Shown here one piece after another: positions 1 to 44,715 of a DNA stretch of 44,715 bases. The translations under genes and the position numbers were made by a program. The stretch is from the IMG/VR virus record IMGVR_UViG_3300038441_001572, positions 1 through 44,715 of that record; one strand, written 5' to 3'. Position 1 is the stretch's first letter. The number at the start of each line of letters is the position of its first letter. The notes beneath the pieces were generated by a model that searched no databases, was not told where the DNA came from, and saw nothing but the letters and a program-made list of their open reading frames with translations. This stretch comes from a virus.

Positions 1-69
1 CCCAATGTCTTCTCCGCAGCAGGACTCGGAATGAACGCAGCGCAAGAAGCCCTGCAAGTCACCGAGAAA
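1..69. repeat. Terminal direct repeat, left copy (circle-closing overlap)
   Basis: These 69 bases match 44647-44715 exactly. The repeat lies inside a reading frame that continues without interruption across the join, so the molecule closes into a 44,646-bp circle. The exact match and coding location fit an assembler overlap on a circularly permuted or circular molecule better than a true packaging repeat, which would usually lie between genes. A short genuine terminal redundancy cannot be excluded. Confidence 0.9.
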
Positions 70-111
70 CTTGATGTGCTGGAAGTTAAGGAGAATCAAG
101 ATGGGAACTGA
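1..111 (+). CDS. C-terminal part of a hypothetical protein that starts at 44302 (joins across the window ends)
   Basis: The frame is open from base 1 to the TGA at 109-111. It encodes the last 36 residues of the 151-aa protein whose start is the ATG at 44302. Bases 1-69 duplicate the end of that gene, so the unique extra part is 70-111. The stop overlaps the next gene, whose ATG is at 101, by 11 bases, which suggests translational coupling. The residues are Ala- and Glu-rich and probably helical. No family is recognised. Confidence 0.75.
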   Translation, partial: PNVFSAAGLGMNAAQEALQVTEKLDVLEVKENQDGN

Positions 112-427
112 ACTCGCACCAAGTCTGGTGAAGACGGAAGGAGATGCAGTCTCCAAAGTTCCTGCGGATATTCTTGCCAAGCTGCAGATGGAGATGAACG
201 GGCTCGAAACTAAGCTGCTTGCTCTCGATCCAGAGATGAAGAACCATCTCCGTGAATCGCATCGACTTCTCATTTCCTACCCTGAAACTGTGCATCTTCT
301 GAATGATGAAGGAGTTGCTCTCCTGATTCAAGCAGCAAAGCAGCACATGAAGGTGGAGATTGTGAAGGAAGCTGCGAAGGGCAAGGGCGCCAGCACCAAG
401 AAGAAACTCAGCACTGATGACCTTTGA
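101..427 (+). CDS. Hypothetical protein, 108 aa, helical
   Basis: The start chosen is the ATG at 101, preceded by AAGGAG at 88-93. An in-frame TTG at 71 lacks a comparable ribosome site. The protein is largely helical and charged, with a Lys-rich C-terminus (GKGASTKKKLS) that could contact nucleic acid. It opens a tightly packed rightward run with the 112-aa gene at 439 and the Cas4-like nuclease at 761. That context suggests a role in DNA metabolism, but nothing in the sequence identifies one. Confidence 0.75.
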   Translation: MGTELAPSLVKTEGDAVSKVPADILAKLQMEMNGLETKLLALDPEMKNHLRESHRLLISYPETVHLLNDEGVALLIQAAKQHMKVEIVKEAAKGKGASTKKKLSTDDL

Positions 428-438
428 TTGGAGTGGTC

Positions 439-777
439 ATGGATGACCCTCTAGTTGACATCAGCAGCGTGCGTGTGCATTGTGCCGTGAGGCTGATTGC
501 ATACTACGTAACACAGGGTGAGAGGAAGGATTTCCTCCGCCCTCTTTTTGATTCTCCGATCTTTGACTTCTACTGGTCTGCAACTAAGCGGCCGCCGGGC
601 GATGCGCAACTCTTGAATGAGAAGTGGCTTGTGAAAGCCTGCTTGATTAAGTGGCGCTGGGATAGTTGGGACAACTTCTACCCCTACCCAATCCTGCAGC
701 TTTTGCGGCGGCATCCAGTAGAGGAGCAATTCAAGATCAGTGATCTTTTGGAGCAGCGATATGGATTCTATGGATGA
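439..777 (+). CDS. Hypothetical protein, 112 aa
   Basis: The ATG at 439 has GGAG at 430-433. An earlier in-frame TTG at 424 would overlap the previous stop and is less likely. The protein is rich in aromatic residues (FDFYW, RWDSWDNFYPYP) and basic residues, with no signal peptide or membrane segment. Its 3' end overlaps the nuclease gene by 17 bases, so the two are probably co-translated. I do not recognise the family. A small accessory to the downstream nuclease is possible but unproven. Confidence 0.7.
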   Translation: MDDPLVDISSVRVHCAVRLIAYYVTQGERKDFLRPLFDSPIFDFYWSATKRPPGDAQLLNEKWLVKACLIKWRWDSWDNFYPYPILQLLRRHPVEEQFKISDLLEQRYGFYG

Positions 778-1825
778 CTTCCAGAGTCCAGAGGACATTC
801 TAGCCAGCGTGCTAGGAGACTCTGTGAATTCGAAGGACAACGGAAATACTGCAGTCCTTGTTCGCAAGGACAACTATCGGGAGTTGGTGCGTCTTCGCAA
901 TGTCACCAGCTATTCGATGCAGCAGAAACTTCACGAGTGCCCGCGTAAGTTCCAACTCTACAAACTTGAGGCAGATGCAAATGAACCGAACGAGGCACAA
1001 GGTGAAGGTAACCCCGACTTTGCTTTCGGCCATGCAGTTGGTGCAGGCGTTGCGGCTATCGATGCTGGGACATCTTCCGATGAGGCTGTCTTCCAAGCAT
1101 TTCTCGCCTGGAACATTGACTTGTTTGCGGAGAAGCAAACTAAGACAGGCCGTGATCCGAAGAAAAGTTTCCACCACGCCCTCTGGGCAATCGAACTTTA
1201 TCCCGTATTCCGTGCTGACGAAACCGATCTTCGGGAATATGACGTCGTTAAGAACGAAGCGACAATTGCAGTCGACTTTGAAAACGGTCACCTCTACACA
1301 GGTCACATTGACACGATTCTTCGTCACCGTTCTACCGGGCGATATAAAGTCAAGGAAAACAAAACGACGGTCTTCGGGACGGTTCATCCGGCTCTCTACG
1401 AAAACTCGGATCAAGCTCTCAGCTATTCTGTAGTGCTGGACTCATTTGGAGCAAGCGAGTATGATGTTCTCTACACGATCTACAGCACGAGTGAGCAGCG
1501 CTGGTTGCAGTTCGAGTTTACTAAGTCCAACCGTGCGAAGGCTGAGTGGATCCAAGGCCAGTTCTTTGTGCACTCGGACATCGAAGCGTACGAAGAAGCC
1601 AACTTCTTTCCGAAGCGCGGAGGAAGCTGCCTCACTTTTGGTCGTCCCTGTGAATACTTTGGAAGCTGCGATTTCAACAGTGGAAAAGTTTTTGGGAAGA
1701 ACTTCAGTGGACTTGAGTCGGCCGCAGGACTGGAGACTCTCTCTTCCATCGAGCCTACAGACTTCGCCTTCAAAGTCTCCGACCTCCTCGCCAATCTCCA
1801 CCAACGAACGCAAGAGAACATTTGA
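761..1825 (+). CDS. Cas4/RecB-like PD-(D/E)XK nuclease with Fe-S cluster cysteines
   Basis: The protein is 354 aa from the ATG at 761 (GGAG at 749-752). It carries the ordered signature of the Cas4/AddB-type nuclease fold. C60 lies in a CPRKF motif, H91 in FGHA, D184 in GHID and E199-N-K201 is the (D/E)xK motif. Q218xxxY222 follows, then C290, C297 and C303. The four cysteines are spaced like those that hold a 4Fe-4S cluster in Cas4 and AddB. By family, it should be a metal-dependent exonuclease that resects DNA ends. Its neighbours are a RecA/Sak4-like ATPase, a possible ssDNA-binding protein and the DNA polymerase, so I infer a phage recombination and repair role. No cas1 or cas2 and no CRISPR array is present. 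Confidence 0.88.
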   Translation: MDSMDDFQSPEDILASVLGDSVNSKDNGNTAVLVRKDNYRELVRLRNVTSYSMQQKLHECPRKFQLYKLEADANEPNEAQGEGNPDFAFGHAVGAGVAAIDAGTSSDEAVFQAFLAWNIDLFAEKQTKTGRDPKKSFHHALWAIELYPVFRADETDLREYDVVKNEATIAVDFENGHLYTGHIDTILRHRSTGRYKVKENKTTVFGTVHPALYENSDQALSYSVVLDSFGASEYDVLYTIYSTSEQRWLQFEFTKSNRAKAEWIQGQFFVHSDIEAYEEANFFPKRGGSCLTFGRPCEYFGSCDFNSGKVFGKNFSGLESAAGLETLSSIEPTDFAFKVSDLLANLHQRTQENI

Positions 1826-1858
1826 CAGTGTTCCTCGATCAATCTCACAGGACAAGCT

Positions 1859-2500
1859 ATGACTGACCAACTTGAAAAGCTCCACTTGAACAGGGATGCG
1901 TTTGAAAAGATGCAACTCTTGGGAGAGCGATTCGTCCCGAAGTTCACGCAAGTAGATCCGCATCTGGAGTGCGCATTCATCCGCAAGAATCGGAAGTTTC
2001 CAGTGGGGATCGAGATGCTGACAACCAATCCAGATCTTGCCCTGCTCTTCTCTGGATTCGACAATCTGCAGTACAACCCTACGGTTCTGCTCTGCATGGG
2101 ACAGGACTTGAATCGGAACGTGGACTACGGATTCTGTGGAGTGGGGTGCTTTCAAATCGAGAGCACCATGTTCCATGAGGGTGGAGACTTGCGGCGGGGA
2201 ACTTGGGAACCTTCACTTCCTGAAGTGCAGATGTTCGGACACTTCATGGAAGAGATGTGCCGCGTCCGTTGGGGTATCGGACAGAAAGCCCTTGCTTGCG
2301 AGTTCGGAGTGAAGCCTGAAGACATCGGAATCCGTGAGAACTACGTGCAGATTGGATTCCAGGCTACTGTGGAAGTTGGAGAGGATGAGTGGATGGAGCG
2401 GTACGCCATTCAGCAGAAGAATCTCGAACTGGCACAGAAGTATCACACGCAGCAAGTCCTCAGCAAGTTCAGCAACACAGGAAAGGGAACTCTTCAATGA
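1859..2500 (+). CDS. Hypothetical protein, 213 aa, between nuclease and Sak4-like ATPase
   Basis: The ATG at 1859 follows CAGGACAAGCT, a weak ribosome site. The protein is soluble and mixed alpha/beta, with several cysteines (ECAF, LLCMG, CGVGCF) and a Gln-rich C-terminal helix. Its stop overlaps the ATG of the RecA-like gene (ATGA at 2497-2500), so the two are translationally coupled and probably work together. Position between a Cas4-like nuclease and a Sak4-like ATPase makes a recombination or ssDNA-handling partner plausible. I recognise no domain. Confidence 0.8.
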   Translation: MTDQLEKLHLNRDAFEKMQLLGERFVPKFTQVDPHLECAFIRKNRKFPVGIEMLTTNPDLALLFSGFDNLQYNPTVLLCMGQDLNRNVDYGFCGVGCFQIESTMFHEGGDLRRGTWEPSLPEVQMFGHFMEEMCRVRWGIGQKALACEFGVKPEDIGIRENYVQIGFQATVEVGEDEWMERYAIQQKNLELAQKYHTQQVLSKFSNTGKGTLQ

Positions 2501-3324
2501 ATCTAGATGAGTATGACTCAGTACAGCGCCAGAAGATTCTGGTCTACGGCGAACCTAAGAGTGGGAAGACTGCGCTTGTTGGTGGCTTGGCAGCAGCAGG
2601 ATTCAAGCTCTGGTGGTTCGATCTTGAGAACGGAATTAAGACGCTCCGCAACCCCGAAGTTCTTGCGCCAGAGTTTCGGAAGAATGTTTCGGTGTTCAAT
2701 ATCCCAGACAATAAGGTACTACCAGTAGCGCTGGATCAGATTCGCAAGCTCTTCAAGGGAGGCAAGCACAAGTTCTGCCACCTGCATGGAATCTCTGGAT
2801 GCCCTGTCTGTGCGAAAGTTGCAGGGAATGTGTGGTCGGAAGAAATCAATCTTGCAGAATTCGGAGACAATGACATCCTGGTGATCGACAGTTTCACCCA
2901 ACTTGCAGAGTCTGCCATCAACAAAGTCATGGTGAAAGAGTGGCTGAAGGATGAAGACTACAAGCCTAGCTGGGATGACTGGGCACAGCAAGGGAACTAT
3001 CTCAAGGAAATCTTGAGCAAGATCCAGACCAGTAACATTCACACCTGTGTGATTTCTCACGACATTGACACGGAGAAGGATGAGAAGAAAGTCAAGATCG
3101 TTCCAGTTGGCGGCACGAGAAATGCGAGCAACCAAATGGGCAAGTATTTTGACGAGGTGGTGTACGTGCAGCGGATGAACAAACGTCACATCGCATACAG
3201 CAGTTCTCTCTGGAACAACACGCACCTTACGGGTGGACGATCCGGGGTCAAGTTGGAAGAAGGAAATGGAAAGACACTTGCCGATGTCTTCCGTGCCGGG
3301 AACTTGGGTCGAGTTAAAGCCTGA
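2497..3324 (+). CDS. RecA-like AAA ATPase of the Sak4 type (phage recombinase)
   Basis: The protein is 275 aa. Walker A is GEPKSGKT (G18-T25, with K24). Walker B is ILVIDS, with D131. Between them lies a probable zinc-binding insert, C94-H95-x-H97 and C102-x2-C105. Sak4-like proteins are short RecA-fold ATPases that support single-strand annealing or strand exchange in phages, usually alongside an ssDNA-binding protein. Here the gene overlaps the upstream 213-aa gene by ATGA and precedes a DUF3310 gene and a possible ssDNA-binding gene. A generic phage NTP-binding protein is the alternative call. The fold is clear and the precise role is inferred. Confidence 0.85.
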   Translation: MNLDEYDSVQRQKILVYGEPKSGKTALVGGLAAAGFKLWWFDLENGIKTLRNPEVLAPEFRKNVSVFNIPDNKVLPVALDQIRKLFKGGKHKFCHLHGISGCPVCAKVAGNVWSEEINLAEFGDNDILVIDSFTQLAESAINKVMVKEWLKDEDYKPSWDDWAQQGNYLKEILSKIQTSNIHTCVISHDIDTEKDEKKVKIVPVGGTRNASNQMGKYFDEVVYVQRMNKRHIAYSSSLWNNTHLTGGRSGVKLEEGNGKTLADVFRAGNLGRVKA

Positions 3325-3361
3325 GTTGTTTGATCTGCTACTGAAAAAAGGAGCATTGAAT

Positions 3362-3673
3362 GTGGAAGCGCTGAAAGTTCAAGTGGGTGGATCCCACTAC
3401 AAAGACATGGTGATTCAGCCTGTCGAATACATCGTGAAGAACGACATCCCCTTCCGAGAAGGGAACGTGATCAAGTACATCACTCGATGGAAAATGAAGG
3501 ATGGACTGAAGGATCTGAAGAAAGCTGCCCACTTCCTCAACATGCTCATTGAAGAGGAAGAGTTGCGATTGAAAGCTGCAGGCTATGAGAAGGTAGCTAA
3601 CTCGCAGCAGGCGCAGCAACAAGTTGGAAATGCCTTGACTGGTGGCATGGCTAGCGGACAAGAACACCGCTAA
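3362..3673 (+). CDS. DUF3310-like protein, 103 aa
   Basis: The start chosen is the GTG at 3362, nine bases after AAAAAAGGAG (3343-3352). The ATG at 3360 is out of frame and stops at once. The core reads GGSHYKDMVIQP, then IPFREGNVIKYITRW, then KDGLKDLKKAAHFL, the pattern of the DUF3310 family found in many phages and sometimes annotated as a nucleotide-kinase-like protein. The biochemical function of that family is not established as far as I know. The C-terminus is a Gln- and Gly-rich tail. The gene lies in the replication block, consistent with nucleotide or DNA metabolism. Confidence 0.85.
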   Translation: MEALKVQVGGSHYKDMVIQPVEYIVKNDIPFREGNVIKYITRWKMKDGLKDLKKAAHFLNMLIEEEELRLKAAGYEKVANSQQAQQQVGNALTGGMASGQEHR

Positions 3674-3690
3674 TCGAAACCAGTTAAACC

Positions 3691-3736
3691 TTGACTATGA
3701 CTTGCACTTTGTGCACAACTTTGAAAGACTCTCATC
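3691..3736 (+). promoter_or_regulatory. Possible promoter and leader of the 3737 gene
   Basis: TTGACT at 3691-3696 is a good -35 match, but the -10 position (about 3714-3719, CACAAC) is poor, so an activator or a different sigma would be needed. A short inverted repeat (TGCAC/GTGCA) lies in the spacer. The last 25 bases of the leader (AACTTTGAAAGAC then ATCATG) closely resemble the leader of the strongly codon-biased gene at 42398. Confidence 0.35.
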
Positions 3737-4201
3737 ATGACGATCGAAATCCTTGACCTTGACACCCTGCTTGCAGCTTCGATGGATGACCTGGAGGACT
3801 TGCCTCCTTTTGGCATTCCCCCGAGCGGTCACTACAATTTCACGATGTCGTTTGACATCAAGGAGATTGGTGAAGACAAGCGCCAGATTCCTGTGGTCGA
3901 ATACGTGATCGATGCTGTGAACCAGCTGAAGGACGAAGACGAAGCAGGAGATGTGGCAGTGGGTCAGAAGTTCCAGGAAGCTTTCTTCCTCGCGAAGAAG
4001 GATGGCACGAAGAATTCCATGGGCATTGGCAAGCTGAAGCAGCGTCTGGCTCCGTTCGCTGAACGCTTCGGCACCACGAACATCGGTGAACTGATCCAGC
4101 AAGTGAAGCAAGTTGCTGTCTCCGGTGAACTGAAGCGCAAGCCGAATCCGAAGGACGAAGACAAGCCGAACATGGACATCAAGAATATTGTCCTCTTCTA
4201 A
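3737..4201 (+). CDS. Hypothetical acidic protein, 154 aa, possible ssDNA-binding protein
   Basis: The ATG at 3737 is preceded by TTTGAAAGACTCTCATC rather than a strong Shine-Dalgarno site. The protein has an acidic N-terminus, a central beta-rich part and an alpha part (LKQRLAPFAERFG). It ends in an acidic-then-hydrophobic tail (DEDKPNMDIKNIVLF) that resembles the protein-binding tip of single-strand DNA-binding proteins. Codon use is strongly biased to CTG, CGC, GGC and AAG compared with its neighbours, which suggests high expression. Position between the Sak4-like gene and the DNA polymerase fits an SSB or DUF669-like accessory, but no OB-fold motif can be proved by eye. Confidence 0.75.
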   Translation: MTIEILDLDTLLAASMDDLEDLPPFGIPPSGHYNFTMSFDIKEIGEDKRQIPVVEYVIDAVNQLKDEDEAGDVAVGQKFQEAFFLAKKDGTKNSMGIGKLKQRLAPFAERFGTTNIGELIQQVKQVAVSGELKRKPNPKDEDKPNMDIKNIVLF

Positions 4202-4207
4202 GAGCAA

Positions 4208-4240
4208 AACTCTAGCGGAACTCTAGCAGAACTCTAGCGG
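4208..4240. repeat. Three 11-bp tandem repeats with CTAG core
   Basis: AACTCTAGCGG, AACTCTAGCAG and AACTCTAGCGG follow each other without gaps just after the stop of the 3737 gene. The 11-bp period is close to one helical turn, so a bound protein would meet the three copies on one face of the DNA. The array lies upstream of the HNH and polymerase genes. Confidence 0.9.
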
Positions 4241-4249
4241 AGTAATCCG

Positions 4250-4280
4250 AGCCCATCTGGATCACAAGTCTAGGTGGGCT
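4250..4280 (+). promoter_or_regulatory. Hairpin upstream of the HNH gene
   Basis: AGCCCATCT (4250-4258) pairs with AGGTGGGCT (4272-4280) with one G-T wobble, leaving a 13-base loop. No T-run follows, so it is not a clear intrinsic terminator. It may stabilise the upstream mRNA or shape translation of the HNH gene, whose ribosome site begins at 4293. Confidence 0.5.
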
Positions 4281-4303
4281 TCAATTACTGTGAAGGAGAA
4301 GCC

Positions 4304-4735
4304 GTGTTCACCTCAGAACAATTGCACGGGTGGTTTGAGTATCTTGAGAACGGGTGGCTGCGTAGAAAGACAGGTCCGTTTAAAGGGAAGCTAGCTGGCA
4401 CGTACAACTCGTCAGACAAATATATCTATGTGTACGTAGAAGATAAGAAATATGCTGCTCATCAATTGATCTGGTGTATGCATACAGGCCGGTGGCCTGA
4501 GCTGGATATCGATCACAAAGATCGAATCAGAGATAACAACCGGATAGAAAATCTGCGTGAGTGCAGTAGATCTGTTAATTTGCACAACCGTGAAGCAAAA
4601 GGAATACGCCAGCTTCCAGGTGGAACTTGGGAAGCACGCGGGTGCCGTCATTACATTGAGGTGCATCTAGGCTGTTTTACTACTGCAGAAGAAGCTCGTG
4701 TTGCCTACCTCAAATTTAAAGGAGAAGTTAAATGA
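4304..4735 (+). CDS. HNH homing-type endonuclease with AP2-like C-terminus
   Basis: The GTG at 4304 is preceded by AAGGAG (4293-4298). The 143-aa protein has the HNH_3-type core: IDHKDRIRDNNRIENLR then NLHN, with the metal-binding His in IDH and the two Asn in N-R-I-E-N. The C-terminal stretch GCFTTAEEARVAYLKFK resembles the AP2-like DNA-binding module that often accompanies free-standing phage HNH enzymes. By family it would nick or cut a specific DNA site and spread by homing. It is more AT-rich than its flanks and its stop overlaps the polymerase ATG (ATGA at 4732-4735), so it looks like an insertion beside the polymerase gene. Confidence 0.88.
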   Translation: MFTSEQLHGWFEYLENGWLRRKTGPFKGKLAGTYNSSDKYIYVYVEDKKYAAHQLIWCMHTGRWPELDIDHKDRIRDNNRIENLRECSRSVNLHNREAKGIRQLPGGTWEARGCRHYIEVHLGCFTTAEEARVAYLKFKGEVK

Positions 4736-7035
4736 CCCGTGTCTGTGGGTTCTTCGGAATTGAGAACTCTGGGATCGAAGGCCAGCAGGATCGAGTACAC
4801 CTGCCGCGAATCCAAGAGTTCCTCGGTCCGGGCAATGCATTCAAAGTTGCTTTGTCCGAGGACGGAATAGAATACTTCGCCACTTTTGCCGCAAAGGCCA
4901 AGGGCGCGGGATTGGATGCAGCAATCATCACGGATCAACTCCTGATGACTCAAGTCCTGCAGGCGCTTCCAGATTTCAAGCCCAGCTTCAACAAGAATGG
5001 ATCAGAGAAGAAGCTCAGTCTGAATGATTACCATGGAAGCTTCTTCACCATCCCTGGATTCAAGCTGAATCGAGAGAAGGATCTGGATGTTCTCATTCTG
5101 AATCCGCTCTCGCATCTCCGCACGGTGCCAGAAGCGCCCTTCATCTTCAAGCGATTTGTCTCCAAGATCAGCAAGCCTGAGTCCTGGTTCCCGCAAACGG
5201 AATTCACTTGGGAACTCGCAACAGAATCCAGCATCGAAGCTCTCTATGAAAAGTTCCAGACTGCCCTTCTCATCGCAGCGGACATTGAAACGGACGAGGG
5301 AAGTGAGCTTCGAACGATTAACTGCAGCGGTTATTGTGCTCTGTTTCCTGATGGCAGCACTCATGCAGTGGTCATTCCTATTGATTCTATGTGGGGTGTC
5401 CAATGGATGAAGTTGTTCAACTCTCTTCCAGCGCCAAAGGTGTATCAAGGTGGACTATACGATAACCTGTATAAACTGCGGTACGGAGCGCCGACATACA
5501 ACTGGCTCTACGACACACAACACTTGTTTCATTCGTGGTTCTCAGAACTTCCTAAGCGTCTTGACTACATTACCGCGTTTGCCCTGCGCTACGTGCGGTT
5601 CTGGAAAGATGACGGTAAGAGTGGAGGTTTGCTTGGACATTACGAATACAACGCCCGTGACACGTGGGCTACACTCAATAGCTGCCTGTCACTCTTGCTC
5701 GAAATGCCAGCCTGGGCTAAAGAAAACTATCTCCAAGAGTTCCCCGTAGTCTTCCCATGCCTGCATTGTGAAGCCGATGGCATGGCTACGGATGAAGCCG
5801 CTTTTGATGCGAGCCGCAAGAAAGTCCTAGAGACTCTTGAGCCGATCGAAGCCAGACTCCGCAAGTGGATTCATCCAGACTTCAACCCGGCAAGCTCGCA
5901 GCAAGTTAAGCAGCTGCTGAAAGTTCTCGGGTGCGCTGACAAGAATGGGAACGTAAAATCCTCAGACGAGAAAGCGTTGAATGCAGCTGCTGCTGCACAC
6001 CCTCTGAACGAATTCATTCTCTCAGAAATTCTCGAGGTGCGCGGTCTTCGCAAGCTTCGTGACACGTACTTGGTTAAGGAGAAACTCTGGAATGGAAGAC
6101 TGTTCTGCAAATTCAACCCAGCTGGAACTGACACTGGACGACTGGCATGCATGGAGTCTAGCTTCTGGTGTGGACTTTCTCTACAGACGATTCCTGGAAG
6201 AGATGGACCCGCAATTCGGTCCTGGATCAAAGCGGATCCTGGCTGGCTTCTTGGCGAGAACGATCAGCCGCAATCAGAAGCGCGATGTGTCGGATACCTT
6301 AGTGGCTGTCAGAATCTTATTGACCTCGTTGAGGGACCACACGACTACCACAGTTGGAACGCACAGAGTTTCTTCGGAGTTCCTTATGAGGAAATCTATG
6401 ATGAAGCTCTCAAGAAAACTCTGAACAAGGCGCTTCGTGATCTGAGTAAGAGAACCAATCACGGAGCAAACTACAACATGGGTGCGGCTGTCATGCTGGA
6501 TACCATGGGGCCGAAGAAGGTTGCAGAAGCGAAGCGAGTTCTGAAACTGCCAGCGAAGATGACACTGCTGGAAGTCTGCGGACACTTGCTTGCTGCGTAT
6601 GAGAAGACCTACCCTGAAGTCAAGAAGGATTGGTATGACGATATCAAGCGTACGATTGGAATCACGAAGAAGCTTGTCTCTCCGCTTGGGTGGACTCGTC
6701 ATTTCTTTTCGGACCCTAAGAGTTCTAAGCCGGCGCTCAACGCTGCGGTGGCTCACGGACCACAGAACCTTTCGGTCGGGATCATCAACAAAGTCTTTTA
6801 TCGGGTATGGCGTGAGAGCGTCTACGGTTCACTTCGTGGGGCTCTCCGTATTAAAGCCCAGATTCACGATAGCATCCTTTATGGGTACAAGGACCCGGCC
6901 GTACCGGAAATGGTTAAGTCTCTCATGGTCCTCCCCGTTCAAGTCAAAGACATCAAGGGCAAGACAAGAGAGATGATTATCCGACCGGACATTTCCGCCA
7001 AGCCCGGCGCTACGCACTGGTCACAACTCAAGTAA
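4732..7035 (+). CDS. Family A DNA polymerase with 3'-5' exonuclease domain
   Basis: The 767-aa replicative polymerase starts at the ATG at 4732 (AAAGGAG upstream), overlapping the HNH stop. The proofreading domain shows Exo I (D184-I-E186), Exo II (QGGLYDN) and Exo III (YNARD). Polymerase motif A is DQPQSEAR beginning at D511, where most relatives have DYSQIELR. Motif B is RDLSKRTNHGANYNMG. Motif C is IHDS with H712 and D713, where HDE is usual. The catalytic aspartates are therefore kept although motif A is divergent. There is no 5'-nuclease domain. The next gene is a DUF3987-like helicase, and the pair probably forms the core replisome. Confidence 0.96.
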   Translation: MTRVCGFFGIENSGIEGQQDRVHLPRIQEFLGPGNAFKVALSEDGIEYFATFAAKAKGAGLDAAIITDQLLMTQVLQALPDFKPSFNKNGSEKKLSLNDYHGSFFTIPGFKLNREKDLDVLILNPLSHLRTVPEAPFIFKRFVSKISKPESWFPQTEFTWELATESSIEALYEKFQTALLIAADIETDEGSELRTINCSGYCALFPDGSTHAVVIPIDSMWGVQWMKLFNSLPAPKVYQGGLYDNLYKLRYGAPTYNWLYDTQHLFHSWFSELPKRLDYITAFALRYVRFWKDDGKSGGLLGHYEYNARDTWATLNSCLSLLLEMPAWAKENYLQEFPVVFPCLHCEADGMATDEAAFDASRKKVLETLEPIEARLRKWIHPDFNPASSQQVKQLLKVLGCADKNGNVKSSDEKALNAAAAAHPLNEFILSEILEVRGLRKLRDTYLVKEKLWNGRLFCKFNPAGTDTGRLACMESSFWCGLSLQTIPGRDGPAIRSWIKADPGWLLGENDQPQSEARCVGYLSGCQNLIDLVEGPHDYHSWNAQSFFGVPYEEIYDEALKKTLNKALRDLSKRTNHGANYNMGAAVMLDTMGPKKVAEAKRVLKLPAKMTLLEVCGHLLAAYEKTYPEVKKDWYDDIKRTIGITKKLVSPLGWTRHFFSDPKSSKPALNAAVAHGPQNLSVGIINKVFYRVWRESVYGSLRGALRIKAQIHDSILYGYKDPAVPEMVKSLMVLPVQVKDIKGKTREMIIRPDISAKPGATHWSQLK

Positions 7036-7049
7036 ACAAGGGCAACGCC

Positions 7050-8345
7050 ATGAGTGCAGCAGTCCTCCCACTTGCTCAGAAGCCAGACCTCTTCGACTTG
7101 TACTTCGAATACACGAAGAACACTGAAGCGACAACCATTCACCACAGGTGGTCTATGGTTGGCTGTTTGAGTGCGCTTCTAGGTCGACAGGTTTGGCTTC
7201 CATTTGGTGAGTTCCGAATCTTCCCGAATCAGTACATCATGCTGATCGGGGAGAGCGGTGCGAGAAAGTCCACCGCGATCAAGATGGCGAAGAAGGTTCT
7301 CTCCGCGCACGGGTATAAGAACTTTAGTGCGGAGAAGACCACAAAGGAAAAGTTCCTCCTTGACTTGGAGGGGCTGGAAGAAGCGAGTGATGCAGAGGTT
7401 GCAAACACTCAGGTCATGCAGAATCTTGGCTTAGGAGATATTCATGCAAGCGAACCCAAAGAAGTCTTTATCGTTGCTGATGAGTTCAACGACTTCATGC
7501 GCACCGGGGACACCGAATTCCACAGCATGCTCGGGGCGTTGTGGGACTGGGACGATGAAACCAAAGGATACACACAGCGACTCAAGAACTCCAAGTCTGT
7601 GTCAATCTACCAGCCAACAATCAATTTGCTCGGAGGAAACACGCACGTCGGATTCGCAGATATGTTTCCTCCTGCGTCGCTTGGACAAGGCATCCTGAGT
7701 CGGATGCTGCTGATCTTTGCAGAACCGAGCGGGCGAAAGATTGCATTCCCTGAGCCTGCAGATGCAGCAATTCGTGCGCAGCTTTCAGGTCTTCTTACTC
7801 AGATCAAGGAGAAGATCCAAGGTCCGATGAAGATGACGGACAAAGCAAAGGACATGATGCAGACGATCTACAATAGCTATTCTGGTGTGACGGACATTCG
7901 ATTCAACAGCTACAACACCAGACGCTATACGCATCTTTGGAAGATGTGCATTCTGGTTGCCGCAGCGAGACTCAAGATGGAAGTGGGAGTTGCAGAGGTG
8001 CTCTATGCGAATACGGTTCTCGCCTACGCAGAACATTTCATGCCGAGAGCGCTCGGAGAATTCGGCAAGAGCAAGAACTCAGAAGTTGCAGGGAAGATTC
8101 TGCAGGTGCTGGAGAAAGCTGGACACGCACTCACTGTAGATCAGCTCTGGGAACAGGTTCAGAGCGACTTGGACAAGATGCAGGATCTTGCCTTGTTGCT
8201 GGAAGGTCTGAGACAGGCTGACAAGATTCAGTATGTCAAAGAGCTTAGGGCATTCATCCCTAAGAGAAAAGTCCTCAGCACGAAGGAAGTTTACGTGGAC
8301 TACAACTTGTTGAGGGAATTCAAAACCGTGAAGCTGGGAAACTAG
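7050..8345 (+). CDS. DUF3987-like replicative helicase/ATPase
   Basis: The protein is 431 aa with Walker A GESGARKST (G67 to T75, K73) and Walker B VFIVADE (D144, E145). The sequence around them (LLGGNTHVGFADMFPP, then GQGILSRMLLIFAEP) is typical of the DUF3987 family of phage and plasmid primase-helicase-like proteins. It lies 14 bp after the polymerase gene. A C-terminal region of about 90 residues is helical and may be a winged-helix-like DNA-binding part. No primase zinc finger or primase catalytic motif is seen, so any primase activity would have to come from elsewhere. Confidence 0.88.
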   Translation: MSAAVLPLAQKPDLFDLYFEYTKNTEATTIHHRWSMVGCLSALLGRQVWLPFGEFRIFPNQYIMLIGESGARKSTAIKMAKKVLSAHGYKNFSAEKTTKEKFLLDLEGLEEASDAEVANTQVMQNLGLGDIHASEPKEVFIVADEFNDFMRTGDTEFHSMLGALWDWDDETKGYTQRLKNSKSVSIYQPTINLLGGNTHVGFADMFPPASLGQGILSRMLLIFAEPSGRKIAFPEPADAAIRAQLSGLLTQIKEKIQGPMKMTDKAKDMMQTIYNSYSGVTDIRFNSYNTRRYTHLWKMCILVAAARLKMEVGVAEVLYANTVLAYAEHFMPRALGEFGKSKNSEVAGKILQVLEKAGHALTVDQLWEQVQSDLDKMQDLALLLEGLRQADKIQYVKELRAFIPKRKVLSTKEVYVDYNLLREFKTVKLGN

Positions 8346-8369
8346 CACTAGGATTCAGGAGAACACAGA

Positions 8370-8900
8370 ATGGAAGAAAGCTACTATGACAAATACAACA
8401 AGTTCGCGGATGCTTGCGACATTCCTCGAGGCACCATCGGTGGAGAGTTGGATGTCGCATCAATTCTCCTTGCTCACAGCCTCGTGGTTGAAGAGTGGGA
8501 ATTTGAAACCAAGACGGACCTTGCCAAGTATCTCGCTAGCCCTACGCTGGAGAATCTCGTGGAGGTGGCTGATGGAATTGCTGACACCATCTACGTCCTC
8601 TGTCAGCTTGCTCGTAGCATGGGCATCCCTCTTAACGGTGTATTTGATTGCGTCCAGTTCGCAAACATGTCCAAGGTAGGAGAGGATGGAAAGGTTCGGC
8701 GACGGGAAGATGGCAAGATCCTCAAGCCGGAAGGTTTCGTTCCTCCGAACGCAGCGATCTTCAAGCTGCTGCAGAAAGAGTTGGACCGGAAGTATCTGAG
8801 CGAGAATCCAACCCTGCAAGCAGACACCGGCTGGAAGATTCAAGCCGCCAAAGACGGTGTGACGGAAGCAGAAGACGTCGCATTCAAGCTGATGGACTAA
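8370..8900 (+). CDS. MazG-like all-alpha NTP pyrophosphohydrolase
   Basis: The protein is 176 aa. The N-terminal helices carry an acidic metal-binding pattern (LVVEEWEFE, then LVEVADGIADTIYV) and are followed by the tail block FANMSKVGEDGK, then DGKILKPEGFVPP. That tail is shared by phage MazG/PRA-PH-like enzymes. The family hydrolyses (d)NTPs or related nucleotides to monophosphate and pyrophosphate. In phages it is proposed to clean nucleotide pools or lower alarmone signals. It sits directly upstream of the Acb2-like sponge, so the two may form a nucleotide-signal countermeasure pair. That pairing is inference. Confidence 0.85.
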   Translation: MEESYYDKYNKFADACDIPRGTIGGELDVASILLAHSLVVEEWEFETKTDLAKYLASPTLENLVEVADGIADTIYVLCQLARSMGIPLNGVFDCVQFANMSKVGEDGKVRRREDGKILKPEGFVPPNAAIFKLLQKELDRKYLSENPTLQADTGWKIQAAKDGVTEAEDVAFKLMD

Positions 8901-8910
8901 GGAGAAAGAC

Positions 8911-9234
8911 ATGGACAATCAACATCGCCAGATCAAAGGCTACCGAGAGCTGGACAGCCAAGAGATCTACCTGATGAACAAGGTGAAGAGCCTTGGTGCA
9001 GAATTGGATGCGGCACTGAAGGAAGTGAAAGCATTCAACGATGACCGCTACCAGGAAGCGGAGCGGCGTTCCAACTCAAGTGACCAGACGGAAGAGCAGG
9101 TGCGAATCGCAAACGATGTTCTTGCAAATCACCACTACGCAGAACCGAATCGCTGGACTGCAATGGCACGAACTCAGTTTCAAACGGGTCTGATGTACTT
9201 GACTCGGGCAGTAGCGAAACCTGAGTTCCTCTGA
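8911..9234 (+). CDS. acb2: Acb2/Tad1-type cyclic-nucleotide sponge (anti-CBASS)
   Basis: The ATG at 8911 follows AAGGAGAAAGAC. The 107-aa protein begins MDNQHRQIKGYREL and continues with EIYLMNKVKSLG. It ends with NRWTAMARTQFQTG, then MYLTRAVAKPEF. These two blocks are the hallmark of the Acb2/Tad1 helical-hairpin family (DUF7681). Members form hexamers that sequester cyclic di- and trinucleotides made by CBASS or Thoeris-like immune systems. The middle insert (about residues 43-78) is longer than in the compact Acb2 proteins I know of and is polar, so it may be flexible or change partner choice. It is the last gene of the rightward arm, before a terminator. Which ligand it binds cannot be read from the sequence. 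Confidence 0.88.
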   Translation: MDNQHRQIKGYRELDSQEIYLMNKVKSLGAELDAALKEVKAFNDDRYQEAERRSNSSDQTEEQVRIANDVLANHHYAEPNRWTAMARTQFQTGLMYLTRAVAKPEFL

Positions 9235-9253
9235 ACACAGCGCGCGAAAAACT

Positions 9254-9289
9254 AATCCCTCAACGGCCTAGTGCCTGCGAGGGATTTTT
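9254..9289 (+). terminator. Intrinsic terminator of the rightward arm
   Basis: AATCCCTC (9254-9261) pairs with GAGGGATT (9279-9286), and a T-run follows (9285-9289). It lies 20 bases after the acb2 stop, and a copy of the word TGAACACAGCGC lies immediately upstream at 9232. It ends the rightward transcript at the point where the two arms converge. Confidence 0.88.
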
Positions 9290-9308
9290 CACGTCCAGAA
9301 TTTAGTCG

Positions 9309-9334
9309 AAAAAAGACCCCGCCGAAGCGGGGCT
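9309..9334 (-). terminator. Intrinsic terminator of the leftward arm
   Basis: On the minus strand CCCCGC, TTCG tetraloop and GCGGGG (9332 down to 9317) are followed by TCTTTTTT. It lies about 40 bases beyond the stop of the last leftward gene and faces the rightward terminator, insulating the two arms. Confidence 0.92.
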
Positions 9335-9372
9335 CAAGGAGGACACAGGCAGAAACTTGTTTCTAGATCTTC

Positions 9373-9762
9373 TTACAGGTAGGTGAGAACGCCACCATCT
9401 TGCACCCAGTTGGTTCCGTTGAACACGAAACTGGTAGTGCCGGATTGGTTGGCAGTGCCAGCAGCATCCGCACCTTTCTTGAAGATCGCATTCCAAGTCA
9501 CGACACGACCGCCCGTTGCATCTTGGCGGAAGTTGAACGTGAGTCGCATGCCAACTCGGGCACCAATCGGAGCACCAATGGTTTGAGCACCAGTCAGAAT
9601 GCCCATCACGATGGTTGTGAAGGCGTACTGCAGCGTAGGAGTATAGCTCGCAGCGTAGACTGGAGTGATCGTGCCCTGCAGAAGCTGAGCTTCACTGGTC
9701 GTATTGGCCCAGTTGTTTGCCGTGGTGTCGAGAAGTTGCTGTGCTTGTTCAAGTTGAGACAT
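9373..9762 (-). CDS. Putative virion or receptor-binding-like protein, 129 aa
   Basis: The start is the ATG at 9762, with AAAGGA upstream on the minus strand. An in-frame TTG at 9777 overlaps that site. After a short helical N-terminus the protein is beta-rich. Its second half (MRLTFNFRQDATGGRVVTWN, then FVFNGTNWVQDG) has the pattern of a small module often found at the C-terminus of phage tail or fibre proteins. It is the last gene of the leftward arm, next to the ejection proteins. I infer a surface or accessory virion protein. Confidence 0.75.
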   Translation of the reverse strand: MSQLEQAQQLLDTTANNWANTTSEAQLLQGTITPVYAASYTPTLQYAFTTIVMGILTGAQTIGAPIGARVGMRLTFNFRQDATGGRVVTWNAIFKKGADAAGTANQSGTTSFVFNGTNWVQDGGVLTYL

Positions 9763-9803
9763 GATAAGTCCTTTCAAGGAGGAAGTTGTGAGAGGAGAGA
9801 TTC

Positions 9804-12800
9804 CTACTCGGGGAGGGAACTAGGTGCTTCAGCGAGAGTTGAATAGTCCTGCAGAGGCTCTCCACCCATGAGAGCTTGCATCTTCTTGCCGTAGGGAGAG
9901 CCAACCTTCTGTGCCATCTGGTTCACCACGGAAGTGTTGGCATCGCGACTCCAGCGTTGGAGAGAACTGGAGAAGGTTTCGATCCGTCCACCGCTCTTGG
10001 CGTAAGAACTCATGAAGTCTTCCATGTCTTCTGCATCTGGCATCTGATTGTTGCTGAGTTTAGTCTTGACTGCCTGACCAAGAGCATCAATCTTTGCCCG
10101 ATCCATTGCTTCGTAGGACTTGTTGCGATAGAGCTGATTCAGCGCGACTGCTTCGTCCATCGGACGTGCACCCATAAGGCGCGGAATCCCACCGAAATTC
10201 ATCACGCGATCTGGAATCCGTGCAAGCATGCTTGTCGTCTCCAGGTCATTCGCAGAAGAAATCAGACTGCCTTTCCCAGTAGTGGTTTGACCCGCCAGAA
10301 GTTGCGCAAATCCTGCAAGCGGTCGATTCCAACCTTGATGCTCCAACGCTTGCAACATAGAAGAGCTTACATCCGCACCCTGTGCCACCTGACGGCCGAA
10401 TCCTGCCACCGCTCCTGCAAGTTTGATACTCGCAGAGACAGCTGGAATGTCAACAGGATTGATCGGGAGAATGGAAAGATGACGAGGATTGATGTCGCCA
10501 CGAGAATAGAGCGCAGGTGCCTTCTCTCCAAAGAGCGGGAAAGCGCTTGCAGTTCCATAGAGCATCCAATCTCCAAGCTCCTTGTTCGCAGCGGGCAGGA
10601 AACTGTACGCATCTGTGTGGCTGGTATTTCCACTCGCACTGCCGATCAGATGCTGATTGATGGCATCGAAGAATGGCAGACCATTCATCCCATAGATGGA
10701 GCTTTGCAGTCCAGCAAAGGTAAGGAGCGCTCGCTTATTTCGATCTTCCATGTGTCGGAAGAGTTGCTGCAGCACGTTGAACGCATAAGTCTGGAAAAGA
10801 CCAACTGCCGCTCCGGTAGTTCCTTGGAATACCACCGGGCGTTGGCTAGAGATGTAGTTTCCTTGGACGCGATTGACGAAGGACGAAATGTACGCATTTT
10901 GTTCCTTAAGATCCATGATCCCCTTAGCAACCAGAGGATCGCTCAGTTGTCGCATGACATCTGCAGAGACAAAGCGAGTGAACTCTTCAGAGAACGTGTT
11001 CCCTGTGATCTTTGCACCCTTCTCAATCGCTGCATTCACCTTGCCATTCCACTCATCGAACTTCCGATTCGGAACGTAGGCAAGATCATCAAGCACTTCA
11101 TGGTAGAGCGTGGCAACATCCTTGATGTCACCATTGGCCTTGTACCGCGCGATCAGCGCTTCCTTGTCTGCGCCGAAAAAGTTCTTAACCGCTTGGCCCA
11201 ACAGCTTAGTTGTTGAGGGAACAGCACCTTCAGCGCCTGGAACTTTCACGCTGGTGAGCTGACCGAGTGCACCAACAAGTTCAGGATCGCGTGCTGCAAG
11301 CGCCCGAATACTCGCCAACTCTGTGCCCAGCATGATCGGAGTGCTGATCACGTTCACAAGCGAGTTAGCAAAGTCAAACCGCAAGACAGTCGTGGCGAGC
11401 CACATGTTTGCCTTTTGGAATGCGATCTTGATTGCGTTCTTCGGCACCTTCTCATTGGCGACAAGATAGTCCTCCATGGTTTTGTAGGGCGCATTCAGCC
11501 CCACATCTTCCATGAGTTTGTTGGCCTTGTCCAGACTCGCAAGATCCTTCCCCTTGCTGCCGCGGAATTCGCTCCACAAGTCATCCAGCACAGAGTAAGT
11601 CTTCGTGCCGATCTTGTCCACGAACTCGTTAAGAGAATCAAGCAGCGGGAACTCTCCTTGCTTGGAGATGTTCAGGGCAGTCTTGATGTAGTCTCCAAAG
11701 GGATCCTGAATTCCCTTGCGAGCAGCGAACATACCTTTGGCAACAGAAGTAGACGCGGATTGAAACTGCTCCGAGAGAAAGCTGAGTTCACTAAAGAACT
11801 GCCGATGCTTGACTTGAACGGCTGATCGAACAAGATTGTCGCTTGCATTCCCGTGCCACCGTACATAGTCTTCGAGTACGTTTTCAGCACGTGTTTCAGG
11901 AAAGAAATCTCCCAGGACACCCTGTCGCTGCAGCTGGCTGTTGACTTTGCTTTCGTTGATCTGCATGCTGTAGTCATACTCACCTCGTGCTTTGAAGAAC
12001 TTCGCAGTGTCTTGCTTGAAGATGACTTCATAGTCGTCTCCAACCTTGCTGGCCAGCTGACGAAGTTGCTCTTCATTCTTCGCCGTAATCATGGCAAGAT
12101 CAGTGCTCGCACCGATCCGCTCCTTCGTCCGCACGAATGCGAAGAAAGGATAGCGACGCGTATCGACTGGAGGAACATAGACGCTGCGAGCATCCAGCTC
12201 CCGTGAAATTCCAGTGGCATTGAGCAAGCTCGTTTGCTTCTGAATTCGCTCTGCATTCAAGCCAGTGGAATTCTCCAGGAAGTCTGCAACTTTCGAGTCC
12301 TTGATTCGATACTCGCCAGCGATCTTCTGGTCCGGAGTTCCTTGCGCCTTCACGTAGTTGATGGCATCGTCAAGATCATCCACCTTTCCCGACTCGAAGA
12401 GCTTCACAGCTTCACGATCCACGAGGCGGACTTGATCGCTGAATTCATCTCGCACCATGTAGTAGCGACGGGAGTCTCGACGCAGCGCAGTCGTCAGAAC
12501 ACCAAGTTCCGCGGCTGCATCCACAGAGTCTCGAATCGCATTCACATTCGGAGCGAGCTGCTGGATCGTTGCATCTCTCCACTTCTGGCTCACCAATGCA
12601 GTCTGCTTACCAGTGTCCTGGACAAAGAGTTCTGCTTGCCGACCGTAGTCTGCATTGCTCGCACCAAACGCTTTCGCACCTGCACCTTGCTCACTCACGC
12701 CCTGAATGAGATCCTTCGGCGCGTTGAGGAACCGTTCTGCATCATCTCCCATCACCGCACCGAATGCATTGTCGCTTTCGTTCTGACGGATCTTGAGAGA

Positions 12801-14840
12801 GTAGTGGTGACCAAGAACAGCAGTAGAGTAGTGGTTGGGACCAACACTGCCGCCCTGATAGATGGCTTGCTTCGCGCCCATGTCCCATTCAACTTGAACG
12901 GTCTGCGGCTTGAAGTACGCACTCAGGTCTCGACCTTCCGCCAGAAGTTGGCGACTCTGCCCGAAGTTGTTCGAGATGGCATCCTCCACCCACTGGCGAC
13001 TTCCGTTCACAGCGGTGGAGATTTCTCGAATGTCATAGCCCTTGATCTCCTTGCCAAGCTCACGCTCCATCCACTCCAGCTTCAGGCCCTGAATGTACTC
13101 TCCAGAGTTCACCAGATCCGAAAGCGGAATGAGTCTTCCATCCTCCAGCTTGATCTTCACCAAGTCAGAGTTCTGGTAGTTCTGGGGCAGATTGCGGGCA
13201 CGTTCCAGCAGCGGAAAATCATCCCATGCAATCGTCTTGTTCTTGAAGTAGACATCATCAAGTTCTCGCGCCCACATGAAGCGAGCGCTGGCATCGAGAG
13301 AACTCGTCTTCAAGCTGGCTTTCACACTCTCTGCCTGCTCAAAGACTTTCTTCCCGATCTTGACTCCACTCGTTCCCAAATGGGTGAAGTCTCCAGCCTT
13401 CTTCATCAGGTCGGCGCCAGTGAGAACCACGTCTCCACTGAGACTTCCAGTCTCCAGATCAAGATAGAAGTTGGTCTTCAGTGCCTGATCGGGAGTCTTG
13501 CTGATTACTTGAGACTTTGGATTGATGGCGAGCTTTCCAGACTTCGTGAAGACTGCATCGTAGCCTGCTTCGAATGCCTCATCTGCATCATCGAACCCCA
13601 TTCTAGCAACACTTCCAAACTTAATTTGGCGGGGATCGTCAGTCTTGAGGTAGTAAGCTTGTTTTCCAGTTCCCTTTCCACGCACGTCAGAGAACAGGTC
13701 ATCAAGTCCTTTGGGAGAGTCCGTAATGAAGAATTGTTTCGGGGCGATTGCAGTTGCAGAATCTTCCGCGAGTGGCGTGACACGTTTGACTCCTTGAAGA
13801 TAGCCGAGCACTTCATCCGCAAGATCATCTTGACTCCGGCCAGCTGCACGGCCAGTCTTGATCTTGTCCGCAATGAACTTGAACATCGCCTGACCCGTAA
13901 CTTCCCCACCTTCAGCAAGCTCATTGAACTTGAGAGCAAGCGTGTCGATTGCAACTTTCTGGGTTCGATCCGCGATGTTCTTGAATGCCTCTCCTGTGTC
14001 CAGCACACGCATCTTCCCCTTTCCTCCGATGTCGAAAGCAAAGTTCGTGTTGAAGAAGTCATCAGGCAGTCGCACGATGTTCTCTGCGAAGATTGCAGTT
14101 TCATCACCCTTGCTGAGACCGAGTTTGACAGGATCAAAGACCGTGTCGAAGAGGCGGCGATTCCCTTCAATCTTCAGCTGCGCCTGCTTCAGAATTCCTC
14201 GCGTGCCCGCGTGCTCAAGAATCCCGCCGATCGCTCCACCGAACAAAGCACCAGTGGCCACGTTCTTTGCGAAGTCTCCGAAGTCGTCTCCTTCAAAGAT
14301 CGGGGAATCATTCATCGTCGCCACGATGGCAAGTTCTGCTGCAGCACTCGTCAGAGTCTGATCTGCAAGCGCCCAGCCAAGTTGAGCACGTTTCGCACTC
14401 GTGACTGCAGACGTGACGCTGCCGCCAGACTTTGCCAACTCTGCAAAGGCACGCTCGAAATAGAGATCCTTCCGGCTCGTGGTCAGATTCAATGCGCGCC
14501 CGATCGGACCCAACGCAGTGCCACTCTGAGCGAGCTTCAGTCCTTTGACTCCAAGCGCCCCTGGAACCAAACTAGCACCGACAAAGCCAGCCACATCAAC
14601 AACTTCCTTGTTGTCGTTGTAGTAGTCTCCCCACGAGGCATCGTACTGCCGAATGGTCTTCTCCGTGTCTAGTGCTTCTTTTCCTGCGTAGTCCAAGCCT
14701 GTGTTGTAGATGGAAAGCGCACCAGAAACAACAGCGGATGGAATCCCCTTCGAGATACCGTCCTCCAGACGAGAGAAGAAACCGCTCTGTCCATCAATTG
14801 TGTCTGATGCCAAAACCACTGGCGAGTCATAGTCTGCCAT
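9804..14840 (-). CDS. Large internal virion (DNA-ejection) protein, 1678 aa
   Basis: This is the longest gene, starting at the ATG at 14840 with AAGGAG upstream. The protein is a mix of long helices and Ala/Gly-rich hydrophobic stretches (for example GFVGASLVPGALGVKG and ATGALFGGAIGGIL) that could insert in membranes. Its size, its place at the end of the structural block and its adjacency to a transglycosylase-bearing protein match the core proteins that podoviruses such as T7 eject to form a DNA channel. I see no lytic enzyme motif in it. The role is inferred from size, composition and context. Confidence 0.82.
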   Translation of the reverse strand: MADYDSPVVLASDTIDGQSGFFSRLEDGISKGIPSAVVSGALSIYNTGLDYAGKEALDTEKTIRQYDASWGDYYNDNKEVVDVAGFVGASLVPGALGVKGLKLAQSGTALGPIGRALNLTTSRKDLYFERAFAELAKSGGSVTSAVTSAKRAQLGWALADQTLTSAAAELAIVATMNDSPIFEGDDFGDFAKNVATGALFGGAIGGILEHAGTRGILKQAQLKIEGNRRLFDTVFDPVKLGLSKGDETAIFAENIVRLPDDFFNTNFAFDIGGKGKMRVLDTGEAFKNIADRTQKVAIDTLALKFNELAEGGEVTGQAMFKFIADKIKTGRAAGRSQDDLADEVLGYLQGVKRVTPLAEDSATAIAPKQFFITDSPKGLDDLFSDVRGKGTGKQAYYLKTDDPRQIKFGSVARMGFDDADEAFEAGYDAVFTKSGKLAINPKSQVISKTPDQALKTNFYLDLETGSLSGDVVLTGADLMKKAGDFTHLGTSGVKIGKKVFEQAESVKASLKTSSLDASARFMWARELDDVYFKNKTIAWDDFPLLERARNLPQNYQNSDLVKIKLEDGRLIPLSDLVNSGEYIQGLKLEWMERELGKEIKGYDIREISTAVNGSRQWVEDAISNNFGQSRQLLAEGRDLSAYFKPQTVQVEWDMGAKQAIYQGGSVGPNHYSTAVLGHHYSLKIRQNESDNAFGAVMGDDAERFLNAPKDLIQGVSEQGAGAKAFGASNADYGRQAELFVQDTGKQTALVSQKWRDATIQQLAPNVNAIRDSVDAAAELGVLTTALRRDSRRYYMVRDEFSDQVRLVDREAVKLFESGKVDDLDDAINYVKAQGTPDQKIAGEYRIKDSKVADFLENSTGLNAERIQKQTSLLNATGISRELDARSVYVPPVDTRRYPFFAFVRTKERIGASTDLAMITAKNEEQLRQLASKVGDDYEVIFKQDTAKFFKARGEYDYSMQINESKVNSQLQRQGVLGDFFPETRAENVLEDYVRWHGNASDNLVRSAVQVKHRQFFSELSFLSEQFQSASTSVAKGMFAARKGIQDPFGDYIKTALNISKQGEFPLLDSLNEFVDKIGTKTYSVLDDLWSEFRGSKGKDLASLDKANKLMEDVGLNAPYKTMEDYLVANEKVPKNAIKIAFQKANMWLATTVLRFDFANSLVNVISTPIMLGTELASIRALAARDPELVGALGQLTSVKVPGAEGAVPSTTKLLGQAVKNFFGADKEALIARYKANGDIKDVATLYHEVLDDLAYVPNRKFDEWNGKVNAAIEKGAKITGNTFSEEFTRFVSADVMRQLSDPLVAKGIMDLKEQNAYISSFVNRVQGNYISSQRPVVFQGTTGAAVGLFQTYAFNVLQQLFRHMEDRNKRALLTFAGLQSSIYGMNGLPFFDAINQHLIGSASGNTSHTDAYSFLPAANKELGDWMLYGTASAFPLFGEKAPALYSRGDINPRHLSILPINPVDIPAVSASIKLAGAVAGFGRQVAQGADVSSSMLQALEHQGWNRPLAGFAQLLAGQTTTGKGSLISSANDLETTSMLARIPDRVMNFGGIPRLMGARPMDEAVALNQLYRNKSYEAMDRAKIDALGQAVKTKLSNNQMPDAEDMEDFMSSYAKSGGRIETFSSSLQRWSRDANTSVVNQMAQKVGSPYGKKMQALMGGEPLQDYSTLAEAPSSLPE

Positions 14841-14849
14841 GAAATCTCC

Positions 14850-17042
14850 TTAACGACCGCCAAGAACGAAGAGAGCTTCTTCCGCAGAAGAGCCACCAGT
14901 ACCAAACGGGCTCTGCATTTCTCCACGTTTGGCACGCCAAATCAGTGTGTTCTCAATATCGGTGGGATTCATAAGATCCAGCTTCTTCCGGTTGGCTGCA
15001 CCAAAAGTTCCCTCCAATGTGAAGAGATAGCTCTTCTGCTGCGGAAGGCCAAACAGCTCTGGCTTGTTCAGCTGAGAATTGTACGCACTCGCTGCTTTGT
15101 AGTACATCGCAACTTGTGCAGCTGCCTGCTTGGGATCAATCTTCCGCTGCTTCACCTGCTCAGCCACTGAGAGAAGAACCTGCTGCTGTTGATCTGCAGT
15201 CAGATTCTCAGTCTTGATTGCTCCCGACTTCACCAGATCTTCCACAGCCAGCTTGACCACGTTGTTTCCCAGCACCTTCTGCAGCTGAGGATTCTCATTG
15301 ATCGCCTTGCCGAATGAAAGATACGGAGCAACGTACGGATTGTAGGTAGAGTTCCAACGAGAACTGCTCAGATCTTCTGGGCTGGTCACGCCAGACATAG
15401 AATTCACCAAGTCGTCCCGGTACATTTCGAACCCGGCCGCAACTGCATCTTCTTTCTTCGGTGCCTTGCCTTGATTCTTTGCCTGCAGTGTGCGTGCAGC
15501 CAGTGCTTCAGTTTGTGCGCCACCTTGAGCGAGTTTCTGAGCGGTCGAATAGACACTAGCACCTCCAGTGTTCTGAATGCGATCACGTGCACCGTTGCCG
15601 AGATAGAATCCCAAGCTCTCTTGCAGATCTGAACCGTACTGTCCAGACAGCGCTGCATTTGCCCAAGCTTCCTGCACCTTCTTATTGGTGAGTCCTTTCA
15701 GGCGCGCCACAGTCATCGGCTCAACCAAGCCGAGAGATTTACTCACTACTGCAAGCCGCTCATTCAGGCGAAGATCTTCATCTTCCCTCATCTTCTTGCC
15801 AGCCAGGATTTCATCTCGCTGACGCTTGCGATCCGCACGCGCTTCTTGCTGATCTTCCAGAGAGATGATCGTTCCAAGTGTGCTGCGAACATTGTCTCCC
15901 ATCTGGTTCTCAAGCGCAGCAAGTTGCATCTCGGTGTTTGCTTGAGCAACCTGAACCTGACCCTCTTGCTGCTGCAGTTTCGCGTTGGCTAGCTTCGCAT
16001 CATTCTGCGCTTGCTGGAATTGGTTGTCTCGAATGGTGTCTGCAGTATTTGCAGTGAGAGTCGCCTTCGCAGCAGCCAGTTGACGGGTGCGCGTGTCAAT
16101 GTTCTGGAGAGCAAGATCTTCCGCATCCGCAAGCGCGTTATTTCGCGCTGCAACCGCCGGCATCTTCACCTGAGCCAGCAAGTAGCCAATGGGATTCGAG
16201 AGCAGATCAGTGCTTGCAAGTTCGTCGTATTCTGCACGCACAGCAGTACGACCCTGCCGCGCAGTTTCTGCAACGGCAAGACTCTTCGCAATCTCATTGT
16301 TGACATCAGACTGATCCAGACCAAATGTCTGCTGCAGTTTTTCCAGTGCTTTATTCTGGGAGTAGGTGATTTCAGCTCGCTGTGCTGCGAGAGTTGCCGC
16401 ACCATCTGCAAGAGCACGCTGCTCTGCAATGCTCTGCAATTGAGTCTCTTGGCCGAGTTGAGCAGTCTGCTGCACTCGCTGCTTGGCTTCACCCATGTTC
16501 TGATTCTGACTGGTCATGCTCTGAAGGAGACTCTGAACCAGTTGGCTGGAATCAACACTGCCTCGTCCAAACGTTCCAGTGCCGCCTCCACCTGTGGAAG
16601 TTTCGGTGCTGCTGGAGTTGGTTTTCTTCAGGTAGCCCTGAGTTTCTTGTGGAAGATCTGCCATTCTGAACCTCGCTTTGGGACCGTAGTTGTACATCGC
16701 ATACACTTCTTCCGGCTTGTCCGAGAGCTTAAGAAGTTTCGAAAGGTATGCGGTCCCCACACGGATTTGGTCCTGTGGAGTCATCTGCTCGTGCTTGATC
16801 GAGTCTGGAACCAAGCCACTCTGAATCACATCCTGAAGAGCAATCGGAGTCACTTGCATGATTCCTTTTGCATTCTTCGGACTGGTGAGATTGTCGCTCA
16901 CAGCAGAAAGGCTCTGGGCCCCTTTAGGACTTCCAGAGTTTTCTGCGCGGATGACATTCCAAATGTATTCGGAGGGAACACCGAATTCCTTCGATGCTCC
17001 CTCCACAACTGGCGTCAAGTCTTCGATGGAGAACTTGGCCAT
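14850..17042 (-). CDS. Internal virion protein with N-terminal lytic transglycosylase (SLT) domain, 730 aa
   Basis: Residues about 15-135 form an SLT-like domain. The likely catalytic Glu is E34 (in IRAENSG), followed by the GIMQVTP motif at 60-66 and the MYNYGP motif near 116. A Ser/Thr/Gly-rich linker near residue 145 leads into long coiled-coil, Gln- and Ala-rich helices. By family, the domain opens peptidoglycan locally during DNA injection. It sits between the two other large ejected proteins. In T7 the transglycosylase is on gp16; here it is on the middle-sized protein rather than the longest one. Confidence 0.9.
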   Translation of the reverse strand: MAKFSIEDLTPVVEGASKEFGVPSEYIWNVIRAENSGSPKGAQSLSAVSDNLTSPKNAKGIMQVTPIALQDVIQSGLVPDSIKHEQMTPQDQIRVGTAYLSKLLKLSDKPEEVYAMYNYGPKARFRMADLPQETQGYLKKTNSSSTETSTGGGGTGTFGRGSVDSSQLVQSLLQSMTSQNQNMGEAKQRVQQTAQLGQETQLQSIAEQRALADGAATLAAQRAEITYSQNKALEKLQQTFGLDQSDVNNEIAKSLAVAETARQGRTAVRAEYDELASTDLLSNPIGYLLAQVKMPAVAARNNALADAEDLALQNIDTRTRQLAAAKATLTANTADTIRDNQFQQAQNDAKLANAKLQQQEGQVQVAQANTEMQLAALENQMGDNVRSTLGTIISLEDQQEARADRKRQRDEILAGKKMREDEDLRLNERLAVVSKSLGLVEPMTVARLKGLTNKKVQEAWANAALSGQYGSDLQESLGFYLGNGARDRIQNTGGASVYSTAQKLAQGGAQTEALAARTLQAKNQGKAPKKEDAVAAGFEMYRDDLVNSMSGVTSPEDLSSSRWNSTYNPYVAPYLSFGKAINENPQLQKVLGNNVVKLAVEDLVKSGAIKTENLTADQQQQVLLSVAEQVKQRKIDPKQAAAQVAMYYKAASAYNSQLNKPELFGLPQQKSYLFTLEGTFGAANRKKLDLMNPTDIENTLIWRAKRGEMQSPFGTGGSSAEEALFVLGGR

Positions 17043-17051
17043 GAGAACTCC

Positions 17052-19031
17052 TTAAGCTCCAGGCTCGGTGTAGGCGTGGAAGTTTTTCTGCAGATCATCG
17101 AAGAAACTCACTCCGAGTTTGTTCACAACGTCGGCAGAAATAACGTACTCACCATCCGAGAGTTTTGCATGGATTGAATCAGAGCGCCCAGTCCCAGGAC
17201 CATCCACAGAACCGCCGTGGCGATATCCATCACCACTGCTACCGTCACCAGAACCATCACCGGATCCATCTCCAGATCCGTCTCCATCTCCTGCGCCATT
17301 ATCGCCTCCATCATTTCCAGAGCCGGCAGTGTCACCAAGACCGCCATCGGAGCTTCCGTCTCCAGAATCTCCAGCTCCCATTCCTTCACCTTCTCCAGTT
17401 CCAAGTGCGCCTTCAGATTCTGCAGCAGCGAGACCTTGTGCATTCTCACCAACTTCTGCGGCATTCTCTGCAGGATCTGCAGTCATGAAGGCACCAGTAA
17501 CTGCCATCAGTGCATCCATCGGATCCGTGTTGGTTGCAGTTGCGAGAGCGTTAGCTGCAGACGCCAGATTGTCGCTTCCGATTCCAGACGACGCTTCAGG
17601 ACCAAGAACTCCCATCATGGCAGTGAGAGCTGCGATCGGATCTTGAGCTGCAGAAAGTTGCCCCATCACGGAGTTCTCTTGCATCCCCGCACCGAGCATA
17701 GACTGCACAAGTCCCAGAGGGCCTTTCATCCCAGGAACTCCCATCGCACCAAGAGCAGCTTGGCCAAACGCATTCGCTACTTCCTGCTGATTCTGAGCAA
17801 ACATTCCAGCAAGCGCACCGACTCCAGTTCCCATTGTGGTGGGTCCTGCAGCGGTGTTGTCTCCTGCCGATTCAGGGCGAGTGCTAGTTTGGGACGTTTG
17901 CGGATTAAGACCACCTCGCCCTTGCTGCGCCAAACTCTGAATTACTGCGACAGGGTCATAAGTTGGTGAACTGCTTCGACGACCACCACCAGAGCGGACG
18001 CTGACAAGACCACCATCAGCAAACCGAATGCCACTCTCTTTGTCAACCATCTTAGAGCCTCGATCGTAATCGCTGAGCTTCTTTCCGTTCTTGGCTTCTT
18101 TGGCTTTCGCATTCGCTCTACGCATCGCTGCAGCATCTTCATCTTCAGCCTCCCTAGAGATAGGACCTTCGGCAGCTTCCACTGCTTTGTCCACTCTGTA
18201 GATTCCCTTGCGTTCACGCGTTCCGTCGCGACCAACAAGACCGCCATCTGCGAATCCAAAGAAGTCGCTCACCGTATCAGCAGCGCCGCTAAGCCAGTCA
18301 CCGATCCCAGAATCGCTAACAGTATCGACAATCCCAGCTCCATCCGACCCTGTGTCGGAAGAAAAGAAATCGCCAATGCCACCGAGAGCAGAAGAAACCC
18401 CGTCAGTAATCCCACCTCCGAAAGTGTCAGACGTAGGTGAGAAATCAAAAGCTCCTGCAAGCTCGGGGCTTGCGGAAGCAGCAGAAGTAAGAGAAGGAGT
18501 AGAACCGCCAGAAGAAAAGAGACTGCCGAACGCATCTTTGCCCTTCTTGAAGAGGTCAGAATTGGTGACTTGCCCAATCGCTTGCAGCGCTCCAAGACCA
18601 GTTGCAGCCTTGCCAAGGTTGGTGCCAGAGGTGCTCTTCTGACCTCCAGTCGCTTGCGCAATCGCACTCGCAACATTACCTTGCGTGGCAAGATTCTGTT
18701 GCTGTTGCTGAGAAATCTGCTGCTGCGCTTTCACCGTGGTGTCCGAGAGAAGCTTCTGCAGCTGCGCATTCACAACTCCATTGCCTCCACTTCGCGCACC
18801 AACTGAGTTGGAGAAGCGGGCTTGCAGGCCAGGAGTCTGACCAGCAAGTTGCTGCATGATGGTTGCAAGCTGTGCGTTCGGATCCACGCTCTGCAATTGA
18901 GCAAGCACACTTTGAAGGGCGGAAGTATCTCCAGTCCCCTTCGTAGTTTGCTGCGTGCCACCGAACAGTTTGAGAAGATCAGCGACCCCTGCAAGGCCAC
19001 TACCTCCATCGACTCGTTTGGGATCTGCCAT
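17052..19031 (-). CDS. Internal virion protein, 659 aa, with Gly-Asp-Ser repeat region
   Basis: The N-terminal third is Gln- and Ala-rich. Two FADGGLV segments and a third related segment (YRHGGSVDGPGTGRSDSI, then LSDGEYVISADVV) occur along the chain. The last is a motif frequent in phage tape-measure and internal virion proteins. Residues about 545-610 are a low-complexity run of Gly, Asp and Ser, encoded around 17219-17400. By position it is the first of three ejected proteins, perhaps the smaller membrane or adaptor component. Function is inferred only from context and motifs. Confidence 0.8.
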   Translation of the reverse strand: MADPKRVDGGSGLAGVADLLKLFGGTQQTTKGTGDTSALQSVLAQLQSVDPNAQLATIMQQLAGQTPGLQARFSNSVGARSGGNGVVNAQLQKLLSDTTVKAQQQISQQQQQNLATQGNVASAIAQATGGQKSTSGTNLGKAATGLGALQAIGQVTNSDLFKKGKDAFGSLFSSGGSTPSLTSAASASPELAGAFDFSPTSDTFGGGITDGVSSALGGIGDFFSSDTGSDGAGIVDTVSDSGIGDWLSGAADTVSDFFGFADGGLVGRDGTRERKGIYRVDKAVEAAEGPISREAEDEDAAAMRRANAKAKEAKNGKKLSDYDRGSKMVDKESGIRFADGGLVSVRSGGGRRSSSPTYDPVAVIQSLAQQGRGGLNPQTSQTSTRPESAGDNTAAGPTTMGTGVGALAGMFAQNQQEVANAFGQAALGAMGVPGMKGPLGLVQSMLGAGMQENSVMGQLSAAQDPIAALTAMMGVLGPEASSGIGSDNLASAANALATATNTDPMDALMAVTGAFMTADPAENAAEVGENAQGLAAAESEGALGTGEGEGMGAGDSGDGSSDGGLGDTAGSGNDGGDNGAGDGDGSGDGSGDGSGDGSSGDGYRHGGSVDGPGTGRSDSIHAKLSDGEYVISADVVNKLGVSFFDDLQKNFHAYTEPGA

Positions 19032-19046
19032 TTCTCTTCTCCTAAC

Positions 19047-19370
19047 TTAGGCCGGACGGAAGCCGTTTTGGAACCAGCCTTGATTGAACAACGGAGTTGC
19101 GTTTGCTGCCGGAAGGGAAAGGAACTGGCCGCCAGAAACAACGTAGCCGCTACCGTTGATTGTGATTGCTGTGATTGGCGGAGGCAGTTGAATGTTCACA
19201 GTGCCGGTGGCCATGTTGGTAGTGTCGCTCATCTTCGGGCGATTATAACTCGCACAGAGTTGAGTGCCTTCCACATCATCAACACCAGTGATCTTGCCGT
19301 TGCTCACAGCTTTCACACCGCTCACTGCGAGAGTAACACTGCTCACGCCATTGGGAACAAGTACGTCCAT
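19047..19370 (-). CDS. Hypothetical virion-associated protein, 107 aa
   Basis: The ATG at 19370 has AGGAGGTCC just upstream on the minus strand. The protein is beta-rich with many Gly, Val, Thr and Asn and no membrane segment, ending in a Phe/Trp-rich tip (FNQGWFQNGF). It follows the terminator that separates it from the endolysin gene and precedes the ejection proteins. A small structural or decoration protein is the best guess. I do not recognise a family. Confidence 0.72.
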   Translation of the reverse strand: MDVLVPNGVSSVTLAVSGVKAVSNGKITGVDDVEGTQLCASYNRPKMSDTTNMATGTVNIQLPPPITAITINGSGYVVSGGQFLSLPAANATPLFNQGWFQNGFRPA

Positions 19371-19394
19371 TTGGACCTCCTAAATTTAAGCCAG

Positions 19395-19423
19395 TTTAAA
19401 GGGGCTCACATCTCTGTGGCCCC
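19395..19423 (-). terminator. Probable intrinsic terminator after the endolysin gene
   Basis: On the minus strand GGGGC+CACA pairs with TGTG+GCCCC (19423-19401, one bulged base), with a 4-base loop and then TTTAAACT. The T-run is short, so termination may be partial and allow some read-through into the ejection-protein genes. Confidence 0.6.
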
Positions 19424-19436
19424 CGCGAATCAAGCC

Positions 19437-19796
19437 TTACGCTTGTCTTTCAAAGTGCGGCCCATCCACAAAAGATCGGGTGCCGTTCTCAATCCGTCCT
19501 CTCCAGCTGCCGCCCCACTGATTCTTGGGATCAAGACTCTCCCAGTACACTCCCAACGGTTTGATCTGCGCAGCGGTTGCAAGTTTCCCATTCAGGAAGA
19601 GATTCAAGTCAATCGCCAACTTCTTCAAGTGCATGGAGTTGCTGGTTTGACTTGCGCCCTTCTGAACGTAGATCGCCTGCTGTTCTGGAGTTCGAAGGAC
19701 TTCTCCAAGAGAGAACTCAAATCCGAGTTCAAATGCTTTCGGCAGGAGAAGTGCAACATGCCGAGAGAATGCGAATTGCTCCTGAAGAAGTCCCAT
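19437..19796 (-). CDS. Endolysin, peptidase M15 (VanY-like), 119 aa
   Basis: The start is the ATG at 19796, seven bases after AAGGAGGTAAC on the minus strand. Upstream in-frame codons lack such a site. The zinc site of the M15 family is visible: H56 and D63 in SMHLKKLAID, and H114 in DGPHFE. RTPEQQ (35-40) is the usual preceding strand-turn. M15 phage endolysins cleave the peptide cross-bridge of peptidoglycan. There is no signal peptide, so export depends on the holin gene just upstream. The next gene upstream ends only two bases away, making a compact lysis operon. Confidence 0.92.
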   Translation of the reverse strand: MGLLQEQFAFSRHVALLLPKAFELGFEFSLGEVLRTPEQQAIYVQKGASQTSNSMHLKKLAIDLNLFLNGKLATAAQIKPLGVYWESLDPKNQWGGSWRGRIENGTRSFVDGPHFERQA

Positions 19797-19797
19797 T

Positions 19798-20001
19798 TCA
19801 GTTACCTCCTTCCGAGTCCTTGATTGCGTTCTCAAGGCGCTGGCGAGAGATGTCATCTGCGGCTTGCAGTTCTTTCAGCTCTTCCAGCGTCAAGTCGCGA
19901 CCTTCAGATTGAGCACGCTGAATCACTGCACCGATCTTTGCGGCTTGCTCAGTCAGTTGGAGCAGCAGTGCGATTGCGAGAAGGACATTTTCCGTGTTCA
20001 T
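19798..20001 (-). CDS. Small membrane-associated lysis-cassette protein, 67 aa
   Basis: The ATG at 20001 overlaps the stop of the lipoprotein gene (ATGA). The N-terminus (VLLAIALLLQL) is a short hydrophobic helix and the rest is a charged amphipathic helix (LEELKELQAADDI). It ends one base before the endolysin start codon. The position suggests a lysis accessory, such as an inner-membrane spanin-like or antiholin-like protein. The hydrophobic helix is short for a full membrane crossing, so this stays uncertain. Confidence 0.7.
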   Translation of the reverse strand: MNTENVLLAIALLLQLTEQAAKIGAVIQRAQSEGRDLTLEELKELQAADDISRQRLENAIKDSEGGN

Positions 20002-20348
20002 TTGGCGCTCCGAAGTTGAAGGAAGGACTGCAGTGCCTGCAGAATTGTCGTTGCGGTTGTGAGTCGAGATTCCGCACCATTCGGATCAGAAGTGTGCACG
20101 CTCACTGCGGTGTCAATTCCTGCTCGCGCCAGATCCGCTTGATCCTGCACATTGCGAGCGTCCTGATTCGTGATCTTCTTCGAGACCAGGAGTTCCGTAG
20201 TCGTGTTGCGCACTGCAGTCACCGTGCCGTATGCAACCGCAGCACGCTCATTGAAGGTCTTCGCTTCCGGCAGACCTGCCGTAGAACACCCAACAATTGC
20301 GGCCACGGCCACCATCGCTGCAGAATAGACAAGATTTTTCAGGCTCAT
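19998..20348 (-). CDS. Lipoprotein in the lysis cassette, 116 aa
   Basis: The ATG at 20348 has AAGGAG upstream. The N-terminus has a lysine-containing stretch, a hydrophobic core and a lipobox VAAIVGC with C21, so it should be lipidated and exported. The mature part is helical and rich in Thr, Ala and Gln. It overlaps both the holin-like gene and the 67-aa gene by four bases. An outer-membrane spanin role is possible from the position. However, it lacks the proline-rich region common in o-spanins, so I call only a lipoprotein. Confidence 0.8.
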   Translation of the reverse strand: MSLKNLVYSAAMVAVAAIVGCSTAGLPEAKTFNERAAVAYGTVTAVRNTTTELLVSKKITNQDARNVQDQADLARAGIDTAVSVHTSDPNGAESRLTTATTILQALQSFLQLRSAK

Positions 20349-20647
20349 TTCTTTTCTCCTTCAAGAGGTTTTGCTGGTTCAGGGGTGATGACGACAGGAG
20401 TGGCAATTGCGGAGTCGAGCATTGCTTCCTTCTGTTCTGGTGTGACTGGGATGTTCTGCTTGATGAGGCTAACAACCTTAATTGCAACCACCAAGATCGC
20501 CATGATGCTCGCATAGAGTTTCGGCTCAATGAGGTCTTGCAGGTCTGGAAGCACTGCGTAGACCGTACTCAGCACTGTTGCACCTACAGCGATCCACGTA
20601 CTCCAGGTTTTCAGCTGCCTGCCGGGGGCAGGAATTAGCTCTGCCAT
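20345..20647 (-). CDS. Putative holin, 100 aa, two membrane helices
   Basis: Two hydrophobic segments are visible (about residues 15-33, WSTWIAVGATVLSTVYAVL, and 44-61, ASIMAILVVAIKVVSLI). They are separated by an acidic turn, with a charged C-terminal tail ending LEGEKK. This size and topology fit a class II-type holin, which permeabilises the inner membrane to release the endolysin. It is the first gene of the four-gene lysis cassette. The assignment rests on topology and context, not on a sequence-family match. Confidence 0.78.
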   Translation of the reverse strand: MAELIPAPGRQLKTWSTWIAVGATVLSTVYAVLPDLQDLIEPKLYASIMAILVVAIKVVSLIKQNIPVTPEQKEAMLDSAIATPVVITPEPAKPLEGEKK

Positions 20648-20661
20648 GATTCTTTCCTTTC

Positions 20662-21231
20662 CTAGTTCTGATGGAAGTATGACGACACATGAAGATAGAA
20701 TCCAGCACTTCCTAACCCGAATCCTACCGATTGAACAATCGACCCGACTGCAGCCGGTCTAGCAGCTTGAGCCAATCCACCTACTCCAAGATAGTAATAC
20801 TGCCCAAACGTAGTTCCCGTGATTCCTTGCGTGTAGCCTTCCACAACAACTACGCGTCCGAATTCACCAGGATTGATTCCAAGCGGCTCGTCAACAATTC
20901 CGTGGCACGGCTTTGCACTCGTGCTTGCATCTGCAGGCTCGCCACAGATCTTCCCTCCACCATTCAGATAGAGGTGAACGAGAGTTCCAAATGGCAGAGA
21001 GATACCATCTGCAAGTACGTATGCAACTCTATGGTTCTGAGTGAGGATGCTTCCAAGTTGATTCCGCTGAGCAAGTTCTTCCTGACTGTACGTGACTCGA
21101 CCACTTGCAATACTGACTGCTTGAGCAAGCGCATTCAGTGCATTGTAGACCGGCAGGAACTTCGAAAAGTCCTTGTTCTCCATCCCTGCCGGAGTCTGTG
21201 GAAGTCCTGTAGTGATCCCATAGTCTGGCAT
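20662..21231 (-). CDS. Hypothetical structural protein, 189 aa
   Basis: The ATG at 21231 has AAGGAG upstream. The N-terminal 60 residues are helical. The remainder is a beta-rich Gly-laden region (CHGIVDEPLGINPGEFGRVVV, then GQYYYLGVGG, then GSIVQSVGFGLGS). It resembles the repeat-like barrel regions of phage decoration and fibre proteins. It lies between the tail nozzle and the lysis genes. I infer a virion surface or tail-associated protein, with low certainty about which. Confidence 0.72.
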   Translation of the reverse strand: MPDYGITTGLPQTPAGMENKDFSKFLPVYNALNALAQAVSIASGRVTYSQEELAQRNQLGSILTQNHRVAYVLADGISLPFGTLVHLYLNGGGKICGEPADASTSAKPCHGIVDEPLGINPGEFGRVVVVEGYTQGITGTTFGQYYYLGVGGLAQAARPAAVGSIVQSVGFGLGSAGFYLHVSSYFHQN

Positions 21232-21240
21232 GTCTACTCC

Positions 21241-23022
21241 TTAGAAGCTGCCATCCACGCTTGCGTGGACGATTGGAGCACTCAAAGAGAACACGCCCTT
21301 CACAAAGAACGTGAAGTTCTTCCCAGTCACCATGTCGCATCCGAACTCTGCGTAGTCTTCAACTTGCTCTCGCAGAGTCAAAGTTTCAAACGTTTCCAGC
21401 GTCTTTCCATTCACGCTGCGAGCCACTGCTACCTGCCCCCCAGGTTGGAGACCATCCATCTCAAGTTCCTGCAGCGTTGCGAGTCGTGCGCGAGTCAGCT
21501 GGTTGCGTCCGATGATGATGAATGCCTCTGAATCATCATTGACTGGGTCTCTCCAATCGAGCACTGCAATTCGAATCTCTCCCTGATCCTGCAGGAATGC
21601 AATACTCTGGCGCGGGTAGGTCAGATTGCTGCTTGCAATCGTGGCAGTGTCATACGTCATGGGATCAATCTCATCATACGAGACGTCTCCAAGCATGTTG
21701 TAGGTGAGTTCGGCAGTTTCACTTCCGTATGAATAGAAGAAGCAGTCTTTGTGCTTAATCCGCAACTTGCCCCACCGCTGCAGTCCAATGTCATAGACTA
21801 GGCAGTAGCTGTAAACACCAGGATACGTACCGTAGCTAACCACGAGAAAGCGCTGGCCACAATACTGCAGCTTCACAAACATCTCGGTCGTGATTTCTCC
21901 TTCCTCAAACTGCAATGCTGCAGTGTCGAAAGTCTCAAGGAAGTGGCCACCCAAGAAATCCGTCACGTCAGGAAAGACAGGTTCCGCGGTGTTCAGCGTC
22001 AACTTCTGCATGCCACCCGTAGTGTACGCATAGATGCTGCCGACGCTTCCTTCACTCGCAACCTGTTCGAAACCTTCTACGCCCCCTGCATTCGAAATCT
22101 CCTTGAAGATCCAAGGGCTTGCAAAGTTGTTGGCGTTGTAGAAAGCTGCAACTGCGTTCTTCGTGGTGAAGATGATGTAGCCCCCGCTCATCGGGATGAG
22201 TGCGGTGATCACACCTTTGATGTCTTCTGGAATAGCGCTACCGGCTCCAGTAATTTCACCGTTCGCATAGACTTCAAAATTGAACGCAGCTCCATCCCAC
22301 GGAGCCCAATAGACAGTCAGGTTGCTCCAAACCAGCAGGTACCCGTTTGAGGATGCGATACCAAAAATGTTCCCTTGACTAACAGGAAGGTTCTGAACGA
22401 TGTCTGCCGAAGGATCGATTCCAATCGGTTTGAACGTCAGTGTCGCTGAATCCCACAGCAGCAAACTGCCGTCTTTTGTGATCGTGCTTGGCGGATCGGA
22501 AGTCAGACGCAGGCCGATTCGGCTGTAGCAGATTAAAGTCCTGCCTTCAATATACGCGCGCGTGACATGCGCAGTATCCACATGGAAGGCAGAAATTTCT
22601 GAGATTACATAGCTGTATGGAGTCCAGAGTGCTTGGTTCTGTACTCCTTGCCAATAGTCGTCACCGAGAGGAAGGACGTAATTCCAGCCTTTAGCTGGAG
22701 AGTAGAGGACAGTGCCTTCATTCTCATCTCGCAGAGGAAAGATTTGATCGAACATTTCCACGCCCCCCGTTGGGAGTGCGTGATCTGGTTCAAGCTTCTG
22801 CAGATAGCTTACGCTCTTCACCCCAGTGCTAACTGGAACGAAGTTCTCTCCGTAGATAATCTGCGGAATGTCGTAGTCTGTATTCTCTTCTGCCCCCATG
22901 TAGGCACGCACAGATTTACCTGCAGTGTCCATTGACGGAATTAGAGAAGCTCGCGAACCCCAGGAAGACACCAGGGGAAAGCGAGCTTGATTCATGCTGA
23001 GTTTGAAGCGCTGAACTGCCAT
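21241..23022 (-). CDS. Tail nozzle (tubular protein B-like) protein, 593 aa
   Basis: The protein is almost entirely beta-structured. It has many short strands with aromatic residues and repeated patterns such as GNIFGIASSNGYLLVWS and GGYIIFTTKNAVAAFY, consistent with a propeller fold. The start PLVSSWGSRASLIPSMDT and a length of about 600 residues match the nozzle or stabilisation proteins of short-tailed phages (T7 gp12, P22 gp10 class). In order it follows the adaptor, fibre and two small proteins. The tail-tip role is inferred from fold impression and synteny. Confidence 0.75.
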   Translation of the reverse strand: MAVQRFKLSMNQARFPLVSSWGSRASLIPSMDTAGKSVRAYMGAEENTDYDIPQIIYGENFVPVSTGVKSVSYLQKLEPDHALPTGGVEMFDQIFPLRDENEGTVLYSPAKGWNYVLPLGDDYWQGVQNQALWTPYSYVISEISAFHVDTAHVTRAYIEGRTLICYSRIGLRLTSDPPSTITKDGSLLLWDSATLTFKPIGIDPSADIVQNLPVSQGNIFGIASSNGYLLVWSNLTVYWAPWDGAAFNFEVYANGEITGAGSAIPEDIKGVITALIPMSGGYIIFTTKNAVAAFYNANNFASPWIFKEISNAGGVEGFEQVASEGSVGSIYAYTTGGMQKLTLNTAEPVFPDVTDFLGGHFLETFDTAALQFEEGEITTEMFVKLQYCGQRFLVVSYGTYPGVYSYCLVYDIGLQRWGKLRIKHKDCFFYSYGSETAELTYNMLGDVSYDEIDPMTYDTATIASSNLTYPRQSIAFLQDQGEIRIAVLDWRDPVNDDSEAFIIIGRNQLTRARLATLQELEMDGLQPGGQVAVARSVNGKTLETFETLTLREQVEDYAEFGCDMVTGKNFTFFVKGVFSLSAPIVHASVDGSF

Positions 23023-23034
23023 GGTTGTCTTTCT

Positions 23035-23337
23035 TCAGAAGAACTTCTGCCAGACCATTAGACCGAAGGAGAATACGGCCCAACCGCCCCAGAACAGATT
23101 AATCCACTTGTCGACCTTCCTCTCTAGCTGGATGATCTGCAGATGGTGATTGGATCTGAGTGTGTTCAGCTCCGATTGGAAGGATCCCATCTGCTCTTCC
23201 AGCTTACCCATGCGAGTGCCCTGAGTGATTTGTCGCTCATCAATCAGTACGAGTTTCTGCACTGCTTCAGAGAGCTTGTCGATCTTTTGTTCGATCACGA
23301 TGGCTCTCTCCTCGGAAACAGGTGTACTCATGCTCAT
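23035..23337 (-). CDS. Small coiled-coil membrane protein, 100 aa (XhlA-like topology)
   Basis: The ATG at 23337 overlaps the upstream stop (ATGA). Residues about 8-72 are heptad-rich (VIEQKIDKLSEAVQKL, then GKLEEQMGSF, then IIQLERKVDKW). A single membrane helix follows near the C-terminus (INLFWGGWAVFSFGLMVW). That topology resembles XhlA-type lysis or tail-membrane proteins. It is separated from the main lysis cassette by two structural genes, so it could instead help the tail engage the membrane. Confidence 0.75.
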   Translation of the reverse strand: MSMSTPVSEERAIVIEQKIDKLSEAVQKLVLIDERQITQGTRMGKLEEQMGSFQSELNTLRSNHHLQIIQLERKVDKWINLFWGGWAVFSFGLMVWQKFF

Positions 23338-23801
23338 GCCCCACTCGGATTTCCTACGGCAGCAGCTCCTTCCGGAGTAGCTTCTGCAACTCCTTGCTGC
23401 TCACGAGCAAGTCGCACTGCGCTGTCGATCAAAGCTTCGAGTGCAGAGATGTGTGCGAGAGCATGGCGATGCTTGCCTTCGAGTTCTGCAAATGCAAGAT
23501 GCAGCTTCCCATACTCTTCCTGTACTTCCGTCATTGCCTTTTCGTGGGCACTGCGCTGCTCTTCCTTCTCAGTCTTCAGCTGCTCCACTGCTTTCAGAGC
23601 ACCCGACTGGACATCAGGGAACCATTTCTCTAGCGGGAAGTCTCCTGCAAGAGAAATAGGAATGGCTGCTCCTGCCTTGCCAGCGATGAGCTTTCCATCT
23701 TCATAGATCAGCTCTTCCTCTGCCACGTGAGCACCAGTGACAACACCTTCGCGCCAACGAACCATGATTTCCGCTGGGAAGACTTTCTTTTCTACTGTCA
23801 T
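23334..23801 (-). CDS. Hypothetical protein, 155 aa, beta N-terminus and coiled coil
   Basis: The ATG at 23801 has AGGAG upstream. Residues 1-60 look like a small beta domain (EIMVRWREGVVTGAHV). Residues about 68-135 form a heptad-rich helix (EQLKTEKEEQRSAHEKAM and onward), and the tail is Gly/Ala-rich. It lies directly after the fibre gene and overlaps the small membrane protein. A tail accessory or fibre-assembly protein would fit the position. I do not recognise a family. Confidence 0.75.
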   Translation of the reverse strand: MTVEKKVFPAEIMVRWREGVVTGAHVAEEELIYEDGKLIAGKAGAAIPISLAGDFPLEKWFPDVQSGALKAVEQLKTEKEEQRSAHEKAMTEVQEEYGKLHLAFAELEGKHRHALAHISALEALIDSAVRLAREQQGVAEATPEGAAAVGNPSGA

Positions 23802-23821
23802 GTTGACTCCTAAATGATCGA

Positions 23822-25036
23822 TCAGCCGATGCGCCAGTTGGTACCGTCACTGAAGACGGGAACTCGATTTGCTCCACCTGAAGCTGCAATCGTGTTGAAG
23901 GTTGCTGCGTTCGCGTCAGAAACTGAAGCTCGCGAGTTGATCCAAGTCACCGCAGAAGGAAGAGTTCCTACTGTGTATGCACGGAAGATTACTGGAAGGT
24001 TGGTTGCTGCGAGAGCCCCACCAATTTCCACTGTACCCTGAAGCAGAGTTCCGAATCCAGCTCGCGGAGTCAGAACTGTGGCACCTGCGCCAGTTTGCTC
24101 CAAGATCGAGTCGTCTGAGTCTCCACCGATTGAACCGAGTCGAAGTCTGCGATCACCTGCAGCACCTGCAATTCTGAATGCATAGCCAGGACGAGGGAAA
24201 GCAGTCAAGTGCCCTGCAGGATCATAGCCAAAGCGAGCGTACGAAGTTCCTGCTGTGTCTCCGAAGTGCAGAAGTTCTGCGAAGAAAGACTGATTCGTGA
24301 GAGACCTGACACCCCAGTTGTTTGTTGCAACCGAAGCGCGCGTCAGATTCCCAATGTCCATCCCAACCAAGCTGCCGATTGCACCGGCACCAAGCGGGTT
24401 GTTTAGAGAGATCAGCTTGGCTGCTGTGATCGTGCCAGACTGGTGATCCAGCTGAGACATTACGGCAGAATACTGCGCGAGAGTCGCACCAGGATTCAGG
24501 ACGCAATGGAAGTAGGCTTGCAGCGAATTCCGATGGTCAATGAGTCCAGCCAGCGTGGGATTATCCCCGACGAGAGTTGCGTTGTCGTTGAAGCCTGCGC
24601 TGCCAATCAGCGGATCTACGTTGTTTCCAGTATAGTCCAGACGCGTACCTTCCAAGTACCCGTATGCGCCCTGATTGTTGATCGTGCGATTGGCGAAGAA
24701 GCTAGCGAGGGGGTAATCGCTCAGAACTCCAGGAGAAGACTGAAAGCGCGTAGCCTTGATTGCTGCACCGAACCCCGTAGTCAGCAAGAGTGCGAGCGCA
24801 GCTGCAGACTGGCTGTCTGGAATAACTGCGACAGGATCGCCACTACCGTCGAATCCAAGAAGCGTCCCTGCGCGAGACGCTGCATCCGGAAGTGGAGCAA
24901 CCGGAGTAGCTTCCGGAAGGAAGAGAACTTGAGAGACTTTCTGCTTGATCGCTCGAAACTCGGGAGCAGCAGTTTTGACTTTCTTATCCCCAGTCGGCTG
25001 GCTCGTCTGATTGACGTCTGGAACGTACGTTGCCAT
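23822..25036 (-). CDS. Tail fibre / receptor-binding protein, 404 aa
   Basis: The N-terminus (MATYVPDVNQTSQPTGDKKVK, then APEFRAIKQKV) is the short virion-anchoring segment typical of podovirus fibres. The body is Ala/Gly/Asn-rich and beta-structured. The last 50 residues (VTWINSRASVSDANAATFN, then RVPVFSDGTNWRIG) carry the common fibre-tip ending. It lies next to the tail adaptor gene. It probably contacts the host surface. The fibre is short, so a separate spike could complement it, but none is evident. Confidence 0.85.
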   Translation of the reverse strand: MATYVPDVNQTSQPTGDKKVKTAAPEFRAIKQKVSQVLFLPEATPVAPLPDAASRAGTLLGFDGSGDPVAVIPDSQSAAALALLLTTGFGAAIKATRFQSSPGVLSDYPLASFFANRTINNQGAYGYLEGTRLDYTGNNVDPLIGSAGFNDNATLVGDNPTLAGLIDHRNSLQAYFHCVLNPGATLAQYSAVMSQLDHQSGTITAAKLISLNNPLGAGAIGSLVGMDIGNLTRASVATNNWGVRSLTNQSFFAELLHFGDTAGTSYARFGYDPAGHLTAFPRPGYAFRIAGAAGDRRLRLGSIGGDSDDSILEQTGAGATVLTPRAGFGTLLQGTVEIGGALAATNLPVIFRAYTVGTLPSAVTWINSRASVSDANAATFNTIAASGGANRVPVFSDGTNWRIG

Positions 25037-25045
25037 GAGAGTTCC

Positions 25046-25654
25046 TTAGATTTTACGCGTGAGGTGCGAAGTAACTAGCATTTCTTTGAAAGGAACAACA
25101 ATGTCTCGCATCGTCGTTGCTGCAATCTCTTGGAAACCGCTGCGATTCCAAACAATCGCTGCAGCCCACTGTGCAATCTCTTCGATGTACATGTCCGCGA
25201 TCCACGAAGCGTAACCGCCGGTCGTGACGATCGGGTTCTTGTAGTAGAAGAGACGGAAGGTTCCTGTCTGGGAAAGCACGCGAGCAATGATACTTTCTCC
25301 GAAAAGCGTGAAGTGGTGATTGTACACTTCATTGTTCTCATCCCAAAGATTCTTGTATTCCAGCACATGCTCGAAATTCTCAGTCGGGCGAGCGCTGGAA
25401 ACATCCCAGCTTTGTGCGAAGTCAGGAGTGCGCAGCTGCGGCACATCCCCATAAATATTTGGGATGGTAACAAAGAGTTCATTTCCAACCAGGGGCGTGT
25501 AGGTGAAATCCCACCATGCCTGATCCCGGTTGAAGAAGTCAACTTGGTGAGCACGAACCGTGGCTTGTTTAACCGCGAGCTCAGTCAATCCCACCAGCTC
25601 AGGACGCTTGGTGAGTGCAATAACTTGATCGCGGACTTGAATAAACGTGGCCAT
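25046..25654 (-). CDS. Tail adaptor (tubular protein A-like), 202 aa
   Basis: The protein is mixed alpha/beta and begins MATFIQVRDQVIALTKRPEL, followed by TELAVKQATVRAHQVDFF, a helical start seen in podovirus head-tail adaptor or tail tube A proteins. It then has aromatic-rich strands and a C-terminal helical half (YIEEIAQWAAAIVW). It is placed after the head genes and before the fibre and nozzle, the usual order. The ribosome site is weak (GAG only), so expression may rely on upstream translation. Confidence 0.75.
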   Translation of the reverse strand: MATFIQVRDQVIALTKRPELVGLTELAVKQATVRAHQVDFFNRDQAWWDFTYTPLVGNELFVTIPNIYGDVPQLRTPDFAQSWDVSSARPTENFEHVLEYKNLWDENNEVYNHHFTLFGESIIARVLSQTGTFRLFYYKNPIVTTGGYASWIADMYIEEIAQWAAAIVWNRSGFQEIAATTMRDIVVPFKEMLVTSHLTRKI

Positions 25655-25676
25655 GTTCGTGCTCGAGAGTTGCTAT

Positions 25677-26147
25677 TTAGACGGTCGGCTTACCAAGACC
25701 GCCAAGAGCGACAGGTTTCGCAACTGCGGGCGAGACCGCAACTTCCTTCACCGGCGAGGGATTCTGAAGTTGATTCTCCGTGCCAGGAGTGGGAGCCAGA
25801 ATCGCACTCGTGGTGTTCACACCAACAACTGCGTCACCAGCCGGTTTCGCAGCTTCTTCCGCAACCGCCTTCAGTTCAGCAACAACAGCACGATTGGTCT
25901 TCGTGAAGACCATACTGCCTTGCTTGTCTGCGATCTTGTCCAGGAAGGCGATGATTTCTGCATTCTTGGTGGAGTATTGACCACCCAGGAATCGAATCGC
26001 TGCACCGTCCGGCATGTGCGTTTGTGCGCCCGGAACTTGGTGGTAGTACACCCGCACGTCAGGATCGTTCAGATCCAGATCAGGATTGATTTGTTCACCG
26101 ACGCGTTTCACTTCGTCATCGGACACATAGTTTGCAGAGTTCAGCAT
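25677..26147 (-). CDS. Hypothetical head or head-tail protein, 156 aa
   Basis: The ATG at 26147 follows CAAGGAGAAACTC on the minus strand. The N-terminal half is alpha/beta (VRVYYHQVPGAQTHMPDGAA, then IRFLGGQYSTKNAEIIAFLDKI). The C-terminal half is an Ala, Pro and Val-rich low-complexity tail. It lies just beyond the capsid terminator, between the capsid and adaptor genes, so a capsid-decoration or head-completion role is likely. Read-through of the terminator at 26163-26194 would supply its mRNA at a lower level than capsid mRNA. Confidence 0.75.
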   Translation of the reverse strand: MLNSANYVSDDEVKRVGEQINPDLDLNDPDVRVYYHQVPGAQTHMPDGAAIRFLGGQYSTKNAEIIAFLDKIADKQGSMVFTKTNRAVVAELKAVAEEAAKPAGDAVVGVNTTSAILAPTPGTENQLQNPSPVKEVAVSPAVAKPVALGGLGKPTV

Positions 26148-26162
26148 GAGTTTCTCCTTGAA

Positions 26163-26194
26163 ACAAAAACGAAAGAAAGGGAGCCGAAGCTCCC
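26163..26194 (-). terminator. Intrinsic terminator after the major capsid gene
   Basis: On the minus strand GGGAGC, TTCG tetraloop and GCTCCC (26194-26179) are followed by TTTCTTTCGTTTTTG. It lies 10 bases past the capsid stop. It probably raises capsid mRNA relative to the downstream tail genes, a common arrangement in phages. Confidence 0.88.
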
Positions 26195-26203
26195 CTCCCC
26201 AAC

Positions 26204-27409
26204 TTAGCCAGCAGCAGCAGCCGTGAAGTTGTACAGGATCCCGAACGCCGCCGGGTTTTTGATCAGGCAAGTCAGCTCAGTGGTGAGCGTGCCACCTTGA
26301 GCATCAATGCCGTTATCAACTTGCACACCGCCACGAGCGTTGTAATCCGTAGCTTCCGTGCGGCGCAGATACGCCAGCGAGAAAGCATTCAGATCAACAA
26401 TCACTGCCATCTTGGCCCAGGTGGAAGCACCACCGTAAGCGTTGAAGAGCGGATGTTCCACGATTTCAAACGTACCACGCGGAGTGCGGATCGTATCGAT
26501 CTGCAGACCCCAAGAAGTGATACCGCTGTCGATCATGTAAGTCGAGTTCAGTCGAGCGATGTTGTGAATCACACGACGAGCCGAGCCACCAACAAACATC
26601 GTGCGGATGTTGCCAGTCTTAGGATCGGTCACGGTTTGAAGCGTGGGATCCAGAGCAGCTTCGAACTGAGTCCAGTTCGTGGTTGCACCGAGAGTCACAA
26701 TGTTGCCAGGAGCAGCAGCAGTGATGCGACCAACAATGCCTTCCATCGTGTGGAACGGTTGACCATTCCGCGTGCCGAAGAAGCGTTGACCCCAGAACAG
26801 CGCCTTTTCAATTGCGAGTGCGTGGAGAGTTGCGCAGTCATTCTTGCTTTCCGCAACCATGCCGTCACCGGCAATCATGGTCATGGCAGCAAGCGTTTTC
26901 GTCACTGCCCAGGAATTGCGGAAGATCTGGGTGTAGTTGACGTAGCGAGTTGCGATGATGCTCACAGCTTGCGGACGCAGCGAACCTTCTTCGAATGCAT
27001 TCCCGATGGAATACAGAGCAACTGCCGAAGCAATCGCACCTGCAGCAACCGAACCAACACCGCGACGCACAACAAGTTGCACGTTACTAGGCACCGATTC
27101 AATCAGCACAACTTCACCGGTGGTGTCTGCACGAAGCATGTCACCAACCACCAGATCAGCAGTGCTGGTCACAGGGAAGACCGTCGTCACACCATCTGCA
27201 ATGGGAGCAGACAGAGTTGCGAACGGGAAGATCATCGTCTTCGTGAAGTAACCGTGCTCGATGTTCGATGCGGTTTCATCAGTCAGAAGAGCGGTCAGTG
27301 CGAACAGCGGTGCCGACCCGTTCGGCATGATCCGCGTGATGTACTGAGAGAAGGAAATCTTCGCGAGGTTCTGCGGAAGACTTGCGGTAGAGAGAAGACC
27401 GACAGCCAT
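26204..27409 (-). CDS. Major capsid protein (DUF5309-like HK97 fold), 401 aa
   Basis: The start is the ATG at 27409 with GGAG upstream. An in-frame TTG at 27421 overlaps that site. The sequence matches the general pattern of DUF5309-type capsid proteins. It has an N-terminal arm, a beta-rich domain (ADLVVGDMLRADTTGEVVLI), a central block (RYVNYTQIFRNSWAVTKTL), a GxxxGQPFHTMEGI stretch, and a C-terminal part with TFEIVEHPLF and NAFSLAYLRRTEATDY. Codon use is biased to GC-ending codons, as expected for the most abundant virion protein. It follows the scaffold gene and is followed by a strong terminator. Confidence 0.9.
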   Translation of the reverse strand: MAVGLLSTASLPQNLAKISFSQYITRIMPNGSAPLFALTALLTDETASNIEHGYFTKTMIFPFATLSAPIADGVTTVFPVTSTADLVVGDMLRADTTGEVVLIESVPSNVQLVVRRGVGSVAAGAIASAVALYSIGNAFEEGSLRPQAVSIIATRYVNYTQIFRNSWAVTKTLAAMTMIAGDGMVAESKNDCATLHALAIEKALFWGQRFFGTRNGQPFHTMEGIVGRITAAAPGNIVTLGATTNWTQFEAALDPTLQTVTDPKTGNIRTMFVGGSARRVIHNIARLNSTYMIDSGITSWGLQIDTIRTPRGTFEIVEHPLFNAYGGASTWAKMAVIVDLNAFSLAYLRRTEATDYNARGGVQVDNGIDAQGGTLTTELTCLIKNPAAFGILYNFTAAAAG

Positions 27410-27436
27410 TTTTAACTCCAAAAAGTTGAGTGTGAA

Positions 27437-28228
27437 TTAGTTCTGATCCGTACTGTCCCAAGCAGTCCAGTCAACTCCTTGCGGTTCCGACGCTTTCTGA
27501 GCTGCTTCTTGCTTGGGCTTGAGGATCATTTCAGCAAACTCAACGAAGTTATCTTCGCCAAGCCGCTGAACTTCTTCGGGAGACATCGTGGGATTTGCTT
27601 TGGCAATTTGCTTGGTAAGCGATTGCAGCATCGTCTTTCCGACCGGGTGCTGAAGCGCTGGATTTTGACTAGTTTGATTGCGGAGCTGGTAATCACGCAC
27701 ACGCGAATCAAGTGAGCTGGTGATCCGTTCACCACCTGTGCGCACCCCATGTTCAACCATACCCTGCGTCATCTGAATGCTGCTTGACATGCCAGCGCGC
27801 ACAGCTGCATTCAAAAGATCCGGCAGGCTGGAGAAATCACCAGCTTGGAACTTCGTGGTGTGTTCTTGCAGATTCACGCCCTGCAGGAAATCCATGCCTT
27901 GCACAGAAGTATTGATCTTGTCCGGAGTCACGTCACCCCAGAGAGATGCATTCTGCTGCTGCTGCATTTGCTGCTCACGAGTCAGCACTTCCTTCGAAGG
28001 AGTCAGCAGCTTCTGCAGATTGTCCAGCGGATTCGCGGGATTGCCAGAACTCTGGAGTTGCGAATTGGCGGGATTGTTCATTTGACCCTGAGCAGGACCA
28101 CCAGAACCATTGCCATTGTTGGCCGGATTATGTTGCTGTCCTTGCGGAACGGGTTGCTGCTGCTGTTGCGGCTGCATTTGTTGCGGTTGTTGTTGCGGGC
28201 GACCGAGAACGCCTTGAAGGAAACCCAT
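27437..28228 (-). CDS. Scaffolding protein, 263 aa
   Basis: The first 90 residues are dominated by Gln, Pro, Asn and Gly. The remainder is helical and charged (GVNLQEHTTKFQAGDFSSLPDL, LNAAVRAGMSSSIQM, MSPEEVQRLGEDNFVEFAEM). This composition and the position between the portal-linked gene and the capsid gene fit an internal scaffold that guides procapsid assembly. There is no visible protease gene nearby, so the scaffold may leave intact. The assignment is by composition and synteny. Confidence 0.85.
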   Translation of the reverse strand: MGFLQGVLGRPQQQPQQMQPQQQQQPVPQGQQHNPANNGNGSGGPAQGQMNNPANSQLQSSGNPANPLDNLQKLLTPSKEVLTREQQMQQQQNASLWGDVTPDKINTSVQGMDFLQGVNLQEHTTKFQAGDFSSLPDLLNAAVRAGMSSSIQMTQGMVEHGVRTGGERITSSLDSRVRDYQLRNQTSQNPALQHPVGKTMLQSLTKQIAKANPTMSPEEVQRLGEDNFVEFAEMILKPKQEAAQKASEPQGVDWTAWDSTDQN

Positions 28229-28266
28229 GATACTATCCTTTGAGAAATGGAGGGGAAAAGGTGGAG

Positions 28267-28557
28267 TTACTGATGACTAGCGGGGGATTCTGGAGGATCT
28301 TCTTCCGTTGGGATTGGAGGAGTCAACTCCGACAGGAGTTCTTGAAGCACTTCTAGCCGTGACTTCGCGCACTCGTGTTCGATTACTGCAACTTGCAAAT
28401 TCAGTGTGGGATCGAATCGAAACTCCAACACTGCTTTCGCGTAAGCTGCAATCTTGTTCTGAAGGAAGAAGTAAGTGTAGGCAGAGACCGCTCTCGCCTT
28501 CACATCTTCATCCGGTTCCAGCTGAACTTCGCTGAATGTATTTGCGTACTGTTTCAT
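28267..28557 (-). CDS. Hypothetical protein, 96 aa, between portal and scaffold
   Basis: The ATG at 28557 overlaps the portal stop (ATGA at 28554-28557). The protein is helical (DEDVKARAVSAYTYFFLQNKIAAYAKAV) with a Pro/Glu-rich C-terminus. Small helical proteins at this location in podoviruses are often head-assembly accessories. No family is recognised. Confidence 0.78.
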   Translation of the reverse strand: MKQYANTFSEVQLEPDEDVKARAVSAYTYFFLQNKIAAYAKAVLEFRFDPTLNLQVAVIEHECAKSRLEVLQELLSELTPPIPTEEDPPESPASHQ

Positions 28558-30503
28558 TGCGCACCCGATTGCGGTTGATTCTGCGGAAGCTGCTCAGGTG
28601 GGACGGTGTTTTCTGCCGAAGCTTGCTGAGCTTGCAACTGCATGAATTGCTTCTGCTGCGCTTCAGTCCGCTTGAAGTTATTCATCCAAGTGGCGCCTTG
28701 AAGTTTCATCCAGTAGAGGAACATTCCGAAGATGTCATATTGCGCCATCGCAACCGGGAGAGCCTGCGCTGTCTGCATGAAAACCATCATTAGTTCAGGA
28801 CTCGCAATCTTCTCCATCGGAAGCACGCCATCCGTGAGTTTGAACTCCATCTGCTGCTCGCGCATCTTCACAGGATCGATCGCAACTTCTCTTGCTTGAT
28901 CACGATTCAGCAGTTTTCCTTGTGGCTGGTGCATCAAAATGTTGCTCTTGATGGTCTCCTTCACAGGAGTCATAAATTGCTGCTCGATGCTCATACTCAC
29001 AAGTTGCTGACGTGAGTTGGAGTTCTGCATGGTCTGCGTGAACTCTGTGCGCGTCTTGTTCCCCTTCTGGAACTGACCACGATCCACCTTATTCTGACCA
29101 GCGGCGCTGTCAGCCATCTGGCTAATCATGTCGCTCATCTGAAGGTTGGTGTTTGTGCCGTCTTCGCGGAATGGGATTTGGAAGACTGCCTTCCCGATAT
29201 CATCTCCCTTGAACTGGCTCGCATTTCGAAGTGGAATACGCGCAACCGCGCTGGCAGGGTCAATGTCTGCTTTGTTGATGAAGCGCTCATTGTAGATCAG
29301 GCGGTCGAAAACTTTCCGACGCTGCGCTTCCAGCGTGACATTCCAGAGAGCGCTGCTCATATCTTGGAATGGAAGCGCCGTATCCAGCATGGATTGCGTC
29401 TGATACCCCAAATCATCTTCATAGGGCTGCATGATGAAGACAGGAAGATAATCATGCGTGGAGACAATCTCTTCCACATAGATCACCCACTGCCAATTCA
29501 CAATGATCCCGTAATACATCGTGGGTTTGTTTCCTTGGCGCCCAAAGTCACTTGGAAGCGCGCGGCAAACAAAGTGAGTTACGAGGTAGTAATCCTTGTA
29601 GTTGATTCGATCACGCGTACCGGCTGGTTCCATGTTCGCCCACTGCAGCCAATTGGTGCCTTGCTGAGTCAGATTCGTGACATTGAGATACGGATTGATT
29701 TGCGGCACGTAGTAGTTCGTGGCCGAATTGGAGTTCCCATTCGTGCCCTGGTAGCCAGATTCAAATGCTTCCTTCAGATTGCTGGTGCGTTCTGAATCCA
29801 GCGTGTTCACGAAGCGCTTGAATGCCATACGCGACATGAGTTTATTCCAGCCGAATGCTTCCCCTTCTTCATGGTGCTTCGCTGGCAGAACTCGAAAGTC
29901 CATAAAGCAGTTGTAGACGTCAATCGCTTCAATGGCGTTCGCACCCACAACCGCTCTATTTACTGCCGACTTTCCCGCTGCGGATTCACTGGTGCTGGTG
30001 CTGATCTGCGAAATCTGCGTACGTTTCCACGGCACAAACGCAGGTGCGAAGTTGTGCTTGAATCCGTTGCGGAAGACTTTGATTAGTTCACGGCTCCAGC
30101 CGTTCAGCGTGGAGTGGTTCCCAATTACAGTTTCCATCTGAGTTGCGGCATCCATGTTCTCAGGCGTGCTCACCACACCGAAGATTGGATAGCTGCTCAG
30201 ATAGACTCCAGTCTGATAGGCCACTGCCGATTCGATTTGCGGCATCACGATTGGAACGTTGATGTCGTGAATCTTTCGCTTGGCACTTCCAGTCAAGCAG
30301 CTCTGAATTTCTCGCACGCGACTTGCAGTCTGATCCAGCTGCATCTGATACGCGCGGTCACGGAACTCCAGCATGTTGCGGAAAGTTCCAATGTCGTTTG
30401 CGCATCCTTCTGCAAATCGCTTCGCATACTGCAGGAAGTACGTTCGCTGGTGAATGTTCAATCCGCCGAGAAGACCGCTGAGGTCCGTGGGTGCTGTTGC
30501 CAT
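28554..30503 (-). CDS. Portal protein, 649 aa
   Basis: Size and features fit a podovirus portal. It has an N-terminal helical wing, a central region with RKIHDINVPIVMPQIESAVAYQTG, a clip and stem region (GIIVNWQWVIYVEEIVSTHDYLPVFIM) and a C-terminal Gln-rich, probably coiled-coil barrel (EAQQKQFMQLQAQQA). The dodecameric portal is the DNA entry and exit ring and docks terminase. It lies directly downstream of the terminase genes, as in most tailed phages. Confidence 0.9.
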   Translation of the reverse strand: MATAPTDLSGLLGGLNIHQRTYFLQYAKRFAEGCANDIGTFRNMLEFRDRAYQMQLDQTASRVREIQSCLTGSAKRKIHDINVPIVMPQIESAVAYQTGVYLSSYPIFGVVSTPENMDAATQMETVIGNHSTLNGWSRELIKVFRNGFKHNFAPAFVPWKRTQISQISTSTSESAAGKSAVNRAVVGANAIEAIDVYNCFMDFRVLPAKHHEEGEAFGWNKLMSRMAFKRFVNTLDSERTSNLKEAFESGYQGTNGNSNSATNYYVPQINPYLNVTNLTQQGTNWLQWANMEPAGTRDRINYKDYYLVTHFVCRALPSDFGRQGNKPTMYYGIIVNWQWVIYVEEIVSTHDYLPVFIMQPYEDDLGYQTQSMLDTALPFQDMSSALWNVTLEAQRRKVFDRLIYNERFINKADIDPASAVARIPLRNASQFKGDDIGKAVFQIPFREDGTNTNLQMSDMISQMADSAAGQNKVDRGQFQKGNKTRTEFTQTMQNSNSRQQLVSMSIEQQFMTPVKETIKSNILMHQPQGKLLNRDQAREVAIDPVKMREQQMEFKLTDGVLPMEKIASPELMMVFMQTAQALPVAMAQYDIFGMFLYWMKLQGATWMNNFKRTEAQQKQFMQLQAQQASAENTVPPEQLPQNQPQSGAQ

Positions 30504-30533
30504 TTGGGAAGTTCCTGGTTAGGAGGGTGGGAA

Positions 30534-32042
30534 TTAGAAGCTCATCTCAATGTCTTCCGTGTGAGTTGCTTTGCTTCCCTCACGGCTGCTGACATCGAAG
30601 ATCTTACGGATGATGGCATCTCCATGGTCGCGGAGAATCTCTTCCACATAGCCGATCGGATCAATGATGTCGTCCTTGTTCTGAACTTTGAGCGGATTCC
30701 ACTCCATGTACTGTGCAATGACAAGCGAGCGCACTCTGGGATGGAGGTAGATTTCGGGATAGCCAGTCTCCACACTCGGGATGAGTTTGAGATAGCCTTT
30801 CTTGATCCGCGTATTCTTTGCAACTCCCTTCGGACTCACAGGGAGGAATTCGAATCCAGTAATCACACCGATCTTATTCAGCTCAGGTGTCTTGCAGAAC
30901 TCTTCAAACCAGAAGAGCAGAGTGCTCTGATAAGCCACGTCCTCCACAAAGATCGCTCTCGTGTTCCGCTCCAGCCCCATCTCAATTGCTTTTCTGATGG
31001 TGTCCACTGGAGAGAAGGTTCCGAAGAGGATTTCATCCTTGATTGGGATCCCATCCTTCACTTCGTAATGGCTGATCGTGCAGTCATCTCCAGTCTTCTT
31101 CCCGCTGGATGGATCGATCAGGATGAAACTTCCCTCGCCTTGATCATCCGTGAGGAAGTGATCTGGCGGATGTGCGATCTTGTTGGGATCAATACCAGAG
31201 CTCAGTGCGATGTCAGTGCTGTTCAGAATCTCAGTGATGAATGCTTCGGGATGCCCCATTGCCGTGTCTGATTCGAACTCTTCCAGCAGTTCATCAATCG
31301 GCTTGAGTTCTTCCCAGAGTGAATCACCTTCTGCAGTGATCCCACCCACAATCAGGCTCGTCCATTCCTTGTTCTGCTTCAGCTTCGCAAGGATGCAATT
31401 CTGCGGGTACATGTTCCCCACGTAGATGAAGGTGCATCCGAATGGGCTTCGTGCCTTCATTAGCGTGGTGGTCATCCAGAGGGAGAGAGCATCTGCAAGC
31501 TCTTTGTTTGGTGCATCTTCCCGCTCTTGAATGTCGTCCATTACCATCACATCAGGGCGAGAATTCTTGCGGTTGATGCCTCGAACGGAAGTTCCAGCAC
31601 CTGCAGCCCACAGAATGATCTGGCGACCTCGGAAGTGAAACACTTTCGTTGCGGCTTGGTTCACCTCGACTGCTGCGTCCCAGTGCCCAAAGACTTTCCG
31701 CACGCTTGGAGCACTCAACATGTCACAAATGTCTGCAATGATGTTGATTGCTTTGGCTTCTGAAGCGCAGACTACGAGAATGAACTTCTTGTGGCTGAAT
31801 AGAATGTACCAGACACAGAGGATCTTGATGAAGGTGGTTTTGGCGAATCCACGCGGAATGCCAATTGCAAACTTCTCCACTCGCTTCGCGAATTGCGTGA
31901 GTAGATGGAAGAGCACCACATAGAAAGACGGGAAGGCGAAGAGGAAATCCGCACCCATCACAAGTGCGGCTAGAAAGTTGAAGTCTGCTTTCGCAGTCGC
32001 TGCTGCCTGAGATGGCGAGACCGCATATTCCTCTACGCTCAC
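30534..32042 (-). CDS. terL: Terminase large subunit, 502 aa
   Basis: The ATPase domain has the Walker A-like GIPRGFAKTT (61-70) and Walker B DVMVMDD (164-170). The nuclease domain has three acidic clusters: ILIDPSSGKKTGDD, IFVEDVAY and KDDIIDPIGY. These are the RNase H-like metal ligands that cut the concatemer. The gene overlaps terS by four bases. The protein translocates DNA into the head through the portal. The packaging mode (headful or defined ends) cannot be decided from this protein alone by eye. Confidence 0.95.
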   Translation of the reverse strand: MSVEEYAVSPSQAAATAKADFNFLAALVMGADFLFAFPSFYVVLFHLLTQFAKRVEKFAIGIPRGFAKTTFIKILCVWYILFSHKKFILVVCASEAKAINIIADICDMLSAPSVRKVFGHWDAAVEVNQAATKVFHFRGRQIILWAAGAGTSVRGINRKNSRPDVMVMDDIQEREDAPNKELADALSLWMTTTLMKARSPFGCTFIYVGNMYPQNCILAKLKQNKEWTSLIVGGITAEGDSLWEELKPIDELLEEFESDTAMGHPEAFITEILNSTDIALSSGIDPNKIAHPPDHFLTDDQGEGSFILIDPSSGKKTGDDCTISHYEVKDGIPIKDEILFGTFSPVDTIRKAIEMGLERNTRAIFVEDVAYQSTLLFWFEEFCKTPELNKIGVITGFEFLPVSPKGVAKNTRIKKGYLKLIPSVETGYPEIYLHPRVRSLVIAQYMEWNPLKVQNKDDIIDPIGYVEEILRDHGDAIIRKIFDVSSREGSKATHTEDIEMSF

Positions 32043-32683
32043 AGATCCTCCGATGTCAAGAGTCCGATCTTGCGAACAGACTTCTTAACGGGTGCAATGC
32101 GAGGAAGGAAGTCTGCTGCATGCTCACGCCCTGCAACTTGCAATTGATCCTTCAGCTTCTCAACTTCCAGCACTCTTGCGGCACTGGTGTTTGGATCCAG
32201 CTTGAGTTCCTTCCGCTTCGCAATGAGATCCTCCAAGTTCTTCGGAGTTGCACTGACCATGGTTTGTCCTTCCACTTCCACAATCTCGCCCGCTTGATTC
32301 TGCAGATAGCGCGGCACGATTGCTGTTGGAAGAAGGATGTTCACAATCACTCCAACTCCCTCACCGACCGCTGCGACTCCTTTGTCCCGCCGGCGCTTCG
32401 CTCCATCCAACACTCGAAACGCCTGCAGACTTTGCTGCAAGTTCGCATAGGGAAGTTTCGCATCAATCTTGTCCAGTGCTGCTTCAGTCGCACGATCCAA
32501 CTTTTCATCGTAATTGGCATCCTTCAGACTCAGCTTGCTCTTCGCTTCTGCAAGCTCGTTCTTGAAGTCTTCATCATCTAGGAGTTGACTGATGTAGCTT
32601 TCTTCCACGCCAAGCGCGCCTGCAACTGCAGACTGCTTGATACCTTGTGCAAGATATTGGAGGGCTTGATCTTTTGCAAACAT
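32039..32683 (-). CDS. terS: Terminase small subunit, 214 aa
   Basis: The N-terminal 40 residues form a helix-turn-helix (QALQYLAQGIKQSAVAGALG, then VEESYISQLLDD) typical of small terminases that recognise the packaging site. A central helical oligomerisation region and a basic C-terminus (VKKSVRKIG) follow. It precedes and overlaps terL. It is the first gene of the leftward arm, so the 400-bp intergenic region upstream should hold the leftward promoter and could hold the packaging site. Confidence 0.88.
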   Translation of the reverse strand: MFAKDQALQYLAQGIKQSAVAGALGVEESYISQLLDDEDFKNELAEAKSKLSLKDANYDEKLDRATEAALDKIDAKLPYANLQQSLQAFRVLDGAKRRRDKGVAAVGEGVGVIVNILLPTAIVPRYLQNQAGEIVEVEGQTMVSATPKNLEDLIAKRKELKLDPNTSAARVLEVEKLKDQLQVAGREHAADFLPRIAPVKKSVRKIGLLTSEDL

Positions 32684-33079
32684 TTGGAGGTCTCCAAGGG
32701 CCAGGAGTTAGAGGTATTCTGGCGGCAGGTCCAATTCTCCCTCCCCAGCGAATCTTCACTTCCTCTAAGTTTGTAATTCTGTAGGCTTATTGGAAAGTTT
32801 AGAAATTTTCTTTGGATGCCTTTAGGAGATACGACATCCACCCACCCAAAAAGGCCTCTCCCCCCATGAGATTGAATGGGAATCAGAATCAGAACACGAA
32901 TGAGTCGCATTCGCATTCAGGATCGACTTGAGATTGAGATGCGTTCTCATTTGGGAGAGTTAGATTGGATGATGGATGGATTGGAACTTACAATTTGTTG
33001 CATCTTCATTGTTGACTTTCTTTGTTTGAAGGATTAAACTCTCTTTGTGTTTTGAATCTTTCAACGAACGGAGTGATAC
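32684..33079. other. Divergent intergenic region between the two arms
   Basis: No gene is seen in these 396 bases. The two transcription arms leave from here in opposite directions. On the plus strand a sigma70-like promoter is visible near 33012-33040. On the minus strand I find no promoter with two good boxes. Near 32900-32930 short repeats occur (GAATCAGAATCAG, and GAATG/CATTC as an inverted pair). Its location beside terS makes it a candidate for packaging recognition, which is inference only. Confidence 0.7.
33012..33040 (+). promoter_or_regulatory. Sigma70-like promoter for the rightward arm
   Basis: TTGACT (33012-33017), a 17-bp spacer and TAAACT (33035-33040) match the host consensus well. 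The surrounding DNA is AT-rich. The first rightward gene begins at 33080, about 33 bases after the expected transcript start. This is the best host-type promoter in the window and probably fires immediately after injection. Confidence 0.7.
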
Positions 33080-33286
33080 ATGCGAAACGTGATGCAAGTG
33101 GTGAAGCGGGTGGTGTGGCGTGCCATTTGCGCAAAGTTCGGATTCACAATCCACAGCGATGAATTCAACCACACGCATTACACGATGGATTGGAAAGAAG
33201 CACTGGAATGGATGCGGATGTATCCGTGCGATGACATGGTGAACGTGTGCTATCGTGGTCAGCGCGTGGCAATTCGGGGAGTGTGA
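33080..33286 (+). CDS. Hypothetical small early protein, 68 aa
   Basis: The ATG at 33080 follows CGGAGTGATAC. The protein is basic and aromatic, with a helical N-terminus (VMQVVKRVVWRAICAKFG) and a WKEALEWMRMYPCDDMV segment. It is the first gene after the strongest host-like promoter, so it should be among the earliest made. Small early podophage proteins often bind host machinery, but no target can be read here. Confidence 0.72.
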   Translation: MRNVMQVVKRVVWRAICAKFGFTIHSDEFNHTHYTMDWKEALEWMRMYPCDDMVNVCYRGQRVAIRGV

Positions 33287-33288
33287 GA

Positions 33289-33402
33289 ATGCAAGTAATC
33301 ATCTTCCACAAGCAGATTCCGTGCTACAATCGCAGAATGGAAATCATCGCACAACACGCATTCTATTGGATGCAGGCAGAGATTCCGTGTAAGCTGGTCT
33401 AA
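33289..33402 (+). CDS. Hypothetical 37-aa protein
   Basis: The ATG at 33289 is two bases past the previous stop, with GGGGAG at 33276-33281. The reading is MQVIIFHKQIPCYNRRMEII, then AQHAFYWMQAEIPCKLV, a compact basic and aromatic peptide. Spacing and ribosome site support it. A possible extended -10 (TG-C-TACAAT, 33322-33330) overlaps its coding sequence, so the DNA may do double duty. Confidence 0.55.
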   Translation: MQVIIFHKQIPCYNRRMEIIAQHAFYWMQAEIPCKLV

Positions 33403-33479
33403 GCAGAGTTCTAATCAGTGGGTCTAAGTTAGTTTGGACTCACTCACTAGCACTGTCGCTAGATTGTTCGGAGGAACAC
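33403..33479. other. Intergenic leader with TCTAA repeats and CTAG hairpin
   Basis: TCTAA occurs at 33398, 33410 (as TCTAATC) and 33423. CTAGC and GCTAG then flank a six-base loop just upstream of the GGAGGAAC ribosome site of the next gene. The pattern looks regulatory, but no promoter with two good boxes is present. Confidence 0.5.
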
Positions 33480-34112
33480 ATGATGTCGCAATCGCAATCG
33501 CACTATCAAGTCCACATCAGCCAAGAGAGCACCGTTGCAAGCACTAAGCTTGGGGAAGTGGCAATCTCTGCAAGCTGGAAGCAAACCAGCAACCAGAGCC
33601 GCAAGGTTCGGGGAATCTGCATTCCGATGGAATGTGTGAAGGCGCCTGAAGTCCCGGAAAGTTTCCGCGCACTGGTGGAAGCTGTGCTCATGAGTCAGGC
33701 AACGGAAGTTCTGAAAGCCTGGGTGAATGACGGGAATGAGGAAGTGTTTGAGGTGAAGCAAGAACTGTTCGAGCGTCCGAATCTGGTGCAAAGTTATCTG
33801 GATGCGGGCACCAATTGGATGTCTGCTAGCGAGCTGGAAATCTGCTTCACTGCAAGCGCAACCTGGAAGCGAATCAGCGGTCGGGAAGAATTCAAAACGA
33901 ACAAGACCTATCAAGCAACCGCAAGCAAGTTCAAGGACAAGATCCTGAAGCTCAGCGGGAAGGCAACGAAGTTCGATCCGGTGCAGTGCGATAAGCTGCT
34001 GGTCACTCTTGCAGAAGAAGATCTGCAGACTCCCTTTGGCGAGTTCGTGGCAACGCGACTGGCAAGCATCAAGAAGCTGGAACAAGAGGAATTGGATCTG
34101 AGCTGCCTCTAA
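33480..34112 (+). CDS. Hypothetical protein, 210 aa
   Basis: The ATG at 33480 (a second ATG is at 33483) follows CGGAGGAACAC, a strong site. The protein has a beta-rich N-terminal half (VHISQESTVASTKLGEVAIS, then RKVRGICIPMECV) and a helical C-terminal half with many Lys. It is soluble, with no membrane segment. The gene is flanked by intergenic hairpins on both sides, and the CTAG hairpin at 34126 follows its stop. No family is recognised. Confidence 0.82.
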   Translation: MMSQSQSHYQVHISQESTVASTKLGEVAISASWKQTSNQSRKVRGICIPMECVKAPEVPESFRALVEAVLMSQATEVLKAWVNDGNEEVFEVKQELFERPNLVQSYLDAGTNWMSASELEICFTASATWKRISGREEFKTNKTYQATASKFKDKILKLSGKATKFDPVQCDKLLVTLAEEDLQTPFGEFVATRLASIKKLEQEELDLSCL

Positions 34113-34125
34113 GTGGTCTAGAGTT

Positions 34126-34164
34126 CTGATAGTGCTCTAGGGAGGAAACTCTCTAGAGCATCAG
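34126..34164 (+). terminator. CTAG-containing hairpin after the 33480 gene, possible terminator
   Basis: CTGAT-AGT-GCTCTAG (34126-34140) pairs with CTAGAGCATCAG (34153-34164), with three unpaired bases on the left strand and a 12-base loop. It starts 13 bases after the stop. The following bases contain no T-run, so it is more likely a 3'-end stabiliser or processing site than a classical terminator. Confidence 0.5.
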
Positions 34165-34188
34165 TCAGCATTCTTGAGGAACAATGCA

Positions 34189-34478
34189 GGGGGCATGTAT
34201 CAGTGTATCATGTATCATCTCGGTGGGGTACCTCACACCCTCTGCCCTAATCGCTCCCTATTGTTGCCTAACTATTCCCCTGTCTAGACTTATAGAGTTA
34301 TAGGGGGTTATGTCTTTAAAGTCTTAAAATTAAAGCACCCCTAAATTAAGGCAAATACAAATAGCCTAACCCAACAATAACCACACAGCCCATTCTAACT
34401 TTCAAGGATTGACGGAATGGGCATGCATGGGAGGGGGTAGAGGATTATGATACATGATACATCGATACATATGGCCCC
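34189..34478. repeat. Non-coding element bracketed by inverted TGTATCA arrays; origin or MITE candidate
   Basis: On the left, TGTATCA occurs at 34196, 34204 and 34211. On the right, its complement occurs at 34448 and 34455, and with one mismatch at 34463. Spacings mirror each other (8 and 7, then 7 and 8). The two 24-base arms (34195-34218 and 34447-34470) match inversely at 22 positions. Flanking GGGGGC (34189) and GGCCCC (34473) extend the symmetry. Between them lie AT-rich sequence and further inverted pairs (TATTGTTG 34259 with CAACAATA 34372; GCCCATTC 34388 with GAATGGGC 34415). No gene fits inside. Iterons plus AT-rich DNA suggest an origin; terminal inversion also fits a small mobile element. 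Confidence 0.85.
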
Positions 34479-34512
34479 TATTGAAAGTTTCTTATTCTAG
34501 TGAAAGGTGAAG

Positions 34513-34719
34513 ATGGCAAAATATCAAACGGTAATCGAATTCATTGCAGGCGACTCCAAAGATAGTTGCTTTGTAATGACGAAATCAAAGAAAGATGCGC
34601 AACACGTATGGGATGTGTTGAATCGTGCGTTCTTCACAATGGTCACCCCGAGGCCTGAGTATTTCATGGATCCAGCTGCAAAGATGTATAAAGACAACCA
34701 ATCGCCAGAGGAAAACTAA
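34513..34719 (+). CDS. Hypothetical protein, 68 aa
   Basis: The ATG at 34513 follows GAAAGGTGAAG. An in-frame GTG at 34507 overlaps that site. The protein is alpha/beta and soluble (YQTVIEFIAGDSKDSCFVMT, then KSKKDAQHVWDVLNRAFF). It is followed two bases later by the next gene, so the two form a pair. No family is recognised. Confidence 0.75.
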   Translation: MAKYQTVIEFIAGDSKDSCFVMTKSKKDAQHVWDVLNRAFFTMVTPRPEYFMDPAAKMYKDNQSPEEN

Positions 34720-34721
34720 TC

Positions 34722-34931
34722 ATGATCGAACCGAACATTCAACCAGACTTTTCCATTGGTGATGTTGTGCTTGTGACCTGTGGAGAATACAAAGGAGCGG
34801 ATGGAGAAGTCATCGCTCGATTCAGCGTGCAGGGAGGAATGATTTATCAAGTAAGTCTGCACGATTACGGAGTAGAAACCTTCAGGCCTGAATGGATCAA
34901 ACTTCTCATTCGCGCAAAGAAGAAGCTTTGA
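34722..34931 (+). CDS. Small KOW/SH3-like protein, 69 aa
   Basis: The ATG at 34722 follows AGAGGAAAACTAATC. The sequence FSIGDVVLVTCGEYKGADGE, then VIARFS resembles a KOW or SH3-like beta barrel of the kind found in transcription and translation factors, and it ends in a basic tail (KLLIRAKKKL). Such a fold could bind RNA or polymerase. For a phage early protein a transcription-modifying role is attractive, but the similarity is short and by eye. Confidence 0.72.
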   Translation: MIEPNIQPDFSIGDVVLVTCGEYKGADGEVIARFSVQGGMIYQVSLHDYGVETFRPEWIKLLIRAKKKL

Positions 34932-34940
34932 TTTACTTCT

Positions 34941-34983
34941 CACCAGGGTATTGACAGAGGGAGACTTCTGTGATACCCTGGTG
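34941..34983 (+). promoter_or_regulatory. Promoter overlapped by an 11-bp inverted repeat (operator-like)
   Basis: CACCAGGGTAT (34941-34951) and ATACCCTGGTG (34973-34983) are perfect inverted repeats. TTGACA (34951-34956) starts at the edge of the left arm. After 17 bp, TACCCT (34974-34979) lies within the right arm and keeps the key TA...T of a -10 box. A dimeric regulator on these arms would cover both promoter boxes. If transcribed, the same bases form an 11-bp hairpin. The start point would be just before the structured element at 35000. Confidence 0.6.
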
Positions 34984-34999
34984 CGTTCGTTGGTTGGTG

Positions 35000-35112
35000 T
35001 GAGGAATGGGAATAGGCAGTGAGCGAGAGGCTGCCGACGGCACAGCCGGAGGCGGGTGTTCAGGAAATGCGCCACCTTTATGCAGCATAAATCCCACTGT
35101 TCCCATTCCTCA
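35000..35112 (+). ncRNA. Candidate structured RNA closed by an 18-bp stem
   Basis: TGAGGAATGGGAA (35000-35012) pairs perfectly with TTCCCATTCCTCA (35100-35112). After a four-base bulge, CAGTG (35017-35021) pairs with CACTG (35095-35099). Inside are GGCTG/CAGCC (35029-35033 with 35043-35047), GGCG/CGCC (35051-35054 with 35070-35073) and TTTATG-CAG-CATAAA (35077-35091). This gives a multibranch fold of about 113 nt with no reading frame. It lies between an operator-like promoter and the gene at 35168. It could be a small RNA, a 5' regulatory leader or a protein-binding scaffold. I match it to no known RNA family. Confidence 0.65.
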
Positions 35113-35167
35113 TAACATCAGTTTGAATCTCTAACTGAACACAGCGCAAGAAAGGCAGGAAGTCTCA

Positions 35168-35410
35168 ATGTCTGAAATCATTGAACATTATTCTAGGATG
35201 TGCTTTCGCTATGCAGGCCTTGCAGCCGCACATAAGAAGAATGCAAAGTCTAAGAAGTGGAATAAACAATATCAACAGCAAGATTGGGAATACTATCTGA
35301 TGAATGAAGCTCAGGTTATTCTCTATGCTGAACGTTTGATGAAACGACTGGAAGAAGAAATGAATCTTCCGTTGTTGGTTAAACTCTTCAAGGAAGGGAG
35401 CGTGAAATGA
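35168..35410 (+). CDS. Hypothetical protein, 80 aa
   Basis: The ATG at 35168 has AGGAAG 10 bases upstream. The protein is helical and rich in Tyr, Lys and Gln (RYAGLAAAHKKNAKSKKWNK, then MNEAQVILYAERLMKRLEEE). The frame is open upstream through a copy of the TGAACACAGCGC word (35136), read as LNTAQE, but there is no start codon with a ribosome site there. The stop overlaps the next gene by ATGA. Confidence 0.75.
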   Translation: MSEIIEHYSRMCFRYAGLAAAHKKNAKSKKWNKQYQQQDWEYYLMNEAQVILYAERLMKRLEEEMNLPLLVKLFKEGSVK

Positions 35411-35523
35411 ATGCATTGCGTGCACTGTATAATTGGATCGTTCGCTATCTCACCACTCCGATTCTGACTCTTAAGGCAATGCCTGAGTTCACGGAGAGTG
35501 AGTTTGATTCCCTTGGCATTTAA
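35407..35523 (+). CDS. Hypothetical 38-aa protein
   Basis: The ATG at 35407 overlaps the previous stop (ATGA), and GGAAGGGAG lies upstream. The peptide is MNALRALYNWIVRYLTTPIL, then TLKAMPEFTESEFDSLGI: an amphipathic or membrane-binding helix followed by an acidic tail. The overlap and ribosome site support a real gene. No function can be read. Confidence 0.6.
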   Translation: MNALRALYNWIVRYLTTPILTLKAMPEFTESEFDSLGI

Positions 35524-35539
35524 ATAGGAGAAACTAATT

Positions 35540-35773
35540 ATGAATATCTGGCACAAGCTTGCAGAAGAGGCTCTGAATGGAGTGTTTCAATCTCCGGTCC
35601 CTGTGAGTGTTTGTGGGAGACTCAACTTTGACTATCCAGGGATTGAAGGTGCAAAGCTTGGAACGCACTTTCTGACCTGCAAGCGTGGCATTCAAGACAA
35701 GTTTTACGATGCTACTCCCGAAGAACAATGTCTCTTCCTTCTGTTTTGTGGAGAATCGTATGAATCTGTATAA
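35540..35773 (+). CDS. Small early protein, 77 aa, LAEEAL family copy 1
   Basis: The ATG at 35540 follows TAGGAGAAACTAATT. The protein starts NIWHKLAEEALNGVF and ends EEQCLFLLFCGESYESV. The same opening (IFHTLAEKAFEG) and ending (EEQALALLFIGEMYEDS) appear in the gene at 35911. A looser version appears at 39023 (RLWEEALKKN, then MLFFALMLGDPYSES). The family is therefore repeated within this genome. Function unknown. The conserved C-terminal helix is hydrophobic and could be a dimer or target interface. Confidence 0.75.
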   Translation: MNIWHKLAEEALNGVFQSPVPVSVCGRLNFDYPGIEGAKLGTHFLTCKRGIQDKFYDATPEEQCLFLLFCGESYESV

Positions 35774-35918
35774 ACTCACTCGCGATGGCAAAGATATGGG
35801 TCAATGCCATGCTGATGATGAAGAAGATGCAATCTGGATCATGATGACTCGGAGAGGTTATCCGATGAACTATGTTGAACGTGCTAAGTGGCAAGCAGAG
35901 GAAGCAGATCATGACTAA
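35760..35918 (+). CDS. Hypothetical protein, 52 aa
   Basis: The ATG at 35760 has GGAG at 35750-35753. A longer in-frame start at 35685 would lie deep inside the previous gene with no ribosome site. The protein is acidic and compact (KDMGQCHADDEEDAIWIMM, then RRGYPMNYVERAKW). It overlaps the genes before and after by 14 and 8 bases, so it belongs to a coupled string. Confidence 0.7.
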   Translation: MNLYKLTRDGKDMGQCHADDEEDAIWIMMTRRGYPMNYVERAKWQAEEADHD

Positions 35919-36147
35919 CATTTTCCACACTCTGGCGGAAAAGGCATTTGAAGGACGGTATCTTCTTAATACTGCCTTCTGTATGTCAGAGGATCTCATG
36001 CCTTATTCAAACGCACTCAGATTCTGGCAGGATTGGGTAACCTGTGCAGTGAATTCAGCTGAGTTTTATGAATCCACAAACTCAGCTGAAGAACAAGCCC
36101 TCGCACTTCTTTTCATTGGAGAAATGTATGAAGATTCGAAAGATTAA
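35911..36147 (+). CDS. Small early protein, 78 aa, LAEEAL family copy 2
   Basis: The start chosen is the ATG at 35911, which overlaps the previous stop region. The protein is a paralogue of the product of 35540, with the same N-terminal LAEKAFEG and the same C-terminal EEQALALLFIGEMYED. The middle is diverged (SNALRFWQDWVTCAV). Two copies only 140 bases apart suggest local duplication followed by divergence. Function unknown. Confidence 0.75.
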   Translation: MTNIFHTLAEKAFEGRYLLNTAFCMSEDLMPYSNALRFWQDWVTCAVNSAEFYESTNSAEEQALALLFIGEMYEDSKD

Positions 36148-36268
36148 GAAAACACTCACATGGAATGTTCGTTGCTGCCATTCTTGGATTGTGAGTCTTT
36201 GTAATGGAACTCAAAAACCATGGCGTAACTCCCAACGTCGTATCATTCATGCAAAGGGAATCAAATGA
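36128..36268 (+). CDS. Small basic protein, 46 aa
   Basis: The ATG at 36128 has GGAG about nine bases upstream. It overlaps the end of the previous gene in another frame, and its stop overlaps the next ATG. The peptide MKIRKIKKTLTWNVRCCHSW, then NGTQKPWRNSQRRIIHAKGIK is very basic with a Cys pair. It could bind nucleic acid or an acidic host protein. Support comes from overlap structure and ribosome site only. Confidence 0.6.
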   Translation: MKIRKIKKTLTWNVRCCHSWIVSLCNGTQKPWRNSQRRIIHAKGIK

Positions 36269-36501
36269 ATCTCTATGAACTTGCACATCATCCGGAAGCA
36301 TGGAATGTAAATCAACTCGGAAATAACGAACAGGAGGTGAATCATTGTTGGTTTGGTCACGCGGATAACTCTACAATGAAACAGTTCTACATGTTGATTG
36401 AATTACATGAGAATGTTGCCAATCACACAGATGAGAATGAATTCCGCATGCATCTCCTGTTCGTATACTTCGCAACTACTGATGAAAAGGAATGGCCGTG
36501 A
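36265..36501 (+). CDS. Hypothetical protein, 78 aa
   Basis: The ATG at 36265 follows AAAGGGAATCAA and overlaps the previous stop. The protein begins MNLYELAHHPEAWNVNQ and ends with a hydrophobic stretch and acidic tip (MHLLFVYFATTDEKEW). That layout is reminiscent of the LAEEAL family next door, although residue identity is weak. It is soluble and His-rich. No function recognised. Confidence 0.72.
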   Translation: MNLYELAHHPEAWNVNQLGNNEQEVNHCWFGHADNSTMKQFYMLIELHENVANHTDENEFRMHLLFVYFATTDEKEWP

Positions 36502-36821
36502 AAACCTCTGAATTCCTCAAGCGAGCTAAATCTCTCATTGATTCACCTGAGAAGTGGACACAAGGTGTGTGCGCTAGGAATATTGACGGTAAAGAAGTAA
36601 GTGTTCATTCTCCTTCAGCAGTTTGTTTCTGTTCTGAAGGTGCAATTCACGCGGCTACAAATCAGTTTAATATCAAACAACGAGCTAATAAGTATGCAAT
36701 GTTGCAATCTGCAGTCGGATCAAACCTAGAAGTCTTTGAATATAATGATTCCCACACCCATGCAGAAGTAATGCTCGCATGGGATAAAGCAATTAGTTTG
36801 GCTGAAAGTGAAGGAGATTAA
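36498..36821 (+). CDS. DUF6197-like protein, 107 aa
   Basis: AAAAGGA abuts the ATG at 36492 but stands seven bases from the GTG at 36498, which also overlaps the previous stop as GTGA, so I prefer the GTG. The pattern WTQGVCARNIDGKEV, then SAVCFCSEGAI, then FEYNDSHTHAEVMLAWDKAI is that of the DUF6197 family. The gene at 37322 is a diverged second copy (SAWTRNKYARN, CMFCCLGAI, FNDDPATTHDDVLRVFDLAI). The family is common in phages and actinobacteria and has no established function that I know of. Confidence 0.78.
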   Translation: MKTSEFLKRAKSLIDSPEKWTQGVCARNIDGKEVSVHSPSAVCFCSEGAIHAATNQFNIKQRANKYAMLQSAVGSNLEVFEYNDSHTHAEVMLAWDKAISLAESEGD

Positions 36822-36824
36822 CCC

Positions 36825-37223
36825 ATGGGACTGCAAGATATGGTCAATGAAATCATGGAAGATGAAGTAACACGTAAAGGCTTTCTTAAGGAGAATCCAT
36901 TGAGCACTAAACAACACCCTCACGCCGATATCCTCCGTGCAATTGCAGATGGTAAGGAGATTCAGTACCAAGATGATGCTTCTAATGAGTGGCACAGCTT
37001 CGACCCTAGCCAGGAAATGAGCCTCCTCAATCAAAATAGCTATGTCATGCTCCGTATCAAACCGGAAGTGAAAACTGGTTGGGTTGGAATTATGAAATCT
37101 TCTTCAGACCATGCTCCAGTAACTAATATTTATCCAACTAAAGAACGATTGTTTGGCGCCCATACTGCAGGACAACTGCAAGCCATTAAGGAGATCACCT
37201 ACACTCCCGGCGAAGGACTCTGA
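36825..37223 (+). CDS. Hypothetical protein, 132 aa, with a common phage HADILRAIADGKEIQ module
   Basis: The ATG at 36825 follows GAAGGAGATTAACCC. The central block HPHADILRAIADGKEIQYQD, then NEWHSFDP, then NSYVMLRIKP is a short module that recurs in many phage proteins of unknown role. The C-terminal part (PTKERLFGAHTAGQLQAIKE) is polar. A terminator follows at 37251, so this gene closes the first early operon. Confidence 0.78.
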   Translation: MGLQDMVNEIMEDEVTRKGFLKENPLSTKQHPHADILRAIADGKEIQYQDDASNEWHSFDPSQEMSLLNQNSYVMLRIKPEVKTGWVGIMKSSSDHAPVTNIYPTKERLFGAHTAGQLQAIKEITYTPGEGL

Positions 37224-37250
37224 ATCTCTCTAGCTAGAGCCTAAACAATC

Positions 37251-37277
37251 AGCCATTCTCTCTGAGTGGCTTTTTGT
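37251..37277 (+). terminator. Intrinsic terminator after the 36825 gene
   Basis: AGCCA (37251-37255) pairs with TGGCT (37267-37271), extended by an inner TC/GA pair, and TTTTTG follows. The palindrome CTCTAGCTAGAG lies just upstream (37228-37239). It separates the first early block from the DUF6197 copy at 37322. Confidence 0.8.
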
Positions 37278-37321
37278 TTGTGCTTGAATAGGTCAAGTGC
37301 ATTCTCTGAAAGGAATCAATC

Positions 37322-37696
37322 ATGACACCGAAAGAAGTTCTCATTGCGGGAAGGTTGCGGATTCAGTCTGAATCAGCGTGGACTCGGAATAAGTACGCAA
37401 GAAACGCGCTTGGTGCGGCAGTCGCATCCACGCATCCAAACGCATGCATGTTTTGTTGCCTTGGTGCAATAGATCATGAGCTGACATGGTCTGAAGATCG
37501 AGCAGATGCTGCAAGTTGTCTGTTAAAGGCAGTACGTAAACTGCACAAAAACAAACCCGCAGTTTACGGTGTGCCTGAATTCAACGACGATCCAGCCACT
37601 ACGCATGATGACGTCTTGCGAGTGTTTGATCTTGCAATTGATCTTGCGCGTGAAGCGGAAGAAGCAGCAAAGGAGAAGCAAGATGGAGCAGTCTAA
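37322..37696 (+). CDS. DUF6197-like protein, 124 aa, second copy
   Basis: The ATG at 37322 follows GAAAGGAATCAATC. Its three conserved blocks align with those of the 36498 gene, including the Cys-rich ACMFCCLGAIDHE and the FNDDPATTHDDV motif. The C-terminus adds a charged Lys/Glu tail. It overlaps the lipoprotein gene at its 3' end. Two DUF6197 genes in one small genome suggest subfunctions rather than redundancy. Function unknown. Confidence 0.78.
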   Translation: MTPKEVLIAGRLRIQSESAWTRNKYARNALGAAVASTHPNACMFCCLGAIDHELTWSEDRADAASCLLKAVRKLHKNKPAVYGVPEFNDDPATTHDDVLRVFDLAIDLAREAEEAAKEKQDGAV

Positions 37697-37958
37697 ACTC
37701 AACCGAGTGCTTGCGGTCGTGCTTGCGGTCTCAAGTGTGAGCTTCAGCCTCAGCGGTTGTGCATCTCTTGAGCACAACATGCACACAGCGCCAGGAAAGC
37801 AACAAGTTGTGCCGCTCTCTCCGCCAAAGCAAGTCCCGAAGCAAACTCAGAATGAACGGATGCTGCTTGCCCTTCAAGCTGAGAATCCAACTAAGTCTGC
37901 AGCATGGGTGCTGGATCAGTTCGTGATCTATCTCATGATGAAGAATGGAGGGCTGTGA
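37683..37958 (+). CDS. Early-region lipoprotein, 91 aa
   Basis: The ATG at 37683 follows AAAGGAGAAGCAAG. The signal sequence NRVLAVVLAVSSVSFSLSGC ends in a lipobox (LSGC, cysteine 26). The mature chain has a Pro-rich stretch (VVPLSPPKQVPKQ) and a C-terminal hydrophobic helix (WVLDQFVIYLMM). It overlaps a 39-aa membrane protein, which overlaps another of 59 aa. An early lipoprotein with small membrane partners suggests superinfection exclusion or envelope remodelling. An o-spanin is the alternative, since proline-rich lipoproteins of this size are typical of that class. Confidence 0.8.
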   Translation: MEQSKLNRVLAVVLAVSSVSFSLSGCASLEHNMHTAPGKQQVVPLSPPKQVPKQTQNERMLLALQAENPTKSAAWVLDQFVIYLMMKNGGL

Positions 37959-38077
37959 TGGAGTATCTGGACTACATCGGCCACCTGATTGCCACTTGTT
38001 TTGCAATCCTATTAGTGGCAGGAACAGGATACTGCTTGTACATCATCGGGTGTGCCATCTGGGGGAAAAAGAAATGA
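37958..38077 (+). CDS. Small single-pass membrane protein, 39 aa
   Basis: The ATG at 37958 shares its first base with the lipoprotein stop, and GGAG lies upstream. The sequence MEYLDYIGHLIATCFAILLV, then AGTGYCLYIIGCAIWGKKK has one long hydrophobic helix and a basic end, predicting an N-out, C-in orientation. Its stop overlaps the next gene by ATGA. It is part of the envelope-directed trio. Confidence 0.7.
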   Translation: MEYLDYIGHLIATCFAILLVAGTGYCLYIIGCAIWGKKK

Positions 38078-38253
38078 CCAAATACCAGCGCCAAAATCAA
38101 CAGAACTCTCAGCGCCCTTTCCGCCACACAAAGTTCATTGAGACGCTAGACAATTGCATCCTTGTCTGTCTCTTGATCTTCTGCTTCTACTTGGTCTGGG
38201 ATGCGCCCACAGTAGTGCAGTGGTGGAAAGCAACTGTCTTCAAGAGCAACTAG
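38074..38253 (+). CDS. Small membrane protein, 59 aa
   Basis: The ATG at 38074 overlaps the previous stop. A basic, Gln-rich N-terminus (TKYQRQNQQNSQRPFRHTK) is followed by a membrane helix (CILVCLLIFCFYLVW) and a short tail with WW. The positive N-terminus predicts that end stays in the cytoplasm. It is third of three overlapping envelope genes. Confidence 0.7.
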   Translation: MTKYQRQNQQNSQRPFRHTKFIETLDNCILVCLLIFCFYLVWDAPTVVQWWKATVFKSN

Positions 38254-38262
38254 GAGAAACTC

Positions 38263-38418
38263 ATGATTGAATGGATCAAATCTCTTTTCTGCATGCATGT
38301 GTGGAAGGAAGTCAAACACATCAAACTCCACGCACAAGACGCCCCAGATACCTACGTTGGGGATGAATACATCGTGCGCTGTGAGAAGTGCGGCCGCATG
38401 AAAAGCTTTCGATTCTAA
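38263..38418 (+). CDS. Small zinc-ribbon-like protein, 51 aa
   Basis: The ATG at 38263 follows TAGGAGAAACTC. Residues FCMHVWKEV and then YIVRCEKCGRMKSF give a C-x-H plus C-x2-C arrangement, similar to short phage proteins of the DUF1660 type. It probably binds one zinc ion. Its role is unknown. Such tiny zinc proteins often bind nucleic acid or a host protein. Confidence 0.7.
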   Translation: MIEWIKSLFCMHVWKEVKHIKLHAQDAPDTYVGDEYIVRCEKCGRMKSFRF

Positions 38419-38429
38419 GGAGATCTGAA

Positions 38430-38819
38430 ATGAACAAGCCGAATAAAGGCTGGAGCGATGCATTCGCACAGCTGCCAGATCTTTTCCAGATGGATGCAGC
38501 GGCAACTGCATTGAATGGTCAGACTGTTCGAGTGGACAAAGTGCAGGATTCAGTCTGCTACACTCCAGTAGTTGACACTGCACAGATCACTCAGATTTAT
38601 CTCCAGCGGCCAAGCAACTTGGCAACTTGGAAGCTCGGCCAGTGGTTCGCAGCAGCACACAAAGACAAGCTCTCTTTTGAAGACAAGCGGCAACTAAGTC
38701 TCTGTGCCAGCGGGCAGGAAACGAAACTTCTTATCGTGCGGAAGGGATACAATCAGTTTCCACTGCACGTTCTCACAGACTTTAATGCGCAGAAACTGCG
38801 CGAGGGGAACAAGGAATGA
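38430..38819 (+). CDS. Hypothetical protein, 129 aa
   Basis: The start chosen is the ATG at 38430, after AAGGAGATCTGAA. The longer frame from 38388 overlaps the previous gene without a ribosome site. The protein is soluble, with mixed helices and strands (NGQTVRVDKVQDSVCYTPVV, then LATWKLGQWFAAAHKDKLSF). It overlaps the next gene by ATGA. No family recognised. Confidence 0.75.
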   Translation: MNKPNKGWSDAFAQLPDLFQMDAAATALNGQTVRVDKVQDSVCYTPVVDTAQITQIYLQRPSNLATWKLGQWFAAAHKDKLSFEDKRQLSLCASGQETKLLIVRKGYNQFPLHVLTDFNAQKLREGNKE

Positions 38820-39022
38820 AGTGGCTTGTAAGTTTTCAGGGGCACTACCTCGGCGGGTTTGCAATCGTGCACGCACACACGAAAGAGGAAGTGCCGGATG
38901 CATTGAGAGTGTTTCTTCAAGAGGAGGAAGAGTTAGCTTTGCTCGCAAAGATCGACTTCACCGATCTTGACATCCAGCAGATCACAGGTAAAGACATTCT
39001 CATTTGGGATGGAGACTACTAG
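38816..39022 (+). CDS. Hypothetical protein, 68 aa
   Basis: The ATG at 38816 overlaps the previous stop, and GAGGGGAACAAGGA lies upstream. The protein is an acidic alpha/beta unit (WLVSFQGHYLGGFAIVHAHT, then IDFTDLDIQQITGKDILIW). The stop is directly adjacent to the next ATG. No family recognised. Confidence 0.75.
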   Translation: MKWLVSFQGHYLGGFAIVHAHTKEEVPDALRVFLQEEEELALLAKIDFTDLDIQQITGKDILIWDGDY

Positions 39023-39274
39023 ATGAAAGCGCACCAAAGACTTTGGGAAGAGGCACTGAAGAAAAATGGAAGAAGTTGGTGGAGATTGGAACTTGGACTT
39101 GAAATTGGGCCATCTGAGTGGTCAGAAATCAGTGAGGATTGGTGGCAGTCAGGCGGCCGCAGCGTCTGCAATCGCCATCATCCCAACGATGTCAACCGAA
39201 TGACCATGCTCTTCTTCGCACTCATGCTTGGCGACCCGTATTCTGAATCTCATTGCATGCGGATCGAAGTCTGA
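39023..39274 (+). CDS. Small early protein, 83 aa, LAEEAL-like family copy 3
   Basis: The ATG at 39023 follows the previous stop with no gap. The N-terminal RLWEEALKKNGRSWW and the C-terminal MTMLFFALMLGDPYSES echo the paralogues at 35540 and 35911. The middle is Trp-rich (PSEWSEISEDWWQSGGRSV). The likeness is limited to the two ends, so shared ancestry is probable rather than certain. Function unknown. Confidence 0.72.
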   Translation: MKAHQRLWEEALKKNGRSWWRLELGLEIGPSEWSEISEDWWQSGGRSVCNRHHPNDVNRMTMLFFALMLGDPYSESHCMRIEV

Positions 39275-39285
39275 AAGGACTGCAG

Positions 39286-40389
39286 ATGTACTACACACCG
39301 AAACTCTCAGCTGAAACTCTCAAGAGTTCCAAGCTTCTCACACAAACAATCCGATGCCACAATTCTGGATTCCCTCTCGGAGAACTCCAGATCAGCATCA
39401 TCGAAGGCCAACTCAGCTATTTGGAGGCACACAATGATGCGATCTATCTCCATCCGTTCTACAGAACTTCGGCTAGCGTGCTACTCAAGAAGCTTGAGGA
39501 TTCTCTCCATCAAGCGCAAGGAAACGGGTGGGCGTGTAGTCCTCAAGAGCAAGATCGCCTTCGCCTCCTCGTCAGTGCAACCATGTACTGTTTGGGTTCC
39601 CTCAAACAAGAAGGTTACTCTCTTCCATCATTTGCCGTTGCTGGTGGAAGTGCGGGACGACTTCTTGCCTTGGCGAAATGGTACTTCTTTCTTTCTTCAC
39701 AGCGGCTGGAACTACCTCAATATTCAGTCGGGCCAAAAACTGAAAACGCGCAGTGGGAGAACTTCAAGCACTGGCTCGATGCGGCGTTCCAAGTTCGTGA
39801 GGACTGGGGCAAGAAAGCAAGAGTTCTTGAACAAGAAGCGCAGCAGCGACTCTACGACGAGAACGTAAAAGACATCAAGTCGCATGAATCTCTCAAGCGC
39901 ATTGACTTGAACAAGGTTTGGAAGTGGATTGCTAATCAGATGGAAGATCATGTGGCGAGTGGAAGACTTGTCACGATGAAGGATCTTTGGCTGAACGGAG
40001 ACTACAAAGCACACGAATGGCTTTCTGATGATGTGGATGATCTGCAAGAACTTCTGGTGAAGCATTGTGACTGCGGAAACGACATCATGTTCTTCATCAA
40101 CAATCGACTCAATGGGATTCGTGCCCTGATTCGAGACTTCTATTCTGGCTTCACTCTGCTTGGAACATCGGATGGAACGGGACCGGATGAATTCGATGGT
40201 GCGCAGACTGAACAGGAAGCGGCACTGATTAAAGGATACGATGACAAGGTGGAGCAGCTGGAATCTTTGCCGCCGAAACCGCAGAAAGAAAGCTTCACCT
40301 CAGTTGTTCTCTTCATCCGTGCGGAAGCAGAATGGAATATTCTCAAGCGCCGTTGGGATCAGAAGCAGCAGAAGCCAGATTCCCAATGA
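39286..40389 (+). CDS. Hypothetical protein, 367 aa
   Basis: The start chosen is the ATG at 39286, after GAAAGGACTGCAG. A longer in-frame start at 39253 overlaps the previous gene with no ribosome site. The protein is mainly helical and soluble, with a Trp-rich centre (ENFKHWLDAAFQVREDWGKK) and acidic blocks. The last codons overlap a copy of the TGAACACAGCG word (40387). It precedes the helicase gene by 29 bases and may serve replication. I recognise no domain. Confidence 0.8.
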   Translation: MYYTPKLSAETLKSSKLLTQTIRCHNSGFPLGELQISIIEGQLSYLEAHNDAIYLHPFYRTSASVLLKKLEDSLHQAQGNGWACSPQEQDRLRLLVSATMYCLGSLKQEGYSLPSFAVAGGSAGRLLALAKWYFFLSSQRLELPQYSVGPKTENAQWENFKHWLDAAFQVREDWGKKARVLEQEAQQRLYDENVKDIKSHESLKRIDLNKVWKWIANQMEDHVASGRLVTMKDLWLNGDYKAHEWLSDDVDDLQELLVKHCDCGNDIMFFINNRLNGIRALIRDFYSGFTLLGTSDGTGPDEFDGAQTEQEAALIKGYDDKVEQLESLPPKPQKESFTSVVLFIRAEAEWNILKRRWDQKQQKPDSQ

Positions 40390-40418
40390 ACACAGCGGCA
40401 CAACCCTAGGAACTTTCA

Positions 40419-42257
40419 ATGGCCCTCAAACCATCAATCCAAGCGCTTCTCGATCAAGCCAAAAGAAATCATGCGGCACGATTAGAAGCAGCGCTTGCAG
40501 CCGGCAGCACGCCAACATCGGCGGTCGGATCTGCAGTCCTCCAACAAGTTAAGGAACTCCATGTCAAATCCGCGCAGCCCACTAAGCACTCCATCTTGGG
40601 TGCTTCAGGATTCACTCCTTCAACGGGTGTTAGCCTCAACGAAAAGCAATCAACCGCAGTTGAACTCGCAATCCGAGGCAAAAGCATCAATCTTATTGGT
40701 GCAGCAGGTACAGGAAAAACTACAACAACTCGAGAAGTCATTGCACAACTCGTGCGACTCCCACACATTTCTCAGCTTAGTGCAGGCACAAAGCATCTTG
40801 TTAAAGACGCACCGGGAATTGTTGTCATTTCTTTCACAAATAAAGCAGTAAACAATCTGAAGAAGTTCCTCCCGCAAGAACTCCAGCTGCACTGCATGAC
40901 TTATCACAAGGTGCTGCAGTATGGTCCTGTTCGCTACCAGAATGAGCCTGGGAATCCTGCAGGTGGAAGCACGATGCGATTCGAGCCCCACTATACAGAA
41001 GACAACAAGCTTCCTCACATCTCTTGCGTGATTGTGGAAGAGTCTTCCATGGTGAGTGAAGAACTTCATCGCACCTTCCTCAAAGCGCTTCCCAATCCTG
41101 ACGCCACCCAATTCATCTTCCTTGGAGACTTGAATCAGCTGCCTCCGATCTTCGGACCCAGCATTCTTGGCTTCAAGCTTCTCGAACTCCAAACCGTGGA
41201 GCTAACTCATGTCTATCGTCAAGCACTTGAATCTCCAATCATTACACTTGCGCACAAAATTCGGGAGGGTAGAGGTTTCAGCGCGAACGGAAAAGGGATC
41301 TTGGAAGAAGGTGGCTTCACTGACGATCGAGCCGAACACGGGAAAGTCACAATCCGCCCCTGGAAAAAGAAAACAGAAGCACGCCCGGCGATGAAGGTGT
41401 GTCTGCATAACTTCCTCGTTCCCCTTGTGACTGCTGATGACTATGACTTCAATGAAACTGCTATTCTCTGCCCGTTCAACAAGTCGTTTGGAACTCTTGA
41501 ACTTAACAAATTCCTGGCTCAGAGTTTGGGGGAGAAACGAAAAGCAGAGGTCTTTGAAGTATTGGCCCGAGGAACTGCCAGTTATTGGGCCGTGGGAGAT
41601 AGAGTTCTGGTGGATCGACGAGAAGCAATTATCCTCCGCATTGAACCAACAGTTGGATATGCCGGAAAATTTCCGCAAGAAAGCTCAGTCTCTCTTGATC
41701 GCTGGGGTAAGTATCGAGATGGAAAGGAACATCATGCGAGTCCTAGTGACGAAGATCGAGATGTGAAACTTCTTCTCGGACTGGAAGCACTGGAAAGCAT
41801 GGATCTTGGAGATGGAGAGGAACAGAAAAATGCAGCAAGCCACACCATCACTGTCGAGTTTGTCGACTCTGGAGCTACACAATCTCTGTCAAGCTCTGGG
41901 GACATCAATTCCATGCTCTTTAGCTACGTACTCACTGTTCACAAAAGTCAAGGATCGGAATGGAAAAGGGTTATTCTGCTCCTACATTATTCACATAACA
42001 GCATGCTCTCAAGGGAGCTACTTTACACAGCAATTACTCGGGCTAAGCACGAACTCTTCATCATCTGCGAGCCGGATCGGAAAGGAATTTATAACAGCCT
42101 TACAAAAGCTGCAAAGAGCCCGGAGATTCACGGGGTTACGCTAGAAGAGAAAGCACACTACTTCAAAGCGAAGAAGAGAAGCATGCAGCGGATGGAAGAC
42201 AAAGAAGCAGCAGCGGAACATCCCGCGAAGAAAATGGCAGACTTCCAAGGCATGTAG
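40419..42257 (+). CDS. SF1 helicase, RecD/Dda-like, 612 aa
   Basis: Helicase motifs appear in order. Motif I is GAAGTGKTT (94-102, K100). Motif Ia is VISFTNKAV. Motif II is VIVEESSMV with Glu 207 where Asp is usual. Motif III is GDLNQLPP (236-243). Motif V is LTVHKSQGSEW (near 505). Motif VI is LLYTAITRAKHEL (near 535). This is the SF1B (RecD2/Dda) pattern, so 5'-3' unwinding of DNA is expected. T4 Dda helps start replication and clears proteins from DNA. The C-terminus is Lys-rich and polar. The N-terminal 60 residues are an extra segment of unknown role. Confidence 0.93.
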   Translation: MALKPSIQALLDQAKRNHAARLEAALAAGSTPTSAVGSAVLQQVKELHVKSAQPTKHSILGASGFTPSTGVSLNEKQSTAVELAIRGKSINLIGAAGTGKTTTTREVIAQLVRLPHISQLSAGTKHLVKDAPGIVVISFTNKAVNNLKKFLPQELQLHCMTYHKVLQYGPVRYQNEPGNPAGGSTMRFEPHYTEDNKLPHISCVIVEESSMVSEELHRTFLKALPNPDATQFIFLGDLNQLPPIFGPSILGFKLLELQTVELTHVYRQALESPIITLAHKIREGRGFSANGKGILEEGGFTDDRAEHGKVTIRPWKKKTEARPAMKVCLHNFLVPLVTADDYDFNETAILCPFNKSFGTLELNKFLAQSLGEKRKAEVFEVLARGTASYWAVGDRVLVDRREAIILRIEPTVGYAGKFPQESSVSLDRWGKYRDGKEHHASPSDEDRDVKLLLGLEALESMDLGDGEEQKNAASHTITVEFVDSGATQSLSSSGDINSMLFSYVLTVHKSQGSEWKRVILLLHYSHNSMLSRELLYTAITRAKHELFIICEPDRKGIYNSLTKAAKSPEIHGVTLEEKAHYFKAKKRSMQRMEDKEAAAEHPAKKMADFQGM

Positions 42258-42262
42258 AATCT

Positions 42263-42278
42263 AGATTAGATCTAATCT
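42263..42278. promoter_or_regulatory. 16-bp perfect palindrome upstream of the 42398 gene
   Basis: AGATTAGATCTAATCT is fully self-complementary and has no loop, which is typical of a site for a symmetric protein dimer. It ends 12 bases before the TTGACA at 42290. The half-site TCTAATC recurs at 33410, 43125 (complement) and 43171. Confidence 0.6.
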
Positions 42279-42289
42279 CTGGGAGGGGG

Positions 42290-42318
42290 TTGACATCGCC
42301 CCCGACCTGTGAGACAGT
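42290..42318 (+). promoter_or_regulatory. Possible promoter of the 42398 gene
   Basis: TTGACA (42290-42295) is a perfect -35 box. At 17 bp the -10 position reads GACAGT, a weak match, so activation may be needed. The palindrome at 42263 is well placed for a regulator. The gene's strong codon bias implies that some effective promoter drives it. Confidence 0.4.
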
Positions 42319-42397
42319 ACGTACTCCCAACAAGGGAACGCGTTCCAAACTTTTCTCAACACCGCTCCAACCGAGCAAAACTTTTTGAAAGACAATC

Positions 42398-43111
42398 ATG
42401 ACTGAAGTCGCACAAGAGAACACCCTGGCAGAAGAAAACACCGGCGCTGTCGGACAGGTCTCGTCGCCCACCACGATGGTGGAAACGAAGTTCACGTTCA
42501 AGCAACGCACGATCAAGGACGAGAACGGCAAGGAAATCGGCAAGGCAAAGAAGCAGCCTGCACTGGTTGCAAATCTGCCGCAACCGACGAAGACCACGAT
42601 TGCACAAGTTCTGCAATCGGAAGATCCGGCGTACGCGAAGCTGTCGCAACTCTTCCTCGATACGATTCACGGCATCGTTCGCGACCAAGCCAAGAGTCAG
42701 CTGGATGAAGTGATCGAAGGTTTCGGCATGGACGACAAGACCGTCACTGCTGACAATCTGGATTACGACAAGCTCGATCTGATCTACATTGCCAATCTGG
42801 AACCGGCTCAACGCGGCGCCCGTGCGATCACCGAAGAAGAGTTCAACACTTTCTTCGAAGATTACGCGAACGTCATGGTGGTCGCAACCGGCAAGCCGCT
42901 GGAAAAGATCAAGAACCACATCGAAATCTTCCGCAAGCCGGCGCGTGTTCGCAACGCAAAGGAAATGCTGCAAGTCCTGCTCATGCAGCTGGACCTGTAC
43001 ATCACGAAGACTGCAGCTCTGGAAGACACCGGCGAAGTTGCCACCCGTCTCCGCGCTCGCTTCGCCAAGTGGCTGGAAGAAGAAGAGAAGTTCGACACCA
43101 GCATCCTGTAA
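42398..43111 (+). CDS. Probably highly expressed hypothetical protein, 237 aa
   Basis: The ATG at 42398 follows AACTTTTTGAAAGACAATC, a leader shared with the 3737 gene. The protein is acidic and soluble. It has a disordered N-terminus (residues 1-35), a beta segment (ETKFTFKQRTIKDENGKEIG) and a long helical domain (SQLDEVIEGFGMDDKTVTAD onward). Codons are strongly biased (CTG, GGC, CGC, AAG and ATC dominate) compared with most early genes, which suggests abundant product. I recognise no family. DNA-binding, host take-over or a nucleoprotein role are all possible. Confidence 0.85.
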   Translation: MTEVAQENTLAEENTGAVGQVSSPTTMVETKFTFKQRTIKDENGKEIGKAKKQPALVANLPQPTKTTIAQVLQSEDPAYAKLSQLFLDTIHGIVRDQAKSQLDEVIEGFGMDDKTVTADNLDYDKLDLIYIANLEPAQRGARAITEEEFNTFFEDYANVMVVATGKPLEKIKNHIEIFRKPARVRNAKEMLQVLLMQLDLYITKTAALEDTGEVATRLRARFAKWLEEEEKFDTSIL

Positions 43112-43223
43112 GCTGGAACGTTTGATTAGACTCCCTAGCACAGTGTAGACTCCGTCCCACTCCCTGCTAAGTCTAATCTGCGAGTGCTGAGCACCACTAT
43201 AAACTGCTCACCAAGTTCTGTTT

Positions 43224-43295
43224 TCTAGTCTCCACTCTTGTGGTGTGTTCCTCCCTCACAGCATTGCCAGTGCAACCGCTTGAGTGGAGACTAGA
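43224..43295 (+). other. 14-bp perfect inverted repeat (long hairpin)
   Basis: The arms at 43224-43237 and 43282-43295 pair without mismatch. After a 2x2 internal loop, five more pairs are possible (GTGGT with ACCGC, one wobble). The hairpin is flanked by direct copies of AAGTTCTGTT (43213 and 43303). It is the strongest single stem in the non-coding region. Confidence 0.8.
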
Positions 43296-43388
43296 GAGTA
43301 GAAGTTCTGTTCTGTTAGTTGCATATTGGCACCAGTAAGACTGTGTGGGCGTTACGCGCGTTCAGACTCTTCACTGGTTAAAACAAGA

Positions 43389-43468
43389 CCTGCCCAGCAT
43401 GAATCGGCTGGTGTTCCAAGTTGGGTTCGATTCCCGTAAAACGAGAGCTTGGTAAGTGCTGAAGCAGG
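43389..43468 (+). ncRNA. Multibranch element containing a tRNA T-arm-like hairpin
   Basis: CCTGC (43389) closes on GCAGG (43464). Inside are a hairpin CCAGC/GCTGG with an 8-base loop and a second stem CCAAG/CTTGG (43416/43448) around GGG-TTCGATT-CCC (43423-43435). TTCGATT is a canonical T-loop sequence. An acceptor stem and a D-arm cannot be matched, so this is either a tRNA-like domain or a decayed tRNA, not a confident tRNA gene. Confidence 0.35.
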
Positions 43469-43608
43469 ATGCGCACTTGGTCAGTATGCAACTAAGAGAG
43501 TAGAGAGTTGATTGCGGTTTAGCTCCGCAGTAGGATAACACACTCCCTGAAGTTGATTCGGTAAAGCTGCTTTATGCTAGCGACTCGCTACTCTCCCAGA
43601 CTGTAACA

Positions 43609-43625
43609 TGAACACAGCGCGAAAA
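43609..43625 (+). repeat. Copy of the TGAACACAGCGC word (others at 9232, 35136, 40387)
   Basis: TGAACACAGCGCGAAAA here matches TGAACACAGCGCGCGAAAA at 9232, TGAACACAGCGCAAGAAA at 35136 and TGAACACAGCGGCACAA at 40387. A coding variant TGAACGCAGCGCAAGAA occurs at 32 and 44678. Two copies lie just upstream of intrinsic terminators (9254 and 43653). Two others lie at gene boundaries. Confidence 0.75.
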
Positions 43626-43652
43626 CTGTAGAAAATTTCAAAGGACAACCTG

Positions 43653-43687
43653 ACCCTCAAGTCTTAACCGGCTGTGAGGGTTTTCTT
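43653..43687 (+). terminator. Intrinsic terminator ending the non-coding hairpin region
   Basis: ACCCTC (43653-43658) pairs with GAGGGT (43676-43681), followed by TTTCTTATT. It separates the hairpin region from the gene at 43720 and would define the 3' end of any RNA made across 43112-43690. Confidence 0.75.
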
Positions 43688-43719
43688 ATTGGCACTGGCA
43701 ACGAGGAAAGGAGGATGAA

Positions 43720-44010
43720 GTGCTCGAAGGAACACTGAATCAAATCTTCAAGAGGATCACAACAGGAGAAAAAGTTGAAGCGCAATTCACCGACAAGCAA
43801 GAGTACGAAAGCGCACGAACAGGATTGCTCCGCAAATTCCGCAAGGACGTGGAAGCATTCACGAAGTGCGGATTTCCTTCTCCCATGGAAGGGAAATATC
43901 TCAAGTGCAGTTGGGATGGCGGAGAACTTTCCGGTAGCTTTGAGCTTGCTGACGAAGCACGTAAAGCTCACGCTGGTAAGAGCAAAGTCTACGGAATGAA
44001 AGACGTCTGA
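43720..44010 (+). CDS. Hypothetical protein, 96 aa
   Basis: The GTG at 43720 has AAAGGAGG at 43708-43715. The ATG at 43715 is in another frame and overlaps that site. The protein is basic and helical in the first half (LNQIFKRITTGEKVEAQFTD, then LLRKFRKDVEAF) with a CGFPSPMEGKYLKCSW segment that might form a small ribbon. It is the first gene after a terminator, so a local promoter is needed. None with two good boxes is visible. Confidence 0.75.
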   Translation: MLEGTLNQIFKRITTGEKVEAQFTDKQEYESARTGLLRKFRKDVEAFTKCGFPSPMEGKYLKCSWDGGELSGSFELADEARKAHAGKSKVYGMKDV

Positions 44011-44030
44011 GACTCTGAGACTCTGAGACT
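44007..44030. repeat. Three 8-bp tandem repeats before the 44031 start
   Basis: CTGAGACT is repeated three times without gaps. The first copy includes the stop of the previous gene, and the third ends directly at the next ATG. It takes the place where a ribosome site should be. Confidence 0.9.
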
Positions 44031-44279
44031 ATGGCACTTCTCTACGGACCCGTGTGGCAACTGATTAAATCCTCGCAATCGGCGGAAGTCGTTGTGAGTG
44101 AGGACAATCTCGCCACATTAATTCAGGGTGTGAGAAGGACTAAGTGCGCAGAGAACTCTGGCCGAGGGAAGCTGGGATTGATTCCTTGGGCGAGACTAGA
44201 GACAGAAAAGGAACTTCTAGACCCAGTAAAGAGGGTGTGGAAGGTAAGATTCAAACTCAGTTACGACACTCGGATCTGA
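44031..44279 (+). CDS. Hypothetical protein, 82 aa
   Basis: The ATG at 44031 lacks a Shine-Dalgarno site. The upstream 24 bases are an 8-bp tandem repeat, so translation may depend on coupling to the previous gene. The protein is basic and alpha/beta (MALLYGPVWQLIKSSQSAEV, then LATLIQGVRRTKCA). It uses more rare codons than its neighbours. No family recognised. Confidence 0.65.
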   Translation: MALLYGPVWQLIKSSQSAEVVVSEDNLATLIQGVRRTKCAENSGRGKLGLIPWARLETEKELLDPVKRVWKVRFKLSYDTRI

Positions 44280-44301
44280 GAAACTTAGAAAGGCACTGGC
44301 A

Positions 44302-44715
44302 ATGACAAGCAAGAAGCGGAAGTACAAGCAAGAGATGAATCTTGCAGCAAGCAAGCGCGAGAGCGAACTCCTTCCCGCAGAGGGGCTCATCACTGTGAGC
44401 TTTGTCTTCGGGGGGATCCGACACGTTGAGCGACACCGTCTGAATGAATTCGAACTTCGCCAGATGAAGGAGCTCATTCAGCAGCACGGCGGACTTGCAA
44501 GTCAACAAGTTGTGTGGCGTGGTGCAATCAAATGCGCAGAACAAGTTGCGAAGAATTGCGTGGCTGAAGCAGGCCAGCGATTCGACGAAGAGTTCGGCCC
44601 GAAAGTTAAGGTGGCAGATGCGGTGGAAGTGGAAGAGGCAGCAATTCCCAATGTCTTCTCCGCAGCAGGACTCGGAATGAACGCAGCGCAAGAAGCCCTG
44701 CAAGTCACCGAGAAA
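44302..44715 (+). CDS. Hypothetical protein, N-terminal 138 of 151 aa (continues at the window start)
   Basis: The ATG at 44302 follows AGAAAGGCACTGGCA. The frame runs off the end and continues at bases 70-111, giving 151 aa. The N-terminus is very basic (TSKKRKYKQEM), the middle contains a beta segment (GLITVSFVFGGIRHVERHRL) and the rest is helical. It is a soluble protein of unknown role placed immediately upstream of the replication block. Confidence 0.78.
   Translation, partial: MTSKKRKYKQEMNLAASKRESELLPAEGLITVSFVFGGIRHVERHRLNEFELRQMKELIQQHGGLASQQVVWRGAIKCAEQVAKNCVAEAGQRFDEEFGPKVKVADAVEVEEAAIPNVFSAAGLGMNAAQEALQVTEK
44647..44715. repeat. Terminal direct repeat, right copy
   Basis: This is an exact copy of bases 1-69. 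It allows the sequence to be closed into a circle and lies wholly inside the gene that starts at 44302. Confidence 0.9.

Follow-up and report, generated by a model that had tools for sequence, protein, structure and literature searches.

A homologue of the Acb2 cyclic-oligonucleotide sponge, of ordinary length for its family, at the end of the early operon of an uncultured podophage

The open reading frame at 8911-9234 of a viral genome raises the question of whether it encodes an enlarged and perhaps functionally altered cyclic-nucleotide sponge, as proposed in the initial annotation, or an ordinary member of the Acb2 family. The window analyzed here, meaning the whole stretch of DNA, is a virus record of 44,715 bases. 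As it carries a 69-base direct terminal repeat (1-69 and 44647-44715), it is probably a complete, circularly closing genome assembly. The reading frame was found exactly where it had first been placed, and the gene and its subregions are as follows.

8899-8904, plus strand: ribosome-binding site AAGGAG of acb2, read from the sequence and sharing bases with the stop of the preceding MazG-like gene
8911-9234, plus strand: acb2 homologue, 107 aa, identified by PF24729, by phmmer to PDB 8h2j and by a family HMM
8938-9033, plus strand: residues 10-41, comprising the first conserved block and the beginning of the hairpin and including Y11, N23, and K26, from a 90-member alignment
9034-9138, plus strand: variable polar linker, residues 42-76, without counterpart in compact members of 72-77 aa, similar in length in JBD67 and longer in VP882
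9151-9222, plus strand: second conserved block, residues 81-104 (RW...T88...M95...R99...P104), from the alignment

The start codon lies 10 bases past the stop of the MazG-like gene, and the N-terminus, MDNQHRQIKGYREL, coincides with the start (MDNQH) of nearly all relatives. Both GC and GC3 of acb2 are like those of the adjoining genes.

Assignment to the Acb2 family is well founded. The Pfam profile PF24729, which describes the Acb2/Tad1 hairpin, matches residues 10-103 of the 107-aa product across all of its positions (1-58 of 58) with 47.6 bits (E=2e-12), above its curated cut-off of 27 bits. PHROG 717 matches at 3e-21, and phmmer finds two solved Acb2 proteins, PDB 8h2j (3.4e-17) and 8ixz (1.7e-16), while a profile of Acb2 relatives also reaches T4 Vs.4 (PDB 7uq2; 7.9e-6). 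A family HMM scores the protein at 117.5 bits, the family behind that model having included the window sequence itself. Searched by tblastn, the protein has matches in 221 phage and 51 plasmid records. PADLOC returned no match, as would be expected of an anti-defence gene. The claims that both conserved Acb2 blocks are present and that the gene belongs to this family are thus confirmed, with matches far above chance (PF24729, 2e-12; phmmer, 3.4e-17) and with closest solved relatives that are all Acb2.

As PF24729 models the hairpin of Acb2 and Tad1 alike, it could be asked whether the protein is instead a Tad1-type sponge directed mainly against Thoeris through gcADPR. In Tad1 (Thoeris anti-defence 1), an N-terminal antiparallel beta sheet precedes the two helices (PMC12043709). 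The window protein has this hairpin Pfam model in common with Tad1, and Tad1 alone has the additional beta-sheet domain and binds gcADPR. Since the hairpin match fills residues 10-103 of 107 and leaves no space for such a domain, and since the nearest solved relatives are Acb2 throughout, we reject the "Tad1-type" part of the original label and regard this reading as hardly credible.

Retention of the ligand-binding residues was assessed in an alignment of 90 Acb2 members from viral contigs and named phages, a set retrieved with similarity to the window protein as the criterion and thus no unbiased sample. Six positions (Y11, N23, K26, M95, R99, and P104) are invariant in all 90 members and are kept in the window protein, as is T88, which is conserved in 84 of the 90. 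In PaMx33 Acb2, K26 contacts dinucleotides; the site for cyclic trinucleotides in Acb2 is located at the trimer interface. In the alignment, Y8, T68, and F82 of T4 Vs.4/Acb2, a very divergent protein of 88 aa, correspond to Y11, T88, and A102 of the window protein, with PaMx33 likewise having A at the last of these positions. In T4 Acb2, Y8A abolishes binding and activity, F82C weakens binding, and T68M is described as lowering affinity (PMC12657218, PMC12657230). As judged from the alignment, the known dinucleotide-site residues Y11, K26, and T88 are unchanged in the window protein.

It is conceivable that the window gene encodes a decayed or repurposed Acb2 relative in which nucleotide binding has been lost. 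Natural loss-of-function alleles of acb2 exist (PMC12657218), and the T2 and truncated PaMx41 genes are reported or suspected to encode non-binding proteins that avoid Panoptes; several near-invariant positions are, moreover, altered in the window protein. Against this, the reading frame is intact and preceded by a good ribosome-binding site, and the invariant residues listed above are all retained, so that we consider loss of binding highly improbable.

We therefore favor, with a probability of about 0.9, the interpretation that the window gene is an orthologue of the Acb2 cyclic-oligonucleotide sponge and that its product is an ordinary family member sequestering CBASS-type cyclic nucleotides. 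Published work describes Acb2 as a hexamer that sequesters cyclic di- and trinucleotides, leaving them undegraded, and in this way keeps CBASS effectors blocked (PMC12043709, PMC12657218). All results obtained here agree with a like role for the window protein. As the product of the last gene of the early (replication) operon, it should be present when the host alarm signal arises. It would most likely fold as the Acb2 helical hairpin and assemble into a hexamer. Such a hexamer would be expected to bind cyclic dinucleotides, and probably trinucleotides, with no degradation, and the sequestered ligand would leave CBASS effectors inactive during infection. It had also been proposed that the host carries CBASS or a related cyclic-nucleotide defence. 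That it has CBASS does not follow from the gene, as Acb2 can also meet the cA3 signals of type III CRISPR (PMC12043709) or trigger Panoptes (PMC12657218), and the window protein could do likewise. To trace the host, bacterial genomes were scanned for relatives of the major capsid protein, and none was found.

The feature originally singled out as novel is an enlargement by about 35 polar residues. As a count relative to the most compact members this holds, since linker residues 42-76 amount to 35 residues, 77% of them polar, and in the window protein the distance between N23 and the RW motif is 58, compared with 25 in the 74-aa members. As a distinguishing trait it does not hold. Across the 90 distinct proteins, lengths range from 72 to 118 aa, with 77 shorter and 12 longer than the 107-aa window protein, and this continuous distribution rules out an "enlarged variant" as a category. 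Named examples span much of the range: PaMx33 Acb2 has 93 aa and a linker 14 residues shorter than that of the window protein, and the proteins of JBD67, Klebsiella phage LASTA, Aeromonas phage HJ05, and VP882 have 108, 111, 116, and 117 aa, respectively. Linkers of this length are, in addition, not confined to one lineage.

The most instructive of these comparisons is with JBD67, a temperate Pseudomonas phage (Beetrevirus) whose Acb2 is 42.5% identical to the window protein, nearly equal in length, and one residue longer in the linker (spacing of 59 vs 58), although its gene lies in the structural region instead of closing an early operon. Deletion and complementation of JBD67 acb2 are described in a passage of PMC13083879 that cites Huiting et al. 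2023. Because this 108-aa protein has, according to that passage, already been tested genetically, a linker of such a size is not a new state. The extra linker is most likely tolerated length variation at the variable tip between two long helices.

It could nevertheless be speculated that the long linker, as in the initial annotation, and with it the unusual residues Y20, Q89, and Y96 change the ligand range or the subunit contacts. The window protein is divergent, and at otherwise nearly fixed positions it has residues that are rare in the family, namely, Y20 (71 of the 90 members have D), A35 (85 have L), Q89 (77 have D or H), Y96 (86 have A), and L107 (66 have F). In the Acb2 tree it sits on a long end branch (0.91, against a median of 0.13), with a placement that is poorly supported because the alignment offers too few columns. 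A review also reports that the ligand spectrum varies among Acb2 homologues (PMC12043709). However, linker length varies freely in the family, including the longer linker of the JBD67 protein whose gene was tested as cited above; linkers of such length are not bound to one lineage; and the known dinucleotide-site residues are intact. An altered ligand range is thus possible but unsupported, and we judge a change in ligand or subunit contacts unlikely.

Placing the gene into genomic context supports its interpretation as an ordinary Acb2. It is the last gene of the early operon, and its surroundings are as follows.

4732-7035, plus strand: family A DNA polymerase, 27% identical to PaMx33 ORF29
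7050-8345, plus strand: primase/helicase (DUF3987) of the acb2 operon, 34% identical to PaMx33 ORF28
8370-8900, plus strand: MazG-like nucleotide pyrophosphohydrolase of the acb2 operon (PHROG 671, 6e-25; PRA-PH, 2.2e-5)
9254-9290, plus strand: intrinsic terminator of the early operon, just 3' of acb2, with an 8-bp outer stem, an inner hairpin, and a T run (-15.3 kcal/mol)
9316-9333, minus strand: intrinsic terminator of the convergent late operon
9804-14840, minus strand: large structural protein, a putative internal virion protein, encoded convergently to acb2 and homologous to PaMx33 ORF23

The order in the window, polymerase, primase, MazG-like gene, acb2, back-to-back terminators, and convergent structural genes, closely resembles that in PaMx33, where DNA polymerase, primase, pyrophosphohydrolase, two small genes, and acb2 are followed by terminators on both strands and a convergent large structural gene. 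The acb2 gene of PaMx33/PaP2 (ORF24/p26, PDB 8h2j; Fredfastierviridae, Jamesmcgillvirus) therefore occupies the identical slot, again with terminators on both strands, and its product is 40% identical to the window protein over 105 residues, with the same Y11 and K26. The Acb2 of these phages, which infect Pseudomonas aeruginosa, differs in having 93 aa against 107, and protein identity across the genomes is only about 25-40%.

At that level of identity, 12 window proteins match PaMx33 in identical order: small and large terminase, portal, major capsid, endolysin, and the large structural protein in the first half of the set and Acb2, primase, DNA polymerase, a Sak4-like ATPase, a nuclease, and a helicase in the second. 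The initial classification as a podophage is supported by kinship with PaMx33 and PaP2, Pseudomonas podophages in which Acb2 was discovered, and on gene content the window phage is a distant, collinear, Fredfastierviridae-like podophage relative of them. By terminase and capsid, its best named relatives are Pseudomonas Fredfastierviridae phages, Aeromonas phage P5, Polaromonas phage Tiera, and EBPR podovirus 3. When the first 25 kb of the window were compared with phages by megablast, no match appeared, and for that part there is accordingly no near DNA-level relative among named phages. The description of the phage as lytic stays a proposal: no integrase or repressor was found among roughly 35 window ORFs scanned, yet the related phage Shea, of podovirus morphology, is reported to be pseudolysogenic (PMC13348215). 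Rfam and tRNA scans gave no hits.

Occupation of the same slot in so distant a relative could mean that acb2 was inherited there or that it arrived in the same slot twice; the Acb2 tree has too few columns to place the window gene as sister to the PaMx33 gene or apart from it. Among closer relatives the gene is rare. Tiera, P5, and EBPR podovirus 3 have none, and Acb2 was found in 1 of 29 related metagenomic records, the same single record being the only carrier among the 13 that exceed 40 kb. The early-operon slot is spanned by 18 related loci, none of which shows Acb2 in it; in the ten of these whose slots were read, other small ORFs stand in place of acb2, and among these loci are two (L117 and L119) with polymerases 70-72% identical to that of the window.

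A compact Acb2 of 74 aa, of the same family as the window protein, is present in metagenomic podophages (L064/L009, L101/L013, L078/L025, and L026) that are close kin of the window phage (major capsid, 71-74% identity; terminase, 59-61%). In three of them, with capsids 71-74% identical, it is an extra gene inserted in the late operon, with the gene that follows portal on one side and the scaffold gene on the other (L064, 4965-5189; L101, about 4959; L078, 4941-5165), and the 43.5-kb record L101 has no second copy. In the capsid tree, the window stands beside five relatives without detected Acb2 in the available DNA, and the portal-site carriers fall elsewhere. Because Acb2 is rare in the window clade and a 74-aa copy occupies another site in three relatives, it behaves as accessory cargo there, with two insertion sites and two classes of length. 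It could be supposed further that swappable cargo of this kind entered the one podophage clade at two sites as two length classes and that the divergent window form had its ligand range or oligomer contacts shifted by the linker and by Y20, Q89, and Y96; taken as a whole, this combination is unlikely.

The window gene adds to the family a member from an uncultured clade of podophages. It also shows PaMx33 sharing its acb2 slot with a phage only very distantly related to it, whereas the majority of nearer relatives have no Acb2 or have a shorter one at another site. Slot sharing and patchiness together support the view of Acb2 as exchangeable anti-defence cargo. The accepted view of Acb2 function is unchanged by the window gene, and enlargement, the novelty proposed for it, does not set it apart from the family.

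Several further observations were made. In the slot that separates the primase/MazG genes from the convergent structural operon, the small genes differ from one relative to the next (L117, 6270-9186; L119, 6288-7407; L121, 6243-8663; L125, 6234-8754), and this slot may be a cargo site, perhaps with other anti-defence genes. In Vibrio phage 252E42.2, a podophage (L052), acb2 also directly follows the portal gene. Primase homologues in three relatives contain one or two in-frame stops, TAA or TGA (G024:C1:5995-7332, G025:C1:35606-36922, and G029:C1:34497-35792), which could reflect recoding, an alternative code, or error. In the early region of the window, two DUF6197 (PHROG 762) paralogues lie close together at 36492-36821 and 37322-37696, with one unrelated ORF between them.

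Follow-up and report, generated by a model that had tools for sequence, protein, structure and literature searches.

A candidate structured 5′ leader domain ahead of a small-gene operon in an uncultured podovirus-like phage

We analyzed a 113-nt element at positions 35000-35112 of a 44.7-kb virus record (the whole stretch is hereafter termed the window). The fold potential of the element is statistically real, and its sequence and setting indicate a candidate leader or small RNA from one genome, not an established new RNA family. Our preferred explanation, to which we assign about an even chance, is a structured domain in the 5′ leader of a small-gene operon that would influence, in cis, how stable the operon mRNA is or how it is processed. 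The features of the region and of related loci are listed in Table 1.

Table 1. Coordinates of the element, its surroundings, and related features (window positions unless a relative is named)
Feature	Position	Strand	Basis or remark
DNA polymerase	4732-7035	+	
Primase-like gene	7050-8345	+	
Portal	28554-30503	-	
Large terminase, phrog_38 group	30534-32042	-	
11-bp inverted repeat CACCAGGGTAT...ATACCCTGGTG around promoter, possible operator	34941-34983	+	inverted-repeat search
Promoter TTGACA-N17-TACCCT, extended -10 (TGTGA)	34951-34979	+	consensus match; predicted start near 34986
P1 5′ arm, closing helix (16 bp, first 13 perfect Watson-Crick)	35000-35015	+	fold, inverted-repeat search, pair probabilities
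P2 arm, symmetric GA/GA internal loop, ACA apical loop	35025-35061	+	pair probabilities 0.4-1.0
P3 arm (GGA.UGC...GCA...UCC)	35063-35094	+	outer pairs p 0.85-0.89; inner pairs about 0.3-0.5
P1 3′ arm, closing helix	35097-35112	+	fold, inverted-repeat search, pair probabilities
Small hairpin TCAGTT...AACTGA, between element and gene	35118-35138	+	fold of full leader
First gene 3′ of leader, 80 aa	35168-35410	+	heads run of small plus-strand genes
Dda-like helicase	40419-42257	+	
Second strict promoter match	42290-42318		upstream of gene 42398-43111
Stems downstream of gene 42398-43111	43216-43303 and 43305-43505		in ORF-poor stretch 43110-43720
Origin-like blocks in relatives	L058 5670-5935; L060 4915-5260; L064 6425-6730		
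Origin-like block, L059 and L002	between 7870 and 7560 on L002		

The arms TGAGGAATGGGAA (35000-35012) and TTCCCATTCCTCA (35100-35112) pair perfectly over 13 bp, as a first-pass annotation of the sequence had described, and the terminal inverted repeats of the element comprise 21-nt arms with 86% complementarity. The annotation's view that such a stem is improbable by chance was borne out: perfect 13-bp inverted repeats with a spacer of 20-150 nt were expected 0.17 times per shuffled window, and the real window contained two sites, the element itself and 43224-43295. The proposed comparison of the fold with shuffled sequences was equally favorable, with a predicted RNA fold of -52.6 kcal/mol (z -5.25) and none of 200 dinucleotide shuffles equally stable. 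The z value was the lowest among 788 non-overlapping 113-nt tiles from both strands, in a tiling that was in register with the element and favored it, and two other tiles lay no more than 0.15 above it; by GC-corrected energy in sliding 120-nt windows, the element ranked sixth. The minus strand folded almost equally well (z -4.91), so that folding alone does not give the strand.

The best structural model was a three-way junction, in which a 16-bp closing helix (P1) carries two arms (P2 and P3), in place of the three internal hairpins seen by the first-pass annotation. P1 continued past the 13 bp through U14-G100, A15-U99, and G16-C98 (p about 0.75), and all of its pairs were Watson-Crick apart from one G-U. 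Of the closing stem as originally drawn, the 13 bp stood; the four-base bulge and the five further pairs (CAGUG/CACUG) corresponded to a minor conformer (p about 0.25; -50.7 versus -52.6 kcal/mol for the preferred fold), 16 continuous pairs being favored.

The element is situated in the intergenic gap 34932-35167, between genes 34722-34931 and 35168-35410, and the neighboring genes are all on the plus strand. It does not fill this gap exactly, as had been supposed, the gap also including the promoter and a 55-nt tail. The promoter that had been noticed just upstream was confirmed at the sequence level, with boxes TTGACA at 34951-34956 and TACCCT at 34974-34979 and a TGA before the -10 box. Because the promoter ends 20 nt upstream of the stem, on the same strand, the element is most likely the first structured domain of the operon leader, which is predicted to be approximately 180 nt long, the element ending 55 nt before gene 35168. 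The stem is followed by TAACATCAG without a U-run and is therefore not an intrinsic terminator. Thus the sequence has the order of a structured 5′ leader, with a promoter upstream, a gene downstream on the same strand, and no transcription stop between them. The element made no difference to the predicted accessibility of the ribosome site (mean 0.42 unpaired with it versus 0.40 without it), which argues against a simple switch; as to riboswitch- or attenuator-like behavior, ligand-free fold prediction gave no alternative fold that made a terminator or masked the ribosome-binding site.

By codon usage, the frames across the element look non-coding. An ATG frame of 42 codons (35006-35134) does cross the element, contrary to the initial statement that no open frame with a start was present, as do two frames on the minus strand (57 and 119 aa); the codon-usage scores of the 42-, 57-, and 119-aa frames were -0.51, -0.06, and -0.19, compared with 0.30 ± 0.15 for the real genes of the phage and -0.30 ± 0.23 for wrong frames. 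ARAGORN detected no tRNA or tmRNA in the element. The product of gene 35168-35410 had no PHROG or Pfam match above the cut-off. The small-gene operon encodes two DUF6197 proteins of unknown function (36498-36821 and 37322-37696), and genes 35540-35773 and 35872-36147 are mutual paralogues with 32-34% identity.

Among phages with names, the closest were distantly related podoviruses. The terminase showed 35% identity to those of Pseudomonas phages 119X and PaP2, and the polymerase showed 27-35% identity to those of Aeromonas phage P5, EBPR podovirus 3, Polaromonas phage Tiera, and the 119X/PaP2 group; the phage group is uncultured and podovirus-like. Using the terminase and the helicase as search baits, we collected the closest uncultured relatives, L058 (record G001), L059/L002 (G002), L060 (G003), L061 (G004), and L064 (G005), in which the helicase or terminase was 61-69% identical to that of the window. 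L082 was identical to L060 over the element locus. The terminase bait retrieved a single distant fragment from bacterial genomes and thus gave no lead on the host.

The syntenic region between the homologues of genes 33480 and 39253 was compared in the five relatives, all of which keep the same layout: an origin-like repeat block, a promoter, an untranslated leader of 80-180 nt (80-90 nt in L058-L060), and small genes. On this comparison, the arrangement of promoter and leader is conserved in the group and the element itself is not. A strict form of the promoter motif (TTGACA-N14-TGnnAnnnT) occurred twice in the contig, at the element promoter and at 42290, versus 0.125 expected. One or two strict matches each were found in G001 (36547), G002 (16360, minus strand), and G003 (5969 and 10392), again in the module that follows the origin-like block and, in G003, also upstream of the homologue of gene 42398; G004 contains looser versions only. 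The phage appears to rely on a few strong, host-type promoters, with the element in the leader of one of them. Inverted repeats surround the promoter in L059 and L060 as they do in the window, and several near-consensus sigma70 promoters sit within inverted repeats that may be operators.

The origin-like block lies directly after the 33480 homologue (34190-34490 in the window) and consists of an AT-rich core flanked on its left by short direct repeats of a word and on its right by that word in inverted orientation. The repeat word varies among relatives (TGTATCAT in the window, TGTAGC in L058 and L064, and TGTAAC in L059) while the layout is constant, and the core shares a word like AAAGxACCCCCT among relatives. 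In L064, a small gene includes an extended tract of GCT/GAT triplet repeats (8050-8290), a possible slippage region.

Homologue searches with the element, in collections that may lack the very closest records, recovered the window alone. No Rfam family was matched, either in the whole window with Rfam 15 at gathering scores or in a lax search of 34900-35200, which returned chance matches far below the cut-off. Searches of phages and plasmids by blastn, with the region and with the element, gave short chance matches only, exact-pattern scans of 2.9 million viral contigs with both arms and the 19-nt inner hairpin gave zero matches, and gene 35168 as bait found no relative. The covariance model, another check that had been proposed, was a single-sequence model (R1) and, run against 89 sources and 21 whole records, found only the window.

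The leaders of the relatives could not be aligned meaningfully with that of the window (37% column identity, one invariant column). They were weakly structured (z -2.3 to +0.2), and no long-range stem was present in the five syntenic leaders (best score at most 23 versus 42 in the window), from which we conclude that the stem is not required for the job of the leader in the group. A stem-loop in L058 (6220-6298; TTGAC...GTCAA and TGCCCAC...GTGGGCA; z -2.28) was considered as a homologue and rejected; it shares neither sequence nor arm arrangement with the element and overlaps its own promoter. Because the stem is absent from these leaders, no compensating change is observable, and the pairing cannot be called compensated, as the first-pass annotation had it. 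That annotation had named a stem broken in relatives as evidence against its proposal; the stem is indeed absent there, but the leaders are unalignable and not demonstrably the same element. Its "new structured RNA" thus stands as a structured candidate, given the fold, the promoter, and the lack of a coding signal, and is unsupported as a family with compensatory changes.

Next, we considered long stems downstream of gene 42398-43111. Stems with a score of at least 34 that started no more than 330 nt downstream of homologues of this gene were found at 17 of 30 loci versus 4.4% of controls (360 random stretches from the same 30 loci); when a spacing of 40 nt or more between the arms was required, the figures were 10 of 30 loci and 2.5% of controls. 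The 30 loci include near-duplicates (e.g., L144/L145 and L151/L152), which lower the effective number, and ordinary terminators may account for a few of the 17. The loci with such stems included L137, L139, L140, L121, L155, L167, L151, L144, L065, and others, and the 5′ arm of several distant relatives starts inside the T-run of the terminator of the gene. The arm sequences differ widely among lineages (TCTTTTCTGTTGTGCATTGG/CCAGTGTACAACAGAAAAGA, CTTTTTGTTCAGTAGTCTTG/CAAGACTACTGACCAAAGAG, and CTGAATTCTTATTGTCTCTACTTAG/CTAGGTAGAGACAATAAGAGTTTAG), suggesting that the sequence changes but the base pairing is maintained. By sequence comparison, these stems are a better-supported candidate for conserved structure than the 35000 element. 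The data suggest that the phage group habitually carries long stems and that the missing sequence homologue of the 35000 element is weak evidence against function. The element is not thereby a member of the downstream set, its location and arm composition being different. The ORF-poor stretch of the window also contains tRNA-like pieces at 43427-43439 and 43516-43545, GGTTCGATTCCCG resembling a T-arm and TTTAGCTCCGCAGTAGGATAAC a D-arm, which neither ARAGORN nor Rfam matched; L060 has a real tRNA-Leu (TAA) at the corresponding place (11466-11552).

Two other RNA- or insertion-based explanations bear on the same observations. The 113-nt domain may be cut from the leader (e.g., by RNase III at P1), or end otherwise, and act as a trans-acting small RNA on other RNAs or bind a protein; its compactness and high stability, the coincidence of its ends with helix ends, and the strong promoter nearby are in keeping with this proposal, but the 3′ end has no terminator and the searches gave no homologue or conserved loop, and we regard it as unlikely. 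A more specific form, in which a stable phage small RNA of approximately 113 nt, freed from the leader, would target host or phage RNA in trans, or bind a phage protein, and would be one of a fast-changing set of long stems whose shape persists while the sequence turns over, is very unlikely. Between these two in probability, and still quite unlikely, is a chance palindrome or a neutral insertion, for instance what remains of a small mobile element bounded by terminal inverted repeats. The occurrence of the element in one genome only, its GC content (57% versus 51% for the contig), and the length of the leader minus the element (about 70 nt, near the length in L058-L060) would fit such an origin. 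Terminal inverted repeats, as in MITE-like elements, are present, but the ends show no target-site duplication (TTGGTTGGTG before, TAACATCAGT after), no second copy exists in the window or the searched collections, and pairing within the arms makes the fold far stronger than those of shuffles.

A DNA-level structure, namely a cruciform or single-strand hairpin serving replication or regulation, is the least probable reading. Both strands fold well, the closing helix is Watson-Crick except for a single pair, and the origin-like block, which recurs in relatives, is about 0.5 kb away. However, the relatives retain that block without the element, and the position right behind a promoter on the gene strand suits RNA better.

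Among known systems, early mRNAs of T7-type phages have structured 5′ leaders and hairpins processed by RNase III. The element resembles these as a long intergenic duplex on a putative early transcript, with a promoter on one side, several small genes in a row on the other, and no terminator, whereas it is a three-way junction instead of a simple hairpin and is known from the sequence of one genome. The phi29-type pRNA is a three-way junction closed by a terminal helix. The element has the same architecture and a similar size range, but it has no Rfam match at any useful threshold, and the motor of its phage is not of the phi29 type, the large terminase belonging to the phrog_38 group. Comparative genomics has also identified phage-associated candidate structured RNAs, such as manA, wcaG, c4, and Lacto-int, which are defined by covariation over many homologues (PMC2864571). 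Like them, the element is intergenic and structured, and some of them are in 5′ leaders of phage genes; unlike them, it is one sequence without an Rfam match.

In the preferred explanation of a structured 5′ leader domain, host RNA polymerase would start at about 34986 from the 34951-34979 promoter, and the nascent RNA would fold at 35000-35112, the 16-bp helix closing the three-way junction. The folded domain would then stand 55 nt ahead of the small-gene operon (35168 onward), where, as a rigid structure, it would most likely act in cis to protect the operon mRNA or set its processing. A long duplex is the type of helix cut by RNase III-type enzymes. Transcription from the plus strand is what we infer from the promoter and gene order, and a role in RNase III processing or stability is suggested by analogy with phage mRNAs in general.

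Structured RNA is seldom sought in phage genomes beyond model systems. If transcribed, the element would be a clean case of a structured leader under one of the few strong host-type promoters of the phage. More broadly, some long intergenic stems of the group seem to stay in position as their sequence is replaced, and homology-based RNA surveys would miss such a pattern.
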